A stretch of DNA of 64,000 bases from Porphyrobacter sp. LM 6 (GTDB taxonomy: Bacteria > Pseudomonadota > Alphaproteobacteria > Sphingomonadales > Sphingomonadaceae), in NCBI RefSeq assembly GCF_001720465.1, contig NZ_CP017113.1, forward strand, positions 2,604,001-2,668,000. Reading direction: 5' to 3'. The notes under the pieces are model-generated. The model searched no databases, had not been told where the DNA came from, and saw nothing but the letters and a program-made list of their open reading frames with translations. Shown one piece after another: positions 1 to 64,000 of this stretch. Every line of letters begins with the position of its first letter. The first letter of the stretch is position 1. A program made the position numbers and the translations under genes.

Positions 1-98
1 CCCGCTGAAGGGCCAGCTTCATGGGATCATGTTAATTCAAAGCGTTGCACAAAAATGTGAAATTTCACACACATCCGTAGATTGGACGGGTCGCCCTG

Positions 99-959
99 CT
101 ACGCGGGGAAAGCGGCGGGGATTTCGGGATCGGCTGTATCGAGCAGGGGGATCGTGCCCTCTTCCAGCCCGTCATAGGCCGCTGCCCAGCGTCGCACCCA
201 ATCGGGATCGCGAACCTTGGCCGGATGGTAACCGGGAAGCAGCGACCGCAGCATCGCCGGCGAGGCGTGCAGCAGGAAGCGCGCGACCATCAGGTAGAGC
301 CGCAAACGGCTCGATGGGCGAGCCCACCGCCCGTCGCGTTGCAGCATCCGGCGGTAACCCTGCCGACTCGCTAGCGCGACATGGGCCGTAGCGAACAGCA
401 GGCCGCGGGCCTTTCCCCACCAGCTGCCGTAAAGGTGCATATAGAGATCATAGGCCACGTTCTTGTGCTCGGTCTCCTCGACCATGTGCCACAAGACCAG
501 CGATGCAACCGACCGGTCCGCGCCCCGGAACAGCAAACTGCGCTGGTGGACGAGCCATTCGGTGATGCCCATCGTCATCGTCTCGAACCCGGCGGTGTAG
601 GCTAGCCGCCATTCGAGACTGCGCTTCTGGAACCCGCGATAATCGGCATCGAGCGCCGCCTCGACCTCGGCCAATTCGGGATAGTGCCGCTTGAGGATCT
701 CGTTGTAGCGCCGGTGATTGCGGTAATGGACGCCCTCTTGGCCGATAAAGGCCTGCACGTCCGCCTTCAGCGCCGGATCGCCGACCTGCCGCAGCGCCTC
801 GGTCACGGTCTTGATCAGGAACGGCTCGAGATAGGGCATGGTGAGCGAGGCGCCGTTCACCATGTGGCTCCACTCCGGCTTGTCGGGGTGCCAGACGGGA
901 TCGATCGCCTCACTGAAGGCGAAGGGGATCTGGCGAACCGGGATTGCGCCGCTGCTCAT
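99..959 (-). CDS. PF10118-type metal-dependent hydrolase
   Basis: Predicted metal-dependent hydrolase of the PF10118 family, about 286 residues from the ATG at 959. Reading begins MSSGAIPVRQIPF, and the ATG overlaps the stop of the upstream gene as ATGA, which is why this start is preferred over one 29 codons earlier. Candidate metal ligands are in HYRNHRRYNE (mid-N-terminal half) and HMVEETEHKNVAYD (centre), the His/Glu pattern typical of this ferritin-like helical family. There is no signal peptide. The substrate of the family is not established. Coupling to the neighbour suggests a shared pathway, perhaps handling of hydrophobic compounds, but that is inference. It belongs to the chromosome left of the island. 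Confidence 0.8.
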   Translation of the reverse strand: MSSGAIPVRQIPFAFSEAIDPVWHPDKPEWSHMVNGASLTMPYLEPFLIKTVTEALRQVGDPALKADVQAFIGQEGVHYRNHRRYNEILKRHYPELAEVEAALDADYRGFQKRSLEWRLAYTAGFETMTMGITEWLVHQRSLLFRGADRSVASLVLWHMVEETEHKNVAYDLYMHLYGSWWGKARGLLFATAHVALASRQGYRRMLQRDGRWARPSSRLRLYLMVARFLLHASPAMLRSLLPGYHPAKVRDPDWVRRWAAAYDGLEEGTIPLLDTADPEIPAAFPA

Positions 960-1459
960 ACTGCGTCCCCTCTGTGGCGGTAATGCTGCCATGCGCCCCA
1001 CAAGAGAAGCACAATCGCGATGTGGACCCCGATCATCGCCGGCCACCCTGCGAGGAAGATGAGGTTGTTGATTGTCACGTCACCGGGAAACGGCCCGCCG
1101 CCGAATTCGAGGCCGCGCGTTCCGAAGACCGCGTTGGCAATGGCAGGCAAGGTGAACAGCCATCCGAAGGCGATCGCCGCCCAGAACAGCCAGGACTGTG
1201 CCCGCTCGCCAAGCCGCAGATAGCCGCCCGCCGCGCCGATCGCGATCAACATGGTGCCATTGGTGATCCCTTCGAGATGCGCCATGTTCCACGCGCGCCG
1301 GTCTCCGGGAATGGTCGCCGGCAGGTCAGTCACGAAGGGCCACAGATCGACCGCGCCGAGCAGAAAGAAGAAGTAGAGCCAGCCAGAAGCGATCGCACTG
1401 GCGATCAGGCCAATGCCGTTGAACACCAGCAGCGCACGGCGCCTCTCGCTCAATGTCAT
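956..1459 (-). CDS. small four-helix membrane protein, styrene-oxide-isomerase-like
   Basis: About 167 residues from the ATG at 1459 (MTLSERRR). Four hydrophobic segments are visible, matching the size and topology of styrene-oxide isomerases (StyC type, about 170 residues). Two motifs recall that family: WNMAHLEGITNGTM, where the AH..G..NG pattern includes the histidine position that binds haem in StyC, and RGLEFGGGPFPGDV followed by a hydrophobic helix. Such enzymes convert an epoxide to an aldehyde in the membrane. I recognise the resemblance from memory of the family, so the activity is inferred; it may only be a structural relative. Its stop overlaps the start of the downstream hydrolase, so the two are probably one operon. 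Confidence 0.5.
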   Translation of the reverse strand: MTLSERRRALLVFNGIGLIASAIASGWLYFFFLLGAVDLWPFVTDLPATIPGDRRAWNMAHLEGITNGTMLIAIGAAGGYLRLGERAQSWLFWAAIAFGWLFTLPAIANAVFGTRGLEFGGGPFPGDVTINNLIFLAGWPAMIGVHIAIVLLLWGAWQHYRHRGDAV

Positions 1460-1640
1460 GCCTGACCCCGCCCCGTTTATCCTGTCCCCGAGCGGCCTTA
1501 CCACGGCTTCGCATCGCTTGTCGCCTGCGACGGATGTGAGGGGGCAAAAGCCTTCAACCGGGACACGCCCTGCCCCGGCTTGGCAACGGCAGACACGGCA
1601 GCGCTGGCCTGGTTGGCAGCGGGGGGATCAGGAGGGTCGG
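1460..1640. other. non-coding region left of the island boundary
   Basis: This stretch holds the presumed upstream region of the two-gene operon to its left and runs up to the island end. No convincing gene or clear promoter was found. Confidence 0.5.
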
Positions 1641-1659
1641 TGGCGGAGAGGGTGGGATT
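1641..1659. repeat. attL: attachment-site repeat, left end of island
   Basis: Nineteen bases here are identical to 50696-50714, the 3' end of tRNA-Ser including the encoded CCA, acceptor strand and half of the T stem. Identity stops on both sides (1640 g against a, 1660 t against c). An isolated copy of a tRNA 3' end is the usual footprint of tyrosine-recombinase integration. The DNA just inside (1660-1710) turns abruptly AT-rich, as integrase arm regions often do. Confidence 0.8.
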
Positions 1660-1945
1660 TTACCATTCGATAATTTAATATCATTATTTCAATATGTTAA
1701 ATTTACAGATTGCCTGATTTTGTAGCAGGCCTTGTAGCAAGACTGCCACTTAGATTGATGACTGTGGCGTCTCCCATTGAGCCGTTTGGTGAATGGCGGG
1801 TTCGGGACGGTGAGAGGCGGGAAGCTGCCCTTCGATCTGCCAATGAGCAACGGCAGTTTGCGACCCAGACCCGGTCGTCCATTATCGTCAGGTTGAACGA
1901 CTGCTTCAGACAAAAGCTGCCGATGGGACGGCTCTACCTTTGTCG
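1660..1945. other. gene-free left edge of the island
   Basis: An AT-rich stretch (about 1660-1710) is followed by about 235 bases with no convincing gene. Short open frames exist on both strands but lack a ribosome site and any recognisable family. It may hold integrase-binding arms and the 3' flank of the truncated gene to its right. Confidence 0.4.
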
Positions 1946-2302
1946 TCAGAACCCCATGCCCAACCTAATGCCGACACGTGCATCGGGGGCATCGGTGGAC
2001 AGCCCGGCTCTTGCATCAACGCCAAGTTGCAGCCGGTTGGTGAGACTGGTGGCGAAACCCAAGCCGACGGATTCATTGTCACCGATCTGGTTGGTCGCAG
2101 CCTGGTCGTAATTATAGGACAGTGTCACTGAACTCAAATTGCTGACGACAAATTGGCTGCCGACTGCGCCGGACAAGGTGTTGGCAACATCAAAGCCAGT
2201 GGGTTCGCCGATGATAGTGTAGCCAGCGGCAACGAAGGGGATCACGTTGCCGAAACGCTGCGAGATTTGGCCATTGATACCGAAATCTACCTTGCCCGTG
2301 CC
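1946..2302 (-). pseudogene. C-terminal fragment of an outer-membrane beta-barrel protein
   Basis: An open frame of about 118 codons runs from the IS edge at 2302 to a stop at 1946. It ends in alternating hydrophobic strands and a final GMGF, typical of outer-membrane barrels. The frame continues without interruption into the IS boundary (GKVDFGINGQISQRFGN precedes the first internal start), so this is the tail of a longer gene whose front was lost. It resembles the MetA-pathway transporter-like barrel family, but identification from the tail alone is tentative. The product is probably not made. Confidence 0.6.
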
Positions 2303-2376
2303 TGTCCGTCGTCAGAACATTTGGCGCAGATGGTGGCGTAGATTAGCGGAGTGCGGGCCTCGTCTGGGGTTGGGTT

Positions 2377-3357
2377 TTAGGCGGCGAACTTGCGGTGTTG
2401 CAAGCGCCGATATTCGATGGTCTGTCGTTTGATCCTTTCACGCTGTTTGATGATGGCCGGTGCCCTGCCGAAGTAAGCATCGGCGGGCGTCACATTGTTG
2501 AGGCTCTCGTGGTAGCGCTGGTGGTTGTAGTGCTCGACGAACGCCTCGATCTGGGCCTCGAGGTCACCGGGCAAGAAGTAGTTTTCCAGCAGGATGCGGT
2601 TCTTCAGGGTCTGGTGCCAGCGCTCGATCTTGCCCTGGGTTTGCGGGTGCATCGGGGCACCGCGCATGTGGCTCATCTTGTTGGCCTCGATGTATTCCGC
2701 CAGTTCCCCCGCGATGTAGCTGGGACCATTATCGCTGAGCAGCCTTGGCTTGTGCAGCACCGTGGCGCTGTCGCAGCCTGAGGCCGCAAGCGCGAGGTCC
2801 AGCGTGTCGGTCACATCCTCTGCTCGCATGTTGGTGCACAACTTCCAGGCGATGATGTAGCGCGAGAAGTCGTCGAGTACGGTCGATAGATACATCCAGC
2901 CCCACCCGATGATCTTGAAGTAGGTAAAATCGGTCTGCCACATCTCGTTCGGCCGGGTGGTCTTGGTGTGGAACGCATCGGCGGCCTTGATCACGACATA
3001 GGCCGGGCTGGTGATAAGGTCGTGCGCCTTGAGCAGGCGGTAAACCGTGGCCTCAGACACAAAGTATTGGCGTTCATCGGTAAATCGAACGGCCAGTTCG
3101 CGTGGGCTGAGTTCGGATTGCTCCAGCGCCATCTCGACGATCTGATCCTGCACCTCGGGCGCGATGCGGTTCCACACCCGGCTCGGCGCTGACGGTCGAT
3201 CCGCGAGCGCGTCCAGGCCACCATCAAGGTAGCGGTCATACCAGCGGTAGAACGTCCGACGGGCAATGCCGAGCTTATCAAGGGTCCGCTTGGCGGGCAG
3301 GTGCGACTGCTCGACGATCCGGATGATCTCGAGCTTCTCTGATGCGGGATACCTCAT
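2377..3357 (-). CDS. IS3-family transposase OrfB (copy A)
   Basis: About 326 residues starting MRYPASEK, with the ATG overlapping the orfA stop (ATGA). A helix-turn-helix lies in the first 60 residues (RRTFYRWYDRY). The rve-type integrase core follows, with DDE residues visible in QTDFTYF, LSDNGPS and KIERWHQ. The protein catalyses cutting and joining of element ends. Coding is intact and appears identical to copies B and C. Confidence 0.93.
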   Translation of the reverse strand: MRYPASEKLEIIRIVEQSHLPAKRTLDKLGIARRTFYRWYDRYLDGGLDALADRPSAPSRVWNRIAPEVQDQIVEMALEQSELSPRELAVRFTDERQYFVSEATVYRLLKAHDLITSPAYVVIKAADAFHTKTTRPNEMWQTDFTYFKIIGWGWMYLSTVLDDFSRYIIAWKLCTNMRAEDVTDTLDLALAASGCDSATVLHKPRLLSDNGPSYIAGELAEYIEANKMSHMRGAPMHPQTQGKIERWHQTLKNRILLENYFLPGDLEAQIEAFVEHYNHQRYHESLNNVTPADAYFGRAPAIIKQRERIKRQTIEYRRLQHRKFAA

Positions 3358-3743
3358 TCCTCGTCGCCCCCATCCACGATCATGCTTTTTTTCAGCAAGC
3401 GGTTTTCGAGCGTCAGGTCGGCCACGCATTCCTTGAGTGCACGAGCTTCACGGCGCAGATCCTGCACTTCGCCGGTGGTCGCAGCACGGGCGGTGTCGCC
3501 GGCCAACCGGCGCTTGCCGGCTTCCATGAACTCCTTCGACCAAGTGTAATACAGGCTCTGCGCGATGCCTTCCTTGCGGCACAGCTCGGCGATGCTGTCC
3601 TCGCCGCGCAGGCCATCCAGCACGATGCGGATCTTGTCCTCTGCCGAGAAGTGGCGACGGGTCTGCCGCCGGATGTCCTTCACCACCCGCTCAGCCGGGG
3701 CCTTCTTGGGAGGGGACTTTTTCAAGGAGGGTTGGGTCTTCAT
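3354..3743 (-). CDS. IS3-family transposase OrfA (copy A)
   Basis: About 129 residues from the ATG at 3743 (MKTQPSLKKS), preceded by GAAGGAACGAAG as ribosome site. A helix-turn-helix (HFSAEDKIRIVLDGLRGEDS, then CRKEGIAQSLYYTWSKEF) is followed by a leucine-zipper-like coiled coil (LRREARALKECVADLTLENRLL). It binds the IS ends and acts with OrfB. Here OrfB appears to be made by stop-start coupling rather than by the frameshift usual for IS3 relatives. Confidence 0.92.
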   Translation of the reverse strand: MKTQPSLKKSPPKKAPAERVVKDIRRQTRRHFSAEDKIRIVLDGLRGEDSIAELCRKEGIAQSLYYTWSKEFMEAGKRRLAGDTARAATTGEVQDLRREARALKECVADLTLENRLLKKSMIVDGGDEE

Positions 3744-3828
3744 CTTCGTTCCTTCGTCACTACGACGAAGCCCCAACCCTCCTTAAATCACAACCTCAAA
3801 TCTGTGCCATTGGTGCTGACGGGGGACA

Positions 3829-4040
3829 AATCTTGGTTTGAGCGGTGCAAACTTGCTCTTGATAAATTCTGTAGGGGTGGTGTTGGCGCCCTCGGTGGAT
3901 CGGGAAGAGGCGCTTCGCGATCGTGATTTATGTGAATTCGCCGATTGACTAACAGCATGTTCAAGCGCGAGATTAGGGTCTCAATCGTCGGGCGGGGCTA
4001 CAGTACCTGCTGACCCGCCGACGCTAATTGGGGGCTCGGT
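3829..4040. other. non-coding leader of the rhs fragment
   Basis: No gene seen. It precedes the rhs start at 4041 (ggggctcggt lies just before the ATG). The first bases at the IS edge, aat on the plus strand (att read toward the element), match the att flank beyond copy C at 22305, a possible separated target duplication. Confidence 0.35.
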
Positions 4041-4427
4041 ATGAAGAAGGGGCGCTTCCTTACTGCTACCAGTATGCTTGGCTTGCTTGCTGTTGGTTCT
4101 GCGATGGCACTGGCGCAGAGCGAAACGAAGATCCTCCAGTATGACCCGCTTGGTCGTCTGACATCCGCCGAGGTCTCTGGAGGGATCGGCGATGCGGATA
4201 CCCGCAAGCTGTGCTATGATCCAATGGGCAATCGCACGAGCTTCCGCGTCCGGAATGATGGGTCGCTCCCAAGCTGCTCGGCTCCGACACCCACGCCGAG
4301 CCCGACGCCGACACCGAGCCCTACGCCAACCCCGACACCTACGCCATCAAACAGTCCTCCGGTGACGCAGAATGACAGCATCGGTGGGGACTGTTGGTCG
4401 CTCCAACTGGTCAACGTCACGGCAAAC
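4041..4427 (+). pseudogene. N-terminal fragment of an RHS-repeat secreted protein
   Basis: About 129 codons survive before IS copy B. Residues 1-26 form a Sec signal peptide (MKKGRFLTATSMLGLLAVGSAMALAQ, with the likely cut after ALA). A YD-type repeat follows (ILQYDPLGRLTSAEV, KLCYDPMGNRTSF), then a Pro/Thr/Ser linker of alternating PTPTPS units (about residues 82-103), then the start of a cadherin-like domain (NSPPVTQND..). The frame runs into the IS and stops within it. It is plausibly the original front of the rhs gene that resumes at 5954. The cadherin-like part is cut short and does not continue on the far side, so sequence has been lost. It is the only Sec signal visible for either rhs gene. 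Confidence 0.75.
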
Positions 4428-4512
4428 TGTCCCCCGTCAGCACCAATGGCACAGATTTGAGGTTGTGATTTAAGGAGGGTTGGGGCTTCGTCGTAGTGAC
4501 GAAGGAACGAAG

Positions 4513-4902
4513 ATGAAGACCCAACCCTCCTTGAAAAAGTCCCCTCCCAAGAAGGCCCCGGCTGAGCGGGTGGTGAAGGACATCCGGCGGCAGACCCGTC
4601 GCCACTTCTCGGCAGAGGACAAGATCCGCATCGTGCTGGATGGCCTGCGCGGCGAGGACAGCATCGCCGAGCTGTGCCGCAAGGAAGGCATCGCGCAGAG
4701 CCTGTATTACACTTGGTCGAAGGAGTTCATGGAAGCCGGCAAGCGCCGGTTGGCCGGCGACACCGCCCGTGCTGCGACCACCGGCGAAGTGCAGGATCTG
4801 CGCCGTGAAGCTCGTGCACTCAAGGAATGCGTGGCCGACCTGACGCTCGAAAACCGCTTGCTGAAAAAAAGCATGATCGTGGATGGGGGCGACGAGGAAT
4901 GA
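4513..4902 (+). CDS. IS3-family transposase OrfA (copy B)
   Basis: Appears identical in translation to OrfA of copies A and C (about 129 residues). It has an N-terminal helix-turn-helix and a C-terminal coiled coil. The start is set by the GAAGGAACGAAG ribosome site. The stop overlaps the orfB start. Confidence 0.92.
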   Translation: MKTQPSLKKSPPKKAPAERVVKDIRRQTRRHFSAEDKIRIVLDGLRGEDSIAELCRKEGIAQSLYYTWSKEFMEAGKRRLAGDTARAATTGEVQDLRREARALKECVADLTLENRLLKKSMIVDGGDEE

Positions 4903-5879
4903 GGTATCCCGCATCAGAGAAGCTCGAGATCATCCGGATCGTCGAGCAGTCGCACCTGCCCGCCAAGCGGACCCTTGATAAGCTCGGCATTGCCCGTCGG
5001 ACGTTCTACCGCTGGTATGACCGCTACCTTGATGGTGGCCTGGACGCGCTCGCGGATCGACCGTCAGCGCCGAGCCGGGTGTGGAACCGCATCGCGCCCG
5101 AGGTGCAGGATCAGATCGTCGAGATGGCGCTGGAGCAATCCGAACTCAGCCCACGCGAACTGGCCGTTCGATTTACCGATGAACGCCAATACTTTGTGTC
5201 TGAGGCCACGGTTTACCGCCTGCTCAAGGCGCACGACCTTATCACCAGCCCGGCCTATGTCGTGATCAAGGCCGCCGATGCGTTCCACACCAAGACCACC
5301 CGGCCGAACGAGATGTGGCAGACCGATTTTACCTACTTCAAGATCATCGGGTGGGGCTGGATGTATCTATCGACCGTACTCGACGACTTCTCGCGCTACA
5401 TCATCGCCTGGAAGTTGTGCACCAACATGCGAGCAGAGGATGTGACCGACACGCTGGACCTCGCGCTTGCGGCCTCAGGCTGCGACAGCGCCACGGTGCT
5501 GCACAAGCCAAGGCTGCTCAGCGATAATGGTCCCAGCTACATCGCGGGGGAACTGGCGGAATACATCGAGGCCAACAAGATGAGCCACATGCGCGGTGCC
5601 CCGATGCACCCGCAAACCCAGGGCAAGATCGAGCGCTGGCACCAGACCCTGAAGAACCGCATCCTGCTGGAAAACTACTTCTTGCCCGGTGACCTCGAGG
5701 CCCAGATCGAGGCGTTCGTCGAGCACTACAACCACCAGCGCTACCACGAGAGCCTCAACAATGTGACGCCCGCCGATGCTTACTTCGGCAGGGCACCGGC
5801 CATCATCAAACAGCGTGAAAGGATCAAACGACAGACCATCGAATATCGGCGCTTGCAACACCGCAAGTTCGCCGCCTAA
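4899..5879 (+). CDS. IS3-family transposase OrfB (copy B)
   Basis: Intact DDE transposase of about 326 residues, apparently identical to copies A and C, with catalytic D, D, E in QTDFTYF, LSDNG and KIERWHQ. Intact genes in three copies suggest recent multiplication in this genome. Confidence 0.93.
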   Translation: MRYPASEKLEIIRIVEQSHLPAKRTLDKLGIARRTFYRWYDRYLDGGLDALADRPSAPSRVWNRIAPEVQDQIVEMALEQSELSPRELAVRFTDERQYFVSEATVYRLLKAHDLITSPAYVVIKAADAFHTKTTRPNEMWQTDFTYFKIIGWGWMYLSTVLDDFSRYIIAWKLCTNMRAEDVTDTLDLALAASGCDSATVLHKPRLLSDNGPSYIAGELAEYIEANKMSHMRGAPMHPQTQGKIERWHQTLKNRILLENYFLPGDLEAQIEAFVEHYNHQRYHESLNNVTPADAYFGRAPAIIKQRERIKRQTIEYRRLQHRKFAA

Positions 5880-5953
5880 AACCCAACCCCAGACGAGGCC
5901 CGCACTCCGCTAATCTACGCCACCATCTGCGCCAAATGTTCTGACGACGGACA

Positions 5954-8900
5954 CGCAATATACCCGGGATGCTCGCGGGAATGTGACCACGGTGACGCAG
6001 AAAGCCAAGCCGGGCACGTTCCTTGCGGACATCATCTCGACGGCGACCTTCCCGGCGAGCTGCACGAATCAGGTAACCTGCAACAAGCCGACCGCGACAA
6101 CCAATGCCGGCGCTGAGACCACCAACTACACCTATGACCCCACCCATGGCGGCGTGACCCTCGTTCAGGGACCGCCTGATCAGAACAATAACCGCGCCGA
6201 GACGCGGGTCGCATACGTGGCGCGCGTGGCGAAGATGATGACCCCGTCCAACGTCCTCGTGGATCAACCGACATCGATTGTCGTGCCGTCGAACATCAGG
6301 ACCTGCCGGACGCAGGCGCAGTGCACCGGGACTGCAAACGAGGGCAATACCGACATCGCCTATGACGCGAACATCTCGCCCAACCTCAATCCCGTTGCTG
6401 TTACCACCCGCGCCGGCGACAACAGCCTCGCCGCGTCGACGAACTACACCTACTCCCAGCTGGGGAGAGTGGCGACGATCAATGGCCCACTTCCGGGCAG
6501 CGACGATGCGACCGTCTACCGCTACGATGTCGCCGGTCAGGTCACGGGAGTGATCTCGCCCGATCCCGACGGCGCTGGTTCTTTGCCGCGCCTCGCCACG
6601 CGCACGACCTACAACAACAACGGCCAGGTGACGCTGGTCGAGAACGGTCAGATCCCGGGCACCAACCCGGCCGACTGGAACAGCTTTTCTGCCCGCACCA
6701 GATTGGCGAACACCTACGACAATTTCGACCGGCTCGCGTCCAGCAGCCAGATCTCGACCGATGGTGCAACACGATATTCGATCACGCAGTACAGCTACGA
6801 CGCAGCTGGACGGCTCGATTGCACCGCTGTCCGCATGAACCTGACCAGCGTCGCTGCGTCTCTGCCGTCAGATGTCTGCGTGAAAATGACTCCCGGCGCT
6901 GACGGCGAGGACCGGATCACGCGCCGCTATTACGACACGGCAGACAGGGCCACGCAGGTGTGGTCGGCTGTCGATACCGGGATCGCCCAGCAAACCGCCG
7001 AGATGGCCTACAACGCCAACGGGACGGTCGCCTGGGTCGAGGATGCCAACAACAACCGCACGGCCTATGTCTATGACGGGCATGATCGGACGCGGCGGAT
7101 CAACTATCCCTCGCCAACGACCCCTGGCGTCGCCAACACGGGCGACTACGAGGAGATCACCTATGATGCGGCAAGCAACGTCTCGCAGTTCCGCACGCGG
7201 CGTGGTGAGACGATCCTGCTCGCCTATGACAACCGTCGGCTGCTAACCCAGAAAACGATTCCCGAACGTGCTGGGCTCGACCCGGTCCACACCCGCGACG
7301 TGACCTACAAGTATGACCTCTACGGATCGCTGACCGAAGCTGCGTTCGATACCTCGAACCGCATCGTGATGACTTACGATTCGCTCGGGCGTCCGGTCAC
7401 CAGCACGCAGATAATGGATGGTGTATCGCGGCCGCTCTCCTACCTCTACGATATTGCCGGACGGCAGACCCGGATCACGCATCCTGACGGCGCGTGGTGG
7501 GGCTATGAGTACGATACCGCGGGCCGCCTCGCCCGTATCCGCGATGATGACGGGATCGAACTAATCACCAATGTCTATGACACCTGGGGGCGGCTCGAAC
7601 GGACGAACCGCGACAGCAGCGCGCCCGATAGCCTGATGTTCTACGACAACGCGAACCGGCTCGACCGCATCTTCATCGACCACCCCAGCAGCAGCTACGA
7701 TGTCAATCGGACCTATAACCACAACCAGGCCAATCAGGCGAAGAGCGAGGCGACCGACAACCAGCTCTATGTCTGGAATGCCCAGCCAGCAGGCACTCTC
7801 GACACCCCCTATGTGCCCGATGGTGTGAACCAGTACGACAGCGTCAACGGCGTGACCTATGCCCACGATGTCAATGGCAACCTGACCTCGGATGGAGCCA
7901 CCACCTACACCTATGATGTCGAAAACCGTCTTGTCAGCGCCTCCGGTGCCAAGACGGCAGGCCTTCGCTATGATCCGCTGGGCCGACTCTACCAGATCAC
8001 CGATGGATCTGGCAGCATCACCCGTTTGCTGTATGATGGCGACGCGCTGGTCGGCGAGTTCAACACCAGCGGTACAATGTTGAATCGCTATGTTCACGCG
8101 CTTGGCGCGGGAGACGATCCGATGATCCGCTATGCAGGATCAAATGCTGCCCGCAGTGCCGCCGAGTATCTCTATGCGGATCGGTTGGGATCGATCGTGG
8201 CCAGCTTCGACTGGAGCGGCGGAGTCAAGGCGATCAACACCTATGACGAGTTCGGTGTGCCCGGCACTCCCGGAGGCACCGCGAACACCGGACGGTTCCG
8301 CTACACCGGGCAGATCTGGATCCCGGAATTGGGCCAGTATCACTACAAGGCGCGAGCTTACTCACCCACGCTCGGACGGTTCATGCAAACCGATCCGATC
8401 GGATATGCCGACGGCCTCAACATGTACGCCTACGTCGGGAACGATCCGGTAAACCGGTTTGATCCGACCGGGCTTGCAGCAACGGTGCCTGATGCCTGCG
8501 CTGGTGGACCCGGAATCTGCGTAAAGCCGAAAGAAAACGACTGTGTGGGTATCTGTGTCTATCCTGGTGATCCTCGACTTGATGATTTGCTTCCCGGTTT
8601 CCTCCCAGCAATCACACCAGACTTTGGTGGCGGTGAGGGTGGAGGCAATCTAATTTTGGTAACGGCTCAAAGGCCGCAAAGTGGAGAGCTCGCCGATCGG
8701 TGCTTAGGGCGTGCCACTTCTTTTGGCGGATCCCCAGGATATAAGGCGACTGTGGCCCTTGATGCGGTGTCAGCCAAATTCTTACAGCATCAGTCGTCGT
8801 TTAGGGGAGACAGTACCGATCCACAAAGCTATTGGGCGTCGAGCTTTGGTCTTGGTGATTTGGAACTCAATATCGCGAGATCACGCTTTCATGGAGCTGT

Positions 8901-9081
8901 CCCAACCGGGAGAGGGGCTATACGGGTCACATTCGATACCGGTGAACGCGTCGGATATGACGGAAGAAATGGATTTGCGCCCACCACCTATTTGACAATA
9001 ATCTTTGCGGCGCCGATTGGGCGTGATCCTGAGACCGGCCTTCCTATTCGTCCTTTTCAAACTGCATATCCAGGATGTTAA
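5954..9081 (+). pseudogene. RHS-repeat toxin 1, front lost at IS copy B
   Basis: An open frame of about 1,040 codons begins directly at the IS edge (TQYTRDARGNVTTV is already a YD repeat) and ends at 9081. Tens of YD repeats (YxYDxxGR) build the shell of an RHS protein. The RHS-associated core lies at about 8160-8475: YLYADRLGSIVASFD, GQYHYKARAYSPTLGRFMQ, then DPIGYADGLNMYAYVGNDPV and DPTGL. After DPTGL comes a variable tip of about 201 residues (8476-9081) with no family I recognise. In RHS systems the tip is the toxin, released by cleavage near DPxG. A GTG at 5983 could start translation, but the signal peptide is on the far side of the IS. Residues coded by 6681-8475 match the second rhs gene. 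Confidence 0.8.
6681..8475 (+). repeat. rhs core inverted repeat, arm 1 (1,795 bp)
   Basis: Matches the reverse complement of 18984-20778, with apparently identical translation and identical open frames on both strands throughout. It ends sharply: on one side where IS copy C cuts rhs2, on the other just after the DPTGL codons where the two tips diverge. Confidence 0.9.
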
Positions 9082-9512
9082 TACAATTCTCAATTGACGG
9101 ACTCGGTGACGAGTTGTTAAATCTCCCCTTCGAAGAGCTTTCGGAAAAGTTTATTCTTGCCTACAAGCGCCATGGACGGTATTCTAGCTGGATTAAAATT
9201 GACGATAAGTTAATAGTATATGGAAGCCAAACTCTCACCGGAATACTACTAGACTATTCGTCTTTATTGGAAGATTTATTATCAATTCAACCACATGAAA
9301 TGGTAATTGATGGATTTCCTGTTGCTGATGTTGAAGTATATTCTGAGAAAGTTTGTTTGAAAATTAGAGTGGATAGGCAAGGGGGAACGAAAAAATTTTT
9401 AATTCCTGAGGAGGAATATAGAAAAAGTCTTACTCATGCCGTCCAGCGAATTTCATTTGGGATGTATATGATTGATATGGCGGAGATGGCCGTGATTGGC
9501 CGCACCCTATAA
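9075..9512 (+). CDS. putative immunity protein for RHS tip 1
   Basis: 145 residues, starting MLIQFSIDGL. The ATG lies inside the last codons of rhs1 (overlap 9075-9081), giving translational coupling as is usual for polymorphic toxin-immunity pairs. It is acidic, cytoplasmic-looking (no signal peptide or membrane helix) and clearly more AT-rich than the rhs core, as recently acquired immunity genes often are. No family recognised. The role rests on position, size, coupling and base composition. Confidence 0.65.
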   Translation: MLIQFSIDGLGDELLNLPFEELSEKFILAYKRHGRYSSWIKIDDKLIVYGSQTLTGILLDYSSLLEDLLSIQPHEMVIDGFPVADVEVYSEKVCLKIRVDRQGGTKKFLIPEEEYRKSLTHAVQRISFGMYMIDMAEMAVIGRTL

Positions 9513-9602
9513 TCAAACAAAAACAAACTCCTTATAATTTGATTCGGAAAGAGCCGTTTATTTCACAAGAATCTGCAAAACTATTGTTACAAAATGTCGC
9601 GA

Positions 9603-9734
9603 CGCATGAGTTTGTCTGATAAATCCCGGATGGTCGGTTTTGACCGCGCGAAGGAAGGTTAATACCTCCATCCCGCGGAGCTCGCCTACGATGATCCGTT
9701 CTAGCGGCATCCGCAACGCTGCAATCATCACGCA
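9603..9734 (-). pseudogene. remnant of a virB11-type ATPase gene
   Basis: Translates as MIAALRMPLERIIVGELRG then MEVLTFLRAVKTDHPGF, matching the intact VirB11 segment LLIAALRMRPDRIILGELRG / IEAFTFLRAVNTGHPGS. The start of the protein is absent and the frame degenerates after THA. DNA similarity to 10720-10850 is obvious but well diverged, so this is not a recent duplicate. It indicates an older T4SS locus here. The rest of 9513-9793 shows no gene. Confidence 0.75.
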
Positions 9735-9793
9735 ACCCCTTACAATTTCTGCCCGGCAATTCACAGTGTTCCCCACGCTCCTAGGAGGTCGCA

Positions 9794-10081
9794 ATGTCCG
9801 AGGAACTTCGCCGGGATACGTTGTTCGTGGCGCTCACGCGCCCGCAAATGTTTGCAGGCGTCACCTACACCTTCTTCGTGATCAACGCGATTGTGAGCGT
9901 CGAGCTGTTCCTGATTTTTCGCGCCTGGTGGGTGCTTGTGGCAGCGCTGGTGATCCACGGCATCGGCATGCTCGCCAGCCTTGAGGAGCCACGTATCTTC
10001 GACATCTGGATCACGCGGGTGCGCAATTGCCCGCGGGTCAGGAACCATGCGATCTGGCAATGCAATTCCTACCGCCCCTGA
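9794..10081 (+). CDS. virB3: VirB3 family protein, second copy
   Basis: 95 residues, MSEELRRDTLFVALTRPQMF.., nearly identical to the VirB3 at 17629-17922 with only a handful of substitutions (for instance VAAL for LAAL, IWITRV for LWITRV). Two adjacent membrane helices span about residues 22-58. A strong AGGAGG ribosome site sits 7 bases before the ATG. It faces away from the virB operon and has no virB4 behind it, so it is stranded: a leftover operon front next to rhs1 and its immunity gene. Confidence 0.8.
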   Translation: MSEELRRDTLFVALTRPQMFAGVTYTFFVINAIVSVELFLIFRAWWVLVAALVIHGIGMLASLEEPRIFDIWITRVRNCPRVRNHAIWQCNSYRP

Positions 10082-10160
10082 CGGGAGGTAAATCGATGGC
10101 AGCCAACTTCGCTTCATTCCATTGGCGTGATATCTTGGTTTCGAAAAAATCAAACGCAAG

Positions 10161-10532
10161 TCACCTATCGTCGCGCACGGAAGCTTGCGCGTAAGGGTTA
10201 TAGCTTGCTCTTGGCAGTTCCGGTCGCAGCGCTGGTTGAACGCCAATTTGGCGGGTAGATCGTGCGGCGGTAAAAGGCGAAGTCGAAATTTCAAGCATTC
10301 CCGCCGCAATCACCGGCGCACCCAGCAGCACAAAGCACCCGACTAGGATCCGCCCGCCCTCACGCAGCGGCAGCCGACCGGTGAGCAGCAACGCTCCGAT
10401 AAACGCCACCGCAATCACACAGATACCCAGCGCGATCTCGCCCAGCACCACACCCTCGATCCAGCGTGAGGACTCCACCATCGGCGCCCCGCCGTCCGAC
10501 TCGAACAGGCTCTGCTGCACCGCGAGCGCCAC
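10161..10532 (-). CDS. virB2: T4SS pilin-like protein VirB2/TrbC
   Basis: 123 residues from a GTG at 10532, last gene of the operon. Two hydrophobic helices (GEIALGICVIAVAFIGALLL and GRILVGCFVLLGAPVIAAGM) with a short hydrophilic loop containing GRLPLREG are the TrbC/VirB2 signature. The C-terminus beyond about residue 85 is polar. It would form the extracellular pilus or the channel. It starts 6 bases after the virB11 stop. Confidence 0.85.
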   Translation of the reverse strand: MALAVQQSLFESDGGAPMVESSRWIEGVVLGEIALGICVIAVAFIGALLLTGRLPLREGGRILVGCFVLLGAPVIAAGMLEISTSPFTAARSTRQIGVQPALRPELPRASYNPYAQASVRDDR

Positions 10533-10538
10533 CGCCCG

Positions 10539-11516
10539 CTACTCCGCCACCAGCACGCGGCTGACCCGCCGCCTGCCGCCGCGCCGCTCAAGCTGCACGA
10601 ACACGTCGACACTCTCACGCACATAGTGGCGCACATCATCACGGCTGAGCTTTGATCCCGCCTGGAGCACCAGCAGGGCCAGCTGCTCGATCGCGCGCTG
10701 CGGCGTGTCGGCGTGGATAGTTGTCATCGATCCCGGATGCCCAGTGTTGACCGCGCGCAGGAAGGTGAACGCTTCAATCCCGCGCAGCTCGCCGAGGATG
10801 ATCCGGTCCGGCCGCATCCGCAGCGCGGCGATCAGCAGGTCCTCGGCGCTGATCCGCGCTTCGCTCAGCTCCCCGCGCGCAGCGATTAGCCCGACCGCAT
10901 TAGGATGACGCAAATGCAGCTCGGCGGTGTCCTCGATCAGGATCAACCGCTCCTCGACGGAGATTTCGGCAAGGAGCGCATTGAGGAAGGTGGTCTTGCC
11001 TGTCGAGGTCCCGCCAGCCACAAGGATATTCCGCCGAGCCCGCACAGCCTCGCGCAGATGCCGCGCCGCTTGGAGCCCTGTCAGCGCGCGGAACCTTCGA
11101 TCATCGGCAAACTCGCTAGGCCCGACCTCGACATCGGCGAATGCCTCCGCCTCCTCCCAGTCCGCCAGCGACAGGTCGGCCGACACATGCCGTCGGATGG
11201 CGAACGCATAACCCTCGCGCGTGGCGGGCGGCGCCGCGATTTGAACTCGCGATCCATCGGGCAGGGTCGCCGCCAGCAGCGGCTGCGCCCGGCTGATCCC
11301 CTGCGACGAGAATGCCGCGATCTGCCGCGCAAGCCGCTCGAGCAGCGCGGCATCAAGCGCAGGTTCCTCCACCCGCTCGATCCCGCCGCCAAGGCTCTCG
11401 AGCCACACCTCGCCGGGGCGGTTGATCCAGATGTCGGTTATGCCCGGTCGCTCAAGAAACGGCGCCAGCGGAGCAAGAAAGCTGTCGAGATAGTAACCCG
11501 CCTCGGTGGTGCTCAC
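10539..11516 (-). CDS. virB11: T4SS traffic ATPase VirB11
   Basis: 325 residues. The Walker A motif GGTSTGKTT lies at about residues 166-174. Downstream come IEDTAELHL, then RMRPDRIILGELRG (Walker B-like region) and NTGHPGSMTTIHAD (His box), all characteristic of VirB11/PulE hexameric ATPases. It works at the inner membrane with VirB4. Full length for the family and seemingly functional. It lies between virB10 and virB2. Confidence 0.95.
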   Translation of the reverse strand: MSTTEAGYYLDSFLAPLAPFLERPGITDIWINRPGEVWLESLGGGIERVEEPALDAALLERLARQIAAFSSQGISRAQPLLAATLPDGSRVQIAAPPATREGYAFAIRRHVSADLSLADWEEAEAFADVEVGPSEFADDRRFRALTGLQAARHLREAVRARRNILVAGGTSTGKTTFLNALLAEISVEERLILIEDTAELHLRHPNAVGLIAARGELSEARISAEDLLIAALRMRPDRIILGELRGIEAFTFLRAVNTGHPGSMTTIHADTPQRAIEQLALLVLQAGSKLSRDDVRHYVRESVDVFVQLERRGGRRRVSRVLVAE

Positions 11517-11525
11517 AGCCTCACC

Positions 11526-12605
11526 TCAGCGGTCCACGGTCGAGAAGTCGAGATCGCGCGCCACGAACACCGAGACGCTGGTGCCGTGCTTGACCTTGAG
11601 CGTGGGCTGGATCTGCTGCGGCTGCGTGACCTGCAGGTTCTGGGTGCTGCCGGGCAGCGCCACGATCACGCCGTCGGTCGCGCGGTTGACCGCAACGCCA
11701 ACCCCGAGGTCGAGCACCGATTGAAGTAATGCGCCGCCGAAGCGCTGCAGAAACTTGCTGTCGACCTTGCCCCTGATACCCGCCCGACCCAGCGGATCGG
11801 AGGACGGGGAGTCGAGCGCAATGGTCACTCCGTCGGGCCGGATCAGCCGGGTCCAGCGTACCAGCGCACGGTTCTGGCCGGTCTGGAGGCTCGCCTCGTA
11901 CTCTCCATAGAGGCGGCTGCCGCGCGGGATCAGGACCCGGCTCCCATCGAACCCTGAGACGTCGCGCTGAACCAGCGCGCGCACGCCGCCTGCGCGGGTC
12001 GAATCAAGCGCGGTTTCCAGCACAGCCGGGATGACCGTCCCCTGCGGGATCGTGAGCGAGGGATTGAGGAAGCGCTCGGCGGTTACGCGCGAGCTGCCCT
12101 CGTCGCCAGCGTCTCCTGGCAAAGGAGAGGCAGTGGTGGCGGCGCGATTGTCGAACACCACGCGCGGCGGTTGCGGCTGAAGCTGAACCGGCGAGAGCGG
12201 TTCCGACGGAGGCACCTGCGTTGGCCTGAATGGCGGCAAGGATTGCTGACGCAAGGCTGGCTGAATCTGAATGGGTTGAGCGCCTGCAACAGATCCAATG
12301 CCGGGCTGATCAACGGACGACAGGTTGCCGCGCAGATCACCTGTAAACCGGTCCGGGATATCAAGCGGCTGAGGCGAGGAAATTCGCACCGGCGCGCCTC
12401 CAGCGGGCTGGAGCATCGACGACGTATCGGCGGCCTCGCGCGAGGCATTAAGCGCACTGAACAGCACGCCCCCCCCCGCTGCCAGCACGACGAGGAAGGC
12501 ATAAAGGCCCATGTTCCCGCTACCGCCGGTCGGGATGACCGGACGCACATCGGCGGCTTGGTAGTCGTTGCCGTTTTCGGATGAGGTGCTCGCAGTTGTG
12601 GTCAT
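11526..12605 (-). CDS. virB10: T4SS core-complex protein VirB10/TrbI
   Basis: 359 residues. One transmembrane helix near residues 33-52 (MGLYAFLVVLAAGGGVLFSA), a Pro-rich periplasmic linker (about 100-165), then the C-terminal TrbI/VirB10 domain beginning near TIPQGTVIPAVLETALDSTR. VirB10 spans both membranes and gates the outer-membrane pore. The start overlaps the end of virB9 by 4 bases. Confidence 0.95.
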   Translation of the reverse strand: MTTTASTSSENGNDYQAADVRPVIPTGGSGNMGLYAFLVVLAAGGGVLFSALNASREAADTSSMLQPAGGAPVRISSPQPLDIPDRFTGDLRGNLSSVDQPGIGSVAGAQPIQIQPALRQQSLPPFRPTQVPPSEPLSPVQLQPQPPRVVFDNRAATTASPLPGDAGDEGSSRVTAERFLNPSLTIPQGTVIPAVLETALDSTRAGGVRALVQRDVSGFDGSRVLIPRGSRLYGEYEASLQTGQNRALVRWTRLIRPDGVTIALDSPSSDPLGRAGIRGKVDSKFLQRFGGALLQSVLDLGVGVAVNRATDGVIVALPGSTQNLQVTQPQQIQPTLKVKHGTSVSVFVARDLDFSTVDR

Positions 12606-13327
12606 CCCTCACCACCATCCTGCGGAGCTGTGCGAGCGTGACGCCGTGCCGTGGCCTTCGCCTTGTCGATCCGGAACACCAGTTCCTCATGCACCCGGTC
12701 GATCACGAACAGCCCGTCTCGCATATAGCCATCGACCACCTCCTCATCACCCGTGGGGCCAATGGCGAAAACAGCCGGCAGGGACTGGCCCGGCGCATAC
12801 TCGATCACGGTCTTTGCCCCGTTGTCACGCACCGAGGCTGGACGCACCGAGGGGTCACCGCGCAGACGCCAGGTCCGGTCGAGCCCGATAAGGTCAAGTG
12901 AGTCACGTGCCGTGTGCGACTGGAGATCGCCGCTCCCCCCGTCAAAGGCGAGCCGCACCAGATAGGCGGCCTGCAGGCCGTTGCCGGTCTCGAGCTGGAA
13001 GTTGTAGACGCGCCGGTCGGTCTCGACCGTGAGACTGGCGGGTACAGCGCCATAGAGCGGAGTGATCTGGAAACTGTCGGCCTCGGCCGACACGGTGACC
13101 TCCCAGACCGGACTGCCGCCGAGCGTGGCACGCCGGATGGTCTCGCCGGGTTCGAGCATGACCGTCAGCGCCGTCTGGGGCAGCGCGGTCAGCACCACTG
13201 GCTCGCCCGGCCGCCACTGTGCGGTCTGGATACGCGGGGTCTCGGGCCCCGGCATCGGGAACACCTGCGCTGCAAGCGGCGCGGCCCAGGCGAGCATGGC
13301 CAGGGCTGCGAGGCGCCCGCGCATCAT
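12602..13327 (-). CDS. virB9: T4SS core-complex protein VirB9/TrbG
   Basis: 241 residues with a cleavable signal peptide (MMRGRLAALAMLAWAAPLAAQ). The VirB9/CagX fold follows, including WRLRGDPSVRPASVRDNGAK and YAPGQSLPAVFAIGPTGDEE near the C-terminus. It forms the outer-membrane ring with VirB7 and VirB10. No separate virB7 lipoprotein is visible in the operon. It is coupled to virB8 by a 4-base overlap. Confidence 0.94.
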   Translation of the reverse strand: MMRGRLAALAMLAWAAPLAAQVFPMPGPETPRIQTAQWRPGEPVVLTALPQTALTVMLEPGETIRRATLGGSPVWEVTVSAEADSFQITPLYGAVPASLTVETDRRVYNFQLETGNGLQAAYLVRLAFDGGSGDLQSHTARDSLDLIGLDRTWRLRGDPSVRPASVRDNGAKTVIEYAPGQSLPAVFAIGPTGDEEVVDGYMRDGLFVIDRVHEELVFRIDKAKATARRHARTAPQDGGEG

Positions 13328-14070
13328 GGCGCGGGTCTTCCTGTCTGGTCCAGATCGACGCCGTTGACGATGCCTTCCTCTGGGATGGTCTCGGCATCGC
13401 GGCGGTAGGAGGTGACCTGGAACCCCAGCGGATTGGTGTAGCGGTCTTCCTCAGTCATTTCGGCTGCGCTGAAGCTGTAATTGATGATCGCCGCCCAGTG
13501 ACTGGGAGGTTGCGGGGAGGCGCCCGGATCGATCCGGGTGGTCTGGAACCGCACCAGAGCGCGGCCCTCGCCGAGGTTCGAGACGCTTTTTACCTCGGTG
13601 CGGATGGAGGCATTGCGCGGCAACACCGCTAGCGGACTATTTGGCGTCGCGGCGTTCATCGCGCGTTCATAGGCGTCGCGGACCTTACCGTCCGACCAGA
13701 GCGATACCTTGCGGTAGTCATCCTGCAAGGTTGGCAGCGCAAAGCTCTCGCGTGCGGTCACATACTGGACCAGGAATGAACGGGTCAGAGCAGAGTCAGG
13801 TGCCACCACCTGCGCGTCCATTGGCGCGAGCGCCTCGACATTGCCGGTCTGGCGGTCGACCAGCAAGGTAAAAGGGACAGTGGTCTTGAGCGGCAGAAGG
13901 AATACCAACGCCACCGCCTCCAGCAGCGCGATCATGGCCGCGATGATTGCGACAATCCATGCGCGGCGGTTCGACCGCTCGAGGTCCTCAGTCACGCTGG
14001 TTGCCCAGCTGGCCGCGACCGGCAGGTCGGCCAGATCCTCGTCGAAATTCTGCTGCGGCTTCATGTTCAT
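13324..14070 (-). CDS. virB8: T4SS inner-membrane protein VirB8
   Basis: 248 residues. A cytoplasmic N-terminus of about 37 residues is followed by one transmembrane helix (WIVAIIAAMIALLEAVALVF) and a periplasmic NTF2-like VirB8 domain (FLVQYVTARESF, then the terminal NPLGFQVTSYRRD motif typical of the family). It scaffolds assembly between the inner-membrane and core complexes. Confidence 0.94.
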   Translation of the reverse strand: MNMKPQQNFDEDLADLPVAASWATSVTEDLERSNRRAWIVAIIAAMIALLEAVALVFLLPLKTTVPFTLLVDRQTGNVEALAPMDAQVVAPDSALTRSFLVQYVTARESFALPTLQDDYRKVSLWSDGKVRDAYERAMNAATPNSPLAVLPRNASIRTEVKSVSNLGEGRALVRFQTTRIDPGASPQPPSHWAAIINYSFSAAEMTEEDRYTNPLGFQVTSYRRDAETIPEEGIVNGVDLDQTGRPAP

Positions 14071-15275
14071 CAGCTGCGGTCCCTTGCCTGCCCGGCGCGC
14101 GAGGTGCGCAGGGCGGTGCGGCGATACGAGCTCCCGAGCCGCGGCGCGTTCCCTTCAGGGCCCGATCCCGGACCTTGTGGACCACTGTCACCCCCGGCCA
14201 CTCCCGAGAGCGGCATACGGACGGAGCGGTCATTGGCGAGTGACTGCTCGCGTCGGATAACGCCTTCGACTGCATTGCCGATCTGCTCGGCGCGATTGAA
14301 CACAACTTCACTTCTGACTGCGCCCCCCGCAAATGCCGACGGAGGTGCCAGCTGCGGCTCGGATATGCGTGGCCAGTCGGGCAGGGTCAGCCATCCTCTG
14401 GTGAACACCGCGCGGGCGAGCAGCCAGATCATCATCAGCTGGACGATGGCAAAGGCGAGCATGATTGCGAATAGCTCGGTGGGCGCTGCCGGAATGGCAT
14501 AGCCCAATGAGCGCACCTTGAGCGCGTCGGCAAGCCATGGCTCGATGATTGCAAGCTCGACCGAGAGGACAATGGCTGTGCCGACCGAACCTGTCATCGT
14601 GAGCACCAGCCCCTTGATCCAGCCCGCAACCAGCCCGCGTGTCCAGGGAAAGAACCAGAGTCCAGCCACGAGCGGGGTGAGCGCGAGCAGCATGGCCGCG
14701 GCAATCCGCAGCAGCGCAAGCGTCCCGATTGTGCCGGCAAGGAACAGCAGACGGGCGGAGCCAAATGCCGTGTCGTCGGCGAGCGCAGCACCCTCAAAGG
14801 TGCCTCCCGGCGCTTCGCTGTTGATCAGCGCGCCGAGATTGCGGCCTGCGCCGACCTCGGTCAGACGTACGATGGCATTGTCGGCGCGCTGCAGGCGCTG
14901 CGCTAGATCTGCGCCCACTTGCTCGTTACCGCTCACCCCGCTGATAACGGTCGCAACCTCGGCCGGTCCCTTGAGGGTGACATCGTAGATTACCGTGCGG
15001 AACGCCGGCCACGAGAAGGCCAGCGTCAGCACGATCCCGATCTTGAGCACATCGAACACGACGTCGCGCGCTCCCGGCGGCGGGCCGAACAGCAACCGGA
15101 TCCCGAACAGGGCAATGAACAGCGTGAGCAGGCTCGTCATTAGCACCGACGCCATCGAGCCGGGCTGACCCAGCGCCAGATAGCCGTAGGAGCCGATCAC
15201 CTGTGCCTGGCAATCAATATGCGCGAGCGTGCGCAGCAGGAAGCTGTCGCCGGTGATGATGGCTGGGCAGGCCAT
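14070..15275 (-). CDS. virB6: T4SS inner-membrane channel protein VirB6/TrbL
   Basis: 401 residues with several membrane helices (starting MASVLMTSLLTLFIALFGIR after a short N-terminal segment) and a conserved central WFFPWTRGLVAGWIKG region. The last 100 residues are polar and low in complexity. VirB6 forms part of the inner-membrane translocation path. It directly follows virB4: the virB5 gene that usually intervenes is missing. Confidence 0.9.
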   Translation of the reverse strand: MACPAIITGDSFLLRTLAHIDCQAQVIGSYGYLALGQPGSMASVLMTSLLTLFIALFGIRLLFGPPPGARDVVFDVLKIGIVLTLAFSWPAFRTVIYDVTLKGPAEVATVISGVSGNEQVGADLAQRLQRADNAIVRLTEVGAGRNLGALINSEAPGGTFEGAALADDTAFGSARLLFLAGTIGTLALLRIAAAMLLALTPLVAGLWFFPWTRGLVAGWIKGLVLTMTGSVGTAIVLSVELAIIEPWLADALKVRSLGYAIPAAPTELFAIMLAFAIVQLMMIWLLARAVFTRGWLTLPDWPRISEPQLAPPSAFAGGAVRSEVVFNRAEQIGNAVEGVIRREQSLANDRSVRMPLSGVAGGDSGPQGPGSGPEGNAPRLGSSYRRTALRTSRAGQARDRS

Positions 15276-17650
15276 CAGGCAGCCTTCTCGAGGAGGAGAT
15301 GGAGCCAGTTGGCTGGATCAGGGCCGGTGCGGGTCACCAACTCGTCGAACATCCGGACGGTGGACTCCCGGCCGGAGAGAATGGTGAGGATATCGCTCTC
15401 GCCCGACAGGTCGAGCCGCGCGACCACGCTCTCGCGGCCATGACGGATCAGAAAGCAGTGCGCGCTGTCGGGCAGCGTGCGCACCAGATCGAACTCGTGG
15501 CGGCTGAGGCCGAACCCGTTGATGTAGTCCTCGGCGCGCGCCTTGGGGTTGATCATGAAGATCTGGGTGGCAGCCTGCTCGATGATCGCGCTCGCGATCT
15601 TGCTCTCGAGCGCGTCGGACGCGCTCTGGGTTGCAAACCCGACTACGCCGTTCCTTTTGCGGATGGTCTTCTCCCAGTCCTTGATCCGGCGCACGAAGAT
15701 GTCGTCGTCGAGCGCTTTCCAGCCCTCGTCAATGACGATAATCGCCGGGGTCCCGTCGAGGCGCTGCTCGACCCGGTGGAAGAAGTAGAACATTGCAGGC
15801 GTTCGCGAGACCGAATCATCAAGGATCGCGGTCATGTCGAACCCGACTGTGTCAGCGGCTAGGTCAGTGAGGTCGCGCTCGTTATCGAACAGCCAGGCCC
15901 GCTCGCCCTCACCCCACCAGGGGCGCAGACGGGCGTGGAGATCATCGGGTTCCGGCCGTGCGCCACCGCGGAACAACTCGACCAGATAGCGCAGACGGCG
16001 TCGGGAAGCAGGCTGGGCATAGCTTGTGTCGATCGCGTCGCGGATCTGGTCGAGCTCGGCGCTGGTCGCGCCGCCCGCGAGCAGGGTCAGCCACTCGATC
16101 AGAAACTGGCGGTTGGCTGGGGTGTCGTCGAGCTGGAGCGGATTGAGGCCGGAAGGTGCGTCGGGCCGCAGGCGATCATATTGTCCGCCGATCGCGCGGA
16201 TGAAGAGCTCAGCGCCGCGATCCTTGTCGAAGAAAATGATGCGTGGGGAAAACCGCCGCGCCTGCGCCAGCAGGAAATTGAGCACCACGGTCTTGCCCGA
16301 GCCCGACGGGCCGATCACCGTGAAGTTGCCAAGATCGGCGCGGTGGAAGTTGAAGAAGTAGGGCCCGGCCGCGGTGGTCTCGAACAAGGTCACAGCCTCG
16401 CCCCAGTGGTTGCCCTGCGCCCGACCGACAGGGAAGTTGTGGAGGCTGGCGAGGCCTGCAAAATTGGTGGTCGAGACCAGCCCGCGCCGGCCAATATAGC
16501 GGAAATTGCCGGGGAACTGCGCCCAGAAGGCGGGCTCCAGCGCGATATCCTCGCGCACCGCATTGATCCCGAGATCGGCGAGCAGCGCGATCACCTCGGC
16601 GACGTTGTTTTCGAGCTGCCGAAGGTCATCGGCATGCACCGCAATCGAGCTGTGATGCTCCCCGAACCCGGCGCGCCCTGCAGCCACCTCATCCTTGGCG
16701 TAAGTCAGCTCGTCACGCAGCGATAGCGCCTCATCCTCGGCCGAGCGCATGCGGCGCAGCGCGAGGTTCATCTGCCCGAGCGCGGCAGCGCGTTCGACCA
16801 TGGCAAAGCTCTGCGTGACCTGCAGTTCGAACGGCAGGCGGTAGAGCTCGTCGAACATGCCGGGGAATGTGGCGCCGGGATAATCCTTGATCGAGACCAT
16901 CGCCACGAACCGGCGCGCCAGCGGGCCTGCCGGACCCAGCTCGACACAGTCCTGCCCGAAACTCACCCGCCGCGCCGGGATGAAATGCCCGAGATCGCCA
17001 TGGGGGAGCGCAATGGGCCGCAGGTCGGCATTGAACAGGCAGGACAGGAACTCGAGTGGCTCGGAGCGCTTGCCCTCGGGCGTATCGTAGATGCTCAGAA
17101 CCTGCGGTTCATAGGCGCTTAATGAGGCCATCAAAGCCTCGCGCGCGCGGTCCAGCGCATGCTTCTCGGCCGCGATCTGGCCTGCATTGCGCCGCGACTT
17201 GCCGCTGATGAGGCTGCGCATCCGGTCGGCAATCCCAATCCGCCCCTGTAGCGGGCGGCGGATGATGGTGACGAACAGCTCGTTCACATAGAGCAGCTTG
17301 CCGCCAAGCCGCTCCTGCCAGCGGGAATCGAGCCGGGCGGCGAAGTCGTCGGCGGTGACCGGGCGCAGCGCCGCATCGGCGCGGCGCCGCACGACATGGT
17401 GGTAGATCGCAAAACGCGAGGAACCGAGCGTGCGAAGCATCGCATCGCGCAATCCGGCACGGTAGTTGAGCTCGGCGCTGTCAGCGGTCTCGAACAGCAA
17501 CCCGCCGAGACGGATCGTCTGCATCAGCAGCCCGTCGCGGGTCTGGATGGTCACATCGTCGATGTGCCGCGCATAGGGCAGGTGCGCGCCAGCAGGAGCT
17601 TCGCGCGCAGCCACCTTCGGATCACGCGTCAGGGGCGGTAGGAATTGCAT
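15275..17650 (-). CDS. virB4: T4SS ATPase VirB4
   Basis: 791 residues, normal length. The N-terminal CagE/TrbE domain is followed by a C-terminal ATPase with Walker A GPSGSGKTVVL (about residue 440) and Walker B AIIVIDEGWKAL (about 640), then ATQSASDAL. It energises assembly and transport. Its start overlaps the end of virB3 by 22 bases, as is common when the two are co-translated or fused. Confidence 0.95.
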   Translation of the reverse strand: MQFLPPLTRDPKVAAREAPAGAHLPYARHIDDVTIQTRDGLLMQTIRLGGLLFETADSAELNYRAGLRDAMLRTLGSSRFAIYHHVVRRRADAALRPVTADDFAARLDSRWQERLGGKLLYVNELFVTIIRRPLQGRIGIADRMRSLISGKSRRNAGQIAAEKHALDRAREALMASLSAYEPQVLSIYDTPEGKRSEPLEFLSCLFNADLRPIALPHGDLGHFIPARRVSFGQDCVELGPAGPLARRFVAMVSIKDYPGATFPGMFDELYRLPFELQVTQSFAMVERAAALGQMNLALRRMRSAEDEALSLRDELTYAKDEVAAGRAGFGEHHSSIAVHADDLRQLENNVAEVIALLADLGINAVREDIALEPAFWAQFPGNFRYIGRRGLVSTTNFAGLASLHNFPVGRAQGNHWGEAVTLFETTAAGPYFFNFHRADLGNFTVIGPSGSGKTVVLNFLLAQARRFSPRIIFFDKDRGAELFIRAIGGQYDRLRPDAPSGLNPLQLDDTPANRQFLIEWLTLLAGGATSAELDQIRDAIDTSYAQPASRRRLRYLVELFRGGARPEPDDLHARLRPWWGEGERAWLFDNERDLTDLAADTVGFDMTAILDDSVSRTPAMFYFFHRVEQRLDGTPAIIVIDEGWKALDDDIFVRRIKDWEKTIRKRNGVVGFATQSASDALESKIASAIIEQAATQIFMINPKARAEDYINGFGLSRHEFDLVRTLPDSAHCFLIRHGRESVVARLDLSGESDILTILSGRESTVRMFDELVTRTGPDPANWLHLLLEKAA

Positions 17651-17922
17651 CGCCAGATCGCATGATTGCGCACCCGCGGGCAGTTCCTCACGCGTGTGAT
17701 CCAGAGGTCGAAGATGCGTGGCTCCTCAAGGCAGGCGAGCATGCCGATGCCGTGGATCACCAGCGCCGCCAGCAGCACCCACCAGGCGCGGAAGATGAGA
17801 AACAACTCGACGCTCACAATCGCGTTGATCACGAAGAAGGTGTAGGTGACACCGGCAAACATCTGCGGGCGCGTAAGCGCCACGAACAGCGTATCCCGGC
17901 GAAGTTCTTCGGACATGCTCAA
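17629..17922 (-). CDS. virB3: T4SS protein VirB3
   Basis: 97 residues, beginning MSMSEELRRDTLF, with the two-helix VirB3 fold. It is the first gene of the complete virB operon. Similarity to the stranded copy at 9794 starts exactly at ATGTCC: upstream of that point the two differ, and this copy lacks an AGGAGG-like site. A recombination boundary therefore falls at the start codon. Translation may use the extra ATG two codons earlier. Confidence 0.9.
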   Translation of the reverse strand: MSMSEELRRDTLFVALTRPQMFAGVTYTFFVINAIVSVELFLIFRAWWVLLAALVIHGIGMLACLEEPRIFDLWITRVRNCPRVRNHAIWRCNSYRP

Positions 17923-18033
17923 AACCCATAATCATAACAACACGACCGATTTTCAATATCAATTTCGTGGTAAATAAAGGAAAAAGTACGATTATACTGA
18001 ATCTTTCAATCGCAAGAAAATTTTGACAATAAA
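17923..18033. other. AT-rich spacer between immunity gene 2 and virB operon
   Basis: Strongly AT-rich 111 bases with no gene. It separates the toxin-immunity pair from virB3, all read on the minus strand, and may contain the virB promoter. No specific element could be assigned with confidence. Confidence 0.35.
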
Positions 18034-18360
18034 TTAAAAACAAATCAGATCTACACCATCAGGACGCACTGAGATTTTACCATAAGATTTATCTCCCCAT
18101 GCTTGATAGCATAAATCCTTCATAAACCTCTTGCCATCTTGTTCATACTTCAACCTATAGCTGTTCTCGAAGATGGCTTCGAACTCAACCTTGCGGACCT
18201 CCCCTGGGGAGAGATCCCCGATCACCTTTGGACTGCCACTCTGTGATATCTCTGCAGCTACAATAGGCTTCCCACTGTCGTTGCTGATCTCGTAGGTCGT
18301 AGTTTTGGAACACGCACTTAACGAAAACAGGAGAAGTGTTATGACGATGTAACGGGTCAT
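18034..18360 (-). CDS. putative lipoprotein immunity protein for RHS tip 2
   Basis: 108 residues. A lipoprotein signal peptide ends in the lipobox LSAC (residues 14-17), so the protein would be anchored in the periplasm. The mature part is small, with beta-rich character (TYEISNDSGKPIVAAEIS). The ATG overlaps the rhs2 stop. Position and coupling point to an immunity role, and periplasmic anchoring would suggest that the cognate toxin acts in the periplasm. No family recognised. Confidence 0.65.
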   Translation of the reverse strand: MTRYIVITLLLFSLSACSKTTTYEISNDSGKPIVAAEISQSGSPKVIGDLSPGEVRKVEFEAIFENSYRLKYEQDGKRFMKDLCYQAWGDKSYGKISVRPDGVDLICF

Positions 18361-20778
18361 GGTGCTGTTACCGCGCAGTTGTTAGCGAATGCGAAATCTG
18401 CAAGTTCCGTAGTCGACATATGCGTATAGCGGGGATCAACACCCAGTGCTGCTCCAACGTAATTATTGTGATCGTCCATCGCACGCGCAGCAGGAGTGTA
18501 TCCATCCTGCCCCATTAATCCTCTCAAGTAACCTTGAAATTCGTTGACGTTTCCAGAACCGAGCGTCGCGGCCGGGCCGTACTGCCTACTAAGAGCTATT
18601 GCGGCCCAAATATGCCGATATGCATCTCGGGCATCGTCCGTACCGCGCAGGCCCGGAAAACGTGCCCTTGCGGCGCGGTTAGCAGCATTTCGCCAGATAT
18701 CCCCTGTAAGGACTAGACCGAAGGGTACGTAGAAATACCCTGGAACTTCTGAGGGAACGGCAGGGCAAGGTCGATCACTTTGCGGCTTCTTTCTCTTCTT
18801 TTTTCCTTCGACGACGATTGGGTTGCCTTCGCTCCCCCCGCCGCCACCGCCCGGGCTGGCGCCCCCCGGACCACCGCCGCCGCTACAGTCGCCGGTGACG
18901 ATAACGCCATTTGGAACACGGGTTGTCACTGTTGTGTCACCAACTGTTACTGTCCGAGTTTGATACAGTTGTTCGATTTGGCAAAGCCCGGTCGGATCAA
19001 ACCGGTTTACCGGATCGTTCCCGACGTAGGCGTACATGTTGAGGCCGTCGGCATATCCGATCGGATCGGTTTGCATGAACCGTCCGAGCGTGGGTGAGTA
19101 AGCTCGCGCCTTGTAGTGATACTGGCCCAATTCCGGGATCCAGATCTGCCCGGTGTAGCGGAACCGTCCGGTGTTCGCGGTGCCTCCGGGAGTGCCGGGC
19201 ACACCGAACTCGTCATAGGTGTTGATCGCCTTGACTCCGCCGCTCCAGTCGAAGCTGGCCACGATCGATCCCAACCGATCCGCATAGAGATACTCGGCGG
19301 CACTGCGGGCAGCATTTGATCCTGCATAGCGGATCATCGGATCGTCTCCCGCGCCAAGCGCGTGAACATAGCGATTCAACATTGTACCGCTGGTGTTGAA
19401 CTCGCCGACCAGCGCGTCGCCATCATACAGCAAACGGGTGATGCTGCCAGATCCATCGGTGATCTGGTAGAGTCGGCCCAGCGGATCATAGCGAAGGCCT
19501 GCCGTCTTGGCACCGGAGGCGCTGACAAGACGGTTTTCGACATCATAGGTGTAGGTGGTGGCTCCATCCGAGGTCAGGTTGCCATTGACATCGTGGGCAT
19601 AGGTCACGCCGTTGACGCTGTCGTACTGGTTCACACCATCGGGCACATAGGGGGTGTCGAGAGTGCCTGCTGGCTGGGCATTCCAGACATAGAGCTGGTT
19701 GTCGGTCGCCTCGCTCTTCGCCTGATTGGCCTGGTTGTGGTTATAGGTCCGATTGACATCGTAGCTGCTGCTGGGGTGGTCGATGAAGATGCGGTCGAGC
19801 CGGTTCGCGTTGTCGTAGAACATCAGGCTATCGGGCGCGCTGCTGTCGCGGTTCGTCCGTTCGAGCCGCCCCCAGGTGTCATAGACATTGGTGATTAGTT
19901 CGATCCCGTCATCATCGCGGATACGGGCGAGGCGGCCCGCGGTATCGTACTCATAGCCCCACCACGCGCCGTCAGGATGCGTGATCCGGGTCTGCCGTCC
20001 GGCAATATCGTAGAGGTAGGAGAGCGGCCGCGATACACCATCCATTATCTGCGTGCTGGTGACCGGACGCCCGAGCGAATCGTAAGTCATCACGATGCGG
20101 TTCGAGGTATCGAACGCAGCTTCGGTCAGCGATCCGTAGAGGTCATACTTGTAGGTCACGTCGCGGGTGTGGACCGGGTCGAGCCCAGCACGTTCGGGAA
20201 TCGTTTTCTGGGTTAGCAGCCGACGGTTGTCATAGGCGAGCAGGATCGTCTCACCACGCCGCGTGCGGAACTGCGAGACGTTGCTTGCCGCATCATAGGT
20301 GATCTCCTCGTAGTCGCCCGTGTTGGCGACGCCAGGGGTCGTTGGCGAGGGATAGTTGATCCGCCGCGTCCGATCATGCCCGTCATAGACATAGGCCGTG
20401 CGGTTGTTGTTGGCATCCTCGACCCAGGCGACCGTCCCGTTGGCGTTGTAGGCCATCTCGGCGGTTTGCTGGGCGATCCCGGTATCGACAGCCGACCACA
20501 CCTGCGTGGCCCTGTCTGCCGTGTCGTAATAGCGGCGCGTGATCCGGTCCTCGCCGTCAGCGCCGGGAGTCATTTTCACGCAGACATCTGACGGCAGAGA
20601 CGCAGCGACGCTGGTCAGGTTCATGCGGACAGCGGTGCAATCGAGCCGTCCAGCTGCGTCGTAGCTGTACTGCGTGATCGAATATCGTGTTGCACCATCG
20701 GTCGAGATCTGGCTGCTGGACGCGAGCCGGTCGAAATTGTCGTAGGTGTTCGCCAATCTGGTGCGGGCAGAAAAGCTG
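18357..20778 (-). pseudogene. RHS-repeat toxin 2, front lost at IS copy C
   Basis: An open frame from the IS edge at 20778 to 18357, about 806 codons. The first ~598 codons match rhs1 (YD repeats and the RHS-associated core ending DPTGL). A wholly different tip of about 208 residues follows: a Gly-rich linker, KKKRKKPQ, then DDARDAYRHIWAAIAL and RAMDDHNNYVGAALGVD. The RH..W and MDxHNN motifs recall a small helical domain seen in other predicted secreted toxins. A metal-binding or hydrolytic role is possible, but I cannot name it securely. Without its N-terminus the gene has no export signal. Confidence 0.78.
18984..20778 (-). repeat. rhs core inverted repeat, arm 2 (1,795 bp)
   Basis: Reverse-complement partner of 6681-8475. 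Between the arms lie 10.5 kb with both tips, both immunity genes and the whole virB operon. Confidence 0.9.
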
Positions 20779-20863
20779 TGTCCCCCGTCAGCACCAATGG
20801 CACAGATTTGAGGTTGTGATTTAAGGAGGGTTGGGGCTTCGTCGTAGTGACGAAGGAACGAAG

Positions 20864-21253
20864 ATGAAGACCCAACCCTCCTTGAAAAAGTCCCCTCCCA
20901 AGAAGGCCCCGGCTGAGCGGGTGGTGAAGGACATCCGGCGGCAGACCCGTCGCCACTTCTCGGCAGAGGACAAGATCCGCATCGTGCTGGATGGCCTGCG
21001 CGGCGAGGACAGCATCGCCGAGCTGTGCCGCAAGGAAGGCATCGCGCAGAGCCTGTATTACACTTGGTCGAAGGAGTTCATGGAAGCCGGCAAGCGCCGG
21101 TTGGCCGGCGACACCGCCCGTGCTGCGACCACCGGCGAAGTGCAGGATCTGCGCCGTGAAGCTCGTGCACTCAAGGAATGCGTGGCCGACCTGACGCTCG
21201 AAAACCGCTTGCTGAAAAAAAGCATGATCGTGGATGGGGGCGACGAGGAATGA
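20864..21253 (+). CDS. IS3-family transposase OrfA (copy C)
   Basis: About 129 residues, apparently identical to copies A and B, with helix-turn-helix and coiled coil. Ribosome site GAAGGAACGAAG. Confidence 0.92.
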   Translation: MKTQPSLKKSPPKKAPAERVVKDIRRQTRRHFSAEDKIRIVLDGLRGEDSIAELCRKEGIAQSLYYTWSKEFMEAGKRRLAGDTARAATTGEVQDLRREARALKECVADLTLENRLLKKSMIVDGGDEE

Positions 21254-22230
21254 GGTATCCCGCATCAGAGAAGCTCGAGATCATCCGGATCGTCGAGCAG
21301 TCGCACCTGCCCGCCAAGCGGACCCTTGATAAGCTCGGCATTGCCCGTCGGACGTTCTACCGCTGGTATGACCGCTACCTTGATGGTGGCCTGGACGCGC
21401 TCGCGGATCGACCGTCAGCGCCGAGCCGGGTGTGGAACCGCATCGCGCCCGAGGTGCAGGATCAGATCGTCGAGATGGCGCTGGAGCAATCCGAACTCAG
21501 CCCACGCGAACTGGCCGTTCGATTTACCGATGAACGCCAATACTTTGTGTCTGAGGCCACGGTTTACCGCCTGCTCAAGGCGCACGACCTTATCACCAGC
21601 CCGGCCTATGTCGTGATCAAGGCCGCCGATGCGTTCCACACCAAGACCACCCGGCCGAACGAGATGTGGCAGACCGATTTTACCTACTTCAAGATCATCG
21701 GGTGGGGCTGGATGTATCTATCGACCGTACTCGACGACTTCTCGCGCTACATCATCGCCTGGAAGTTGTGCACCAACATGCGAGCAGAGGATGTGACCGA
21801 CACGCTGGACCTCGCGCTTGCGGCCTCAGGCTGCGACAGCGCCACGGTGCTGCACAAGCCAAGGCTGCTCAGCGATAATGGTCCCAGCTACATCGCGGGG
21901 GAACTGGCGGAATACATCGAGGCCAACAAGATGAGCCACATGCGCGGTGCCCCGATGCACCCGCAAACCCAGGGCAAGATCGAGCGCTGGCACCAGACCC
22001 TGAAGAACCGCATCCTGCTGGAAAACTACTTCTTGCCCGGTGACCTCGAGGCCCAGATCGAGGCGTTCGTCGAGCACTACAACCACCAGCGCTACCACGA
22101 GAGCCTCAACAATGTGACGCCCGCCGATGCTTACTTCGGCAGGGCACCGGCCATCATCAAACAGCGTGAAAGGATCAAACGACAGACCATCGAATATCGG
22201 CGCTTGCAACACCGCAAGTTCGCCGCCTAA
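21250..22230 (+). CDS. IS3-family transposase OrfB (copy C)
   Basis: About 326 residues, intact DDE core, apparently identical to copies A and B. The start overlaps the orfA stop. Confidence 0.93.
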   Translation: MRYPASEKLEIIRIVEQSHLPAKRTLDKLGIARRTFYRWYDRYLDGGLDALADRPSAPSRVWNRIAPEVQDQIVEMALEQSELSPRELAVRFTDERQYFVSEATVYRLLKAHDLITSPAYVVIKAADAFHTKTTRPNEMWQTDFTYFKIIGWGWMYLSTVLDDFSRYIIAWKLCTNMRAEDVTDTLDLALAASGCDSATVLHKPRLLSDNGPSYIAGELAEYIEANKMSHMRGAPMHPQTQGKIERWHQTLKNRILLENYFLPGDLEAQIEAFVEHYNHQRYHESLNNVTPADAYFGRAPAIIKQRERIKRQTIEYRRLQHRKFAA

Positions 22231-22304
22231 AACCCAACCCCAGACGAGGCCCGCACTCCGCTAATCTACGCCACCATCTGCGCCAAATGTTCTGACGACG
22301 GACA

Positions 22305-23381
22305 ATTCATTATCGTCGAGAACGATGCCCGCCAGCCATGCGGTACATGCCTGCCCTGATAGCCGCAGCGATTGTAGAAATAGCTCAACGTGTTCTCGCT
22401 CATGGGAACTCGGGCGCTACGATTGCTGGGAAATACGATTGGTCCGCGCCCGGTGAGCTGCTTTGCTGTCCGCAGGACTGCAACTGCCTCGGGTGCGAGC
22501 GGTACAAGATGATCAAACTTTTCATCCTGTTTCAATTCACTGGCCAGCTTCATGTGACCGGCAGGGATACGCCATAGGGCTTGCGGGCAGAGCCCATCAC
22601 CGTCCCAGTCAATGTTCTCAAACTCTGCCCAAGCCACGCACCGAATGGCGCCCAGCCGCTGAGCTGTCAGTGCCGCGAACCGTGATGCGAGCTTCGTGAG
22701 GGGCGAAGCCAGCTCAGCTTCGGTTTTGCGGATCATGTCATGCAGGCATTCAATCTTCACAATCGCCGGCCTCTTGCGCCCGCGTGGCACCGGCTTGAGC
22801 GCTTTGCCCACGACTGCGGCCGGATCTCTGACGGCTAGGCCCTCGGCGATGGCCTGCACGAAAACAGCTGACATTCTCTGCCGCACGCGATGAGCCGTCT
22901 CGATGGCGCCTCGCTTCTCGATTTTCCTGAGAACAGAAAGCACCATCGGCTCATCAAGCTCGGCGATCGGCAATGCGCCGATCCAAGGAAATACCTCCTT
23001 CTCGAGGCTTGAGATTACGTCTTTTGCATGGACCGGGGTCCACCGATCTTCCTGAAGTGCGAACCAACTGCGGGCCACTACCTCGAAGGTGTTCGCGGCC
23101 GACATGGCCCGCGCAATGGCCGCCTTCTTCGCTTCGAGACCTGGGTCCCTGCCTTCCGCAAGCTGCTTGCGTGCCTCGATCTTACGATCACGCGCCTCTT
23201 TCAGCGAAACCTCAGGGTAGGCACCAAAGATCAGCCTGCGCTCTTTCCCCGCAAAGCGATACTTGAGCCGCCAGCTCCGATGGCCGGATTTGGCCACAAA
23301 CAGATACAGCCCCTCGGAATCGGAGAGCTTGTAATCCTTGTCTTTTGCCTTCGCCTGCCGGACTGCCATCTCGCTGAGCAT
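22305..23381 (-). pseudogene. tyrosine integrase, C-terminus lost at IS copy C
   Basis: P4/DUF4102-type integrase. The N-terminal arm-binding domain is clear (KLSDSEGLYLFVAKSGHRSWRLKYRF.. RLIFGAYPEVSLKEAR), followed by the core-binding domain and the front of the catalytic domain (ALTAQRLGAIRC with the first Arg, then HGWRASFSTIMN with the HxxR box). After STIMN the frame runs into the IS and ends, so the last His/Trp position and the catalytic Tyr are gone and it cannot recombine. Integrases of this class usually target tRNA 3' ends, consistent with the tRNA-Ser repeats. Start at the ATG at 23381, preceded by a GGGGG run. Confidence 0.88.
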
Positions 23382-23844
23382 CTGTGCCCCCAAAACTGCG
23401 TTTTGATGCCCCCAGAAATGCCCCCAATCGTCGTGGACGCATACGGAAATATCGAAACAAATGCAGAACGATATCTAGCGCAAAATGGCTAAAAATCAAG
23501 GAAAACAGGGGTTTTTTGGACGCTTGCGGAAGGGTGTCTGGCGGTGGGAAGGCGACTCGCATCCAACCTTCTCTGCAACATAATTTATGGATTACAATCT
23601 CACCAAGGCGCGTCCGATACCCCAGCGGTCGAGCCAAATTCTTGCGACGTCTCGGGCAGGCTGAATATTACGTAGCGCGCTGAACCTGAAGGCTTCTGCA
23701 TGGGGCTGCCGGGGGGCGCTGTTGCGTCACTCTGCTCGCCACTTTCGCGAGCACTGCAGGGTGGCTGGACACCGCATTATGATCAGCTGCTCCGGGATCA
23801 CGATGCCCCCCTCATATCATTGGCGGAATGATCAGCGAGTACTT
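23382..23844. other. intergenic region between integrase and czcA
   Basis: About 460 bases without a supported gene. It must hold the integrase promoter and the end of the czc operon transcript. I looked for a copy of the tRNA-Ser 3' end here and found none. Confidence 0.4.
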
Positions 23845-28246
<4,402 letters not shown>

Positions 28247-28250
<4 letters not shown>

Positions 28251-29482
28251 TGTACTTCCTCCCCGGCGACGACGTCGAAGCGTCCGGTCAGCCGGTCGAT
28301 CTGGGACAGGATGTCGCGGTAGCGGGTCATTGCTTCGACCCACTGCGACTGAACCTCGATGATGGCGTCGGCACCGTCCTGCACATCGCTGAAACGGAAA
28401 CCGCCGCGATTGTAACCTTCGCGGACCTGCTGAAGCGTGCGGACGGCCTTGGGATAGACATCCTGCATGATCCCGTCGGCGCGCATCCGGGCGGCATCCG
28501 CCTCGGCCCTGAGCGAGGCCAATTGGCGCAGACGGTCAAGGCGGGCCGCTTCGGCCAGCAGTTCGATCCGCTGACGTTCGGCCTGTGCGCGCTCGATGTT
28601 GCCCCGATTGCGGTCGAAGCGGCCGAGGGGAATCGATATCCCGGCCACTAGTGCGACATCTCCCGTCTCGCGCAGATGCCGCACGCCGCCGCTCACCGTG
28701 TAGTCCTGCACGCCGCGGGTCTGTTCGACCACGACCGCCGCCTGCGCCCGTTCCACCGTGGCAGATGCGAGCGCGCTGTCAGCCGCGGCCAGTTGATTCA
28801 GGTGATCATCTGGCTTCTCGATCCCGCGCGGCACCTCCACGTCTTCCGGCTTGCCGCCCCAGAACGAGGCCAGCCTCGCGCGGGCAGCATTGCGGCGGGA
28901 CCGGGCCTCGTCGAGCGCAAGCCGTGCCCGAGCCACGCGGGCCTCGGCGCGGGTTTCGACGAATAGCGGATCCTTGTACCCGCGGACCCGGCGCAGGGCT
29001 TCGGTCTGCATGGCGCGCTCGGTTTCGAGGCGTCGTTCGGCAAGCCAGACAACTTCCTCGGCGATCTGCAGGTCGATAAATGTGCGTTGCACCGCCTCGG
29101 CAAGGTCGAGCCGGACAAGGCGCGCCGATGCCTCGGCGACACCGACGTCGCGCTCGGCATAGGCAATACGCGCATCGCGCTTGCCGCCGCGTTCGATAGT
29201 CTGGGCATAGGTAACGGTCGTCTCGGCCTGCCGATAGACATCATAGGCGCCGGTGCCCGCAATGTTTTCGGCCTCGACCAACAGGACCGGATTGGGGCGA
29301 ATATCGGCTTGGCTGCGCCCCGCCCTTGCCGACCGGATGCCAGCCTCCTGGGCCTGGATCGCGGGCGACGCCGCAATTGCGCGGCGGACGGCCTCGTCCA
29401 GAGTTACGGGTTCCGCGCTTGCCGTTATCGGCAAGGCCAGCGCCAATCCGGCCAACAGGCCGGCGCGCAATGTCAAAGTCAT
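28247..29482 (-). CDS. czcC: outer-membrane efflux protein CzcC (TolC family)
   Basis: 411 residues with a signal peptide (MTLTLRAGLLAGLALALPITASA) and long coiled helices rich in Ala/Arg/Glu. TolC repeats are seen in TLDEAVRRAIAASPAIQAQ and again in the second half. It provides the outer-membrane exit duct of the CzcCBA pump. First of the three overlapping czc genes. Confidence 0.92.
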
Positions 29483-29546
29483 GGGATAACTCCTGAAACG
29501 CTTGCAAATTGCGGGCGAAGAAAGACGCCCGCAGAAATGGCAGGTT

Positions 29547-29888
29547 TCAGGCTAGCGGGGGCTCAATCGGTGGCGCGGAGGCTCGCGACAGGAGAGCTGT
29601 GACCTCGCCGGGACAGAGCATGTCGCGGCTCGCATGGGGTCTGTTTATATTCTGTCCGCATTCGGCCACCATCGCTGCGGGGCAATGGTGATGATGGAAG
29701 ATCTCCTGCGACGGATCAGAGGATGAATTGTCGGAGAAATGTTCGTGGGCATCAGCATGGAGCGCATCAGCCACAAGAACACTGGCCTGACCATGGCCGT
29801 CATGGTCCACATGCGCCGCGGTAGGCGCATGAAAACCGGCGCAAAGCACCGAGAAAAGAATCAGGAACTGGAGAACAACGCCCCTCAT
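29547..29888 (-). CDS. small His-rich exported protein next to czcCBA
   Basis: About 113 residues from the ATG at 29888 (MRGVVLQFLILFSVLCAGF), with a hydrophobic signal segment. The mature part has HVDHDGHG, ADAHEHFSD and a four-His run (IFHHHHCP), plus two more cysteines. It is likely a periplasmic metal-binding protein serving the efflux pump. No named family is recognised with certainty. It lies between DUF3703 and czcC in the same direction. Confidence 0.7.
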   Translation of the reverse strand: MRGVVLQFLILFSVLCAGFHAPTAAHVDHDGHGQASVLVADALHADAHEHFSDNSSSDPSQEIFHHHHCPAAMVAECGQNINRPHASRDMLCPGEVTALLSRASAPPIEPPLA

Positions 29889-29928
29889 CGTGCCCACCTA
29901 GCAGAGCAATACAGCAGCAGCAAGCGCA

Positions 29929-30279
29929 TCACTTGCACTGTTCCTGGCCCAGAACATGACGAAGCTCCTCCGGTATGGGCATGGTCACGAAGGCACTGAC
30001 CGCTGCTCGCCCGGTGTTTCCCAGTGGGATCCGCCCGAGCAGAGCGCCGACGGGCGCAAGCATCAGACGCAGCACCTGTCCGCGCGCCTCCCGCCATTCG
30101 CGCCGGGATATGGCAAAGGTTAGCATGAGCGCATGGGCATGGAGATGAAGCCGCAGGACCTGCTGAGAAAGGATGTGCGCGCGTTCCAGATAGTGCCAGG
30201 CATCGGCCGCATCCTGGCCGGCCTTCGCTTGCCGGAAGGCATCTATCTCCGCCCAATATGCTGCTTCGAGCTGCTTCAT
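29929..30279 (-). CDS. DUF3703 family protein
   Basis: 116 residues, helical, no signal. Family motifs are WHYLERAHILSQ, HLHAHALM, then PLGNTGRAAVSAF and MPIPEELR. It overlaps the upstream CDF gene by 4 bases (ATGA). DUF3703 proteins commonly accompany metal-resistance operons; their biochemical role is unknown. The His-rich first half might bind metal. Confidence 0.85.
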   Translation of the reverse strand: MKQLEAAYWAEIDAFRQAKAGQDAADAWHYLERAHILSQQVLRLHLHAHALMLTFAISRREWREARGQVLRLMLAPVGALLGRIPLGNTGRAAVSAFVTMPIPEELRHVLGQEQCK

Positions 30280-30908
30280 GCCTGAGCCCCGCTAGCCGCG
30301 AGTTCATATCGGGCCTGCCGAACCACCTGCCATCCACCTTGAAGCCCGAGAAGCGCCATGATGAGCGCGACCACGAGGTCGGCGAGGCCGCTATCGGTCC
30401 TCAGCACCACGAAGCCTGCGCCAATCACCAGCAGGTTGTTGATCGCATCGTTGCGCGAGCAGACCCAGACCGATCGCATGTTGGCGTCACCCGATCGGAA
30501 TCTATAGAGCAGGAGAGCCACCGAGACGTTCGTTACCAGCGCGAGTGCGCCGATGCCTGTCATCGCCCAGGGATCGGGCTGGGTGCCGACAACAAGGCCC
30601 CAGATCGCCGAAACCATCACCCCGAGCGCAAAAGTCAGAATGGTCAGCCCTTTGACCAGCGCGGTCCGCGCCCGCCAGACAAGCGCCATGCCGGCGACGC
30701 CAAGGCTGATCGCGTAGTTTGCGGAATCGCCCAAAAAATCGAGCGCGTCAGCCTGTAGCGAGCGAGATCCCGATGCGGCACCCGCGATGATCTCGACGAA
30801 AAACATCACGCCGTTGACGACGAGCGCGATCCACAACGCCCTTCGCCACGAAGGATCATTGCGCGCGGTGTCGTCACTGCAGGAACTGTCGCAGCAACTG
30901 TCCGCCAT
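30276..30908 (-). CDS. cation diffusion facilitator (CzcD/DmeF-like metal exporter)
   Basis: About 210 residues from the ATG at 30908 (MADSCCDSSC). The N-terminus is Cys-rich (CCDSSC). Six hydrophobic segments follow, with metal-site motifs QADALDFLGDSANY in helix 2 and SRNDAINNL in helix 5, both with the Asp pair of CDF transporters. The C-terminal cytoplasmic domain is short or missing compared with the classic family. It should export Zn, Co or Cd into the periplasm. First gene of the operon driven from the dyad at 30951. Confidence 0.88.
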   Translation of the reverse strand: MADSCCDSSCSDDTARNDPSWRRALWIALVVNGVMFFVEIIAGAASGSRSLQADALDFLGDSANYAISLGVAGMALVWRARTALVKGLTILTFALGVMVSAIWGLVVGTQPDPWAMTGIGALALVTNVSVALLLYRFRSGDANMRSVWVCSRNDAINNLLVIGAGFVVLRTDSGLADLVVALIMALLGLQGGWQVVRQARYELAASGAQA

Positions 30909-30950
30909 GGCTGAAACTCCTTGGTTCGTTCGAGTCGGCCCTCTATATGC

Positions 30951-30971
30951 ACCCTGTAGCAACTACAGGGT
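30951..30971. promoter_or_regulatory. MerR-type operator and minus-strand promoter
   Basis: Perfect 9-3-9 inverted repeat: ACCCTGTAG, three bases, CTACAGGGT. On the minus strand it overlaps a -35 TTGACC (30968-30973), and a CATATA/TATAGA -10 follows after the stretched 19-21 base spacer typical of promoters activated by MerR-family proteins. It lies between the merR start at 30978 and the CDF start at 30908, so it should drive the metal operon and repress or tune merR. Confidence 0.85.
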
Positions 30972-30977
30972 CAAGCG

Positions 30978-31391
30978 ATGAAAATCGGCGAACTGTCCAG
31001 GGCGACCGGCACCAACATCGAGACGATCCGCTATTACGAGCGGATCGGTCTGCTGCCCGAACCGGCGCGGACCGCGGGAAATTACCGCTCCTATGGCGAA
31101 GCACATCGCACGCGGCTCGCCTTCGTCCGTCATTCACGTGAGCTTGGCTTCACCATCGAGGAAGTGCGCTCGCTGCTCGATCTCGCCGACCATCCCGAGC
31201 GCGAGTGTTCCGAAGCCGACCGGATCGCCACCCGCCATCTGGCGCAGGTCGAAGAAAAGATCGGCCAGCTCGTTACCCTGCGCGACGAACTATCGCGCAT
31301 TATCGGTCGCTGCCGGGGCGGACTGGCCGCCGATTGCCGCGTGATCGAGGCGCTGGGGGATCACACCATGTGCAACGGAGACCACGAATGA
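30978..31391 (+). CDS. MerR-family metal-responsive regulator (CadR/PbrR type)
   Basis: 137 residues: N-terminal helix-turn-helix ([20 protein letters not shown]), then a dimerisation helix ([22 protein letters not shown]). Candidate metal ligands are Cys in HPERECSE near residue 76, CRGGLAADC near 112-120, and the tail MCNGDHE. The pattern is that of Cd/Pb/Zn sensors. It faces away from the CDF operon, with the operator between. Confidence 0.88.
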
Positions 31392-31738
31392 TTTATCTGG
31401 TCGTCAAAACCGCAATCTCGGCGATCATCATTGTCGTGGTTTCCGAAGTGGCGCGCCGGAGCGCCGGACTTGGCGCCTTGCTGGCATCGCTCCCCCTCGT
31501 CGCGTTGCTCAGCATGATCTGGCTCTGGCGAGACACCGGCGACACCGCGCGCATGGCCAGCTATTCGCAAGCCACATTCTGGTACGTTCTTCCGAGCCTG
31601 CCGATGTTCCTGCTGATCCCGGTTCTGCTCAAGCGAGGCTTCGCGTTCTGGCCCGCACTCGCGGCCGGCTGTGTCCTCACCATCGTCCTGTATATCGGCA
31701 TGGCGGCACTACTCGCCCGCTGGGATATCCGGCTGTGA
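31388..31738 (+). CDS. DUF3147 family membrane protein
   Basis: About 116 residues from the ATG at 31388 overlapping the merR stop (ATGA). Four hydrophobic segments, beginning [20 protein letters not shown]. The family has no known function and often accompanies metal-resistance regulators. The earlier alternative start inside merR is not credible. Confidence 0.8.
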
Positions 31739-32073
31739 CAGCGCCTCTCTCAACAATTGCTTGGTACGTTCTCGCGGCAATCGCCGAGATCGCGGGTTGC
31801 TTTGCCTTCTGGGCAGTCCTTCGGCTCGAGCGATCGCCAATCTGGCTGGCCGGCGGCGTCCTGTCGCTGATCGTCTTTGCCTACGCCCTGACCAGGGTAG
31901 AAGCGGAAGCCGCCGGGCGAGCATTTGCCGCCTATGGCGGCGTCTACATCGTCGCGTCGCTGGTCTGGCTCAAGGTTGTCGAGGGTATTGCACCCGACCG
32001 CTGGGATATTCTGGGCGGGCTGATCTGCCTTGCCGGGGCGGGATTGATCCTGTGGGGACCAGGTCGCGGATGA
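31735..32073 (+). CDS. YnfA/UPF0060 family small membrane protein
   Basis: 112 residues from a GTG at 31735, overlapping the previous stop. Four membrane helices with the family motifs [34 protein letters not shown], and [19 protein letters not shown]. It is related in fold to small multidrug-resistance transporters. It closes the merR-DUF3147-ynfA operon. Confidence 0.88.
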
Positions 32074-32563
32074 CATGAGCGCCGCAACCGATCAGTGCTT
32101 AACGCTCTGTTGCACTGCTTCGATCGGCAGGCCTACCACCTTCCATGCTGGAAAGGGCATTCTGGCGGAACAGAATGACGGTCACCTGTTTACCTCGCAC
32201 TACATATTTTCATTGGTTTCAGCCGCAACAGCGCCGAGACGGGGTCAGCAGCAAATGGCCGAGTTTTATGGCTGCTGCCGGATGGCCGAATCTCTACGGA
32301 ATGGGAGAAGGCTGAATACAGAAACCTCTAACCCATTCCTGCAGCGGAATTCCAACCCATCCGCGCCCTGGCCGTCTTCCGGAGCACCACGCTGCCGATA
32401 CCAGTCAGTGCCAGTACGACGGTCAGGACGTCGGCCTGGGTCAGCCTCTCGGAACAGCAACAGAGGATGCCGCCAGGGAAACGCCAACTCTGTTCGAATC
32501 GGATATTTTTCAAAGGGAGAAAGAAGCAAATGAACCCGCCTCCCTTGACTGCTTGAACGTCCT
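32074..32563. other. gene-free region with a possible transporter remnant
   Basis: About 490 bases without an intact gene. On the minus strand a short stretch near 32350-32470 reads LTQADVLTVVLALTGIGSVVLR, reminiscent of the last helix of an EamA-type transporter, but the frame is broken and no start exists. Probably decayed DNA at an old junction. Confidence 0.35.
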
Positions 32564-32950
32564 TCACGTTGCCAAACCATCGATGATCGGACAATCTGGA
32601 CGGTTGTCACCGTGGCACTGGCGGGCGAGATCCAGGAGGGTGCGCCGCATGCTTTCGAGCGCCTTTGCCTTGCGCCCCAATTCGTCCGCCTGGGCGAGTG
32701 CCAAGGCCTTGACCTCGCTGCTGGCCCGCTCACGATCAGACCATAGGGCAAGCAAAGTCGTGATCTCCTCCGTGCCGAACCCGAGATCGCGGGCATTGGC
32801 AATGAAGCGCAGGCGATGAACATCGGCATCGGAATAATCGCGATACCCACTCCCGCGGCGCGGTGGCGCGGGGATCAGGCCGATCTTTTCATAGTGCCGG
32901 ATCATCCGCTGCGAGACGCCGCTTGCCTGCGAGGCTGCACCAATGTTCAC
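32564..32950 (-). CDS. cueR: CueR-like copper-responsive MerR regulator
   Basis: 128 residues. Helix-turn-helix [20 protein letters not shown], coiled dimer helix, then the metal loop with two Cys in [10 protein letters not shown], the CueR arrangement for Cu(I), Ag(I) or Au(I). The start overlaps the copA stop by 4 bases, so it is normally co-transcribed with copA. Since copA is truncated upstream, its usual promoter may be lost. Confidence 0.88.
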
Positions 32951-34290
32951 AGCTTCACCCGATTGAGACGCAGTGCGTTGGCGACAACGCTGACCGAGGA
33001 CAAGGCCATCGCCGCCGCAGCGATCATAGGCGAAAGCAGGATGCCGAAGAACGGATAGAGCAGCCCTGCCGCGACCGGAACGCCGGCCGCATTATAAATG
33101 AAAGCGAAAAACAGATTCTGGCGGATGTTGGACATCGTCGCCTCGCTGAGCTGGCGGGCGCGAACGATGCCGACAAGATCGCCCTTCAGCAGCGTCATCC
33201 CCGCGCTTTCCATGGCGACATCGGTGCCGTGCCCCATTGCTATGCCGACGTCCGCCGCCGCAAGCGCGGGCGCATCGTTCACTCCATCGCCGGCCATGGC
33301 GACGACGCGGCCTTCCTGCTTCAGCCGCGCGACGACATCGGCTTTCTGATCGGGCAGGACGTCGGCTTCAACGGCATCGATCCCGAGCCGGCGCGCGACG
33401 GCGGTGGCTGTCGTGCGGTTGTCACCGGTCAACATCACCACGCGAATGCCATCTGCGCGCAAGGCAGCCAGTGCTTCCGGCGTTGTTGGCTTGATCGGAT
33501 CGGCAATGGCGAATACGCCTGCCACCTGCTGGTCCAGCCCCATAAAGATGGCCGTTGCACCATCCTCGCGAAGTGCATCGGCTTCGGCAGCAAGAGGCGC
33601 GGTATCGATCCCCGATTCCGTCAGGAAGCGCGCGTTGCCTAACGTGATGCGCTTGTTCTCAACCACACCAACGGCGCCCTTGCCGGTCGGGGAATCGAAA
33701 CCGCTGACGGGAGGGATTTCGATGGACCGGCTGATCGCCGCATCGACGATCGCCAACGCCAGCGGGTGTTCCGACGCCCGCTCCACGCCGGCCGCCAGCC
33801 GCAGCAATTCCGCTTCCTCAAGCCCTGCCGCTGCGATGATCCGGGTGACGGCGGGCTTGCCTTCGGTCAGCGTGCCGGTCTTGTCGACCACCAGCGTGTC
33901 GACCTTTTCCATATGCTCCAGCGCCTCGGCATTCTTGATCAGCACGCCAAGTCCCGCGCCGCGCCCAACGCCCACCATGATCGACATCGGCGTGGCAAGG
34001 CCCAGCGCGCAGGGGCAGGCGATGATCAGCACGGATACCGCCGCAATCAGCCCGTGGGCAAAGCGCGGCTCTGGCCCCCAGATGCCCCAGAGTGCGAAGG
34101 CAAGAATGGCAATGCCGATAACCAGCGGCACGAACCAGCCGGAAACCTGATCCGCCATGCGCTGGATCGGCGCGCGTGAACGTTGCGCTTCAGCAACCAT
34201 CTGCACGATGCGGGACAGCATGGTGTCCCGTCCGACCTTGTCTGCGCGGATTATCAGGGCACCGCTCTGGTTCATGGTGCCGCCGATCAG
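32947..34290 (-). pseudogene. copA: copper P-type ATPase CopA, N-terminus lost at an IS fragment
   Basis: About 448 codons remain: the end of the actuator domain ([12 protein letters not shown]), the CPC metal-transport helix ([13 protein letters not shown]), the phosphorylation site [11 protein letters not shown], the HP motif ([10 protein letters not shown]), [12 protein letters not shown] and the final helices. Missing are the metal-binding domain, the first four helices and most of the actuator domain. An internal ATG could give a stable fragment, but it could not pump. The frame is open right to the IS fragment at 34287-34290. Confidence 0.9.
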
Positions 34291-34722
34291 CGATAATGGT
34301 CCCAGCTACATCGCGGGGGAACTGGCGGAATACATCGAGGCCAACAAGATGAGCCACATGCGCGGTGCCCCGATGCACCCGCAAACCCAGGGCAAGATCG
34401 AGCGCTGGCACCAGACCCTGAAGAACCGCATCCTGCTGGAAAACTACTTCTTGCCCGGTGACCTCGAGGCCCAGATCGAGGCGTTCGTCGAGCACTACAA
34501 CCACCAGCGCTACCACGAGAGCCTCAACAATGTGACGCCCGCCGATGCTTACTTCGGCAGGGCACCGGCCATCATCAAACAGCGTGAAAGGATCAAACGA
34601 CAGACCATCGAATATCGGCGCTTGCAACACCGCAAGTTCGCCGCCTAAAACCCAACCCCAGACGAGGCCCGCACTCCGCTAATCTACGCCACCATCTGCG
34701 CCAAATGTTCTGACGACGGACA
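34287..34722 (+). mobile_element. IS3-family element, copy D (3' fragment)
   Basis: 436 bases corresponding to 5518-5953 of copy B, encoding only the last 120 or so residues of OrfB ([12 protein letters not shown] to HRKFAA, stop at 34648). The orfB-side inverted repeat is intact. The left edge is a deletion point joined to copA through a shared TCAG. Not mobile by itself. Confidence 0.9.
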
Positions 34723-35473
34723 TCTCACGCCGTCGACTAGCATCAACTGGCTTCTCTTAGTTGGAGCAATCGCATTTGGGCTAGGCGCACTGATCAACGA
34801 CACTTGTCTTCTCGGGTCATTGGCACGCTTGGGCGATGGGGAGATAAGGCTTATAGCGCTGCCGCTTGGCTTGGCTTTCGGTATATGGGCGGCCGATCAA
34901 ACAAGGTTCGGCTATGAGGCGTCATGGCCAAGCCTCACTGCTACTCCCACTCTGTTGGGCCTTGCGACGCTTGCCGGTCTTTTGTTGGTGCTTATGCTGT
35001 CGATCGTGTTCGTCTGTATAAAGCGCGTTGCGCGCAAGAGGCCGGCGTGGCCCTTCGCCGCGTCGATGATCGGCCTCGGCGTAACTGGCGGTCTATTGTA
35101 CGCACTGTCACCAGCGTGGACCTTCGCTGACTTGATTCAACGCGGGCTTCCTCTCCGCATGTCACCATCAGGCGAGGTCACGCTTGTTACGGTGATCTCA
35201 TCGGTCGCGGGTGCTCTCACGGCTTCCTTTCGGCAGGGCAATCTGCGTCTTCAACTGCCCACTGGCTATGGCATAATTCGATCGATCGTCGGTGGCGCTC
35301 TCATGGGTGTCGGTATAGCTCTCATACCCGGCGGGAACGACGCAATGATCTTGGCGGCTGTTCCTACGCTCTCTCCTGGCGGAATAGTCGCCTACCTTCT
35401 GATGACGCTGACCATCGTCATCGGCTTTGCCGCGCGGAACGCGCTGCCCGGCCGGCGCGCTCCCGCACTGTAG
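34723..35473 (+). pseudogene. YeeE/YedE-type sulfur transporter, N-terminus lost
   Basis: About 249 codons open from the IS edge (LTPSTSINWLLLVGAIAF..). The family signature lies at GLGALINDTCLLGSLARLGDGE and again at PGGNDAMILAAVPTLSPGG, with several membrane helices. YeeE/YedE proteins import thiosulfate or related sulfur species. A TTG at 34820 could restart translation but would lose the first pore motif. The stop falls 36 bases before the repaired end of the convergent marR gene. Confidence 0.75.
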
Positions 35474-35509
35474 AGCCGCGAAAGCACTTCAAAATGGATG
35501 CCCGTGCGA

Positions 35510-36036
35510 TCATTCCTGCCGTCGATACGGACGATGCCTTTCAACCGGGCAGTCGAGACAACGGGCCTGATCGCACAGCCGGCAAGTCGCAACCCCCCGA
35601 GGGGATCGCACAGTAGAGACGACAGGATGGAGTCGGCCGCGCGCTCCAATGCGCCGCGATCCTCAACTGAAACCTTGCTGAGTAGCTCCGCCACAGCGGC
35701 GTTACGGAGGCCAAGCAACTTAGTTCTCTCTACTTGGCCGAGGGCGGTTAAAGTAACGTGAGCCACACGACGGTCAGAAGTCGATTGCGACTTCGCTACG
35801 AGTTTCTGATCCTCCAGCCTCTCGACGACGCGGACGGCGCCTGCGTGTGACAGTCGAAGGACTTGGCGGACCTGTCCGATCGACATGCCCGGCGCGTGAC
35901 CGATAGCGATGAGAGCGGCAGCGGTCTCGCCACCAGCGCTGAAAGCCTCGCCGATCGCTATACGCACTCGATCCGCTACCGCTTGCGAAAGCGCGCCGAA
36001 AATGTTGATCAAGCGATCAGAGGGTTCATCCATCAT
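35510..36036 (-). pseudogene. MarR-family regulator 1 with frameshift in the Cys-rich tail
   Basis: Winged-helix MarR protein, start MMDEPSDRLINIFGAL, with recognition region LRLSHAGAVRVVERLEDQKL. As written, the frame continues past a six-base G/C run (35593-35598) into unrelated residues and stops at 35392 inside the convergent transporter gene. With one more G the frame reads LGGVATCRLCDQARCLDCPVE and stops at 35510, leaving a clean gap. That tail matches the paralogue at 39637 (CRLCCYDGCTNCPID). So this is either a real frameshift, a slippage switch, or a sequencing error. The operator at 36053-36067 lies 16 bases upstream. Confidence 0.8.
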
Positions 36037-36052
36037 CGCAACTCATTCGATA

Positions 36053-36067
36053 TATGCGTCGCGCATA
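36053..36067. promoter_or_regulatory. operator site 1 of the MarR regulon
   Basis: TATGCG-TCG-CGCATA, immediately upstream of marR1, so probably autoregulatory. One of four sites with the same 6-3-6 dyad, all within 36-43 kb. Confidence 0.75.
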
Positions 36068-36147
36068 CGATATCGAGTGAGTGTTGTCGAGCCGTCCCAC
36101 GGGCAGGCTACAGAACTGCCAAGCCGCTAGAGCGCTACTATAGGAGT

Positions 36148-37515
36148 TCACAACCGTCGCCAGGTTGTCCCTGTAGGTCCATCCTCCAACGCGATACCCA
36201 AGTCTGTGAGTTCTGCGCGGATCCGGTCCGCCTCGGCGAAATCCTTTCGGCTCTTCGCGTCCGTGCGAGCGTCGATCAGACGGGCGACGTGATCTGATTC
36301 CCCACTAGGCCCGTCTAAAAAGAAGCGAAACCAACGTTCACGTCTCGAAAACAGCCCAAGGAGCATGCCGCTCGCAATGAGCGATTTCGGGTCATCGATC
36401 GCGACCAACTTTGAGAGCGCCAGCGGCGTGTTCAGGTCGTCGGCAAGGGCGTCGACGACAGCTTGATTGCAGTCATCGATGCCGAGTTCCTCATCGTCGA
36501 TGAAACTAAACATCTTCAGTCGCCGATACAGTCGATCCAAAATCGTTTTTGTTTGGGAGAGCAGCGCCTCGTTCCACTCCAGCGGCTGCCGATAATGCGC
36601 TGACAGCAACGCCAGACGCAGCGTCTCGCCTCCGTGGCCCCGCTCCAGCAGTTCGCCGACGCTCACAACGTTGCCGAGGCTCTTTGACATCTTCCCAACA
36701 CCGGCCGCAGTGTCCGTCATCGTCAGAAAGCCGTTGTGCAACCAGTAGCGTGCCAACGGCGAGCCTGCATGAGCCGACCGGCTTTGTGCGCTTTCGTTTT
36801 CATGATGGGGGAACACCAGATCAAGCCCGCCGCCATGAATGTCGATTGTCTCGCCGAGATTCTCTGCAATCATTGCCGAGCATCCGATGTGCCAGCCCGC
36901 GCGCCCACGCCCCCAGGGCGAGTCCCACCCGATTGCCTCCGGCGGTGACGGCTTCCACAGGACAAAATCGGCCGGATCCTTTTTGTAGGAAGCCACCTCC
37001 ACCCGTGCGCCGGCGATCATTGCATCGCGGTCACGGCGTCCGAGCGCGCCATAGTGCAGGTCGGACGGGACATGAAACAGCACGTGGCCGTGTGTTTCAT
37101 AGGCGAAGCCGCCCTCGAGAAGCTTAGAGATCATGGCGATCACGCCAGGAACATGGGCTGTGGCTTTCGGCGCGATATCCGGCGGGCGCACGCCTAGTGC
37201 GCCCATGTCGGCGAGGTACAGTTCCTCAAACCGCCGCGCGATAACTGACGGATGCACACCCTCCGCGCTCGCTTCATCGATGATCTTGTCGTCGACGTCA
37301 GTTACGTTGCGGGCATAGGTCACCGCATCCATTCCATAAACATGCCGCAGCAGGCGCGAAAGCACGTCGAAAATCACGGCCGGCCGCGCGTTCCCAATAT
37401 GGGCGCGGCTGTAGACAGTCGGTCCGCACACATACATCGTGACCCGGGCAGGATTGCTCGGAACGAACACGCGCTTCTTAAGAGCAGCCGTATCGTGAAG
37501 CTTGATGATAGTCAT
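36148..37515 (-). CDS. cysS: cysteinyl-tRNA synthetase, island copy
   Basis: About 455 residues from the ATG at 37515 (MTIIKLHDTAALKKR). Charges tRNA-Cys with cysteine. All catalytic features are present: the zinc Cys in MYVCGPTVY, the HIGH-type RAHIGNARP, WHIGCSAM and HHENE zinc ligands, and KMSKSLGN. The C-terminal helical region (LIDARTDAKSRKDFAEADRI) is complete. Being on an island, it is presumably an extra copy beside a chromosomal gene, which cannot be checked here. It lies in a minus-strand run GAPDH - XRE - cysS - marR1. Confidence 0.93.
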   Translation of the reverse strand: MTIIKLHDTAALKKRVFVPSNPARVTMYVCGPTVYSRAHIGNARPAVIFDVLSRLLRHVYGMDAVTYARNVTDVDDKIIDEASAEGVHPSVIARRFEELYLADMGALGVRPPDIAPKATAHVPGVIAMISKLLEGGFAYETHGHVLFHVPSDLHYGALGRRDRDAMIAGARVEVASYKKDPADFVLWKPSPPEAIGWDSPWGRGRAGWHIGCSAMIAENLGETIDIHGGGLDLVFPHHENESAQSRSAHAGSPLARYWLHNGFLTMTDTAAGVGKMSKSLGNVVSVGELLERGHGGETLRLALLSAHYRQPLEWNEALLSQTKTILDRLYRRLKMFSFIDDEELGIDDCNQAVVDALADDLNTPLALSKLVAIDDPKSLIASGMLLGLFSRRERWFRFFLDGPSGESDHVARLIDARTDAKSRKDFAEADRIRAELTDLGIALEDGPTGTTWRRL

Positions 37516-37569
37516 CGCCGGCTCTCTCGCGCTCACGGCCTCTTGCCCGGCAGCGACGAATGCTCGGCT

Positions 37570-37872
37570 TCAGACGTCGTCGGTGCCCACCGGCCCACCT
37601 TCACCCTCCATTCGATTGATGGCGCGCACATCCTTGGCATTGAACTTAAGCCGCACCCCGATCCCCCCGCTCGAATCATCGTCGATAAAAACCGCGCCTC
37701 CGCGTTCGAGTGCATCGCGTAACCGAGCTATGTCGGCGAAATCGAGCCCCGCTCTGCCAGCTTCGAAATCCGCTATGGCGTCTTCCTGCAGCCCCGCCAC
37801 TAAGGCAGCGTGAGCGCGGGGCCACTGAACAAGAGCACGCGCTGCGCGCGCCAATGGTCCAGTCATGCCCAT
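37570..37872 (-). CDS. small XRE-like transcription regulator
   Basis: 100 residues, start MGMTGPLARAARALVQW. The pattern ARAL..W......AGL...AIADFEAGRAGLDFADIARLRDALERGGAVFIDDD..GGIGVRLKF is that of single-domain XRE (Cro/CI) proteins of alphaproteobacteria. The helix-turn-helix is slightly unusual in its first half. Located between GAPDH and cysS in the same direction. Confidence 0.7.
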   Translation of the reverse strand: MGMTGPLARAARALVQWPRAHAALVAGLQEDAIADFEAGRAGLDFADIARLRDALERGGAVFIDDDSSGGIGVRLKFNAKDVRAINRMEGEGGPVGTDDV

Positions 37873-37945
37873 GATCGCTCCTACCCGAATGTCGTTCTCG
37901 GCGAAGCAGGCAGCATCCCTATCGTAGCCGCCTGCATCCTGCCGG

Positions 37946-38953
37946 CTAGATCAGCTTGCCCATGGCTACTGCCGTATCCGCCATGCGCGTGGCGAAGCTC
38001 CACTCGTTGTCGTACCAGGCAAGGACCCGAACCATTCTGCCGTCCACGACGTCAGTTTGCGGCAGAGCGACGATGGCGGATTCGCTGCGGTGGGTGAGAT
38101 CGATTGAAACAAGGGGTTCTGAGGTCGTCGCGAGCACACCCTGCATCGACCCTTCAGCGGCCTGCCGAATGGCGTCGTTGACTTCCTCGATCGACACTTC
38201 ACGGGCGGCTGACACACTCAAGTCCACGACAGATACGTTGGGCGTCGGTACGCGGATGGACGATCCGTGAAGCTTCCCTCTCAGCTCTGGGAGTACGAGC
38301 CCGATCGCGTTCGCGGCGCCAGTAGACGTCGGGATCATAGAGAGTGCGGCAGCACGCGCGCGGTAAAGGTCCTTGTGGACGGTGTCCAATGTCGGCTGGT
38401 CGCCCGTATAGGCGTGCACCGTCGTCATATATCCGCGCTCGATGCCGAAGAGATCGTTCAAAACCTTGGCTACCGGCGCGAGCACGTTCGTCGTGCAAGA
38501 GCCGTTCGAGACGATTATGTCATCTCGCGTTAGAGCGTCGTGATTGACCTTGAAGACGATGGTCTTATCAGCCCCCTCGCTAGGCGCTGAAACCAATACT
38601 CGCTTCGCGCCTGCCCGAAGGTGGGATTGTGCCTTTCCGCTCGTCGTGAAAAGCCCAGTGCACTCGAGCACGACATCGACGCCAAGCGATGCATGCGGGA
38701 GGTCTGCCGGATCACGCTCCGAAACAACTTTAATCCTTCCGGAACCGACGTCGATCCAGTCCTCGCCCGCTGCGATAGAGCCCCGGAAGGGACCATGCAC
38801 CGAGTCGTACTTGAGGAGATGCGCCATCGTGGTGACGGGACCAAGATCGTTGATGGCCACCACCTCAATGTCTTGGCGGCGATGCTCGACAATCGAGCGC
38901 AACGCGAGGCGTCCGATACGTCCGAAGCCATTTATTGCGACCTTGATCGTCAT
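37946..38953 (-). CDS. gap: glyceraldehyde-3-phosphate dehydrogenase, island copy
   Basis: About 335 residues from the ATG at 38953 (MTIKVAINGFGRIGRLALRS). The Rossmann NAD motif GFGRIGR is at the start, the catalytic Cys in SNGSCTTNVLAP, the His in TTVHAYTGDQ, and the C-terminal WYDNEWSFATRM. Full length and apparently active. Its active-site thiol is a classic target of oxidants, electrophiles and thiophilic metals, so an inducible spare copy would fit the stress-repair neighbours. The operator site at 39085-39099 is 130 bases upstream. Confidence 0.94.
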   Translation of the reverse strand: MTIKVAINGFGRIGRLALRSIVEHRRQDIEVVAINDLGPVTTMAHLLKYDSVHGPFRGSIAAGEDWIDVGSGRIKVVSERDPADLPHASLGVDVVLECTGLFTTSGKAQSHLRAGAKRVLVSAPSEGADKTIVFKVNHDALTRDDIIVSNGSCTTNVLAPVAKVLNDLFGIERGYMTTVHAYTGDQPTLDTVHKDLYRARAAALSMIPTSTGAANAIGLVLPELRGKLHGSSIRVPTPNVSVVDLSVSAAREVSIEEVNDAIRQAAEGSMQGVLATTSEPLVSIDLTHRSESAIVALPQTDVVDGRMVRVLAWYDNEWSFATRMADTAVAMGKLI

Positions 38954-39636
38954 GCGCGTCTCCGCTTGTCCGTAGTTCAAGCCGCTTGATCGACGGCCTT
39001 CCTCGGCGTTCGCCCTGGCGTACCGCTCATCGCCGACGGCCGGCTGAAGCCGACGGCCCTGAAAGACCGAAACGGTTGAGTATGTATGCGCCGCGCATAG
39101 ACCTATCGCGAGGAGAGTAGAACGTCAACACGTTGCCAGTGCGCCCATGGCGTTGCGTTCAGCCAAGTGTAGTTGCAGGTCGCCGTCACGGTTGCGCGCC
39201 TGACAGGAGGTATCGCCTTTGTGCCGGACAGAGATGCGCAAAAGGCGCTCGCTGCCCAACGAGCAACAGGCGAGGTCCGCGATCGCATGCTGATTGACCT
39301 CGGAACACGTAGCTCCGCCGCACACGCGGTCCAATGCCTAGGCGCAGGAGTCGCGCAAGCCTGCGGATAACGAGGTCGCCACGTCTAGCGGGACGACCGA
39401 GGTGATTCGTGTCCCGGCTCGGTGGTCATGCGGTCAATCTCGCGAACATCATAGCCGATAGCTATCGATTGAAGGGCGTCTTGAGCGCTGCGACATCTCA
39501 TAGCTACAGCGGGGGGGAGTCCCGTAACCGACTGTAAAGCATTGTAAAAGCGCGCTTTCCTAACGCAGTCTCTCCGCAAATCGTGTAAGAGTTTGGCTTG
39601 CTGTCTATGCTCCGCGCACATATAGATGCGGCAATG
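38954..39636. other. divergent intergenic region between GAPDH and marR2
   Basis: About 680 bases with no supported gene. It contains operator site 2 and, near 39606-39622, a weaker related dyad (TATGCTCCGCGCACATA) just before marR2. Otherwise I see nothing. Confidence 0.45.
39085..39099. promoter_or_regulatory. operator site 2 of the MarR regulon
   Basis: TATGCG-CCG-CGCATA, upstream of the GAPDH start, placing the GAPDH-XRE-cysS-marR1 run under the proposed regulon. Confidence 0.75.
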
Positions 39637-40173
39637 GATGGACCTCGAGATCGCAACATTTTCGGGGCGTTCGCACTCATGATCAGCGACGACATCGTTC
39701 GCGCTAGTTCATCGCGGGCGCCGGAAGCTGGCCCTGCTGCCTCTGCATTGGCGCTGCTCGCGCACAAGCCTGGGCTATCTATTCGTATGCTCGCGGTCGG
39801 CGTGGGCCTGTCACACGCAGGAACGGTTCGTCTCGTGGACCGGCTAGCGGCCGAAGGGCTGATCGAACGCCGGGGTCATTCAACAGACGGACGCACGCGG
39901 TCTCTCTATCTCACTGAGTCAGGGAAGGTTGCGAGCGACGGCGTGCTCGCATCGCGGGACGAAGTCATCGCCGAGGGTCTTTCGATCCTCGATCCTGCCG
40001 AAGTGAAGCTCCTGTGCGATATCGCCGAACGCGTCCTCCGCGCTCGTTTGGAGAACCTCGAGCACTCATATCGGATTTGTCGGCTCTGCTGCTACGATGG
40101 CTGCACCAACTGTCCAATCGACGCCGAACTGCACGAAAGAGGCGTGGATCGAGAAGGCAGCGACGGCGCGTAA
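39637..40173 (+). CDS. MarR-family regulator 2 with four-cysteine tail
   Basis: About 178 residues from the ATG at 39637 (MDGPRDRNIFGAF), chosen by alignment with marR1 (MDEPSDRLINIFGAL). Winged helix with LSIRMLAVGVGLSHAGTVRL and the wing STDGRTRSLYL. The tail ICRLCCYDGCTNCPID presents C-x2-C-x4-C-x2-C plus an extra Cys, suggesting a thiol-redox or metal (zinc or iron-sulfur) sensor. It probably binds TATGCG-N3-CGCATA sites. It is intact, unlike marR1. Confidence 0.85.
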   Translation, partial: DGPRDRNIFGAFALMISDDIVRASSSRAPEAGPAASALALLAHKPGLSIRMLAVGVGLSHAGTVRLVDRLAAEGLIERRGHSTDGRTRSLYLTESGKVASDGVLASRDEVIAEGLSILDPAEVKLLCDIAERVLRARLENLEHSYRICRLCCYDGCTNCPIDAELHERGVDREGSDGA

Positions 40174-40195
40174 CCAGCTTGTTGACGTGGCGGCG

Positions 40196-40954
40196 TCAGT
40201 GCTGCGCGATCAAATAAGCTGCGAGGAAGCCCACAACGGTTATGAAACCGATGAACGGAGGCGCCTTTTCGAAGGCTTCTGGAATCATTGCCTCAGCCAG
40301 CATCGCGATGACCGCGCCCGCAGCGAAGGAAAGAATTGCGGGAGCTTGCGTATCGGCCGAACCAAAAAGCAGATTGCCCAAAGCTGCTGAAATGCCCACG
40401 AGAAGTGGGATGCCGATCCAGATCGTGAAGATGTAGCGTCGAGATCGCCCGGCGACTTTCATACCCGATGTACTCGACAGACCCTGCGGCACGTTTGCGA
40501 GAAAGAATCCAGCGATCACCGCAACGCTGATCGCGCCGCCGTTCGCGACCGACATCCCGATCACCATCGCTTCCGGGATGCCGTCAAGGACGCTGCCGAG
40601 CGCGATCGCAGCGCCGCTCCCGTGCTGCTCGCCCTCACGCGGCTGCTCGGTGCATTCACCGCATCGCTTGCGATTCTTCGCGCCACGCCGAGACAGGTAG
40701 AAATTGGCTCCGCTGAAGATCGCAGCGCCGGCAAGCAGCGCGATGACCGCTGTGGGCCCGAGATCGTCCGAGACCCGTTCTCCAATGAGCTCGGTGGCTA
40801 CAACTGCTATCAGAACACCGCCGCCAAAGCCCATGACGGCTGAAATCATGCGGTGAGTGAGCTTGCCAAAGAGGGCATCCGCGACGATCGCGCCGACAAG
40901 CAGCCCACTGCCTGACAGCAATCCCCACAGGCCCGCGATCACGTACTCAGGCAT
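40196..40954 (-). CDS. ZIP-family metal transporter
   Basis: About 252 residues from the ATG at 40954 (MPEYVIAGLWGLLSG). About seven to eight helices. The conserved helix-4 metal site appears as ALGSVLDGIPEAMVIGMS and the helix-5 equivalent as GFFLANVPQGLSST. The cytoplasmic loop RKRCGECTEQPREGEQHG could bind metal. The position usually His in helix 4 is Asp here (LDGIPE), so metal choice is unclear. Last gene of the hydrolase/OsmC - msrA - ZIP run. Confidence 0.8.
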   Translation of the reverse strand: MPEYVIAGLWGLLSGSGLLVGAIVADALFGKLTHRMISAVMGFGGGVLIAVVATELIGERVSDDLGPTAVIALLAGAAIFSGANFYLSRRGAKNRKRCGECTEQPREGEQHGSGAAIALGSVLDGIPEAMVIGMSVANGGAISVAVIAGFFLANVPQGLSSTSGMKVAGRSRRYIFTIWIGIPLLVGISAALGNLLFGSADTQAPAILSFAAGAVIAMLAEAMIPEAFEKAPPFIGFITVVGFLAAYLIAQH

Positions 40955-41020
40955 CACGACCTCGCTTCGCATCGCGAGACGCGAAGCCGAACATGAGACA
41001 AAGCCGCGCCAGTTTGGAAC

Positions 41021-41566
41021 TCATCGATCTGACCTGTCCAAGCGCCAATTCGCTCGCTCGAAATGGCAGCTATAACCCTGGGGATTCCGGGCGAGATAGA
41101 GTTGGTGCTCAGCTTCCGCCTCCCAGAACGGCTCCTCCGGGTTGATTTCGGATACCACCGGGCCAGGCCAGCGGCCTGACGCTTCGATCTCGGCGATCGT
41201 TTTTAAGGCCACGTCCATTTGGGCCTGCGACGTGTAAAAGATCGCCGAACGATAGCTTGGACCGACGTCGCTACCTTGCTGCTCGTAAGTTGTCGGGTCG
41301 TGGATCTGGAAGAAATATTCCAGGATCTTGCGATAGCTCGTCACCGCCGGATCAAATGTGATCTCAACCGCTTCCGCATGGCCATGATGACGAGCATATG
41401 TAGGGTCAGGCATCTCTCCGCCTATGTAGCCAACGCGCGTGCCTACGACCCCCCTGGCTCGCCGAAACAAATCCTCCAAGCCCCAGAAACACCCACCAGC
41501 AAGGATTGCGCGTTCTCGACGCATGGTTTCGCTAACTGATTGACCGTGACTTTTTGCGGAAGTCAC
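41021..41566 (-). CDS. msrA: peptide methionine sulfoxide reductase MsrA (copy 1)
   Basis: 181 residues from a GTG at 41566 with GGAG 8 bases before it. The catalytic [12 protein letters not shown] is followed by [16 protein letters not shown] and [10 protein letters not shown], all MsrA signatures. Reduces Met-S-sulfoxide in proteins. The gene starts 2 bases after the hydrolase-OsmC stop, so the two are co-translated. Confidence 0.93.
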
Positions 41567-41568
41567 GA

Positions 41569-42798
41569 TTACGGCTCCACCTTCGTGGGCGTGATGAATG
41601 CTAATCCGTCTATCAACTCGGTTTGCACATCCGACCCTCGGAGGAGCGTCAAGTCCACCGGACAGCGATCAGCAATCTCAAGTATCCGCGCACGCTGCTC
41701 ATCACTCAACGGCCCCTCCAGAACGACCGTCCGTTTGAAGCGATCGGGGGGCATCATATCTGCCACTTTCATGTGCTCGACGGTCGTGCTCGCGCGCTCA
41801 AGCGGAAATCCCTTGCGGTTCGCGTAAAGTCGCATCGTCATGACGGTGCAGGCCGCTAGACCGGCTGACACCAATTCATAAGGGGACAATCCGCTGCCAA
41901 GTCCGCCGACCGACGGCGGCTCGTCCGCAAACAAAGTGTGCTCGCCGCTGCGCACCGTAAGCTGGAACTTTCCGGCTAGCGTCTCCGTGGCGCTCACGCC
42001 CTTCGCCGCTTCAACTTGCGGGAGGTCGTCCACGAGTGGCGGAAGAAAGCGGTTGGCCCAGGCAGCGACCATAGCGGCAGCGTAGTTCGCGTCGCCTGCA
42101 TCGCTGAGGAGGTGATCCGCCGTATCAAGCGATATGAAGCTCTTTGGGTGGCGCGAGGAGACGAAGATGCGCGACGCATGGTTGATCCCAACCACCTGAT
42201 CGACCGGGGAGTGCATAACCAGCACCGGACGTCGTAGTGAGTTGATGGCCGTCTCCACATCGATTGCTTGCAAAGACTCGATGAAGCTACGACTGATCAC
42301 GAATGATCGACCGGCGATTTCGACCGAGGCTTCCCCGTCTTCCCTGATGGCGTCGAGGTCATCTTGCTTAAAGATGCTCAGGATATGGTGCAGGTCCGCC
42401 GGCGCACCGATCGTTGCCACCGCAGCGACATCTGGTAGCTCTGACGCGGCTACGATTGCTGCAAGGCCGCCAAGACTATGCCCGATAAGAAGAGAGGGGG
42501 TCTTACCGGCGGCCTTCATCGCCTTTGCGCCTGACCTGATATCCTGAACGTCCGAGGCGAAGTTCAAAGCATCGGCGGTCGGCTCGCCGATCCCAGCGCC
42601 GGCAAAGTCAAATCTCAAGACGCCGATGCCCGCGCGCGACAACGCGCGCGATATGTGAACTGCGGCACGGTTGTCTTTTCCGCAGGTGAAGCAATGGGCG
42701 AAAATCGCCCAGCCGCGAGGTGTTCCCTCCGGGGGTTCTAGCCGCCCGGAAATCCGTGAACCTGCCGCGTTGAGAAACGTGAACGCAGTGCCTGCCAT
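41569..42798 (-). CDS. bifunctional alpha/beta-hydrolase - OsmC family protein
   Basis: About 409 residues from the ATG at 42798, with GGGAGG upstream. The N-terminal half is an alpha/beta hydrolase: [11 protein letters not shown], the nucleophile elbow GHSLGG and a late His in TADHLL. The C-terminal half is OsmC/Ohr-like: [26 protein letters not shown] with one Cys, and [11 protein letters not shown] with the second. OsmC/Ohr proteins reduce organic hydroperoxides with paired cysteines. The same fusion is known in other bacteria, but its substrate is not. Two operator sites lie upstream (42907 and 42947). Confidence 0.9.
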
Positions 42799-42906
42799 GT
42801 CTTCGAGCCTCCCACACGCCGCGGTGCGAGCGTGCCAGCGCGCAAACTCGGCCGAACCGATCGACATATTCGCGACCAAACCCAGCACCGCAGGACATCT
42901 CTTTTA

Positions 42907-42921
42907 TATGCGTGGCGCATA
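42907..42921. promoter_or_regulatory. operator site 3 of the MarR regulon
   Basis: TATGCG-TGG-CGCATA in the divergent region between the hydrolase-OsmC gene and lysR. Flanking TATA on both sides extends the dyad. Confidence 0.75.
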
Positions 42922-42946
42922 TAGACAAGCCCCTCGGTCATGATTA

Positions 42947-42961
42947 TATGCGTCGCGCATA
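42947..42961. promoter_or_regulatory. operator site 4 of the MarR regulon
   Basis: TATGCG-TCG-CGCATA, 40 bases centre-to-centre from site 3, about four helical turns, so two regulators could bind the same DNA face and control both divergent promoters. Confidence 0.75.
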
Positions 42962-43031
42962 CTTCTGTAGGGCGTCCGCGGGGGACGTTCAGTCAGCGGT
43001 AGCATCTGTCAGGCGCACGGGCCGAAGGGCT

Positions 43032-43907
43032 ATGGAACTCAATCAGGTCAGCTATTTCATCAACTTGGCCGAGACGCTGAATTTCACGGCAGCTGCTCGT
43101 CTTAGTGGTGTCTCCCAACCAAGCCTGACCCGCGCGATCCGCCGCCTGGAGGAAGAACTTGGTGGACCGCTGATTTATCGTGACGGGAAGAACAGCAGGC
43201 TCACCGGCCTCGGTCAGGATGTCGAACTCGAGTTCCGCCGCATGCTGGTCGCGATGAAAAGCGTAAGGCATCACTCGGAAAACTGGGCCATGGGACGACA
43301 CCGCGTTCTCGATGTCGCGGTCGCTCCGACGGTCGGCCCAAAGGCTTTCACGACATTTTTCGACAGCGCCTTGGAAGAGGTTCCGTCAATCGAGATCAAA
43401 CTGCATTCGCTACAGTCGAGCGAAGACACGTCGGAGGTGCTCTCAGGTAAGTACCATGCTTGCATCCTACCCCGCGAATCGAGACCGGACCGCAAGCTCG
43501 ATGTCCGGCCCCTGTTCAAGGAACGGTTCGTGCTGGGCTGCTCCGTCAATCACCCTTTAGCGGAGACCGACACCGTTCGCGGCGAAGACCTCCTGGCCTT
43601 CCCGTTCGTGGATCGGCTGAAATGCGAGTTCCGCGATCAGATCCTCGATCACTTCGCTCGGCGGGAGGTGCTCGTCCGCCCTCGTTTTCGCTCAGATCGA
43701 GATGATTGGGTCCAGCGTGTCGTCGCTGAAGGGCGGGGGATTTGCATTCTGCCTGAACGATCGGCTGCCGCGCCTGGCTTGGTAACCAGACCGATTGAGG
43801 GTTTCGCCCTGGAACGTGAGGTGGTGATCGCGACCGTTTCAGGGTCCACGGCGCCGGTCGAGATACGGAAAATTGCACAACTCGCAGCGCGTTACGAGTG
43901 GAGTTGA
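43032..43907 (+). CDS. LysR-family transcription regulator
   Basis: About 291 residues from the ATG at 43032 (MELNQVSYFINLAETLNFT). Classic LysR winged helix (AAARLSGVSQPSLTRAIRRLEEELGG) and a substrate-binding domain. An upstream start would read through operator site 4 and is rejected. It heads a plus-strand run lysR - msrB - msrA - gst - corA; its inducer is unknown. Confidence 0.9.
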   Translation: MELNQVSYFINLAETLNFTAAARLSGVSQPSLTRAIRRLEEELGGPLIYRDGKNSRLTGLGQDVELEFRRMLVAMKSVRHHSENWAMGRHRVLDVAVAPTVGPKAFTTFFDSALEEVPSIEIKLHSLQSSEDTSEVLSGKYHACILPRESRPDRKLDVRPLFKERFVLGCSVNHPLAETDTVRGEDLLAFPFVDRLKCEFRDQILDHFARREVLVRPRFRSDRDDWVQRVVAEGRGICILPERSAAAPGLVTRPIEGFALEREVVIATVSGSTAPVEIRKIAQLAARYEWS

Positions 43908-44056
43908 CCTCGCAAGCAAAGTGCACGGGCGGTATCAAAACTATACACACGACGTATTGGATAAAAACTGGAGCCGCTGCGATAGTTGAGGCGACCACCG
44001 CAAAGATAAACTGAACGTAGTGTGCCTGGACCTCTAACTAAGTATTGGAGACCATC

Positions 44057-44500
44057 ATGAAGTTTGAGAAATCAAAGGAAGCAATTGAGCGCCTGACGCC
44101 GGAACAGCGCCGGGTCACCCAGCAGGACGGCACCGAGCGGCCCTTCACCGGCGAGTACAACGATAACAAGGAGGCGGGCATCTACGTCGACGTCGTATCC
44201 GGTGAGCCGTTGTTCGCGTCGACGGACAAGTTCGAGTCGGGCACCGGCTGGCCGAGTTTCACCAAGCCGATCGTCCCGGCGCACGTCAACGAGGTTCGAG
44301 ACAGCTCGCATGGGATGGTACGGACTGAAGTTCGCTCAGTACACGGCGACAGCCATCTCGGTCACGTGTTTCCGGATGGTCCGTCCGACCGCGGCGGCCT
44401 GCGCTACTGCATCAACTCAGCAGCGCTTCGCTTCATCCCACGCGATGAGATGGAAGCCGCGGGCTACGGTGAATATCTCGATCAAGTAGAGGAGGCCTAA
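44057..44500 (+). CDS. msrB: peptide methionine sulfoxide reductase MsrB
   Basis: About 147 residues from the ATG at 44057 ([13 protein letters not shown]). Signatures are [20 protein letters not shown] and the catalytic Cys in [12 protein letters not shown]. The two CxxC zinc pairs of many MsrB proteins are absent (GEPLFAST in place of one), so this is the zinc-free type. Reduces Met-R-sulfoxide. It is followed at once by msrA. Confidence 0.92.
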
Positions 44501-44501
44501 C

Positions 44502-45041
44502 ATGCAGCAGCGCGCTGTTCTCGCAGGCGGGTGCTTCTGGGGTATGCAGGATCTGATCCGCAAGCAGCCCGGAATCGTCTCGACCCGCGTGGGTTACACC
44601 GGTGGCGACGTGCCAAACGCCACCTATCGCAATCATGGCACGCATGCCGAAGGGATCGAAATCATCTTCGACCCCGAGGTGACGAACTATCGCAACATCC
44701 TGGAGTATTTTTTCCAGATCCACGATCCGACCACGAAGAACCGTCAGGGCAATGACCGCGGACTCTCATACCGGTCGGGCATCTACTACGTCGACGACGA
44801 ACAAAAGCGCGTCGCAGAAGACACGATCGCTGATGTTGACGCATCCGGACTGTGGGACGGCAAGGTGGTCACCGAAGTCGAACCCGTTGGGGATTTCTGG
44901 GAAGCAGAGCCAGAGCACCAGGATTATCTGGAGAAGCGGCCGGGTGGCTACACCTGCCATTTCCCTCGCGCAAACTGGGTGCTCCCCAAACGTAATGACG
45001 CTGGCGACACTCAGCGCACCGCCGGAGAGGCAGCGGAATAG
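44502..45041 (+). CDS. msrA: peptide methionine sulfoxide reductase MsrA (copy 2)
   Basis: 179 residues. Catalytic [48 protein letters not shown]. Starts 1 base after msrB, making a matched pair for both sulfoxide forms. Clearly related to, but different from, copy 1 at 41021. Confidence 0.93.
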
Positions 45042-45083
45042 CTGCAACGGCCAGCGCGGCTAAGCCCCTGGATCGTAAGCATC

Positions 45084-45112
45084 GGGACCGCATCGACCAG
45101 CGATGCGGTCCC
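45084..45112. terminator. perfect 12-bp hairpin after msrA2
   Basis: GGGACCGCATCG, loop ACCAG, then the exact reverse complement. No T run follows, so it is a weak intrinsic terminator candidate or an mRNA-stabilising stem between msrA2 and gst. Confidence 0.5.
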
Positions 45113-45173
45113 CGAGCCAGCCAATCAGGCGGTCACGCTTCTTCGCTGAAATCACGTTGTGGGATCGCCCAGC

Positions 45174-45878
45174 ATGCCAGACCTTTCATCGTTTCCGATC
45201 ACTCAGCGCTGGCCCGCCTCCAACACTGATCTGTTGCAGCTCTATGCGGCTCCGACGCCAAACGGCGTCAAGGTCTCCATCATGCTGGAGGAGACCGGCC
45301 TCCCATACGAGCCGCACTTCATCGACATCAGCCGGAATGAGACCAAAGACCCGGCTTTCGTGTCTCTAAATCCCAACGGCCGCATACCCGCGATCATTGA
45401 CCCATCCGGTCCGGACGGTGAGCCGCTCGGTCTTTGGGAATCCGGTGCGATCCTCGTCTATCTTGCCGAGAAGACCGGCCAACTGATCCCAGCGGCGGCA
45501 GCCAGGCGTTACGAAGCGCTCAGTTGGGTATTTTTCCAAATGTCGGCGATCGGCCCGATGTTCGGTCAACTGGGTTTCTTCCTGCGTTGGGGCGGCAAGG
45601 ACTATGAGGACAAGCGGCCTCAGCAGCGGTTCGCCGACGAGTCCAAGCGCCTCCTGGGGGTGTTGGATCGCCAGCTCGAAGGGCGCAACTGGATCGTCGA
45701 GGACTACTCCGTCGCCGACATTGCGACGCTCGGCTGGGTCAATGCCCTGGTCGGCAGCTATGACGCCGGCGACCTGCTGCGCCTTGACGATCACCGGAAC
45801 GTCCGAGCGTGGCTAGACCGCGGCCTTGCTCGGCCAGCTGTGCAGCGGGGCCTGCTCATCCCGGCGAGGCCGGCATGA
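45174..45878 (+). CDS. glutathione S-transferase (YghU/YfcG-like)
   Basis: About 234 residues from the ATG at 45174 (MPDLSSFPITQRW). Thioredoxin-like N-terminal domain with APTPNGVKVSIMLEE and NPNGRIPAIID, WESGAILVYLAEK; helical C-terminal domain with DYSVADIATLGWV. The Asn-Gly at the active turn is typical of Nu-class enzymes that work on disulfides and peroxides with glutathione. Its stop overlaps the corA start. Confidence 0.88.
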   Translation: MPDLSSFPITQRWPASNTDLLQLYAAPTPNGVKVSIMLEETGLPYEPHFIDISRNETKDPAFVSLNPNGRIPAIIDPSGPDGEPLGLWESGAILVYLAEKTGQLIPAAAARRYEALSWVFFQMSAIGPMFGQLGFFLRWGGKDYEDKRPQQRFADESKRLLGVLDRQLEGRNWIVEDYSVADIATLGWVNALVGSYDAGDLLRLDDHRNVRAWLDRGLARPAVQRGLLIPARPA

Positions 45879-46767
45879 GCGTCATCGCCGCGTATTACTA
45901 CAACGAGGGTCGGCGGATCCGCGAAGTCGCGATCGACGAGCGCGTCGAGCTCGACAAGAGCCGTTCGGGCTTCTGCTGGATTGGGCTCAGCGAGCCGTCA
46001 ATAGGCGAACTGAAGACGCTTCAGGCGACCTACAATCTGCATCCATTGGCGATCGACAACGCGATGCACCCGATGTGCCCGCCGAAGCTCGAAGTTTACA
46101 ATGGCGAGCTTTACGTCGTCGCCCAGACGGCCGAGCTGGTTGGAGATCGCATACGCTACGGCAAAACGGCGATCTTCACTGGCCATAACCACCTCATCAC
46201 CGTGCGCCACGGCAACGCCGGGGCATTGGGCAATCTTCGAGAGCAACTGGAGGGCTCGCCCGCCCAGTTCGGAAAGGGCGTCGATTACGTCCTTCACGCG
46301 ATCCTGCACCGGATCGTAGATCAGTATCTTCCCATCTTCGAAATGATCGAAGATGACGTTCTCGAGATGGAGAGGCGGTCGCTCGACGATTTCCTCGGGC
46401 GAGAGGAAGTCGCCCGCATCTTCGGCTTACGATGCGAGCTAACGCGCTTTCAGCGTACGCTCGGCGCTATGGCGGAGCTGGTGCGCAAGCTCGTGCGCGG
46501 ACACTTTCCATGCATCAGCGCTGAAGTTCGCCCCTACTTCAACGACGTCGCGGACCATGTCGATCGCGTTCAGTCCATGGTCGACGGCCTCCTCCAGGTG
46601 TTGTCCACTGTTTTCGAATTCAGCAGCCTGCTGGAAGCGCAGAGAACAGGTGTCATCACGCGCCAACTCGCGGCCTGGGCGGCCATCCTTGCGGTCCCGA
46701 CGGCCATAGCGGGGATATACGGGATGAACTTCAGGAACATGCCTGAGCTGGATACAGCCTACGGCTT
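45875..46767 (+). pseudogene. corA: CorA-type Mg/Co transporter, last helix lost at the IS21 element
   Basis: About 298 codons from the ATG at 45875 (MSVIAAYYYNEGRR), overlapping the gst stop. The cytoplasmic domain and first transmembrane helix are intact, with the GMN signature in IYGMNFRNMPEL. Soon after, at TAYGL, the IS begins and adds a few foreign residues before a stop (46787-46789). The second transmembrane helix and cytoplasmic tail are missing, so the pore is probably not functional. Confidence 0.88.
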
Positions 46768-46851
46768 GTTGATTGCCACTGAGATCTGACCCGGGATTTT
46801 CATCGAGAAGTGACCCGGGTGATGGTTATGTCCCGCGATGCGGGCGGTGGG

Positions 46852-47631
46852 TCAAGCGGGTGATTTTTCCTTTCTGGTTTTGGGTGCTGCCGAGCTGTCC
46901 CTGAACCGGAAGCTGTCATTGCCGGTCTCGAGGATGTGGCAGTGGTGAGTGAGCCGATCGAGCAGCGCGGTTGTCATCTTGGCATCGCCGAACACGCCGG
47001 ACCATTCGCTGAAGCTGAGGTTGGTCGTGATGACGACGCTGGTGCGTTCGTAGAGCTTGCTGAGCAGATGGAAGAGAAGCGCGCCGCCTGATGGGCTGAA
47101 CGGCAGGTATCCCAACTCATCCAGGATGACGAGGTCGAGACGCAGCAGGCGCTCGGCAAGCTGACCGGCCTTGTTCATGGCCTTTTCCTGTTCCAGCGCA
47201 TTGACCAGATCGACGGTGGCGAAGAAGCGGACCTTTTTGCGATGATGCTCGACGGCCTGCACGCCGAGCGCGGTGGCAATGTGCGTCTTGCCGGTGCCGG
47301 GCCCACCGATGAGCACCACGTTGTCGGCGCCATCGATGAACTCGCCGCGGTAGAGTTGGCGAACCATGGCCTCACTGATCTCGCTGGAAGCGAAGTCGAA
47401 CCCGGCCAGATCCTTATAGGCGGGGAACCTGGCTGCCTTGATCTGGTAGGCGATGGACCTGACCTCTCGTTCGGCAAGTTCGGCCTTGAGCAACTGCGAG
47501 AGGATGGGGACGGCTGCAGCGAATGCGGGCGCCCCTTGCTCGGTCAGGTCACTGACCGCCTGGGCCATGCCGTACATCTTGAGTGCGCGCAGCATGACCA
47601 CGACGGCGGCACTGGCGGGATCATGACGCAT
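46852..47631 (-). CDS. istB: IS21 helper ATPase IstB
   Basis: About 259 residues from the ATG at 47631 ([14 protein letters not shown]). AAA+ ATPase with Walker [12 protein letters not shown], Walker [14 protein letters not shown], and [10 protein letters not shown]. It selects target DNA and activates IstA. Overlaps istA by 11 bases. Confidence 0.94.
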
Positions 47632-49147
47632 GACGCAGATCCTTGTTCCGCAGCGTGTCGTAGCGCGCAACGTTGGCCTTGGGTTCGCGCCGCAGGATCA
47701 GAGCCTGCGGGGCATCGATCCTTGGCGGAGTAGCGTCCTTGCCGTCGATCAGGCGGTGCAGGATGTTAAGGATATGGGTCTTGGTCGGCACGCCGGCCTC
47801 CAGCGCCAGTTCCACGGCACGCAGCACGGCCTGTTCGTCATGGTGCAAGACCAGCGATAATATCTCCACCATCTCCCTGTCGCCGCCGGGATGCCGCAGA
47901 AGCTGGCCCTGTAGCTGCCGGAACGCTGTCGGCATCTCGGTGAAGGGGGCGCCGTTGCGCAGGGCACCGGGCTTGCGCTGGACCACCGCGAGGTAATGCC
48001 GCCAGTCATAGATCGTCCGTCCCGGTTGATCGTGGGATCGCTGGATGACCCGTCCATGTTCGCACAGGATCTGTCCTTCGGCCGCTACGACAATGCGTTC
48101 GGGGTAGATCCGCACGCTCACCGGCCGGTTGGCGAAGGAGGCGGGCACGCTGTACCGGTTGCGCTCGAACGATATCAGGCAGGTCGGGGATACCCGCTTG
48201 GCATGCTCAACGAAGCCGTCGAAGGGCCGCCCCAGCGGCATCAGGCTGGCAACCTCGGCGGCATGCACATCGGCAATGGTCCCGGGCAGAACACCATGCT
48301 GGATCTGGCTCCACTGCGCGATGCAATGCGCCTCGAGCCAGGCATTGAGCGCATCGATATCCGGGAAGGCAGGCATCACCTGCCACAGTCGCCGCCGTGC
48401 ATCCTGAACGTTCTTCTCGACCTGACCCTTCTCCCATCCCGAGGCCGGGTTGCAGAACTCGGGCTCGAACAGATAGTGGCTCGCCATGGCGGCAAAGCGG
48501 GCGTTGACCTGGCGGGCCTTGCCAGTGCCGATCTTGTCGACTGCGGTCTTCATGTTGTCGAATATCCCGCGCTGCGGCACGCCGCCCAGAACCCGGAAGG
48601 CCTGGGTCATGGCGTCGAACAGCATCTCATGGGTCTGGAGCGGATAGGCCCGCACGATGAAGGCCTTGCTGTGCGCCAGCTTGGTGTGTGCGGCCTGCAG
48701 CTTGGTCTGCTTGCCGGCGATTATGGCCCAGTCCTCGCTCCAGTCGAACTGGAATGCCTCGCCTGGCTGGAACACCAGCGGCACGAAAGTCCCGCGCCCG
48801 CTGGTCTGGGCGTCGCGTTGACGGTCGGCCTTCCAAGCCCGCACGAACGCCGCTACTCGGTTGTAGGAACCATCGTAGCCCAAAACCACGAGATCCGCGT
48901 GCATCTGCTTGGCCGTGCGCCGCTGCTTGCGCGACTTGCCGGCGTCGATCCGCAGCCAGGCCGATAGCTTCTCCGCAAACGGGTCCAGCTTGCTCGGCCG
49001 TGCTGGAACCTTGAACTTCGGCTCGACCGTATCCGCCCGCAGGTACTTGCGGATCGTGTTGCGCGACAATCCCGTGCGCCGTTCAATCTCTCGGATCGGG
49101 ATGTGCTGCCGGAAATGCCAGCGTCGGATTACACTCAGTAACGCCAT
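47621..49147 (-). CDS. istA: IS21 transposase IstA
   Basis: About 508 residues from the ATG at 49147 ([14 protein letters not shown]). N-terminal helix-turn-helix ([18 protein letters not shown]). DDE core with Asp in [11 protein letters not shown], Asp in [10 protein letters not shown] and Glu in [11 protein letters not shown]. Intact. Confidence 0.94.
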
Positions 49148-49260
49148 GTCGATCACTCCTCGTTCCCCCGACACCAAAGCCAGGGGGAAAGGTCAGAACA
49201 TGGGTCACTTCTCAGTGGAAATTTATGCCCCTCCCGGGTCAGATCTCAGTGGCAATCAAC

Positions 49261-49621
49261 ACGCTGGCTATCGAATGCTGCGCCTGTTCTTGCTGCGCCA
49301 GCAGTAATCGGCGGCTTTGCCTCTGAGGCAGAAGAGAACGAATTGGTCGAGCTCAATGCATGGGTGCAAAGTCGCGGATTGGCGGAGGGCTTATTGGGCT
49401 ATGAGCTGGTGGATGATGCCACCGGCGAACAGCGAGCCGTTCTCGACATTGCGTGGCCTCAGGGCGTCCGACAGGAGCTGACCGAGGCAGTCGCGGTCCT
49501 GATTGACGAAAGCGCCGAGTTAATGTCTTTGGCCAATTCAGCTGGGTTCAGATGCTTTACTACAGCAGATGCTTTCCGTCAGTATGTGGTTCATGAGGTT
49601 GAGGGTGAACCAGTGTCATGA
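49261..49621 (+). pseudogene. C-terminal fragment of an unknown gene preceding an HNH nuclease
   Basis: A frame open from the IS edge (WLSNAAPVLAAPAVIGGF..) through ELNAWVQSRGLAEGLLGY, GEQRAVLDIAWPQGVRQ and ANSAGFRCFTTADAFRQYV to a stop overlapping the nuclease start. About 120 codons remain and the front is lost. Soluble, acidic, no family recognised. The tight overlap with an HNH gene suggests the two worked together, for example in DNA restriction. It does not continue corA. Confidence 0.55.
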
Positions 49622-50400
49622 TCGATACAAAGACGCGCCTGACCGATTACCCTTTTGCCTTGCAATCAGAGCTCCAGGATGCTGCTAACGAGCATGGCTA
49701 TCGTATAGCTCAGGGGCAGGCAGCTGGGTGGCTGTTCTTTTCGTCTGCCTCGGCTCCGGGTGAAATAGCCGTCGCAGCTACAAAAAACGGCATGTCTGGC
49801 CCCTTCTTCCTATCCGTCGCTCACCCTGGGGCTGCGCGGGAGCTGAAAGCTGAACCGGCGCAACCATGTGCAAAAGGTCATTCAGGCGCCTTTGCCTTTC
49901 CAGATCGGGGCGCGCTCTTCGAAGCAGTCAGTATCGTGTACCGCCTGTCACTGAGCCTTCCGACATTGCCGTATGAAGAGTACCTCAGGGATATCGCTGG
50001 CCTGGGAGACACAGAGGCAGAACGACTTCAGAAAGCTCGCATAGGTCAGGATCGCTTCCGATCTGCCTTAATGGACTACTGGAATGCGGCCTGCCCATTG
50101 ACCGGAATCAGGGAGCCTGCACTCTTGAAGGCCTCCCATATTATCCCATGGGCAGAATGCCATACGGACCAAGAGCGCTTGAACGTCCACAATGGCCTAT
50201 TGCTCTCAGCCCTTTGGGACGCGGCCTTTGATAGCGGCCTTGTAACATTTGATGATCGCGGGCGTGCAGTACCTTCGCCGCGCCTGGGGGGAAGTGCTCA
50301 AGAAGCCCTAGGGATAGCAACGTCGCCGACACTCGTGCTTTCCGATGAGCACAAAAGTCGGCTCGAATGGCACAGAAATCACATTTGGATCAGTGCATAG
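49618..50400 (+). CDS. HNH endonuclease (HNH_2, restriction-like)
   Basis: 260 residues. The C-terminal HNH_2 domain shows YWNAACPLTGI, LLKASHIIPWAECH, ERLNVHNGLLLSALWDAAFDSGLVTF, with the catalytic His pair and Asn. The N-terminal 130 residues are a separate domain, possibly for DNA recognition. Such proteins occur as restriction enzymes and defence nucleases. Starts on ATGA overlap with the truncated gene above. No methyltransferase is visible nearby. Confidence 0.85.
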   Translation: MIDTKTRLTDYPFALQSELQDAANEHGYRIAQGQAAGWLFFSSASAPGEIAVAATKNGMSGPFFLSVAHPGAARELKAEPAQPCAKGHSGAFAFPDRGALFEAVSIVYRLSLSLPTLPYEEYLRDIAGLGDTEAERLQKARIGQDRFRSALMDYWNAACPLTGIREPALLKASHIIPWAECHTDQERLNVHNGLLLSALWDAAFDSGLVTFDDRGRAVPSPRLGGSAQEALGIATSPTLVLSDEHKSRLEWHRNHIWISA

Positions 50401-50695
50401 TTGCTGCCATCTGGGGCCGAGGCATAGAGCGGAGTTGATGATGGGGCGTGCTCGACGAATGAGTGCTTATCTCAAAATTTCAACCAGAATGTAAAATAAG
50501 TTCTTCACTTTCAATGCGATAAGATAATCCACTAAATTAGGTCCGGTCGAGAGCTTCGGAGAATATCGGGCTGAAGAGAGCAAATTTGCCCCGGCACCGC
50601 AGATGTGCGGTGGAGAGGCTGTTGCCTATAACCCTTGAAATGCACGGGATTTTTCGCGCAAAACCCATGGAATAGAATGATTCCAATGGGATGAA
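50401..50695. other. gene-free right edge of the island
   Basis: About 295 bases with no supported gene, lying directly downstream of the tRNA-Ser 3' end. In an undisturbed island the integrase would be expected here. Its absence agrees with rearrangement. Confidence 0.4.
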
Positions 50696-50714
50696 TGGCG
50701 GAGAGGGTGGGATT
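50696..50714. repeat. attR: attachment-site repeat, right end of island (inside tRNA-Ser)
   Basis: Nineteen bases identical to 1641-1659. They form the 3' end of the intact tRNA gene, so integration restored the tRNA sequence. Confidence 0.8.
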
Positions 50715-50785
50715 CGAACCCACGTTACCGTTGCCGGTAAACCGCATTTCGAGTGCGGCGCATTCGACCACTCTGCCACCTCTCC
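50696..50785 (-). tRNA. tRNA-Ser (anticodon CGA)
   Basis: 90 bases with encoded CCA. Acceptor GGAGAGG pairs with CCTCTCC, discriminator G. Anticodon stem CCGCA/TGCGG encloses the loop CTCGAAA, anticodon CGA, reading TCG codons. A long variable arm (TTTACCGGCAACGGTAAC) marks a class II serine tRNA, and the T arm is GTGGG-TTCGAAT-CCCAC. It is the integration site of the island to its left. Confidence 0.96.
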
Positions 50786-50964
50786 GCGAGGCCTGTCGCG
50801 CGTCTTGGCGCCGCGTGGTCGGTGCGGCAGGCGACTGGAAGCGCGCCCGTTAGCCCAAGCCCTGCGGCTTGCCAAGTCCTGTCGCGGCATAAAATGCGGG
50901 CATATCTTGGCTCCGCGCAGGACCGCCGCTTGTTTTGCCGCAGCGACGGTCCATATTGCAGCGC

Positions 50965-51345
50965 ATGGACCGCGCAGAGTTCTTCTCGATGCAGGCAGGG
51001 CGCACCATCATCGCCCCGCGCCAGACCCGCGCCCGCTTCGGCATCGGCGATGTCGTCCGCCACCGGCTGTTTGCCTTCCGCGGTGTGGTCTTCGATATCG
51101 ATCCGGTGTTCGCCAATAGCGAGGAATGGTACCAGTCGATCCCCGAAGAGATGCGCCCGCCGCGCGACCAGCCGTTCTACCACCTGCTCGCCGAGAACGA
51201 GGATTCGTCCTACGTCGCCTATGTCAGCCAGGGCAATCTGGTGGCCGATCCGCAAGGCGGGCCGGTCGATCACCCGACCGTGCGGCAGCTGTTCGACAAT
51301 TTCAAGGATGGCCGCTACCGGATGCGCCGCTCGCTCACGCATTGA
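50965..51345 (+). CDS. hspQ: heat-shock protein HspQ / YccV-like DNA-binding protein
   Basis: About 126 residues from the ATG at 50965 (MDRAEFFSMQAGRTII). The hemimethylated-DNA-binding YccV domain is clear: FGIGDVVRHRLFAFRGVVFDIDP, PPRDQPFYHLLAEN, AYVSQGNLVAD. In enterobacteria HspQ enhances Lon proteolysis. First gene of the chromosome right of the island. Confidence 0.88.
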   Translation: MDRAEFFSMQAGRTIIAPRQTRARFGIGDVVRHRLFAFRGVVFDIDPVFANSEEWYQSIPEEMRPPRDQPFYHLLAENEDSSYVAYVSQGNLVADPQGGPVDHPTVRQLFDNFKDGRYRMRRSLTH

Positions 51346-51387
51346 TCTGTCTTGCGCCGTCCCGTCCGGGTTGGCGGCCCAACACCA

Positions 51388-52290
51388 TCAATTCTTGAGT
51401 TTCCAGCCCGAGCGCAGCAGCGCGTAGACGGCAGCAATCATCACAAGATTGAGCGCCAGCAGGCCGGCACCTGCGGCCAGCACATGGCTTTCCGCCCCGA
51501 TGTCGCTTGCCCCGAGAAAGCCAAAGCGGAAGCCCGAGATCACGTAGAAGAACGGGTTGGCGCGGCTGACCGCCTGGAACACGCCGTGAAGGTTCTCGAT
51601 CACATAGAACGTACCCGACAGCAGCGAGAGCGGCGCGATGATGAAATTGGTGATCGCGGCGTTGTGATCGAACTTTTCGGCCCAGATCGAGGTCGCCAGC
51701 CCCAGCGTCGCGAGCATCAGCGATCCCATCAGCCCGAACCAGATCACCGCCCAAGGATGCGCCATGCCGAGCGAAACCCCCGGCCACAGCGCCATCGCCA
51801 GCCCGACCGTGAACCCGACCGCGATCGCGCGGGTGATCGCGGCGCCAAGGATGCCGATCATCAGCTCGCCCGAGGATAGCGGCGGCATCAGCAGGTCGAT
51901 GATCGTCCCCTGCATCTTGCCCGACAGCAGCGAGAAGGAGGAATTGGCAAAGGCGTTCTGCATCATCGCCATCACGATCAGCCCCGGTGCGACGAAGCTG
52001 GCGAAGGGCACGCCGAGCACCTCGCGCCCCTCTCGGCCTAATGCGACGGTGAAGATCACCAGAAACAGCAGCGTCGTGAAGGCCGGAGCCCAGATCGTCT
52101 GCGTCTGCACCTTGAGAAACCGGCGCACCTCCTTCATATAGAGGGCATACAGACCCACGCGGTTGAGCCCGGTAATCACCGGCACGCCGTGCGGACTGAA
52201 CCGGGTGCTCCCGCCGGTCTTGTCATCGGGCGTCTTTTCGGTCACGGGAGCAGCGTTCGCGACAGGGTTTGCAGGAGCAGGTTCGGCCAT
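51388..52290 (-). CDS. ABC-2 type transporter permease
   Basis: About 300 residues from the ATG at 52290 (MAEPAPANPVANAAP). Six membrane helices, with LYMKEVRRFLKVQTQTIWAP before helix 1, FVAPGLIVMAMMQNAF, and the YVIENLHGVFQAVSRANPFFY loop near the C-terminus, all typical of the YadH/NodJ permease family. The N-terminal 40 residues are low-complexity. Its ATPase partner is not adjacent. Confidence 0.9.
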   Translation of the reverse strand: MAEPAPANPVANAAPVTEKTPDDKTGGSTRFSPHGVPVITGLNRVGLYALYMKEVRRFLKVQTQTIWAPAFTTLLFLVIFTVALGREGREVLGVPFASFVAPGLIVMAMMQNAFANSSFSLLSGKMQGTIIDLLMPPLSSGELMIGILGAAITRAIAVGFTVGLAMALWPGVSLGMAHPWAVIWFGLMGSLMLATLGLATSIWAEKFDHNAAITNFIIAPLSLLSGTFYVIENLHGVFQAVSRANPFFYVISGFRFGFLGASDIGAESHVLAAGAGLLALNLVMIAAVYALLRSGWKLKN

Positions 52291-52373
52291 GGCACAGGTG
52301 CCTAGGCCGCGCTGGCTTCCATGACAAGCACCGGCCGCCAACACGCAAGCGGGCACAGGAACAGGTAAAACAC

Positions 52374-53090
52374 ATGAGCTGGACGGACGAGCGCATCGCG
52401 ACGCTCAGGAAAATGTGGGAAGGCGGCGCAACCGCCAGCGAGATCGCCACCGAACTCGGCGGGGTCAGCCGCAATGCCGTGATCGGCAAAGCGCACCGCC
52501 TGGGGCTCAAGGCCCGCCCGTCCCCGGTCAAGGCCAACGAGAAGAAGAAGGCCGCTGCGCCTGCGCGCAAGCCGGCCAACGCCCCTGCCCGTCCCGCGCC
52601 CGAGCCGCGCACCGAACCGGCTGAGCGAAGCGCTGCCGCCCCGACGGCCGAACGCGCCGCTCCCCGCGCAGCCGCCCCCGCAGCACGCGACACCGCCAAC
52701 ACCGAAGCGGCTGCCTCGCCCTCGCAGCCTGTGCCCAATCCGCAGGCCGATCTGCCCAAGATCGTCTCGGTCGGCCCCGGCGGCTTCCTGCGGCAGGGCC
52801 CGGGTGACCAGCAGGCTCCGATCCCCCCTGCCCCGCCGCGCCGTCTGGTGCCGGCCAAACCGAGCCCCGAGATCGCCGGCAAGACCAGCCTGCTCGATCT
52901 GTCGGACAAGGTGTGCCGCTGGCCGATGGGCCATCCGGGCGAGCCCGATTTCCACTTCTGCGGCGAGCAGGTGAACCCCGGTTTCCCCTATTGCGTCGAG
53001 CATTGCGGCCGCGCCTACCAGGCCCAGCTGCCGCGCGGCGTGCGCCGTCCGCCCCCGCCGCTGCCGTTTGGCGGACCGCGGGTGCGCTAA
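52374..53090 (+). CDS. gcrA: GcrA cell-cycle regulator
   Basis: About 238 residues from the ATG at 52374 (MSWTDERIATLRKMWEGGAT). N-terminal helix-turn-helix domain with NAVIGKAHRLGLKAR, long Ala/Pro/Lys-rich linker, and C-terminal RNA-polymerase-binding domain CRWPMGHPGEPDFHFCG..YCVEHCGRAYQ. GcrA is an alphaproteobacterial sigma-70 co-activator that senses CcrM methylation at GANTC sites. The linker is longer than in Caulobacter. A good marker for the class. Confidence 0.94.
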   Translation: MSWTDERIATLRKMWEGGATASEIATELGGVSRNAVIGKAHRLGLKARPSPVKANEKKKAAAPARKPANAPARPAPEPRTEPAERSAAAPTAERAAPRAAAPAARDTANTEAAASPSQPVPNPQADLPKIVSVGPGGFLRQGPGDQQAPIPPAPPRRLVPAKPSPEIAGKTSLLDLSDKVCRWPMGHPGEPDFHFCGEQVNPGFPYCVEHCGRAYQAQLPRGVRRPPPPLPFGGPRVR

Positions 53091-53107
53091 TCGCAGACGG
53101 GCGCGTG

Positions 53108-54064
53108 ATGAAAATCGCTCGCCTTGCCGGCGCGATTGCCGCGCTCGGTCTTGCGCTTCAATCCGGCGCTGCGTTGGCCGCGCTCCCGGAGTCTGTGCGC
53201 GCGATGATCGATGCCGCCATCGCGACCGGTGACGAGACCAAGGTCCGCACGGTCATTGATCTGGCGCGCACCACCAATCCGGCTGATAGCGCCGAGCTCG
53301 ATGCGATCATCGCGGCCTACGACGTGCAGCTCGCCGAGGCCAAGGCCGCCGCTGCCGCCGCGAAAGAGCAAGAGGTCCGCACCGCGGGTCTGTTCGAGAA
53401 CTGGTCCGGCAAGGGCGAGTTCGGGGCGTTCCGCGCCACGGGCAATTCGTTCAACACCGGCATCACCGCCGGGCTCACCGCCGACCGGCAGGGCATCGAC
53501 TGGCGCCACCGCCTCACCGCCCGCGTCGATTACCAGCGCGCCAACGGGGTCACCACGCGCGAGCAGTTCCTTGCACGCTACGAGCCCAACTTCAATCTCT
53601 CCGGCAACGTCTACGTCTATGCGCTGGGGCAATATGAGCGCGACCGGTTCCAGGGGTTCCTGGGTCGCTATGCAGCATCGGGCGGCATCGGCTATCAGGT
53701 GTTCAACGCCGATGACCTCAAGCTGTCGGTCAAGGCCGGCCCGGCTTACCGCGTCACCGAATTCACCGACGGCCGCAGCGAAAGCCGCATCGCGGGGCTT
53801 GCCGGCGTGGATTTCGACTGGAACATCACCAAGCGGCTGACGCTGACGCAGGATACCAATGCGGTGGCGGAAACCGGCGGATCGGCGGTCGCGATCATCG
53901 ATTCGCGCAACACCACGCTCGATCTCATTACCGGCCTCAATGCCGCGATCAGCAGCAAGCTATCGGCACGCTTCTCCTACGCGGTCGAATATGACAGCAA
54001 CCCGCCCCCGGGCGCGGTGCAGACCGACACCCTCAGCCGCGTGACGCTGATCTACGACTTCTGA
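53108..54064 (+). CDS. DUF481 outer-membrane beta-barrel protein
   Basis: About 318 residues from the ATG at 53108 (MKIARLAGAIAALGLALQSG). Signal peptide, a short helical region (residues 28-90), then a DUF481 barrel (GNSFNTGITAGLTADRQGID) ending in the outer-membrane signature LIYDF. Function unknown. Its 3' end overlaps the convergent gene by 13 bases. Confidence 0.86.
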   Translation: MKIARLAGAIAALGLALQSGAALAALPESVRAMIDAAIATGDETKVRTVIDLARTTNPADSAELDAIIAAYDVQLAEAKAAAAAAKEQEVRTAGLFENWSGKGEFGAFRATGNSFNTGITAGLTADRQGIDWRHRLTARVDYQRANGVTTREQFLARYEPNFNLSGNVYVYALGQYERDRFQGFLGRYAASGGIGYQVFNADDLKLSVKAGPAYRVTEFTDGRSESRIAGLAGVDFDWNITKRLTLTQDTNAVAETGGSAVAIIDSRNTTLDLITGLNAAISSKLSARFSYAVEYDSNPPPGAVQTDTLSRVTLIYDF

Positions 54065-54732
54065 GCGAACCAGATGATGTGATGCGCGCCCTTGTTGTTG
54101 GGGCGCGATCGCACGTTCCATTCGGTCACCGTCAGCCCCGTATCGTAAAGCCGCTTGCGGAACGCGGGGTCAGGCCCGGCCGACCACACCGCAAGGATAC
54201 CGCCCGGCGCGAGGGCATCCCGCGCTTTCGCAAGGCCCGTGCGCGAATAGATCCGGTTGTTGGCATCGCGCACGATCCCGTCGGGCCCATTGTCGACATC
54301 GAGCAGGATCGCATCGAACTTGGCACAGGTGCCATCGTTCGCATCGTCGATCAGGGCAGCGACATCGCAGATCTTCAGGTCGAGGCGCGGGTCCGACAGG
54401 CCCTCACCCGTCAGCGCCGCCATCGGCCCCTTGGCCCAGTCGATGATCGCCTCCGAGATTTCGGCGACCACGATCTGCGCCTTCGCTCCCAGCTTGGTCG
54501 CCGCAGCACGGTAGGTGAAGCCCATGCCATAGCCGCCGATCAGGATACGGGCGTTGTCCTTGCCGAGCCGGTCCAGAGTGAGGTCGGCGAGCTGTTCCTC
54601 GGAAAAGCGCATCCGCGTGCTCATCAGCTCGTTGCGCCCCATCACGATCATGAAGTGACCCGCATGGGTGTAGAGTTCGAGAGTGACACCGTCCTCGATC
54701 TGGGTGGTGTCGATCAGTTCGCGCTGGAGCAT
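54052..54732 (-). CDS. spermidine-synthase-like methyltransferase-fold protein
   Basis: 226 residues. ILIGGYGMGFTYRAA is the nucleotide-binding loop, VVAEISEAIIDWA and AILLDVDNGPDGIV follow in spermine/spermidine synthase order. Shorter than true spermidine synthases and lacking the N-terminal beta domain in full, so substrate is uncertain; SpeE-like proteins of this size are common in sphingomonads. Confidence 0.78.
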   Translation of the reverse strand: MLQRELIDTTQIEDGVTLELYTHAGHFMIVMGRNELMSTRMRFSEEQLADLTLDRLGKDNARILIGGYGMGFTYRAAATKLGAKAQIVVAEISEAIIDWAKGPMAALTGEGLSDPRLDLKICDVAALIDDANDGTCAKFDAILLDVDNGPDGIVRDANNRIYSRTGLAKARDALAPGGILAVWSAGPDPAFRKRLYDTGLTVTEWNVRSRPNNKGAHHIIWFAQKS

Positions 54733-54744
54733 CTGTCACAATTC

Positions 54745-54787
54745 CAAAAACAAGGCCGCCCGGATCGCTCCGGACGGCCGTTGTTTG
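54745..54787 (-). terminator. intrinsic terminator of pnp
   Basis: On the minus strand GGCCGTCCGGAGCGATCCGG then GCGGCC form a GC-rich stem followed by TTGTTTTT. It sits between the pnp stop and the next gene. Confidence 0.8.
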
Positions 54788-54804
54788 TGCCTCGGATGAG
54801 GCGA

Positions 54805-57093
54805 TCAGTCCTTCAGGAAGTCAGGCAGACCGGCCGGGCCGCTGTCGCGATCACGGCCGCCGCGGTCACCGCCGCGTCCACCACGATCGCCGCCGCGACC
54901 ACCACGGTCACCGCGCGGACCACGACGATCACCGCCGCGGTCACCACGATCCCCGCGCGGCTCGCGCGGTTCGCGCGGCGGACGGGTGTCTTCCAGCTCT
55001 TCGCCGGTTTCCTGGTCAACCACGCGCATCGACAGGCGGACCTTGCCGCGCTGGTCGATCTCGAGAACCTTGACCTTCACTTCCATGCCTTCGGAGACGA
55101 CATCGGTCGGCTTTTCAACGCGCTCGTTGCGCATTTCCGAGACGTGCACGAGGCCGTCCTTGCCGCCCATGAAGTTCACGAACGCACCGAAGTCGACGAT
55201 GTTAACGACCTTGCCGTTGTAGATCTTGCCGACTTCAGCTTCCTCGACGATGCCGAGGATCCACTTCTTGGCCGCTTCGATCTCGTCGAGGTTCGAGGAC
55301 GAGATCTTGATCACGCCTTCATCGTCGATGTCGACCTTGGCGCCGGTTTCAGCGACGATCTCGCGGATCACCTTGCCGCCGGTGCCGATGACATCACGGA
55401 TCTTCGACTTGTCGATCTGGATCGTCTCGATGCGGGGTGCGTGCTTGCTGACTTCGGTCCGGGCACCGGTCAGCGCCTTGGCCATTTCGCCGAGGATGTG
55501 CATACGGCCGGCCTTCGCCTGCTCGAGCGCCTTGGCCATGATCTCCTGCGTGATGCCGGCGATCTTGATGTCCATCTGCATCGTGGTGATGCCTTCGGCG
55601 GTCCCGGCCACCTTGAAGTCCATGTCGCCGAGGTGATCTTCGTCACCCAGGATGTCCGACAGAACGGCAAAGTCGCTGCCTTCGAGGATCAGGCCCATCG
55701 CGATGCCCGACACCGGCGCCTTGATCGGCACGCCTGCATCCATCATCGACAGACAGCCGCCGCACACGGTCGCCATCGACGACGAGCCGTTCGACTCGGT
55801 GATGTCCGACAGAACGCGGATGGTGTAGGGGAAGTCTTCCTTGCTCGGCAGCACGGGGTTGAGCGCGCGCCATGCGAGCTTGCCGTGGCCGACTTCGCGG
55901 CGACCCGGCGCGCCGAAGCGGCCCACTTCACCGACCGAATAGGGCGGGAAGTTGTAGTGCAGCATGAAGCTGGAATAGCTCAGGCCTTCCAGACCATCGA
56001 TCATCTGCTCGGAATCCTTGGTGCCGAGCGTGGTGGTGCAGATCGCCTGGGTTTCGCCGCGGGTGAACAGCGACGAGCCGTGGGTGCGCGGCAGGAAGCC
56101 GACGATCGCTTCGATCGGGCGAACCTGATCGAGCTTGCGGCCATCGATGCGCGAACCTTCCTTGAGGATGGCGGTGCGAACGATGTCGGCTTCCACCTTC
56201 TTCATAGTCTTGATCGCGACCATCTGGGTCTGCGGGGTTTCGTCCGCGAACGCAGCCTTGGCCTTGGCCCGCGCCTCGTTCAGCGCGTTCGAACGCGCCG
56301 ACTTGTCGGTGAGCTTGTAGGCGGCGGCGATATCCTTGCCGACGAGGTCCTTGAGCTTCGCCTTGATGTCGGCGGTGTTGTCCGAAAGATCGACAACCCA
56401 CGGATCCTTGGCAGCCTTTTCGGCCAGTTCGACGATCGCGCCGATGACCTTGCGGATCTCGTCATGCGCGAACATCACCGCGCCGAGCATTTCGGCTTCG
56501 GTCAGTTCCTTGGCTTCGGATTCGACCATCATCACGGCCGTGTCGGTGGCAGCGACGACGAGGTCGAGGCGGCCTTCGGCGAGCGCCTTGTCCTGCTTCG
56601 GGTTGAGCGTGTATTCGCCATCGACAAAGCCGACGCGCGCAGCGCCGATCGGGCCCATGAAGGGCACGCCCGAAATGGTCAGTGCAGCCGAAGCCGCGAT
56701 CATCGCGACGATATCGGCCTCGGTCTCGCCGTCGAACGACAGGACCTGCGCAATCACGTTGATTTCGTTGTAGAAGCCTTCGGGGAACAGCGGACGGATC
56801 GGACGGTCGATCAGGCGGCTGGTGAGCGTTTCCTTTTCGGTCGCGCCGCGTTCACGCTTGAAGAAGCCACCTGGGATGCGCCCGGCAGCCGAGAACTTTT
56901 CCTGATAGTGCACGGTGAGCGGGAAGAAGTCCTGCCCTTCCTTGACGCTCTTGGCGGCAGTGACAGCGCACAGCACCACGGTTTCGCCATAGGTCGCCAG
57001 CACGGCGCCATCGGCCTGACGGGCAATACGCCCGGTTTCCAGAGTGAGGGTCTTTCCGCCCCACTCCAGCGATACGGTTTTCGTGTCGAACAT
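54805..57093 (-). CDS. pnp: polyribonucleotide nucleotidyltransferase (PNPase)
   Basis: 762 residues, complete. Two RNase PH domains ([25 protein letters not shown]; second copy [16 protein letters not shown]), helical linker, KH domain ([15 protein letters not shown], near residue 560), S1 domain ([21 protein letters not shown], near 625), then an RGG/RGD-rich basic tail over the last 50 residues. Degrades RNA phosphorolytically as part of the degradosome. The tail is an RNA- or partner-binding extension seen in sphingomonads. Confidence 0.97.
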
Positions 57094-57232
57094 TGGTTTT
57101 CCTTCTGACCCGCGCGGCCATATTGCCGGGCGGGGCCTCTAGTGCCGGGGAAAGAACCGTCCCGGTCCGGTGCGGGGCACTGGTGTGGCCCCAAGGCGGG
57201 CAGACCGGATGTCTGCTGGCCCCAAATGCGAG

Positions 57233-57256
57233 AAAGGCGGCCCATCGAGCCGCCTT
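57233..57256 (-). terminator. hairpin after rpsO
   Basis: On the minus strand AAGGCGGC, loop TCGATGGG, GCCGCCTT, directly after the rpsO stop, with a short T-rich end. Likely a terminator or processing hairpin before pnp. Confidence 0.6.
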
Positions 57257-57268
57257 CCTGCGAAACTC

Positions 57269-57538
57269 TTACTTACGCAGACCCAGCTTCTGGATCAGGG
57301 CGTTGTAGCGCTCGACATCCTTCTTCTTGAGGTAGGCGAGCAGCGTGCGACGCTTGTTCACCATCATCAAAAGGCCGCGACGCGAGTGGTTGTCCTTGTG
57401 GTGATCCTTGAAGTGCTCGGTCAGGTTGCGGATACGCTCGGTGAGGATCGCGACCTGGACTTCGGGGCTGCCGGTGTCCTTGGGATCACGGGCGTTCGAG
57501 GAGATGATTTCCTGCTTCTTTTCGGCGGTCACCGACAT
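57269..57538 (-). CDS. rpsO: 30S ribosomal protein S15
   Basis: 89 residues, full length ([18 protein letters not shown]..). The conserved [20 protein letters not shown] and DHHSR-like [17 protein letters not shown] segments bind 16S rRNA helix 22. The truB-rpsO-pnp order is conserved in proteobacteria. Confidence 0.97.
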
Positions 57539-57550
57539 AGTATTTCTCTC

Positions 57551-58459
57551 TTACTCAGCGACATCGGGAAGATTGAAACCCCGGACGACCGTGGCCGTCC
57601 CATCCGTGATTTCCATCAGCGCGACCGGGACAGTGCCCAGCTTCGCCAGATAGAGCCCGGATGATTGGGGCATGCCAGACAGCACCCGGCCCTGTCGGAC
57701 CGCCTGCGCGCTTGTCTGGTCGAGGTGAAGGGCCGGGATGTCGTCCAGCCCCGCCTCCAGCGGCAGGAGAAGGTGTTCAAGGCTCGCGCCCTTAGCGGCT
57801 TCCTCCAGTTTGTCCAGCGAAATCGCCGTTTCTTGTAGGAAGGGACCGGCCTTAATGCGCCGCAGATAGGTCACGTGGCCGCAGGTTCCAAGGGCATGGG
57901 CGATGTCCCGCGCAAGCGAGCGGATATAGGTGCCTTTGGAGACATGGGCGACCAGAGTGACGTCATCTGCGGTCACCCCTTCGAGCGTCAGCGCATGGAT
58001 CGTCACCGCCCGCGACTTGAGCTCCACCGCCTCCCCTGCCCGCGCCAGATCATAGGCGCGCTGGCCGCCAACCTTGAGCGCCGAGTAGGCTGGCGGCACC
58101 TGTTCGATCGGGCCTGTAAATCGCGGCAGGATGGCTTCGATCTCGGCCAGCGCCGGGCGCACATCACTGGTGGCGATTACCGTGCCTTCGGTATCGAGCG
58201 TATCGGTCTCCTCGCCGAAGCGGAGCGTGAAGGCGTAGATCTTGTCGCTATCCAGCATCCTTCCGGCAAGCTTGGTCGCCTCGCCCAGCGCAATCGGCAG
58301 CACGCCTTCGGCCAGCGGATCGAGCGTGCCGCCATGGCCGACCTTGGTCTTGGCATAGCCGTTCTGGCGCAGCACACGCTTGACCGCGCTCACGCCCTGC
58401 GTGCTCCCCAGCCCGCGCGGCTTGTCGAGGATCAGCCAGCCGGAAAGGGGCGCATTCAT
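57551..58459 (-). CDS. truB: tRNA pseudouridine-55 synthase
   Basis: 302 residues. The catalytic Asp lies in GHGGTLDPLAEGVLPIALGEATK; YxxxKVGGQRAYDLAR and HVSKGTYIRSLARDI follow. Converts U55 of tRNAs to pseudouridine. The start overlaps the end of tdk by 4 bases. Confidence 0.95.
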   Translation of the reverse strand: MNAPLSGWLILDKPRGLGSTQGVSAVKRVLRQNGYAKTKVGHGGTLDPLAEGVLPIALGEATKLAGRMLDSDKIYAFTLRFGEETDTLDTEGTVIATSDVRPALAEIEAILPRFTGPIEQVPPAYSALKVGGQRAYDLARAGEAVELKSRAVTIHALTLEGVTADDVTLVAHVSKGTYIRSLARDIAHALGTCGHVTYLRRIKAGPFLQETAISLDKLEEAAKGASLEHLLLPLEAGLDDIPALHLDQTSAQAVRQGRVLSGMPQSSGLYLAKLGTVPVALMEITDGTATVVRGFNLPDVAE

Positions 58460-59031
58460 CCGTTAAGGGCCTTGGAGAAATGCTTGCGGCACAGCGCGAC
58501 ATAGCGGTCGTTGCCGCCGATTTCGGTCTGCTGGCCCTGTCTGACCGCCCTGCCCTCGCCATCGACCCGCAAGTTCATCGTCGCTTTGCGCCCGCAATGG
58601 CACACGGCCTTAAGCTCGACCAGCGCATCGGCGATCCCCAGCAACACGGCCGATCCGGGGAACAGCGCCCCCTGAAAGTCGGTGCGAAGGCCATAGCAAA
58701 GCACCGGAATCCCCGCCTCGTCGGCCAGCCGCGCGAGCTGCCACACCTGATCAGGCGTCAGGAACTGCGCTTCATCCACCAGCACGCAATCGAGCGTTGC
58801 CGCAGCATGGTCGGCGGTGACCGCGGCCCACAGATCGGTATCGGGATGGAAACGATGGGCATCGCGCTCGAGCCCGATCCGGCTTTTCACCTGCCCGCCC
58901 GAACGGCTGTCGAGCGCGGCGGTCCACAGCATGGTCGCCATGCCCCGCTCGCGATAATTGAAATCGGCCTGCAAAAGGTGCGAGCTTTTGCCTGCGTTCA
59001 TACTGGCATAGTAAAAGTAGAGCTTGGCCAT
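58456..59031 (-). CDS. tdk: thymidine kinase
   Basis: 191 residues. P-loop YYASMNAGKSSHLL, the lasso/Asp region VLVDEAQFLT, and zinc ligands CHCGRKA near residue 145 and LCRKHF near the end. Type II thymidine kinase of the salvage pathway. Confidence 0.94.
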   Translation of the reverse strand: MAKLYFYYASMNAGKSSHLLQADFNYRERGMATMLWTAALDSRSGGQVKSRIGLERDAHRFHPDTDLWAAVTADHAAATLDCVLVDEAQFLTPDQVWQLARLADEAGIPVLCYGLRTDFQGALFPGSAVLLGIADALVELKAVCHCGRKATMNLRVDGEGRAVRQGQQTEIGGNDRYVALCRKHFSKALNG

Positions 59032-59109
59032 GGGGCGTGCCTAACCGTTCGTCGCGCGCGCGGCGAGCCGGAGAATGAACCTTTTGCCCGGTTGGAGCGT
59101 ATCTTGAGC

Positions 59110-59694
59110 ATGACATTCGACAGAACCTTGCTCCGCCTGCTGGTGCTGCCGCTGCTGGCCATCTTCGCGCTCGCCAACACGATCGGGACGCCGCAGCGCT
59201 ACACGCTCGATGCATCGGCCAGCAATGTCTCGGCCAAGGTGCCGTTCTTCGGCCTTGCGAGCAAGACGGCGCGCTTCCCCAAGATGCAGGGCGCGGTAAC
59301 GATCGTTCCCGGAGCGCCCGAACGTGCCGTGATCGACGTGACCTTCGATGCCACGGCGATCGAAGCGCCCGATCCGGTCACACTGGGGCGCCTGCGCGGT
59401 GAGAAGTTCTTCTGGGTCGAGAAATACCCGTCGATCCGCTTTGTGGGCCGCTCGCTCAAACTGTCGAGCGCGACCCGCGGGACCGTGAGCGGCGAGTTGA
59501 CCGCGCGCGGCGTAACCCGCCCGGCGACACTGGCGGTGACCTTCGACAATGACCCGACGGCAGTGACGGGCAAGCCGGTCAGCTTTACCGGCACGACCAC
59601 GATCGACCGGCGCGAATACGGGATGAAGAGCTATCAGCTGGTCGTCGGCAACAAGGTCGACATCACATTGAAGGCGCGGATGCTGCCGCAATAG
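59110..59694 (+). CDS. YceI-family periplasmic protein
   Basis: About 194 residues from the ATG at 59110 (MTFDRTLLRLLVLPLLAIF). Signal peptide, then the YceI lipocalin-like fold (YTLDASASNVSAKVPFFG .. GRLRGEKFFWVEKYPSIRF). Binds isoprenoid-like molecules in relatives. Divergent from tdk. Confidence 0.88.
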   Translation: MTFDRTLLRLLVLPLLAIFALANTIGTPQRYTLDASASNVSAKVPFFGLASKTARFPKMQGAVTIVPGAPERAVIDVTFDATAIEAPDPVTLGRLRGEKFFWVEKYPSIRFVGRSLKLSSATRGTVSGELTARGVTRPATLAVTFDNDPTAVTGKPVSFTGTTTIDRREYGMKSYQLVVGNKVDITLKARMLPQ

Positions 59695-59700
59695 GCGGGC

Positions 59701-60105
59701 TTATTCGTCCTCGCCCCCGAGATCGCGCAGCACCTTGGGATCGCGCAGCAGCGCCTCGATCCGGTCCGCCTCGGCAAAGCTTTCGTCCGGCTTGAACCTC
59801 AGCTTGGGCGCGAATTTGAGGCCGAGCCGCTGGGCGACTTCGCGCTGGAGGAAGGCGGTGTTCTGGCGCAAGGCATGGACCACCTCACCCTCGCCCGCGC
59901 CGAGCAGCGGCTTCACATAGGCGGTGGCGTGACGCAGATCGGGGGTCATACGCACCTCGGTCACCGAGATATGCGCCGCGCTCACCACATCGTCATGCAC
60001 CTCGCCGCGCGCGAGCAGTTCCGACAGGATGTGCCGCACCCGCTCGCCCACCTTGAGCACGCGGACCGATTGCTGTTCGGCGGTGAAGGGTTGTTTGGCG
60101 GCCAT
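59701..60105 (-). CDS. rbfA: ribosome-binding factor A
   Basis: 134 residues. KH-type fold with [38 protein letters not shown] and [17 protein letters not shown]. Matures the 30S subunit and assists cold adaptation. It lies downstream of infB as in most bacteria, with two small genes inserted between. Confidence 0.95.
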
Positions 60106-60109
60106 GGCG

Positions 60110-60670
60110 TCAGTTCATCTTCGACAGGAGGTTCTTGAGCGAGTTCATGTTGCGCGCCGTGCCCTTGCAGCGGAGCCTGCGCTCCAGCGTCTTGTTCGAC
60201 AAGTCCGATAAACCCACCCCGTGGACATAGTCGAGAAACAACACGCGGTCACCCATCGCCAGACGTTCGCTGCCTCTGGCGCGGTGATCGGCCACGAGCT
60301 GGTCGAAATCGGCCGGGTCAGGCTGCTGGCTCAGAAAGATCGAGTGCACCATCTTGTCGGACCCATGCTGCGGCCCGGTGCCGTGGAACGGGTTTTCGTC
60401 AATCGCGGCGCGCACTTCATCGCGGGTGCGGACCATGGCGCAGGACTTGAAGCCGTAGCGCGCGGCGATCACGCGCTCGAGCGCGATTTCGATCATTGCC
60501 GGATCGCGGTGGTCGGTCAGGATGACATTGCCGCTGGCCGCCACCGTCACCACTTCGCGAAACCCGGCGTCCACAAGCGCTTGCTTGAGGTCGGCCATGG
60601 CGATCCGGTTGCCGCCCACATTGATGCTGCCCAGCAGCGCCAGATAGCCCCGGTCGCCCTCGGGCATCAA
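60110..60670 (-). CDS. DUF1697 family protein
   Basis: 186 residues from the ATG at 60670. [30 protein letters not shown] and the [20 protein letters not shown] tail are the family pattern. Function unknown. The start overlaps the thioesterase stop by 4 bases. Confidence 0.9.
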
Positions 60671-61109
60671 CGCCCCATCCCGGTCTGTTCGGGCGTGGGT
60701 CGCGGCGTGGGGATCGCGGTGGAGGTGGAGCGGGCGTAGACCGTCCCGTCTTCCGCCAGCAATTCGCCTTCGAGGAAGATCACCCGTTGCCCGGCCTTCA
60801 CCAACCGGCCCTTGCCGATGATGGTCGCGCCTTCGGGGATCAGGCGGATCAGGCTCATCGAAATGTCGAGGTTGAGCGGCGCCATGACGCCGCCGGTGGC
60901 CGCGACATAGGCATAGCCCATCACGTCATCGAGATATCCCGCAACCAGCCCGCCCTGCACGCCGCCGCGCCAAGTGCAGACCTCGCGCTTGACGGTGAAG
61001 CGCATAGTCGCCGTCTGGGTCGCTTCGTCGAAGCTGACGAACTGCGAGCCGAGCAGCGCCGTATGCGGCGACTGCCCGGCATCGTCTGGGTAGTGCGGGT
61101 CGCTTAGGC

Positions 61110-61113
<4 letters not shown>
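60667..61113 (-). CDS. PaaI-type hotdog thioesterase
   Basis: 148 residues. The hotdog motif WRGGVQGGLVAGYLDDVMGYA carries the usual H/G-rich active loop (here GGVQGG), followed by LDISMSLIRLIPEGATIIG. Likely hydrolyses acyl-CoA esters. Overlaps the infB stop by 4 bases. Confidence 0.85.
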
Positions 61114-63632
<2,519 letters not shown>

Positions 63633-63641
63633 TATCGCTCG

Positions 63642-64000
63642 TCAATCCTTCACGTATTCATCACATTGCGCCGATCCGCCCGCAGGCAGTTCGGCCTTGC
63701 CGGACGCATCCCGGCCATCATTCTCGCGCGTGCTCGCTGTTTCGCTCCCGCGGAACTGCGCGAGCCGGGACACCGCATGGCGTACCCGCTCGGCCGCACG
63801 CATGTCGCCCGGATGTCCGGCGACGCCGAGGTGCACCACATTGTCGCGGCCCATTGCCACAGACAGCGCGGTGCGGTCCAGAGGCAAGACCTGCCCGCGC
63901 ATCCCCGAACCTTCCGCATCATTGCCGACCCGCCAGGCCTGATCGAGTTTGCGCCGGCCATCCTCGCTGCTGTCGCTGGCGTGGAGCACTGCGGCCAACC
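63642..64000 (-). CDS. YlxR-like (DUF448) protein, C-terminal part
   Basis: The frame enters from the right edge of the window and ends at 63642, 9 bases before infB. About 119 codons are visible (AAVLHASDSSEDGRRKLDQAW..). Its position between nusA and infB and the RTALSVAMGRDNVVHLGV stretch (an L7Ae-like RNA-binding half) fit the extended YlxR/DUF448 proteins of sphingomonads. The N-terminal RNA-binding motif is outside the window. Confidence 0.75.
   Translation of the reverse strand, partial: LAAVLHASDSSEDGRRKLDQAWRVGNDAEGSGMRGQVLPLDRTALSVAMGRDNVVHLGVAGHPGDMRAAERVRHAVSRLAQFRGSETASTRENDGRDASGKAELPAGGSAQCDEYVKD

Follow-up and report, generated by a model that had tools for sequence, protein, structure and literature searches.

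Gene content of the block

The window analysed here (64,000 nt of Porphyrobacter sp. LM 6; NZ_CP017113.1, 2,604,001–2,668,000 of the forward strand, GCF_001720465.1) harbors a block of regulatory, repair, transport and enzyme genes, whose coordinates are collected together with the putative control sites in Table 1.

Table 1. Genes and candidate regulatory sites of the block, in window coordinates.
Feature	Position	Strand	Remarks
YeeE/YedE-type sulphur transporter, N-terminal part missing	34820..35473	+	PF04143 match starting at profile position 80; compared with the L007 copy
marR1	35392..36036	-	MarR family; Cys tail at the C-terminus out of frame
Exact dyad	36053..36067		16 bp ahead of marR1 start
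Second CysRS	36148..37536	-	TIGR00435, 420.9 bits (cut-off 340)
100-aa protein	37570..37872	-	No family match
Second GAPDH	37946..38980	-	Active site SCTTNV; TIGR01534, 409.5 bits (cut-off 367.2)
Exact dyad	39085..39099		5' of GAPDH unit
Imperfect dyad TATGCTCCGCGCACA	39606..39620		2 mismatches; marR2 leader, 13 bp ahead of likely marR2 start
marR2	39634..40173	+	MarR family; C-x2-C-x4-C-x2-CP tail; open frame from 39598
ZIP-like metal transporter (weak)	40196..40972	-	ZupT model 28 bits, below 252; no Pfam match
msrA, first copy	41021..41566	-	PF01625
Alpha/beta hydrolase-OsmC fusion	41569..42798	-	PF00561, PF02566; open frame reaches to 42888, start chosen by analogy to annotated copies
Exact dyad	42907..42921		Divergent hydrolase-OsmC/lysR region
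Exact dyad, second of the lysR-region pair	42947..42961		40 bp beyond the 42907 site
lysR	43032..43907	+	PF00126, PF03466; frame open from 42912, start chosen by analogy to annotated copies
ATAC-N7-GTAT box ATACACACGACGTAT	43943..43957		Before msrB; probably LysR site
msrB	44057..44500	+	PF01641
msrA, second copy	44502..45041	+	Named after annotated plasmid copies
GST-like protein	45174..45878	+	Best models below cut-offs; annotated copies
corA, C-terminus lost after 46766	45875..46789	+	TIGR00383, 150.6 bits, below 200.75

The view that GAPDH and CysRS are replacement enzymes fits the genome, which has another GAPDH (58% identical) and another CysRS (36%) elsewhere. Of 21 GAPDH matches, the fragment L026 was set aside before counting. 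A role of the GAPDH in arsenate resistance, judged from this protein alone, was rejected with a score of 342.8 bits for the ArsJ-associated model NF033735 (cut-off 450). The copy of the block present here is decaying: corA is cut, the Cys tail of marR1 is out of frame, no DUF417 was found, and decay is seen at both ends. Other organisms have the block as well; it is mobile and resides also on conjugative enterobacterial plasmids. Relatives of MarR2 were found on 167 of 72,556 plasmid records, mainly from Citrobacter, Klebsiella and Enterobacter, and 119 of the 167 are typed as conjugative.

Distribution of the dyad

The operator candidate TATGCG-N3-CGCATA, a 15-bp mirror-image dyad, occurs in exact form at four positions of the window, in the promoters of marR1, GAPDH and the divergent hydrolase-OsmC/lysR region, as the initial annotation had correctly placed them. 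Its remark that no further copy was noticed in the window stands for exact dyads; a fifth, imperfect site in the marR2 leader has to be added. With up to two mismatches allowed, nine dyads were found in the window against 2.57 expected, a number reached by none of 100 shuffles. The motif could have been scattered at random, which would have spoken against the regulon; a genome-wide scan (2,979,257 bases) gave four exact copies, all inside the block, and the one-mismatch dyads elsewhere (1461085 and 1796292) are both far from it. Among 289 sampled genomes of the class the exact dyad was found in 22 (this one included), with exactly one copy in each of the 21 others. No block gene adjoins the site in 7 of the 18 stretches around further exact dyads, and the exact dyad is absent from 4 of 29 carrier genomes.

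Relatives of the block were compared as 37 non-redundant loci, which are not fully independent because they were thinned by 95% nucleotide identity of marR2 alone. They contain 67 exact and 35 one-mismatch dyads, against no exact match to any of six control palindromes. Most of these sites (91 of 102) fall in the 400 bp preceding a block gene and a further 9 in leaders or in N-terminal extensions, the divergent hydrolase-OsmC/lysR region being the commonest location. All 32 block-type lysR genes (counted without lysR matches below 60% identity) are accompanied by a dyad pair, spaced by 40 bp (30 cases) or 41 bp (2 cases), and 33 of 37 loci retain the marR2-leader site at its position, up to two mismatches being allowed. 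Conservation reaches 0.96 in the dyad columns versus 0.59 in the other columns of 19 of the 20 alignable intergenic regions, the remaining one having a spacing other than 40. The extended consensus reads T-W-TATGCG-YSR-CGCATA-W-A.

The dyad also accompanies distant relatives of MarR2, which were picked from the 288 other sampled genomes of the class without use of the dyad. Eight of the eleven carry at their own start a dyad that deviates by no more than two letters, while three have none there at this tolerance; of the 14 such dyads in about 113 kb, 13 are situated at these starts. Judged by sequence comparison, the dyad is specific to the block and travels with MarR genes. A chance motif or a mobile-element repeat with no regulatory role would suit the mobility of the block and the decay of its two ends, but the dyad keeps fixed promoter positions in diverged loci, is retained where its flanks have changed, and is present at distant MarR genes that are not part of the block. 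Chance origin was rejected on the genome scan, the control palindromes, the 289-genome background and the distant MarR relatives, and we regard this explanation as barely credible.

Candidate regulators

Both MarR proteins possess the MarR winged-helix domain, scoring above the PF12802 cut-off of 27 (MarR1 39.5 bits, MarR2 42.1 bits). Membership in OhrR was rejected, with 20.5 and 21.2 bits for NF052638 (the only OhrR model present) against a cut-off of 200. Comparison of MarR2 with solved structures gave general MarR matches only (best E 1.6e-05), and its structure prediction from 22 sequences has a mean pLDDT of 67.4, low at the tail. The conserved Cys residues of MarR2 are located at 149, 152, 157 and 160 (counted from 39634), its N-terminal half contains no Cys, and the Cys tail is present in 120 of 120 homologues among the matches listed. 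Two MarR proteins with Cys-rich tails had been announced for this locus; the tail of marR1 is out of frame in this assembly and in frame in L010 and L013, two near-identical copies of the locus.

The MarR-type proteins very probably bind the dyad, since it stays beside marR and DUF417 in loci where the lysR of the block is missing. The initial proposal that the dyad marks a genuine regulon and that the MarR proteins are its likely binders is supported by sequence comparison. If LysR bound the dyad instead and the marR genes were mere targets, the prevalence of the dyad in the divergent hydrolase-OsmC/lysR region would be in place; this was nevertheless rejected, as the loci without the block's lysR keep their dyads at marR and DUF417, distant marR genes have dyads too, and LysR has a box type of its own. 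We consider it very improbable.

No dyad is found ahead of the msrB-msrA-gst-corA unit, which carries the ATAC-N7-GTAT box instead, and a single tier of control, as assumed at first, is not supported. The reversed pattern ATACGC-N3-GCGTAT, intended as a control, gave 31 exact matches in 73 loci and 9 exact plus 11 one-mismatch matches in the 37 loci. Most of them stand before msrB, so the pattern was discarded as a control and is reported as a second box. In the lysR-msrB gaps ATAC-N7-GTAT is exact in 15 of 28, has one mismatch in 6 and is absent from 7. It is probably the site of LysR.

Proposed signal and related systems

The broad thiol and oxidation-stress theme of the initial annotation is supported in part: MsrA and MsrB here, together with DUF417 and RidA in relatives of the block, would suggest reactive chlorine rather than a general stress on thiols or by metals. 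Of the 37 loci (some of them cut by contig ends), 18 yielded a DUF417 gene, and exact dyads precede DUF417 in relatives; the DUF417 protein of one relative matches PF04224 (RclC/RcrB family) with 102.6 bits against a cut-off of 27, and a family search gave no match in the present genome. RcrB, a DUF417-family protein, contributes to HOCl resistance of E. coli according to PMC9600549. DUF417 in the relatives points to reactive chlorine as the putative signal, and the block probably protects cells against bleach-like oxidants.

We propose, with a probability of about 0.6, that the block constitutes a mobile island for oxidant defence, with a Cys4-tailed MarR acting on the dyad, a LysR tier acting on ATAC-N7-GTAT, and chlorine as the most likely signal. 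We infer that MarR2, and MarR1 where it is intact, would bind the dyad as repressors of their own genes and would repress the GAPDH unit and the divergent hydrolase-OsmC/lysR promoters as well as, in relatives, DUF417. Oxidation of the C-x2-C-x4-C-x2-C tail, the presumed sensor, would release the repressor; the oxidant would most likely be hypochlorous acid or another reactive chlorine species. LysR, produced under MarR control, would act at its putative box and switch on msrB-msrA-gst-corA.

It is possible, though less likely, that the same MarR regulon answers to organic hydroperoxides, to electrophiles or aldehydes, or to metals. The OsmC domain and the GST-like, ZIP-like and CorA genes of the block agree with such a signal, as do the zinc-binding alcohol dehydrogenases of plasmid copies and the patchy occurrence of DUF417, not found here and in only part of the loci. 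The several Msr genes, DUF417 under exact dyads and RidA in relatives suit HOCl better, however, and the OhrR model remained far under its cut-off. The signal may also differ between branches, since the distant MarR relatives adjoin genes other than those of the block.

We put forward a bolder reading tentatively: the block may be a previously undescribed island that spreads horizontally and responds to chlorine, with two tiers of control, a new class of Cys4-tail MarR sensors, and oxidation-hardened spare enzymes, a GAPDH without the second active-site Cys and a Cys-poor CysRS, that are induced so that glycolysis and translation keep going. If the block guards against bleach-type oxidants, it places a chlorine defence on mobile DNA. 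Simple and direct tests could be made on the operator, on the family of Cys4-tailed MarR proteins and on the SCTTNV GAPDH.

A literature search, covering mainly open-access papers and judged by titles and abstract starts among the matches listed, brought up no description of this operator or block. OhrR, HypR and HypS are redox-sensing MarR repressors, and the reactive Cys of OhrR is near the N-terminus. The MarR proteins of the block share the fold and the presumed release by oxidation, but the operator and targets differ, and MarR2 lacks the N-terminal reactive Cys of OhrR, its conserved Cys residues being C-terminal. RcrR is a regulator of TetR type and RclR of AraC type. In the E. coli systems RcrR/RcrB and RclR/RclC a redox-sensing regulator governs a DUF417 protein (PMC9600549), and in relatives of the block dyads precede DUF417. 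These regulons differ in having other regulator families and no Msr/OsmC/GAPDH block, and in their DUF417, which was not found in this genome. Two annotated plasmid copies, compared by annotation alone, add DUF417, RidA, DM13, MFS and zinc-binding alcohol dehydrogenases and, unlike this block, show no GAPDH and no CysRS. The clusters of pFBAOT6 (Aeromonas caviae, IncU) and related plasmids share with the block hydrolase-OsmC, MsrA/MsrB, LysR, GST and CorA; MarR2 is 88% identical to that of this block, and dyad-like sites are present in the same promoters.

The TATGCG-N3-CGCATA dyad in the genome and in related loci

The four exact TATGCG-N3-CGCATA dyads reported in the initial annotation for the candidate oxidant-defence block are present, and a motif scan of the whole genome (G000, a single contig of 2,979,257 bases, with the window at G000:C1:2604001-2668000) finds no exact copy elsewhere. 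Two one-mismatch copies occur, both distant from the block. In a sample of 289 genomes of the same class, own included, the exact dyad is present in 22; since the 21 others hold one each, the four dyads inside 7 kb are not there by chance. Dyads with at most two mismatches number 9 in the window (2.57 expected).

Features of the block and its surroundings (window coordinates)
Feature	Position	Remark
350-aa reading frames	2377-3429, 4827-5879, 21178-22230	two, by scan, transposases with weak IS481 match; third judged by length alone
RHS-repeat proteins	5983-9081, 18357-20756	
VirB8 and CagE/TrbE/VirB-type protein	13324-17650	type IV secretion or conjugation system
AcrB-family efflux pump	23845-27015	left of block
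P-type ATPase-like frame	32947-34275	left of block; by eye
marR1 3' end	35392-35640	Cys tail out of frame; L010 and L013 read on into Cys tail
Exact dyads	36053, 39085, 42907, 42947	TATGCG-N3-CGCATA
Block GAPDH	37946-38980	active site SCTTNV
Weak dyad (at most two mismatches)	39606-39620	13 bp before likely marR2 start (39634)
ATAC-N7-GTAT box	43943-43957	before msrB; conserved in relatives
IS21-type istB/istA-like pair	46767-49177	adjoins cut corA end; by eye

For comparison, 73 loci (69 from a scan of genome contigs with the MarR2 alignment, the Klebsiella plasmid L006, the Aeromonas caviae plasmid pFBAOT6, L008 and the window) were reduced to 37 at 95% nucleotide identity of marR2. The 37 loci (709,364 bases) contain 67 exact and 35 one-mismatch dyads; each of six control palindromes, two of them the dyad half-sites at other spacings, gave 0 exact and 0 to 5 one-mismatch copies. 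For 91 of the 102 sites a gene from the block or from its relatives begins no more than 400 bp downstream: hydrolase-OsmC (38), lysR (33), DUF417 (13), GAPDH (11), marR2 (11), marR1 (7) and, in 10 cases, other genes; where two genes diverge from a site, it is counted for both. Of the remaining 11, lysR and marR2 each account for four and a third marR for one, in all nine cases within a leader or an N-terminal extension; the last two are a site in the coding sequence of hydrolase-OsmC (L037) and a site with no recognised gene beside it (L064).

Paired dyads (at most two mismatches) are found at all 32 lysR genes of at least 60% identity; 30 pairs are 40 bp apart and two are 41 bp apart. Conservation in the hydrolase-OsmC/lysR region (19 of 20 alignable copies) is 0.96 for dyad columns versus 0.59 for other columns. 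By eye, TAGACA and, 17 bp on, TATATG, which overlaps the second dyad, are also conserved there and may be the lysR promoter. In 33 of the 37 loci the weak marR2-leader site departs from the dyad by two mismatches at most, at -26 to -28 from the open-frame Met13 (1.4% of 65-bp bins hold such a site as background); it has three mismatches in three others and is absent in one. Symmetrised over the 102 sites, the motif reads T-W-TATGCG-YSR-CGCATA-W-A.

Candidate binders of the dyad

On balance, proteins of the MarR2 and MarR1 types, which have almost the same recognition segment (LSHAG[AT]VR), are likely to bind the dyad. As a test made without reference to the dyad, a MarR2 profile was run against the class sample (E <= 1e-25). 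Counting this genome, 10 of the 289 genomes have a relative; the other genomes supply 11 such genes, whose identity to MarR2 is 34-43%. Eight of the 11 carry dyads (two mismatches or fewer) at their own start, 13 sites altogether, and just one more was found in about 113 kb around the 11 genes. In two of the 21 single-dyad genomes (G177 and G256) the exact dyad falls at the start of such a gene. The three genes without a dyad were inspected by eye: altered palindromes are seen at L106 and L114, and none at the L116 start. Paired palindromes with letters differing by branch are seen, partly by eye, at the own starts of these relatives (L106-L116).

For L072-L075 and L077 (L072-L074 being near copies of each other) no block-type lysR is seen in the stretch covered, and the dyads are placed next to DUF417 and marR or in the space separating the two; LysR is not a likely dyad binder, as the dyads there accompany marR/DUF417. 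In four other carrier genomes a marR1-like gene and the adjoining DUF417 share exact dyads (L088-L090, L093, L094, L099). Erythrobacter colymbi (G002) has several nearly identical copies of this pair with its exact dyad, and G013 and G023 have it too, as if it had moved independently; L091 (G001) has the DUF417 side only. Among 18 stretches around further exact dyads, marR, DUF417 or lysR stands at the site in 11 and none of them in 7 (L092, L095, L100, L102-L105), where several dyads are inside other reading frames. Four of the 29 carrier genomes lack the exact dyad.

C-x2-C-x4-C-x2-CP stands near the C-terminus in each of the 120 listed MarR2 homologues and in 9 of the 11 distant relatives; in L107 and L116 the last gap is longer. 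This tail might work as a switch through metal or through a disulfide; in this part the predicted MarR2 structure is too weak to tell which.

Gene units, second box and signal

Family scans support MarR1, CysRS, GAPDH, MarR2, MsrA, the alpha/beta-hydrolase-OsmC fusion, LysR and MsrB; they give no family match for the 100-aa protein. Matches of the ZIP-like, GST-like and CorA proteins are all below cut-offs, and these names, like that of the second MsrA, come from annotated plasmid copies or similarity. Judged by strand and spacing, three units would be formed: hydrolase-OsmC, MsrA and ZIP; GAPDH, the 100-aa gene and CysRS; and MsrB, MsrA, GST and CorA. The genome has a second GAPDH (58% identical) and a second CysRS (36%) elsewhere. 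The housekeeping GAPDH active site is SCTTNC, versus SCTTNV in 20 of 21 block GAPDH matches, the 21st being an unreadable fragment and the copies not all independent. The block CysRS, with 3 Cys versus 7 in the housekeeping copy, was seen at just three of the 73 loci: the window, L010 and L013. Both block enzymes may resist oxidation.

No dyad was found at the msrB-msrA-gst-corA unit. In 28 lysR-msrB gaps ATAC-N7-GTAT is exact in 15, has one mismatch at the same place in 6 and is absent in 7; two other spacings gave 0/28 and five other half-sites 0 to 3/28. Since such palindromes are typical of LysR proteins, the box is the predicted site of the block LysR. Control would thus have two tiers, the dyad with MarR-type proteins and the box with LysR. 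The initial annotation was right about the dyad, and its oxidation-stress regulon under MarR appears right in outline, on a mobile block of many bacteria; the proposed second tier, needed for the msrB unit, was missing from it.

The pFBAOT6 DUF417 protein matches PF04224, to which RclC and RcrB belong. In uropathogenic E. coli, RcrB is described as adding to resistance against HOCl (PMC9600549). DUF417 in relatives, together with the Msr enzymes and, in some relatives, RidA, points to reactive chlorine as the signal. Evidence against chlorine is that DUF417 turned up in just 18 of the 37 loci, some of which are truncated by contig ends, and not in this genome by whole-genome search, and that the neighbours of the distant MarR relatives are unlike block genes.

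Decay and mobility of the block

Either a mutation or an error in the assembly may explain the marR1 frame break. At 46766 the identity shared with L010 and the related locus L011 ends, and corA is cut there; the part lost is, by its sequence, the second membrane helix. At the left edge a YeeE-type gene lacks its first part. The marR1 region is 99.86% identical to the window in Novosphingobium sediminis (L010) and E. colymbi (L013), and the compared edges are 100% identical, which means that transfer was recent.

No description of the operator or block was found in the literature searched. Of 72,556 plasmid records, 364 match the block; none extends over more than 80% of the query at a single place, and the best covers about half at about 78% identity. 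MarR2 matches occur on 167 plasmid records (161 of them matching 80% or more of its length), and 119 of the 167 are typed as conjugative. The block is mobile, occurs in many bacteria and is not private to this organism. Its core is common to pFBAOT6 and the Klebsiella plasmid, which have DUF417, RidA, DM13 and MFS genes in addition.
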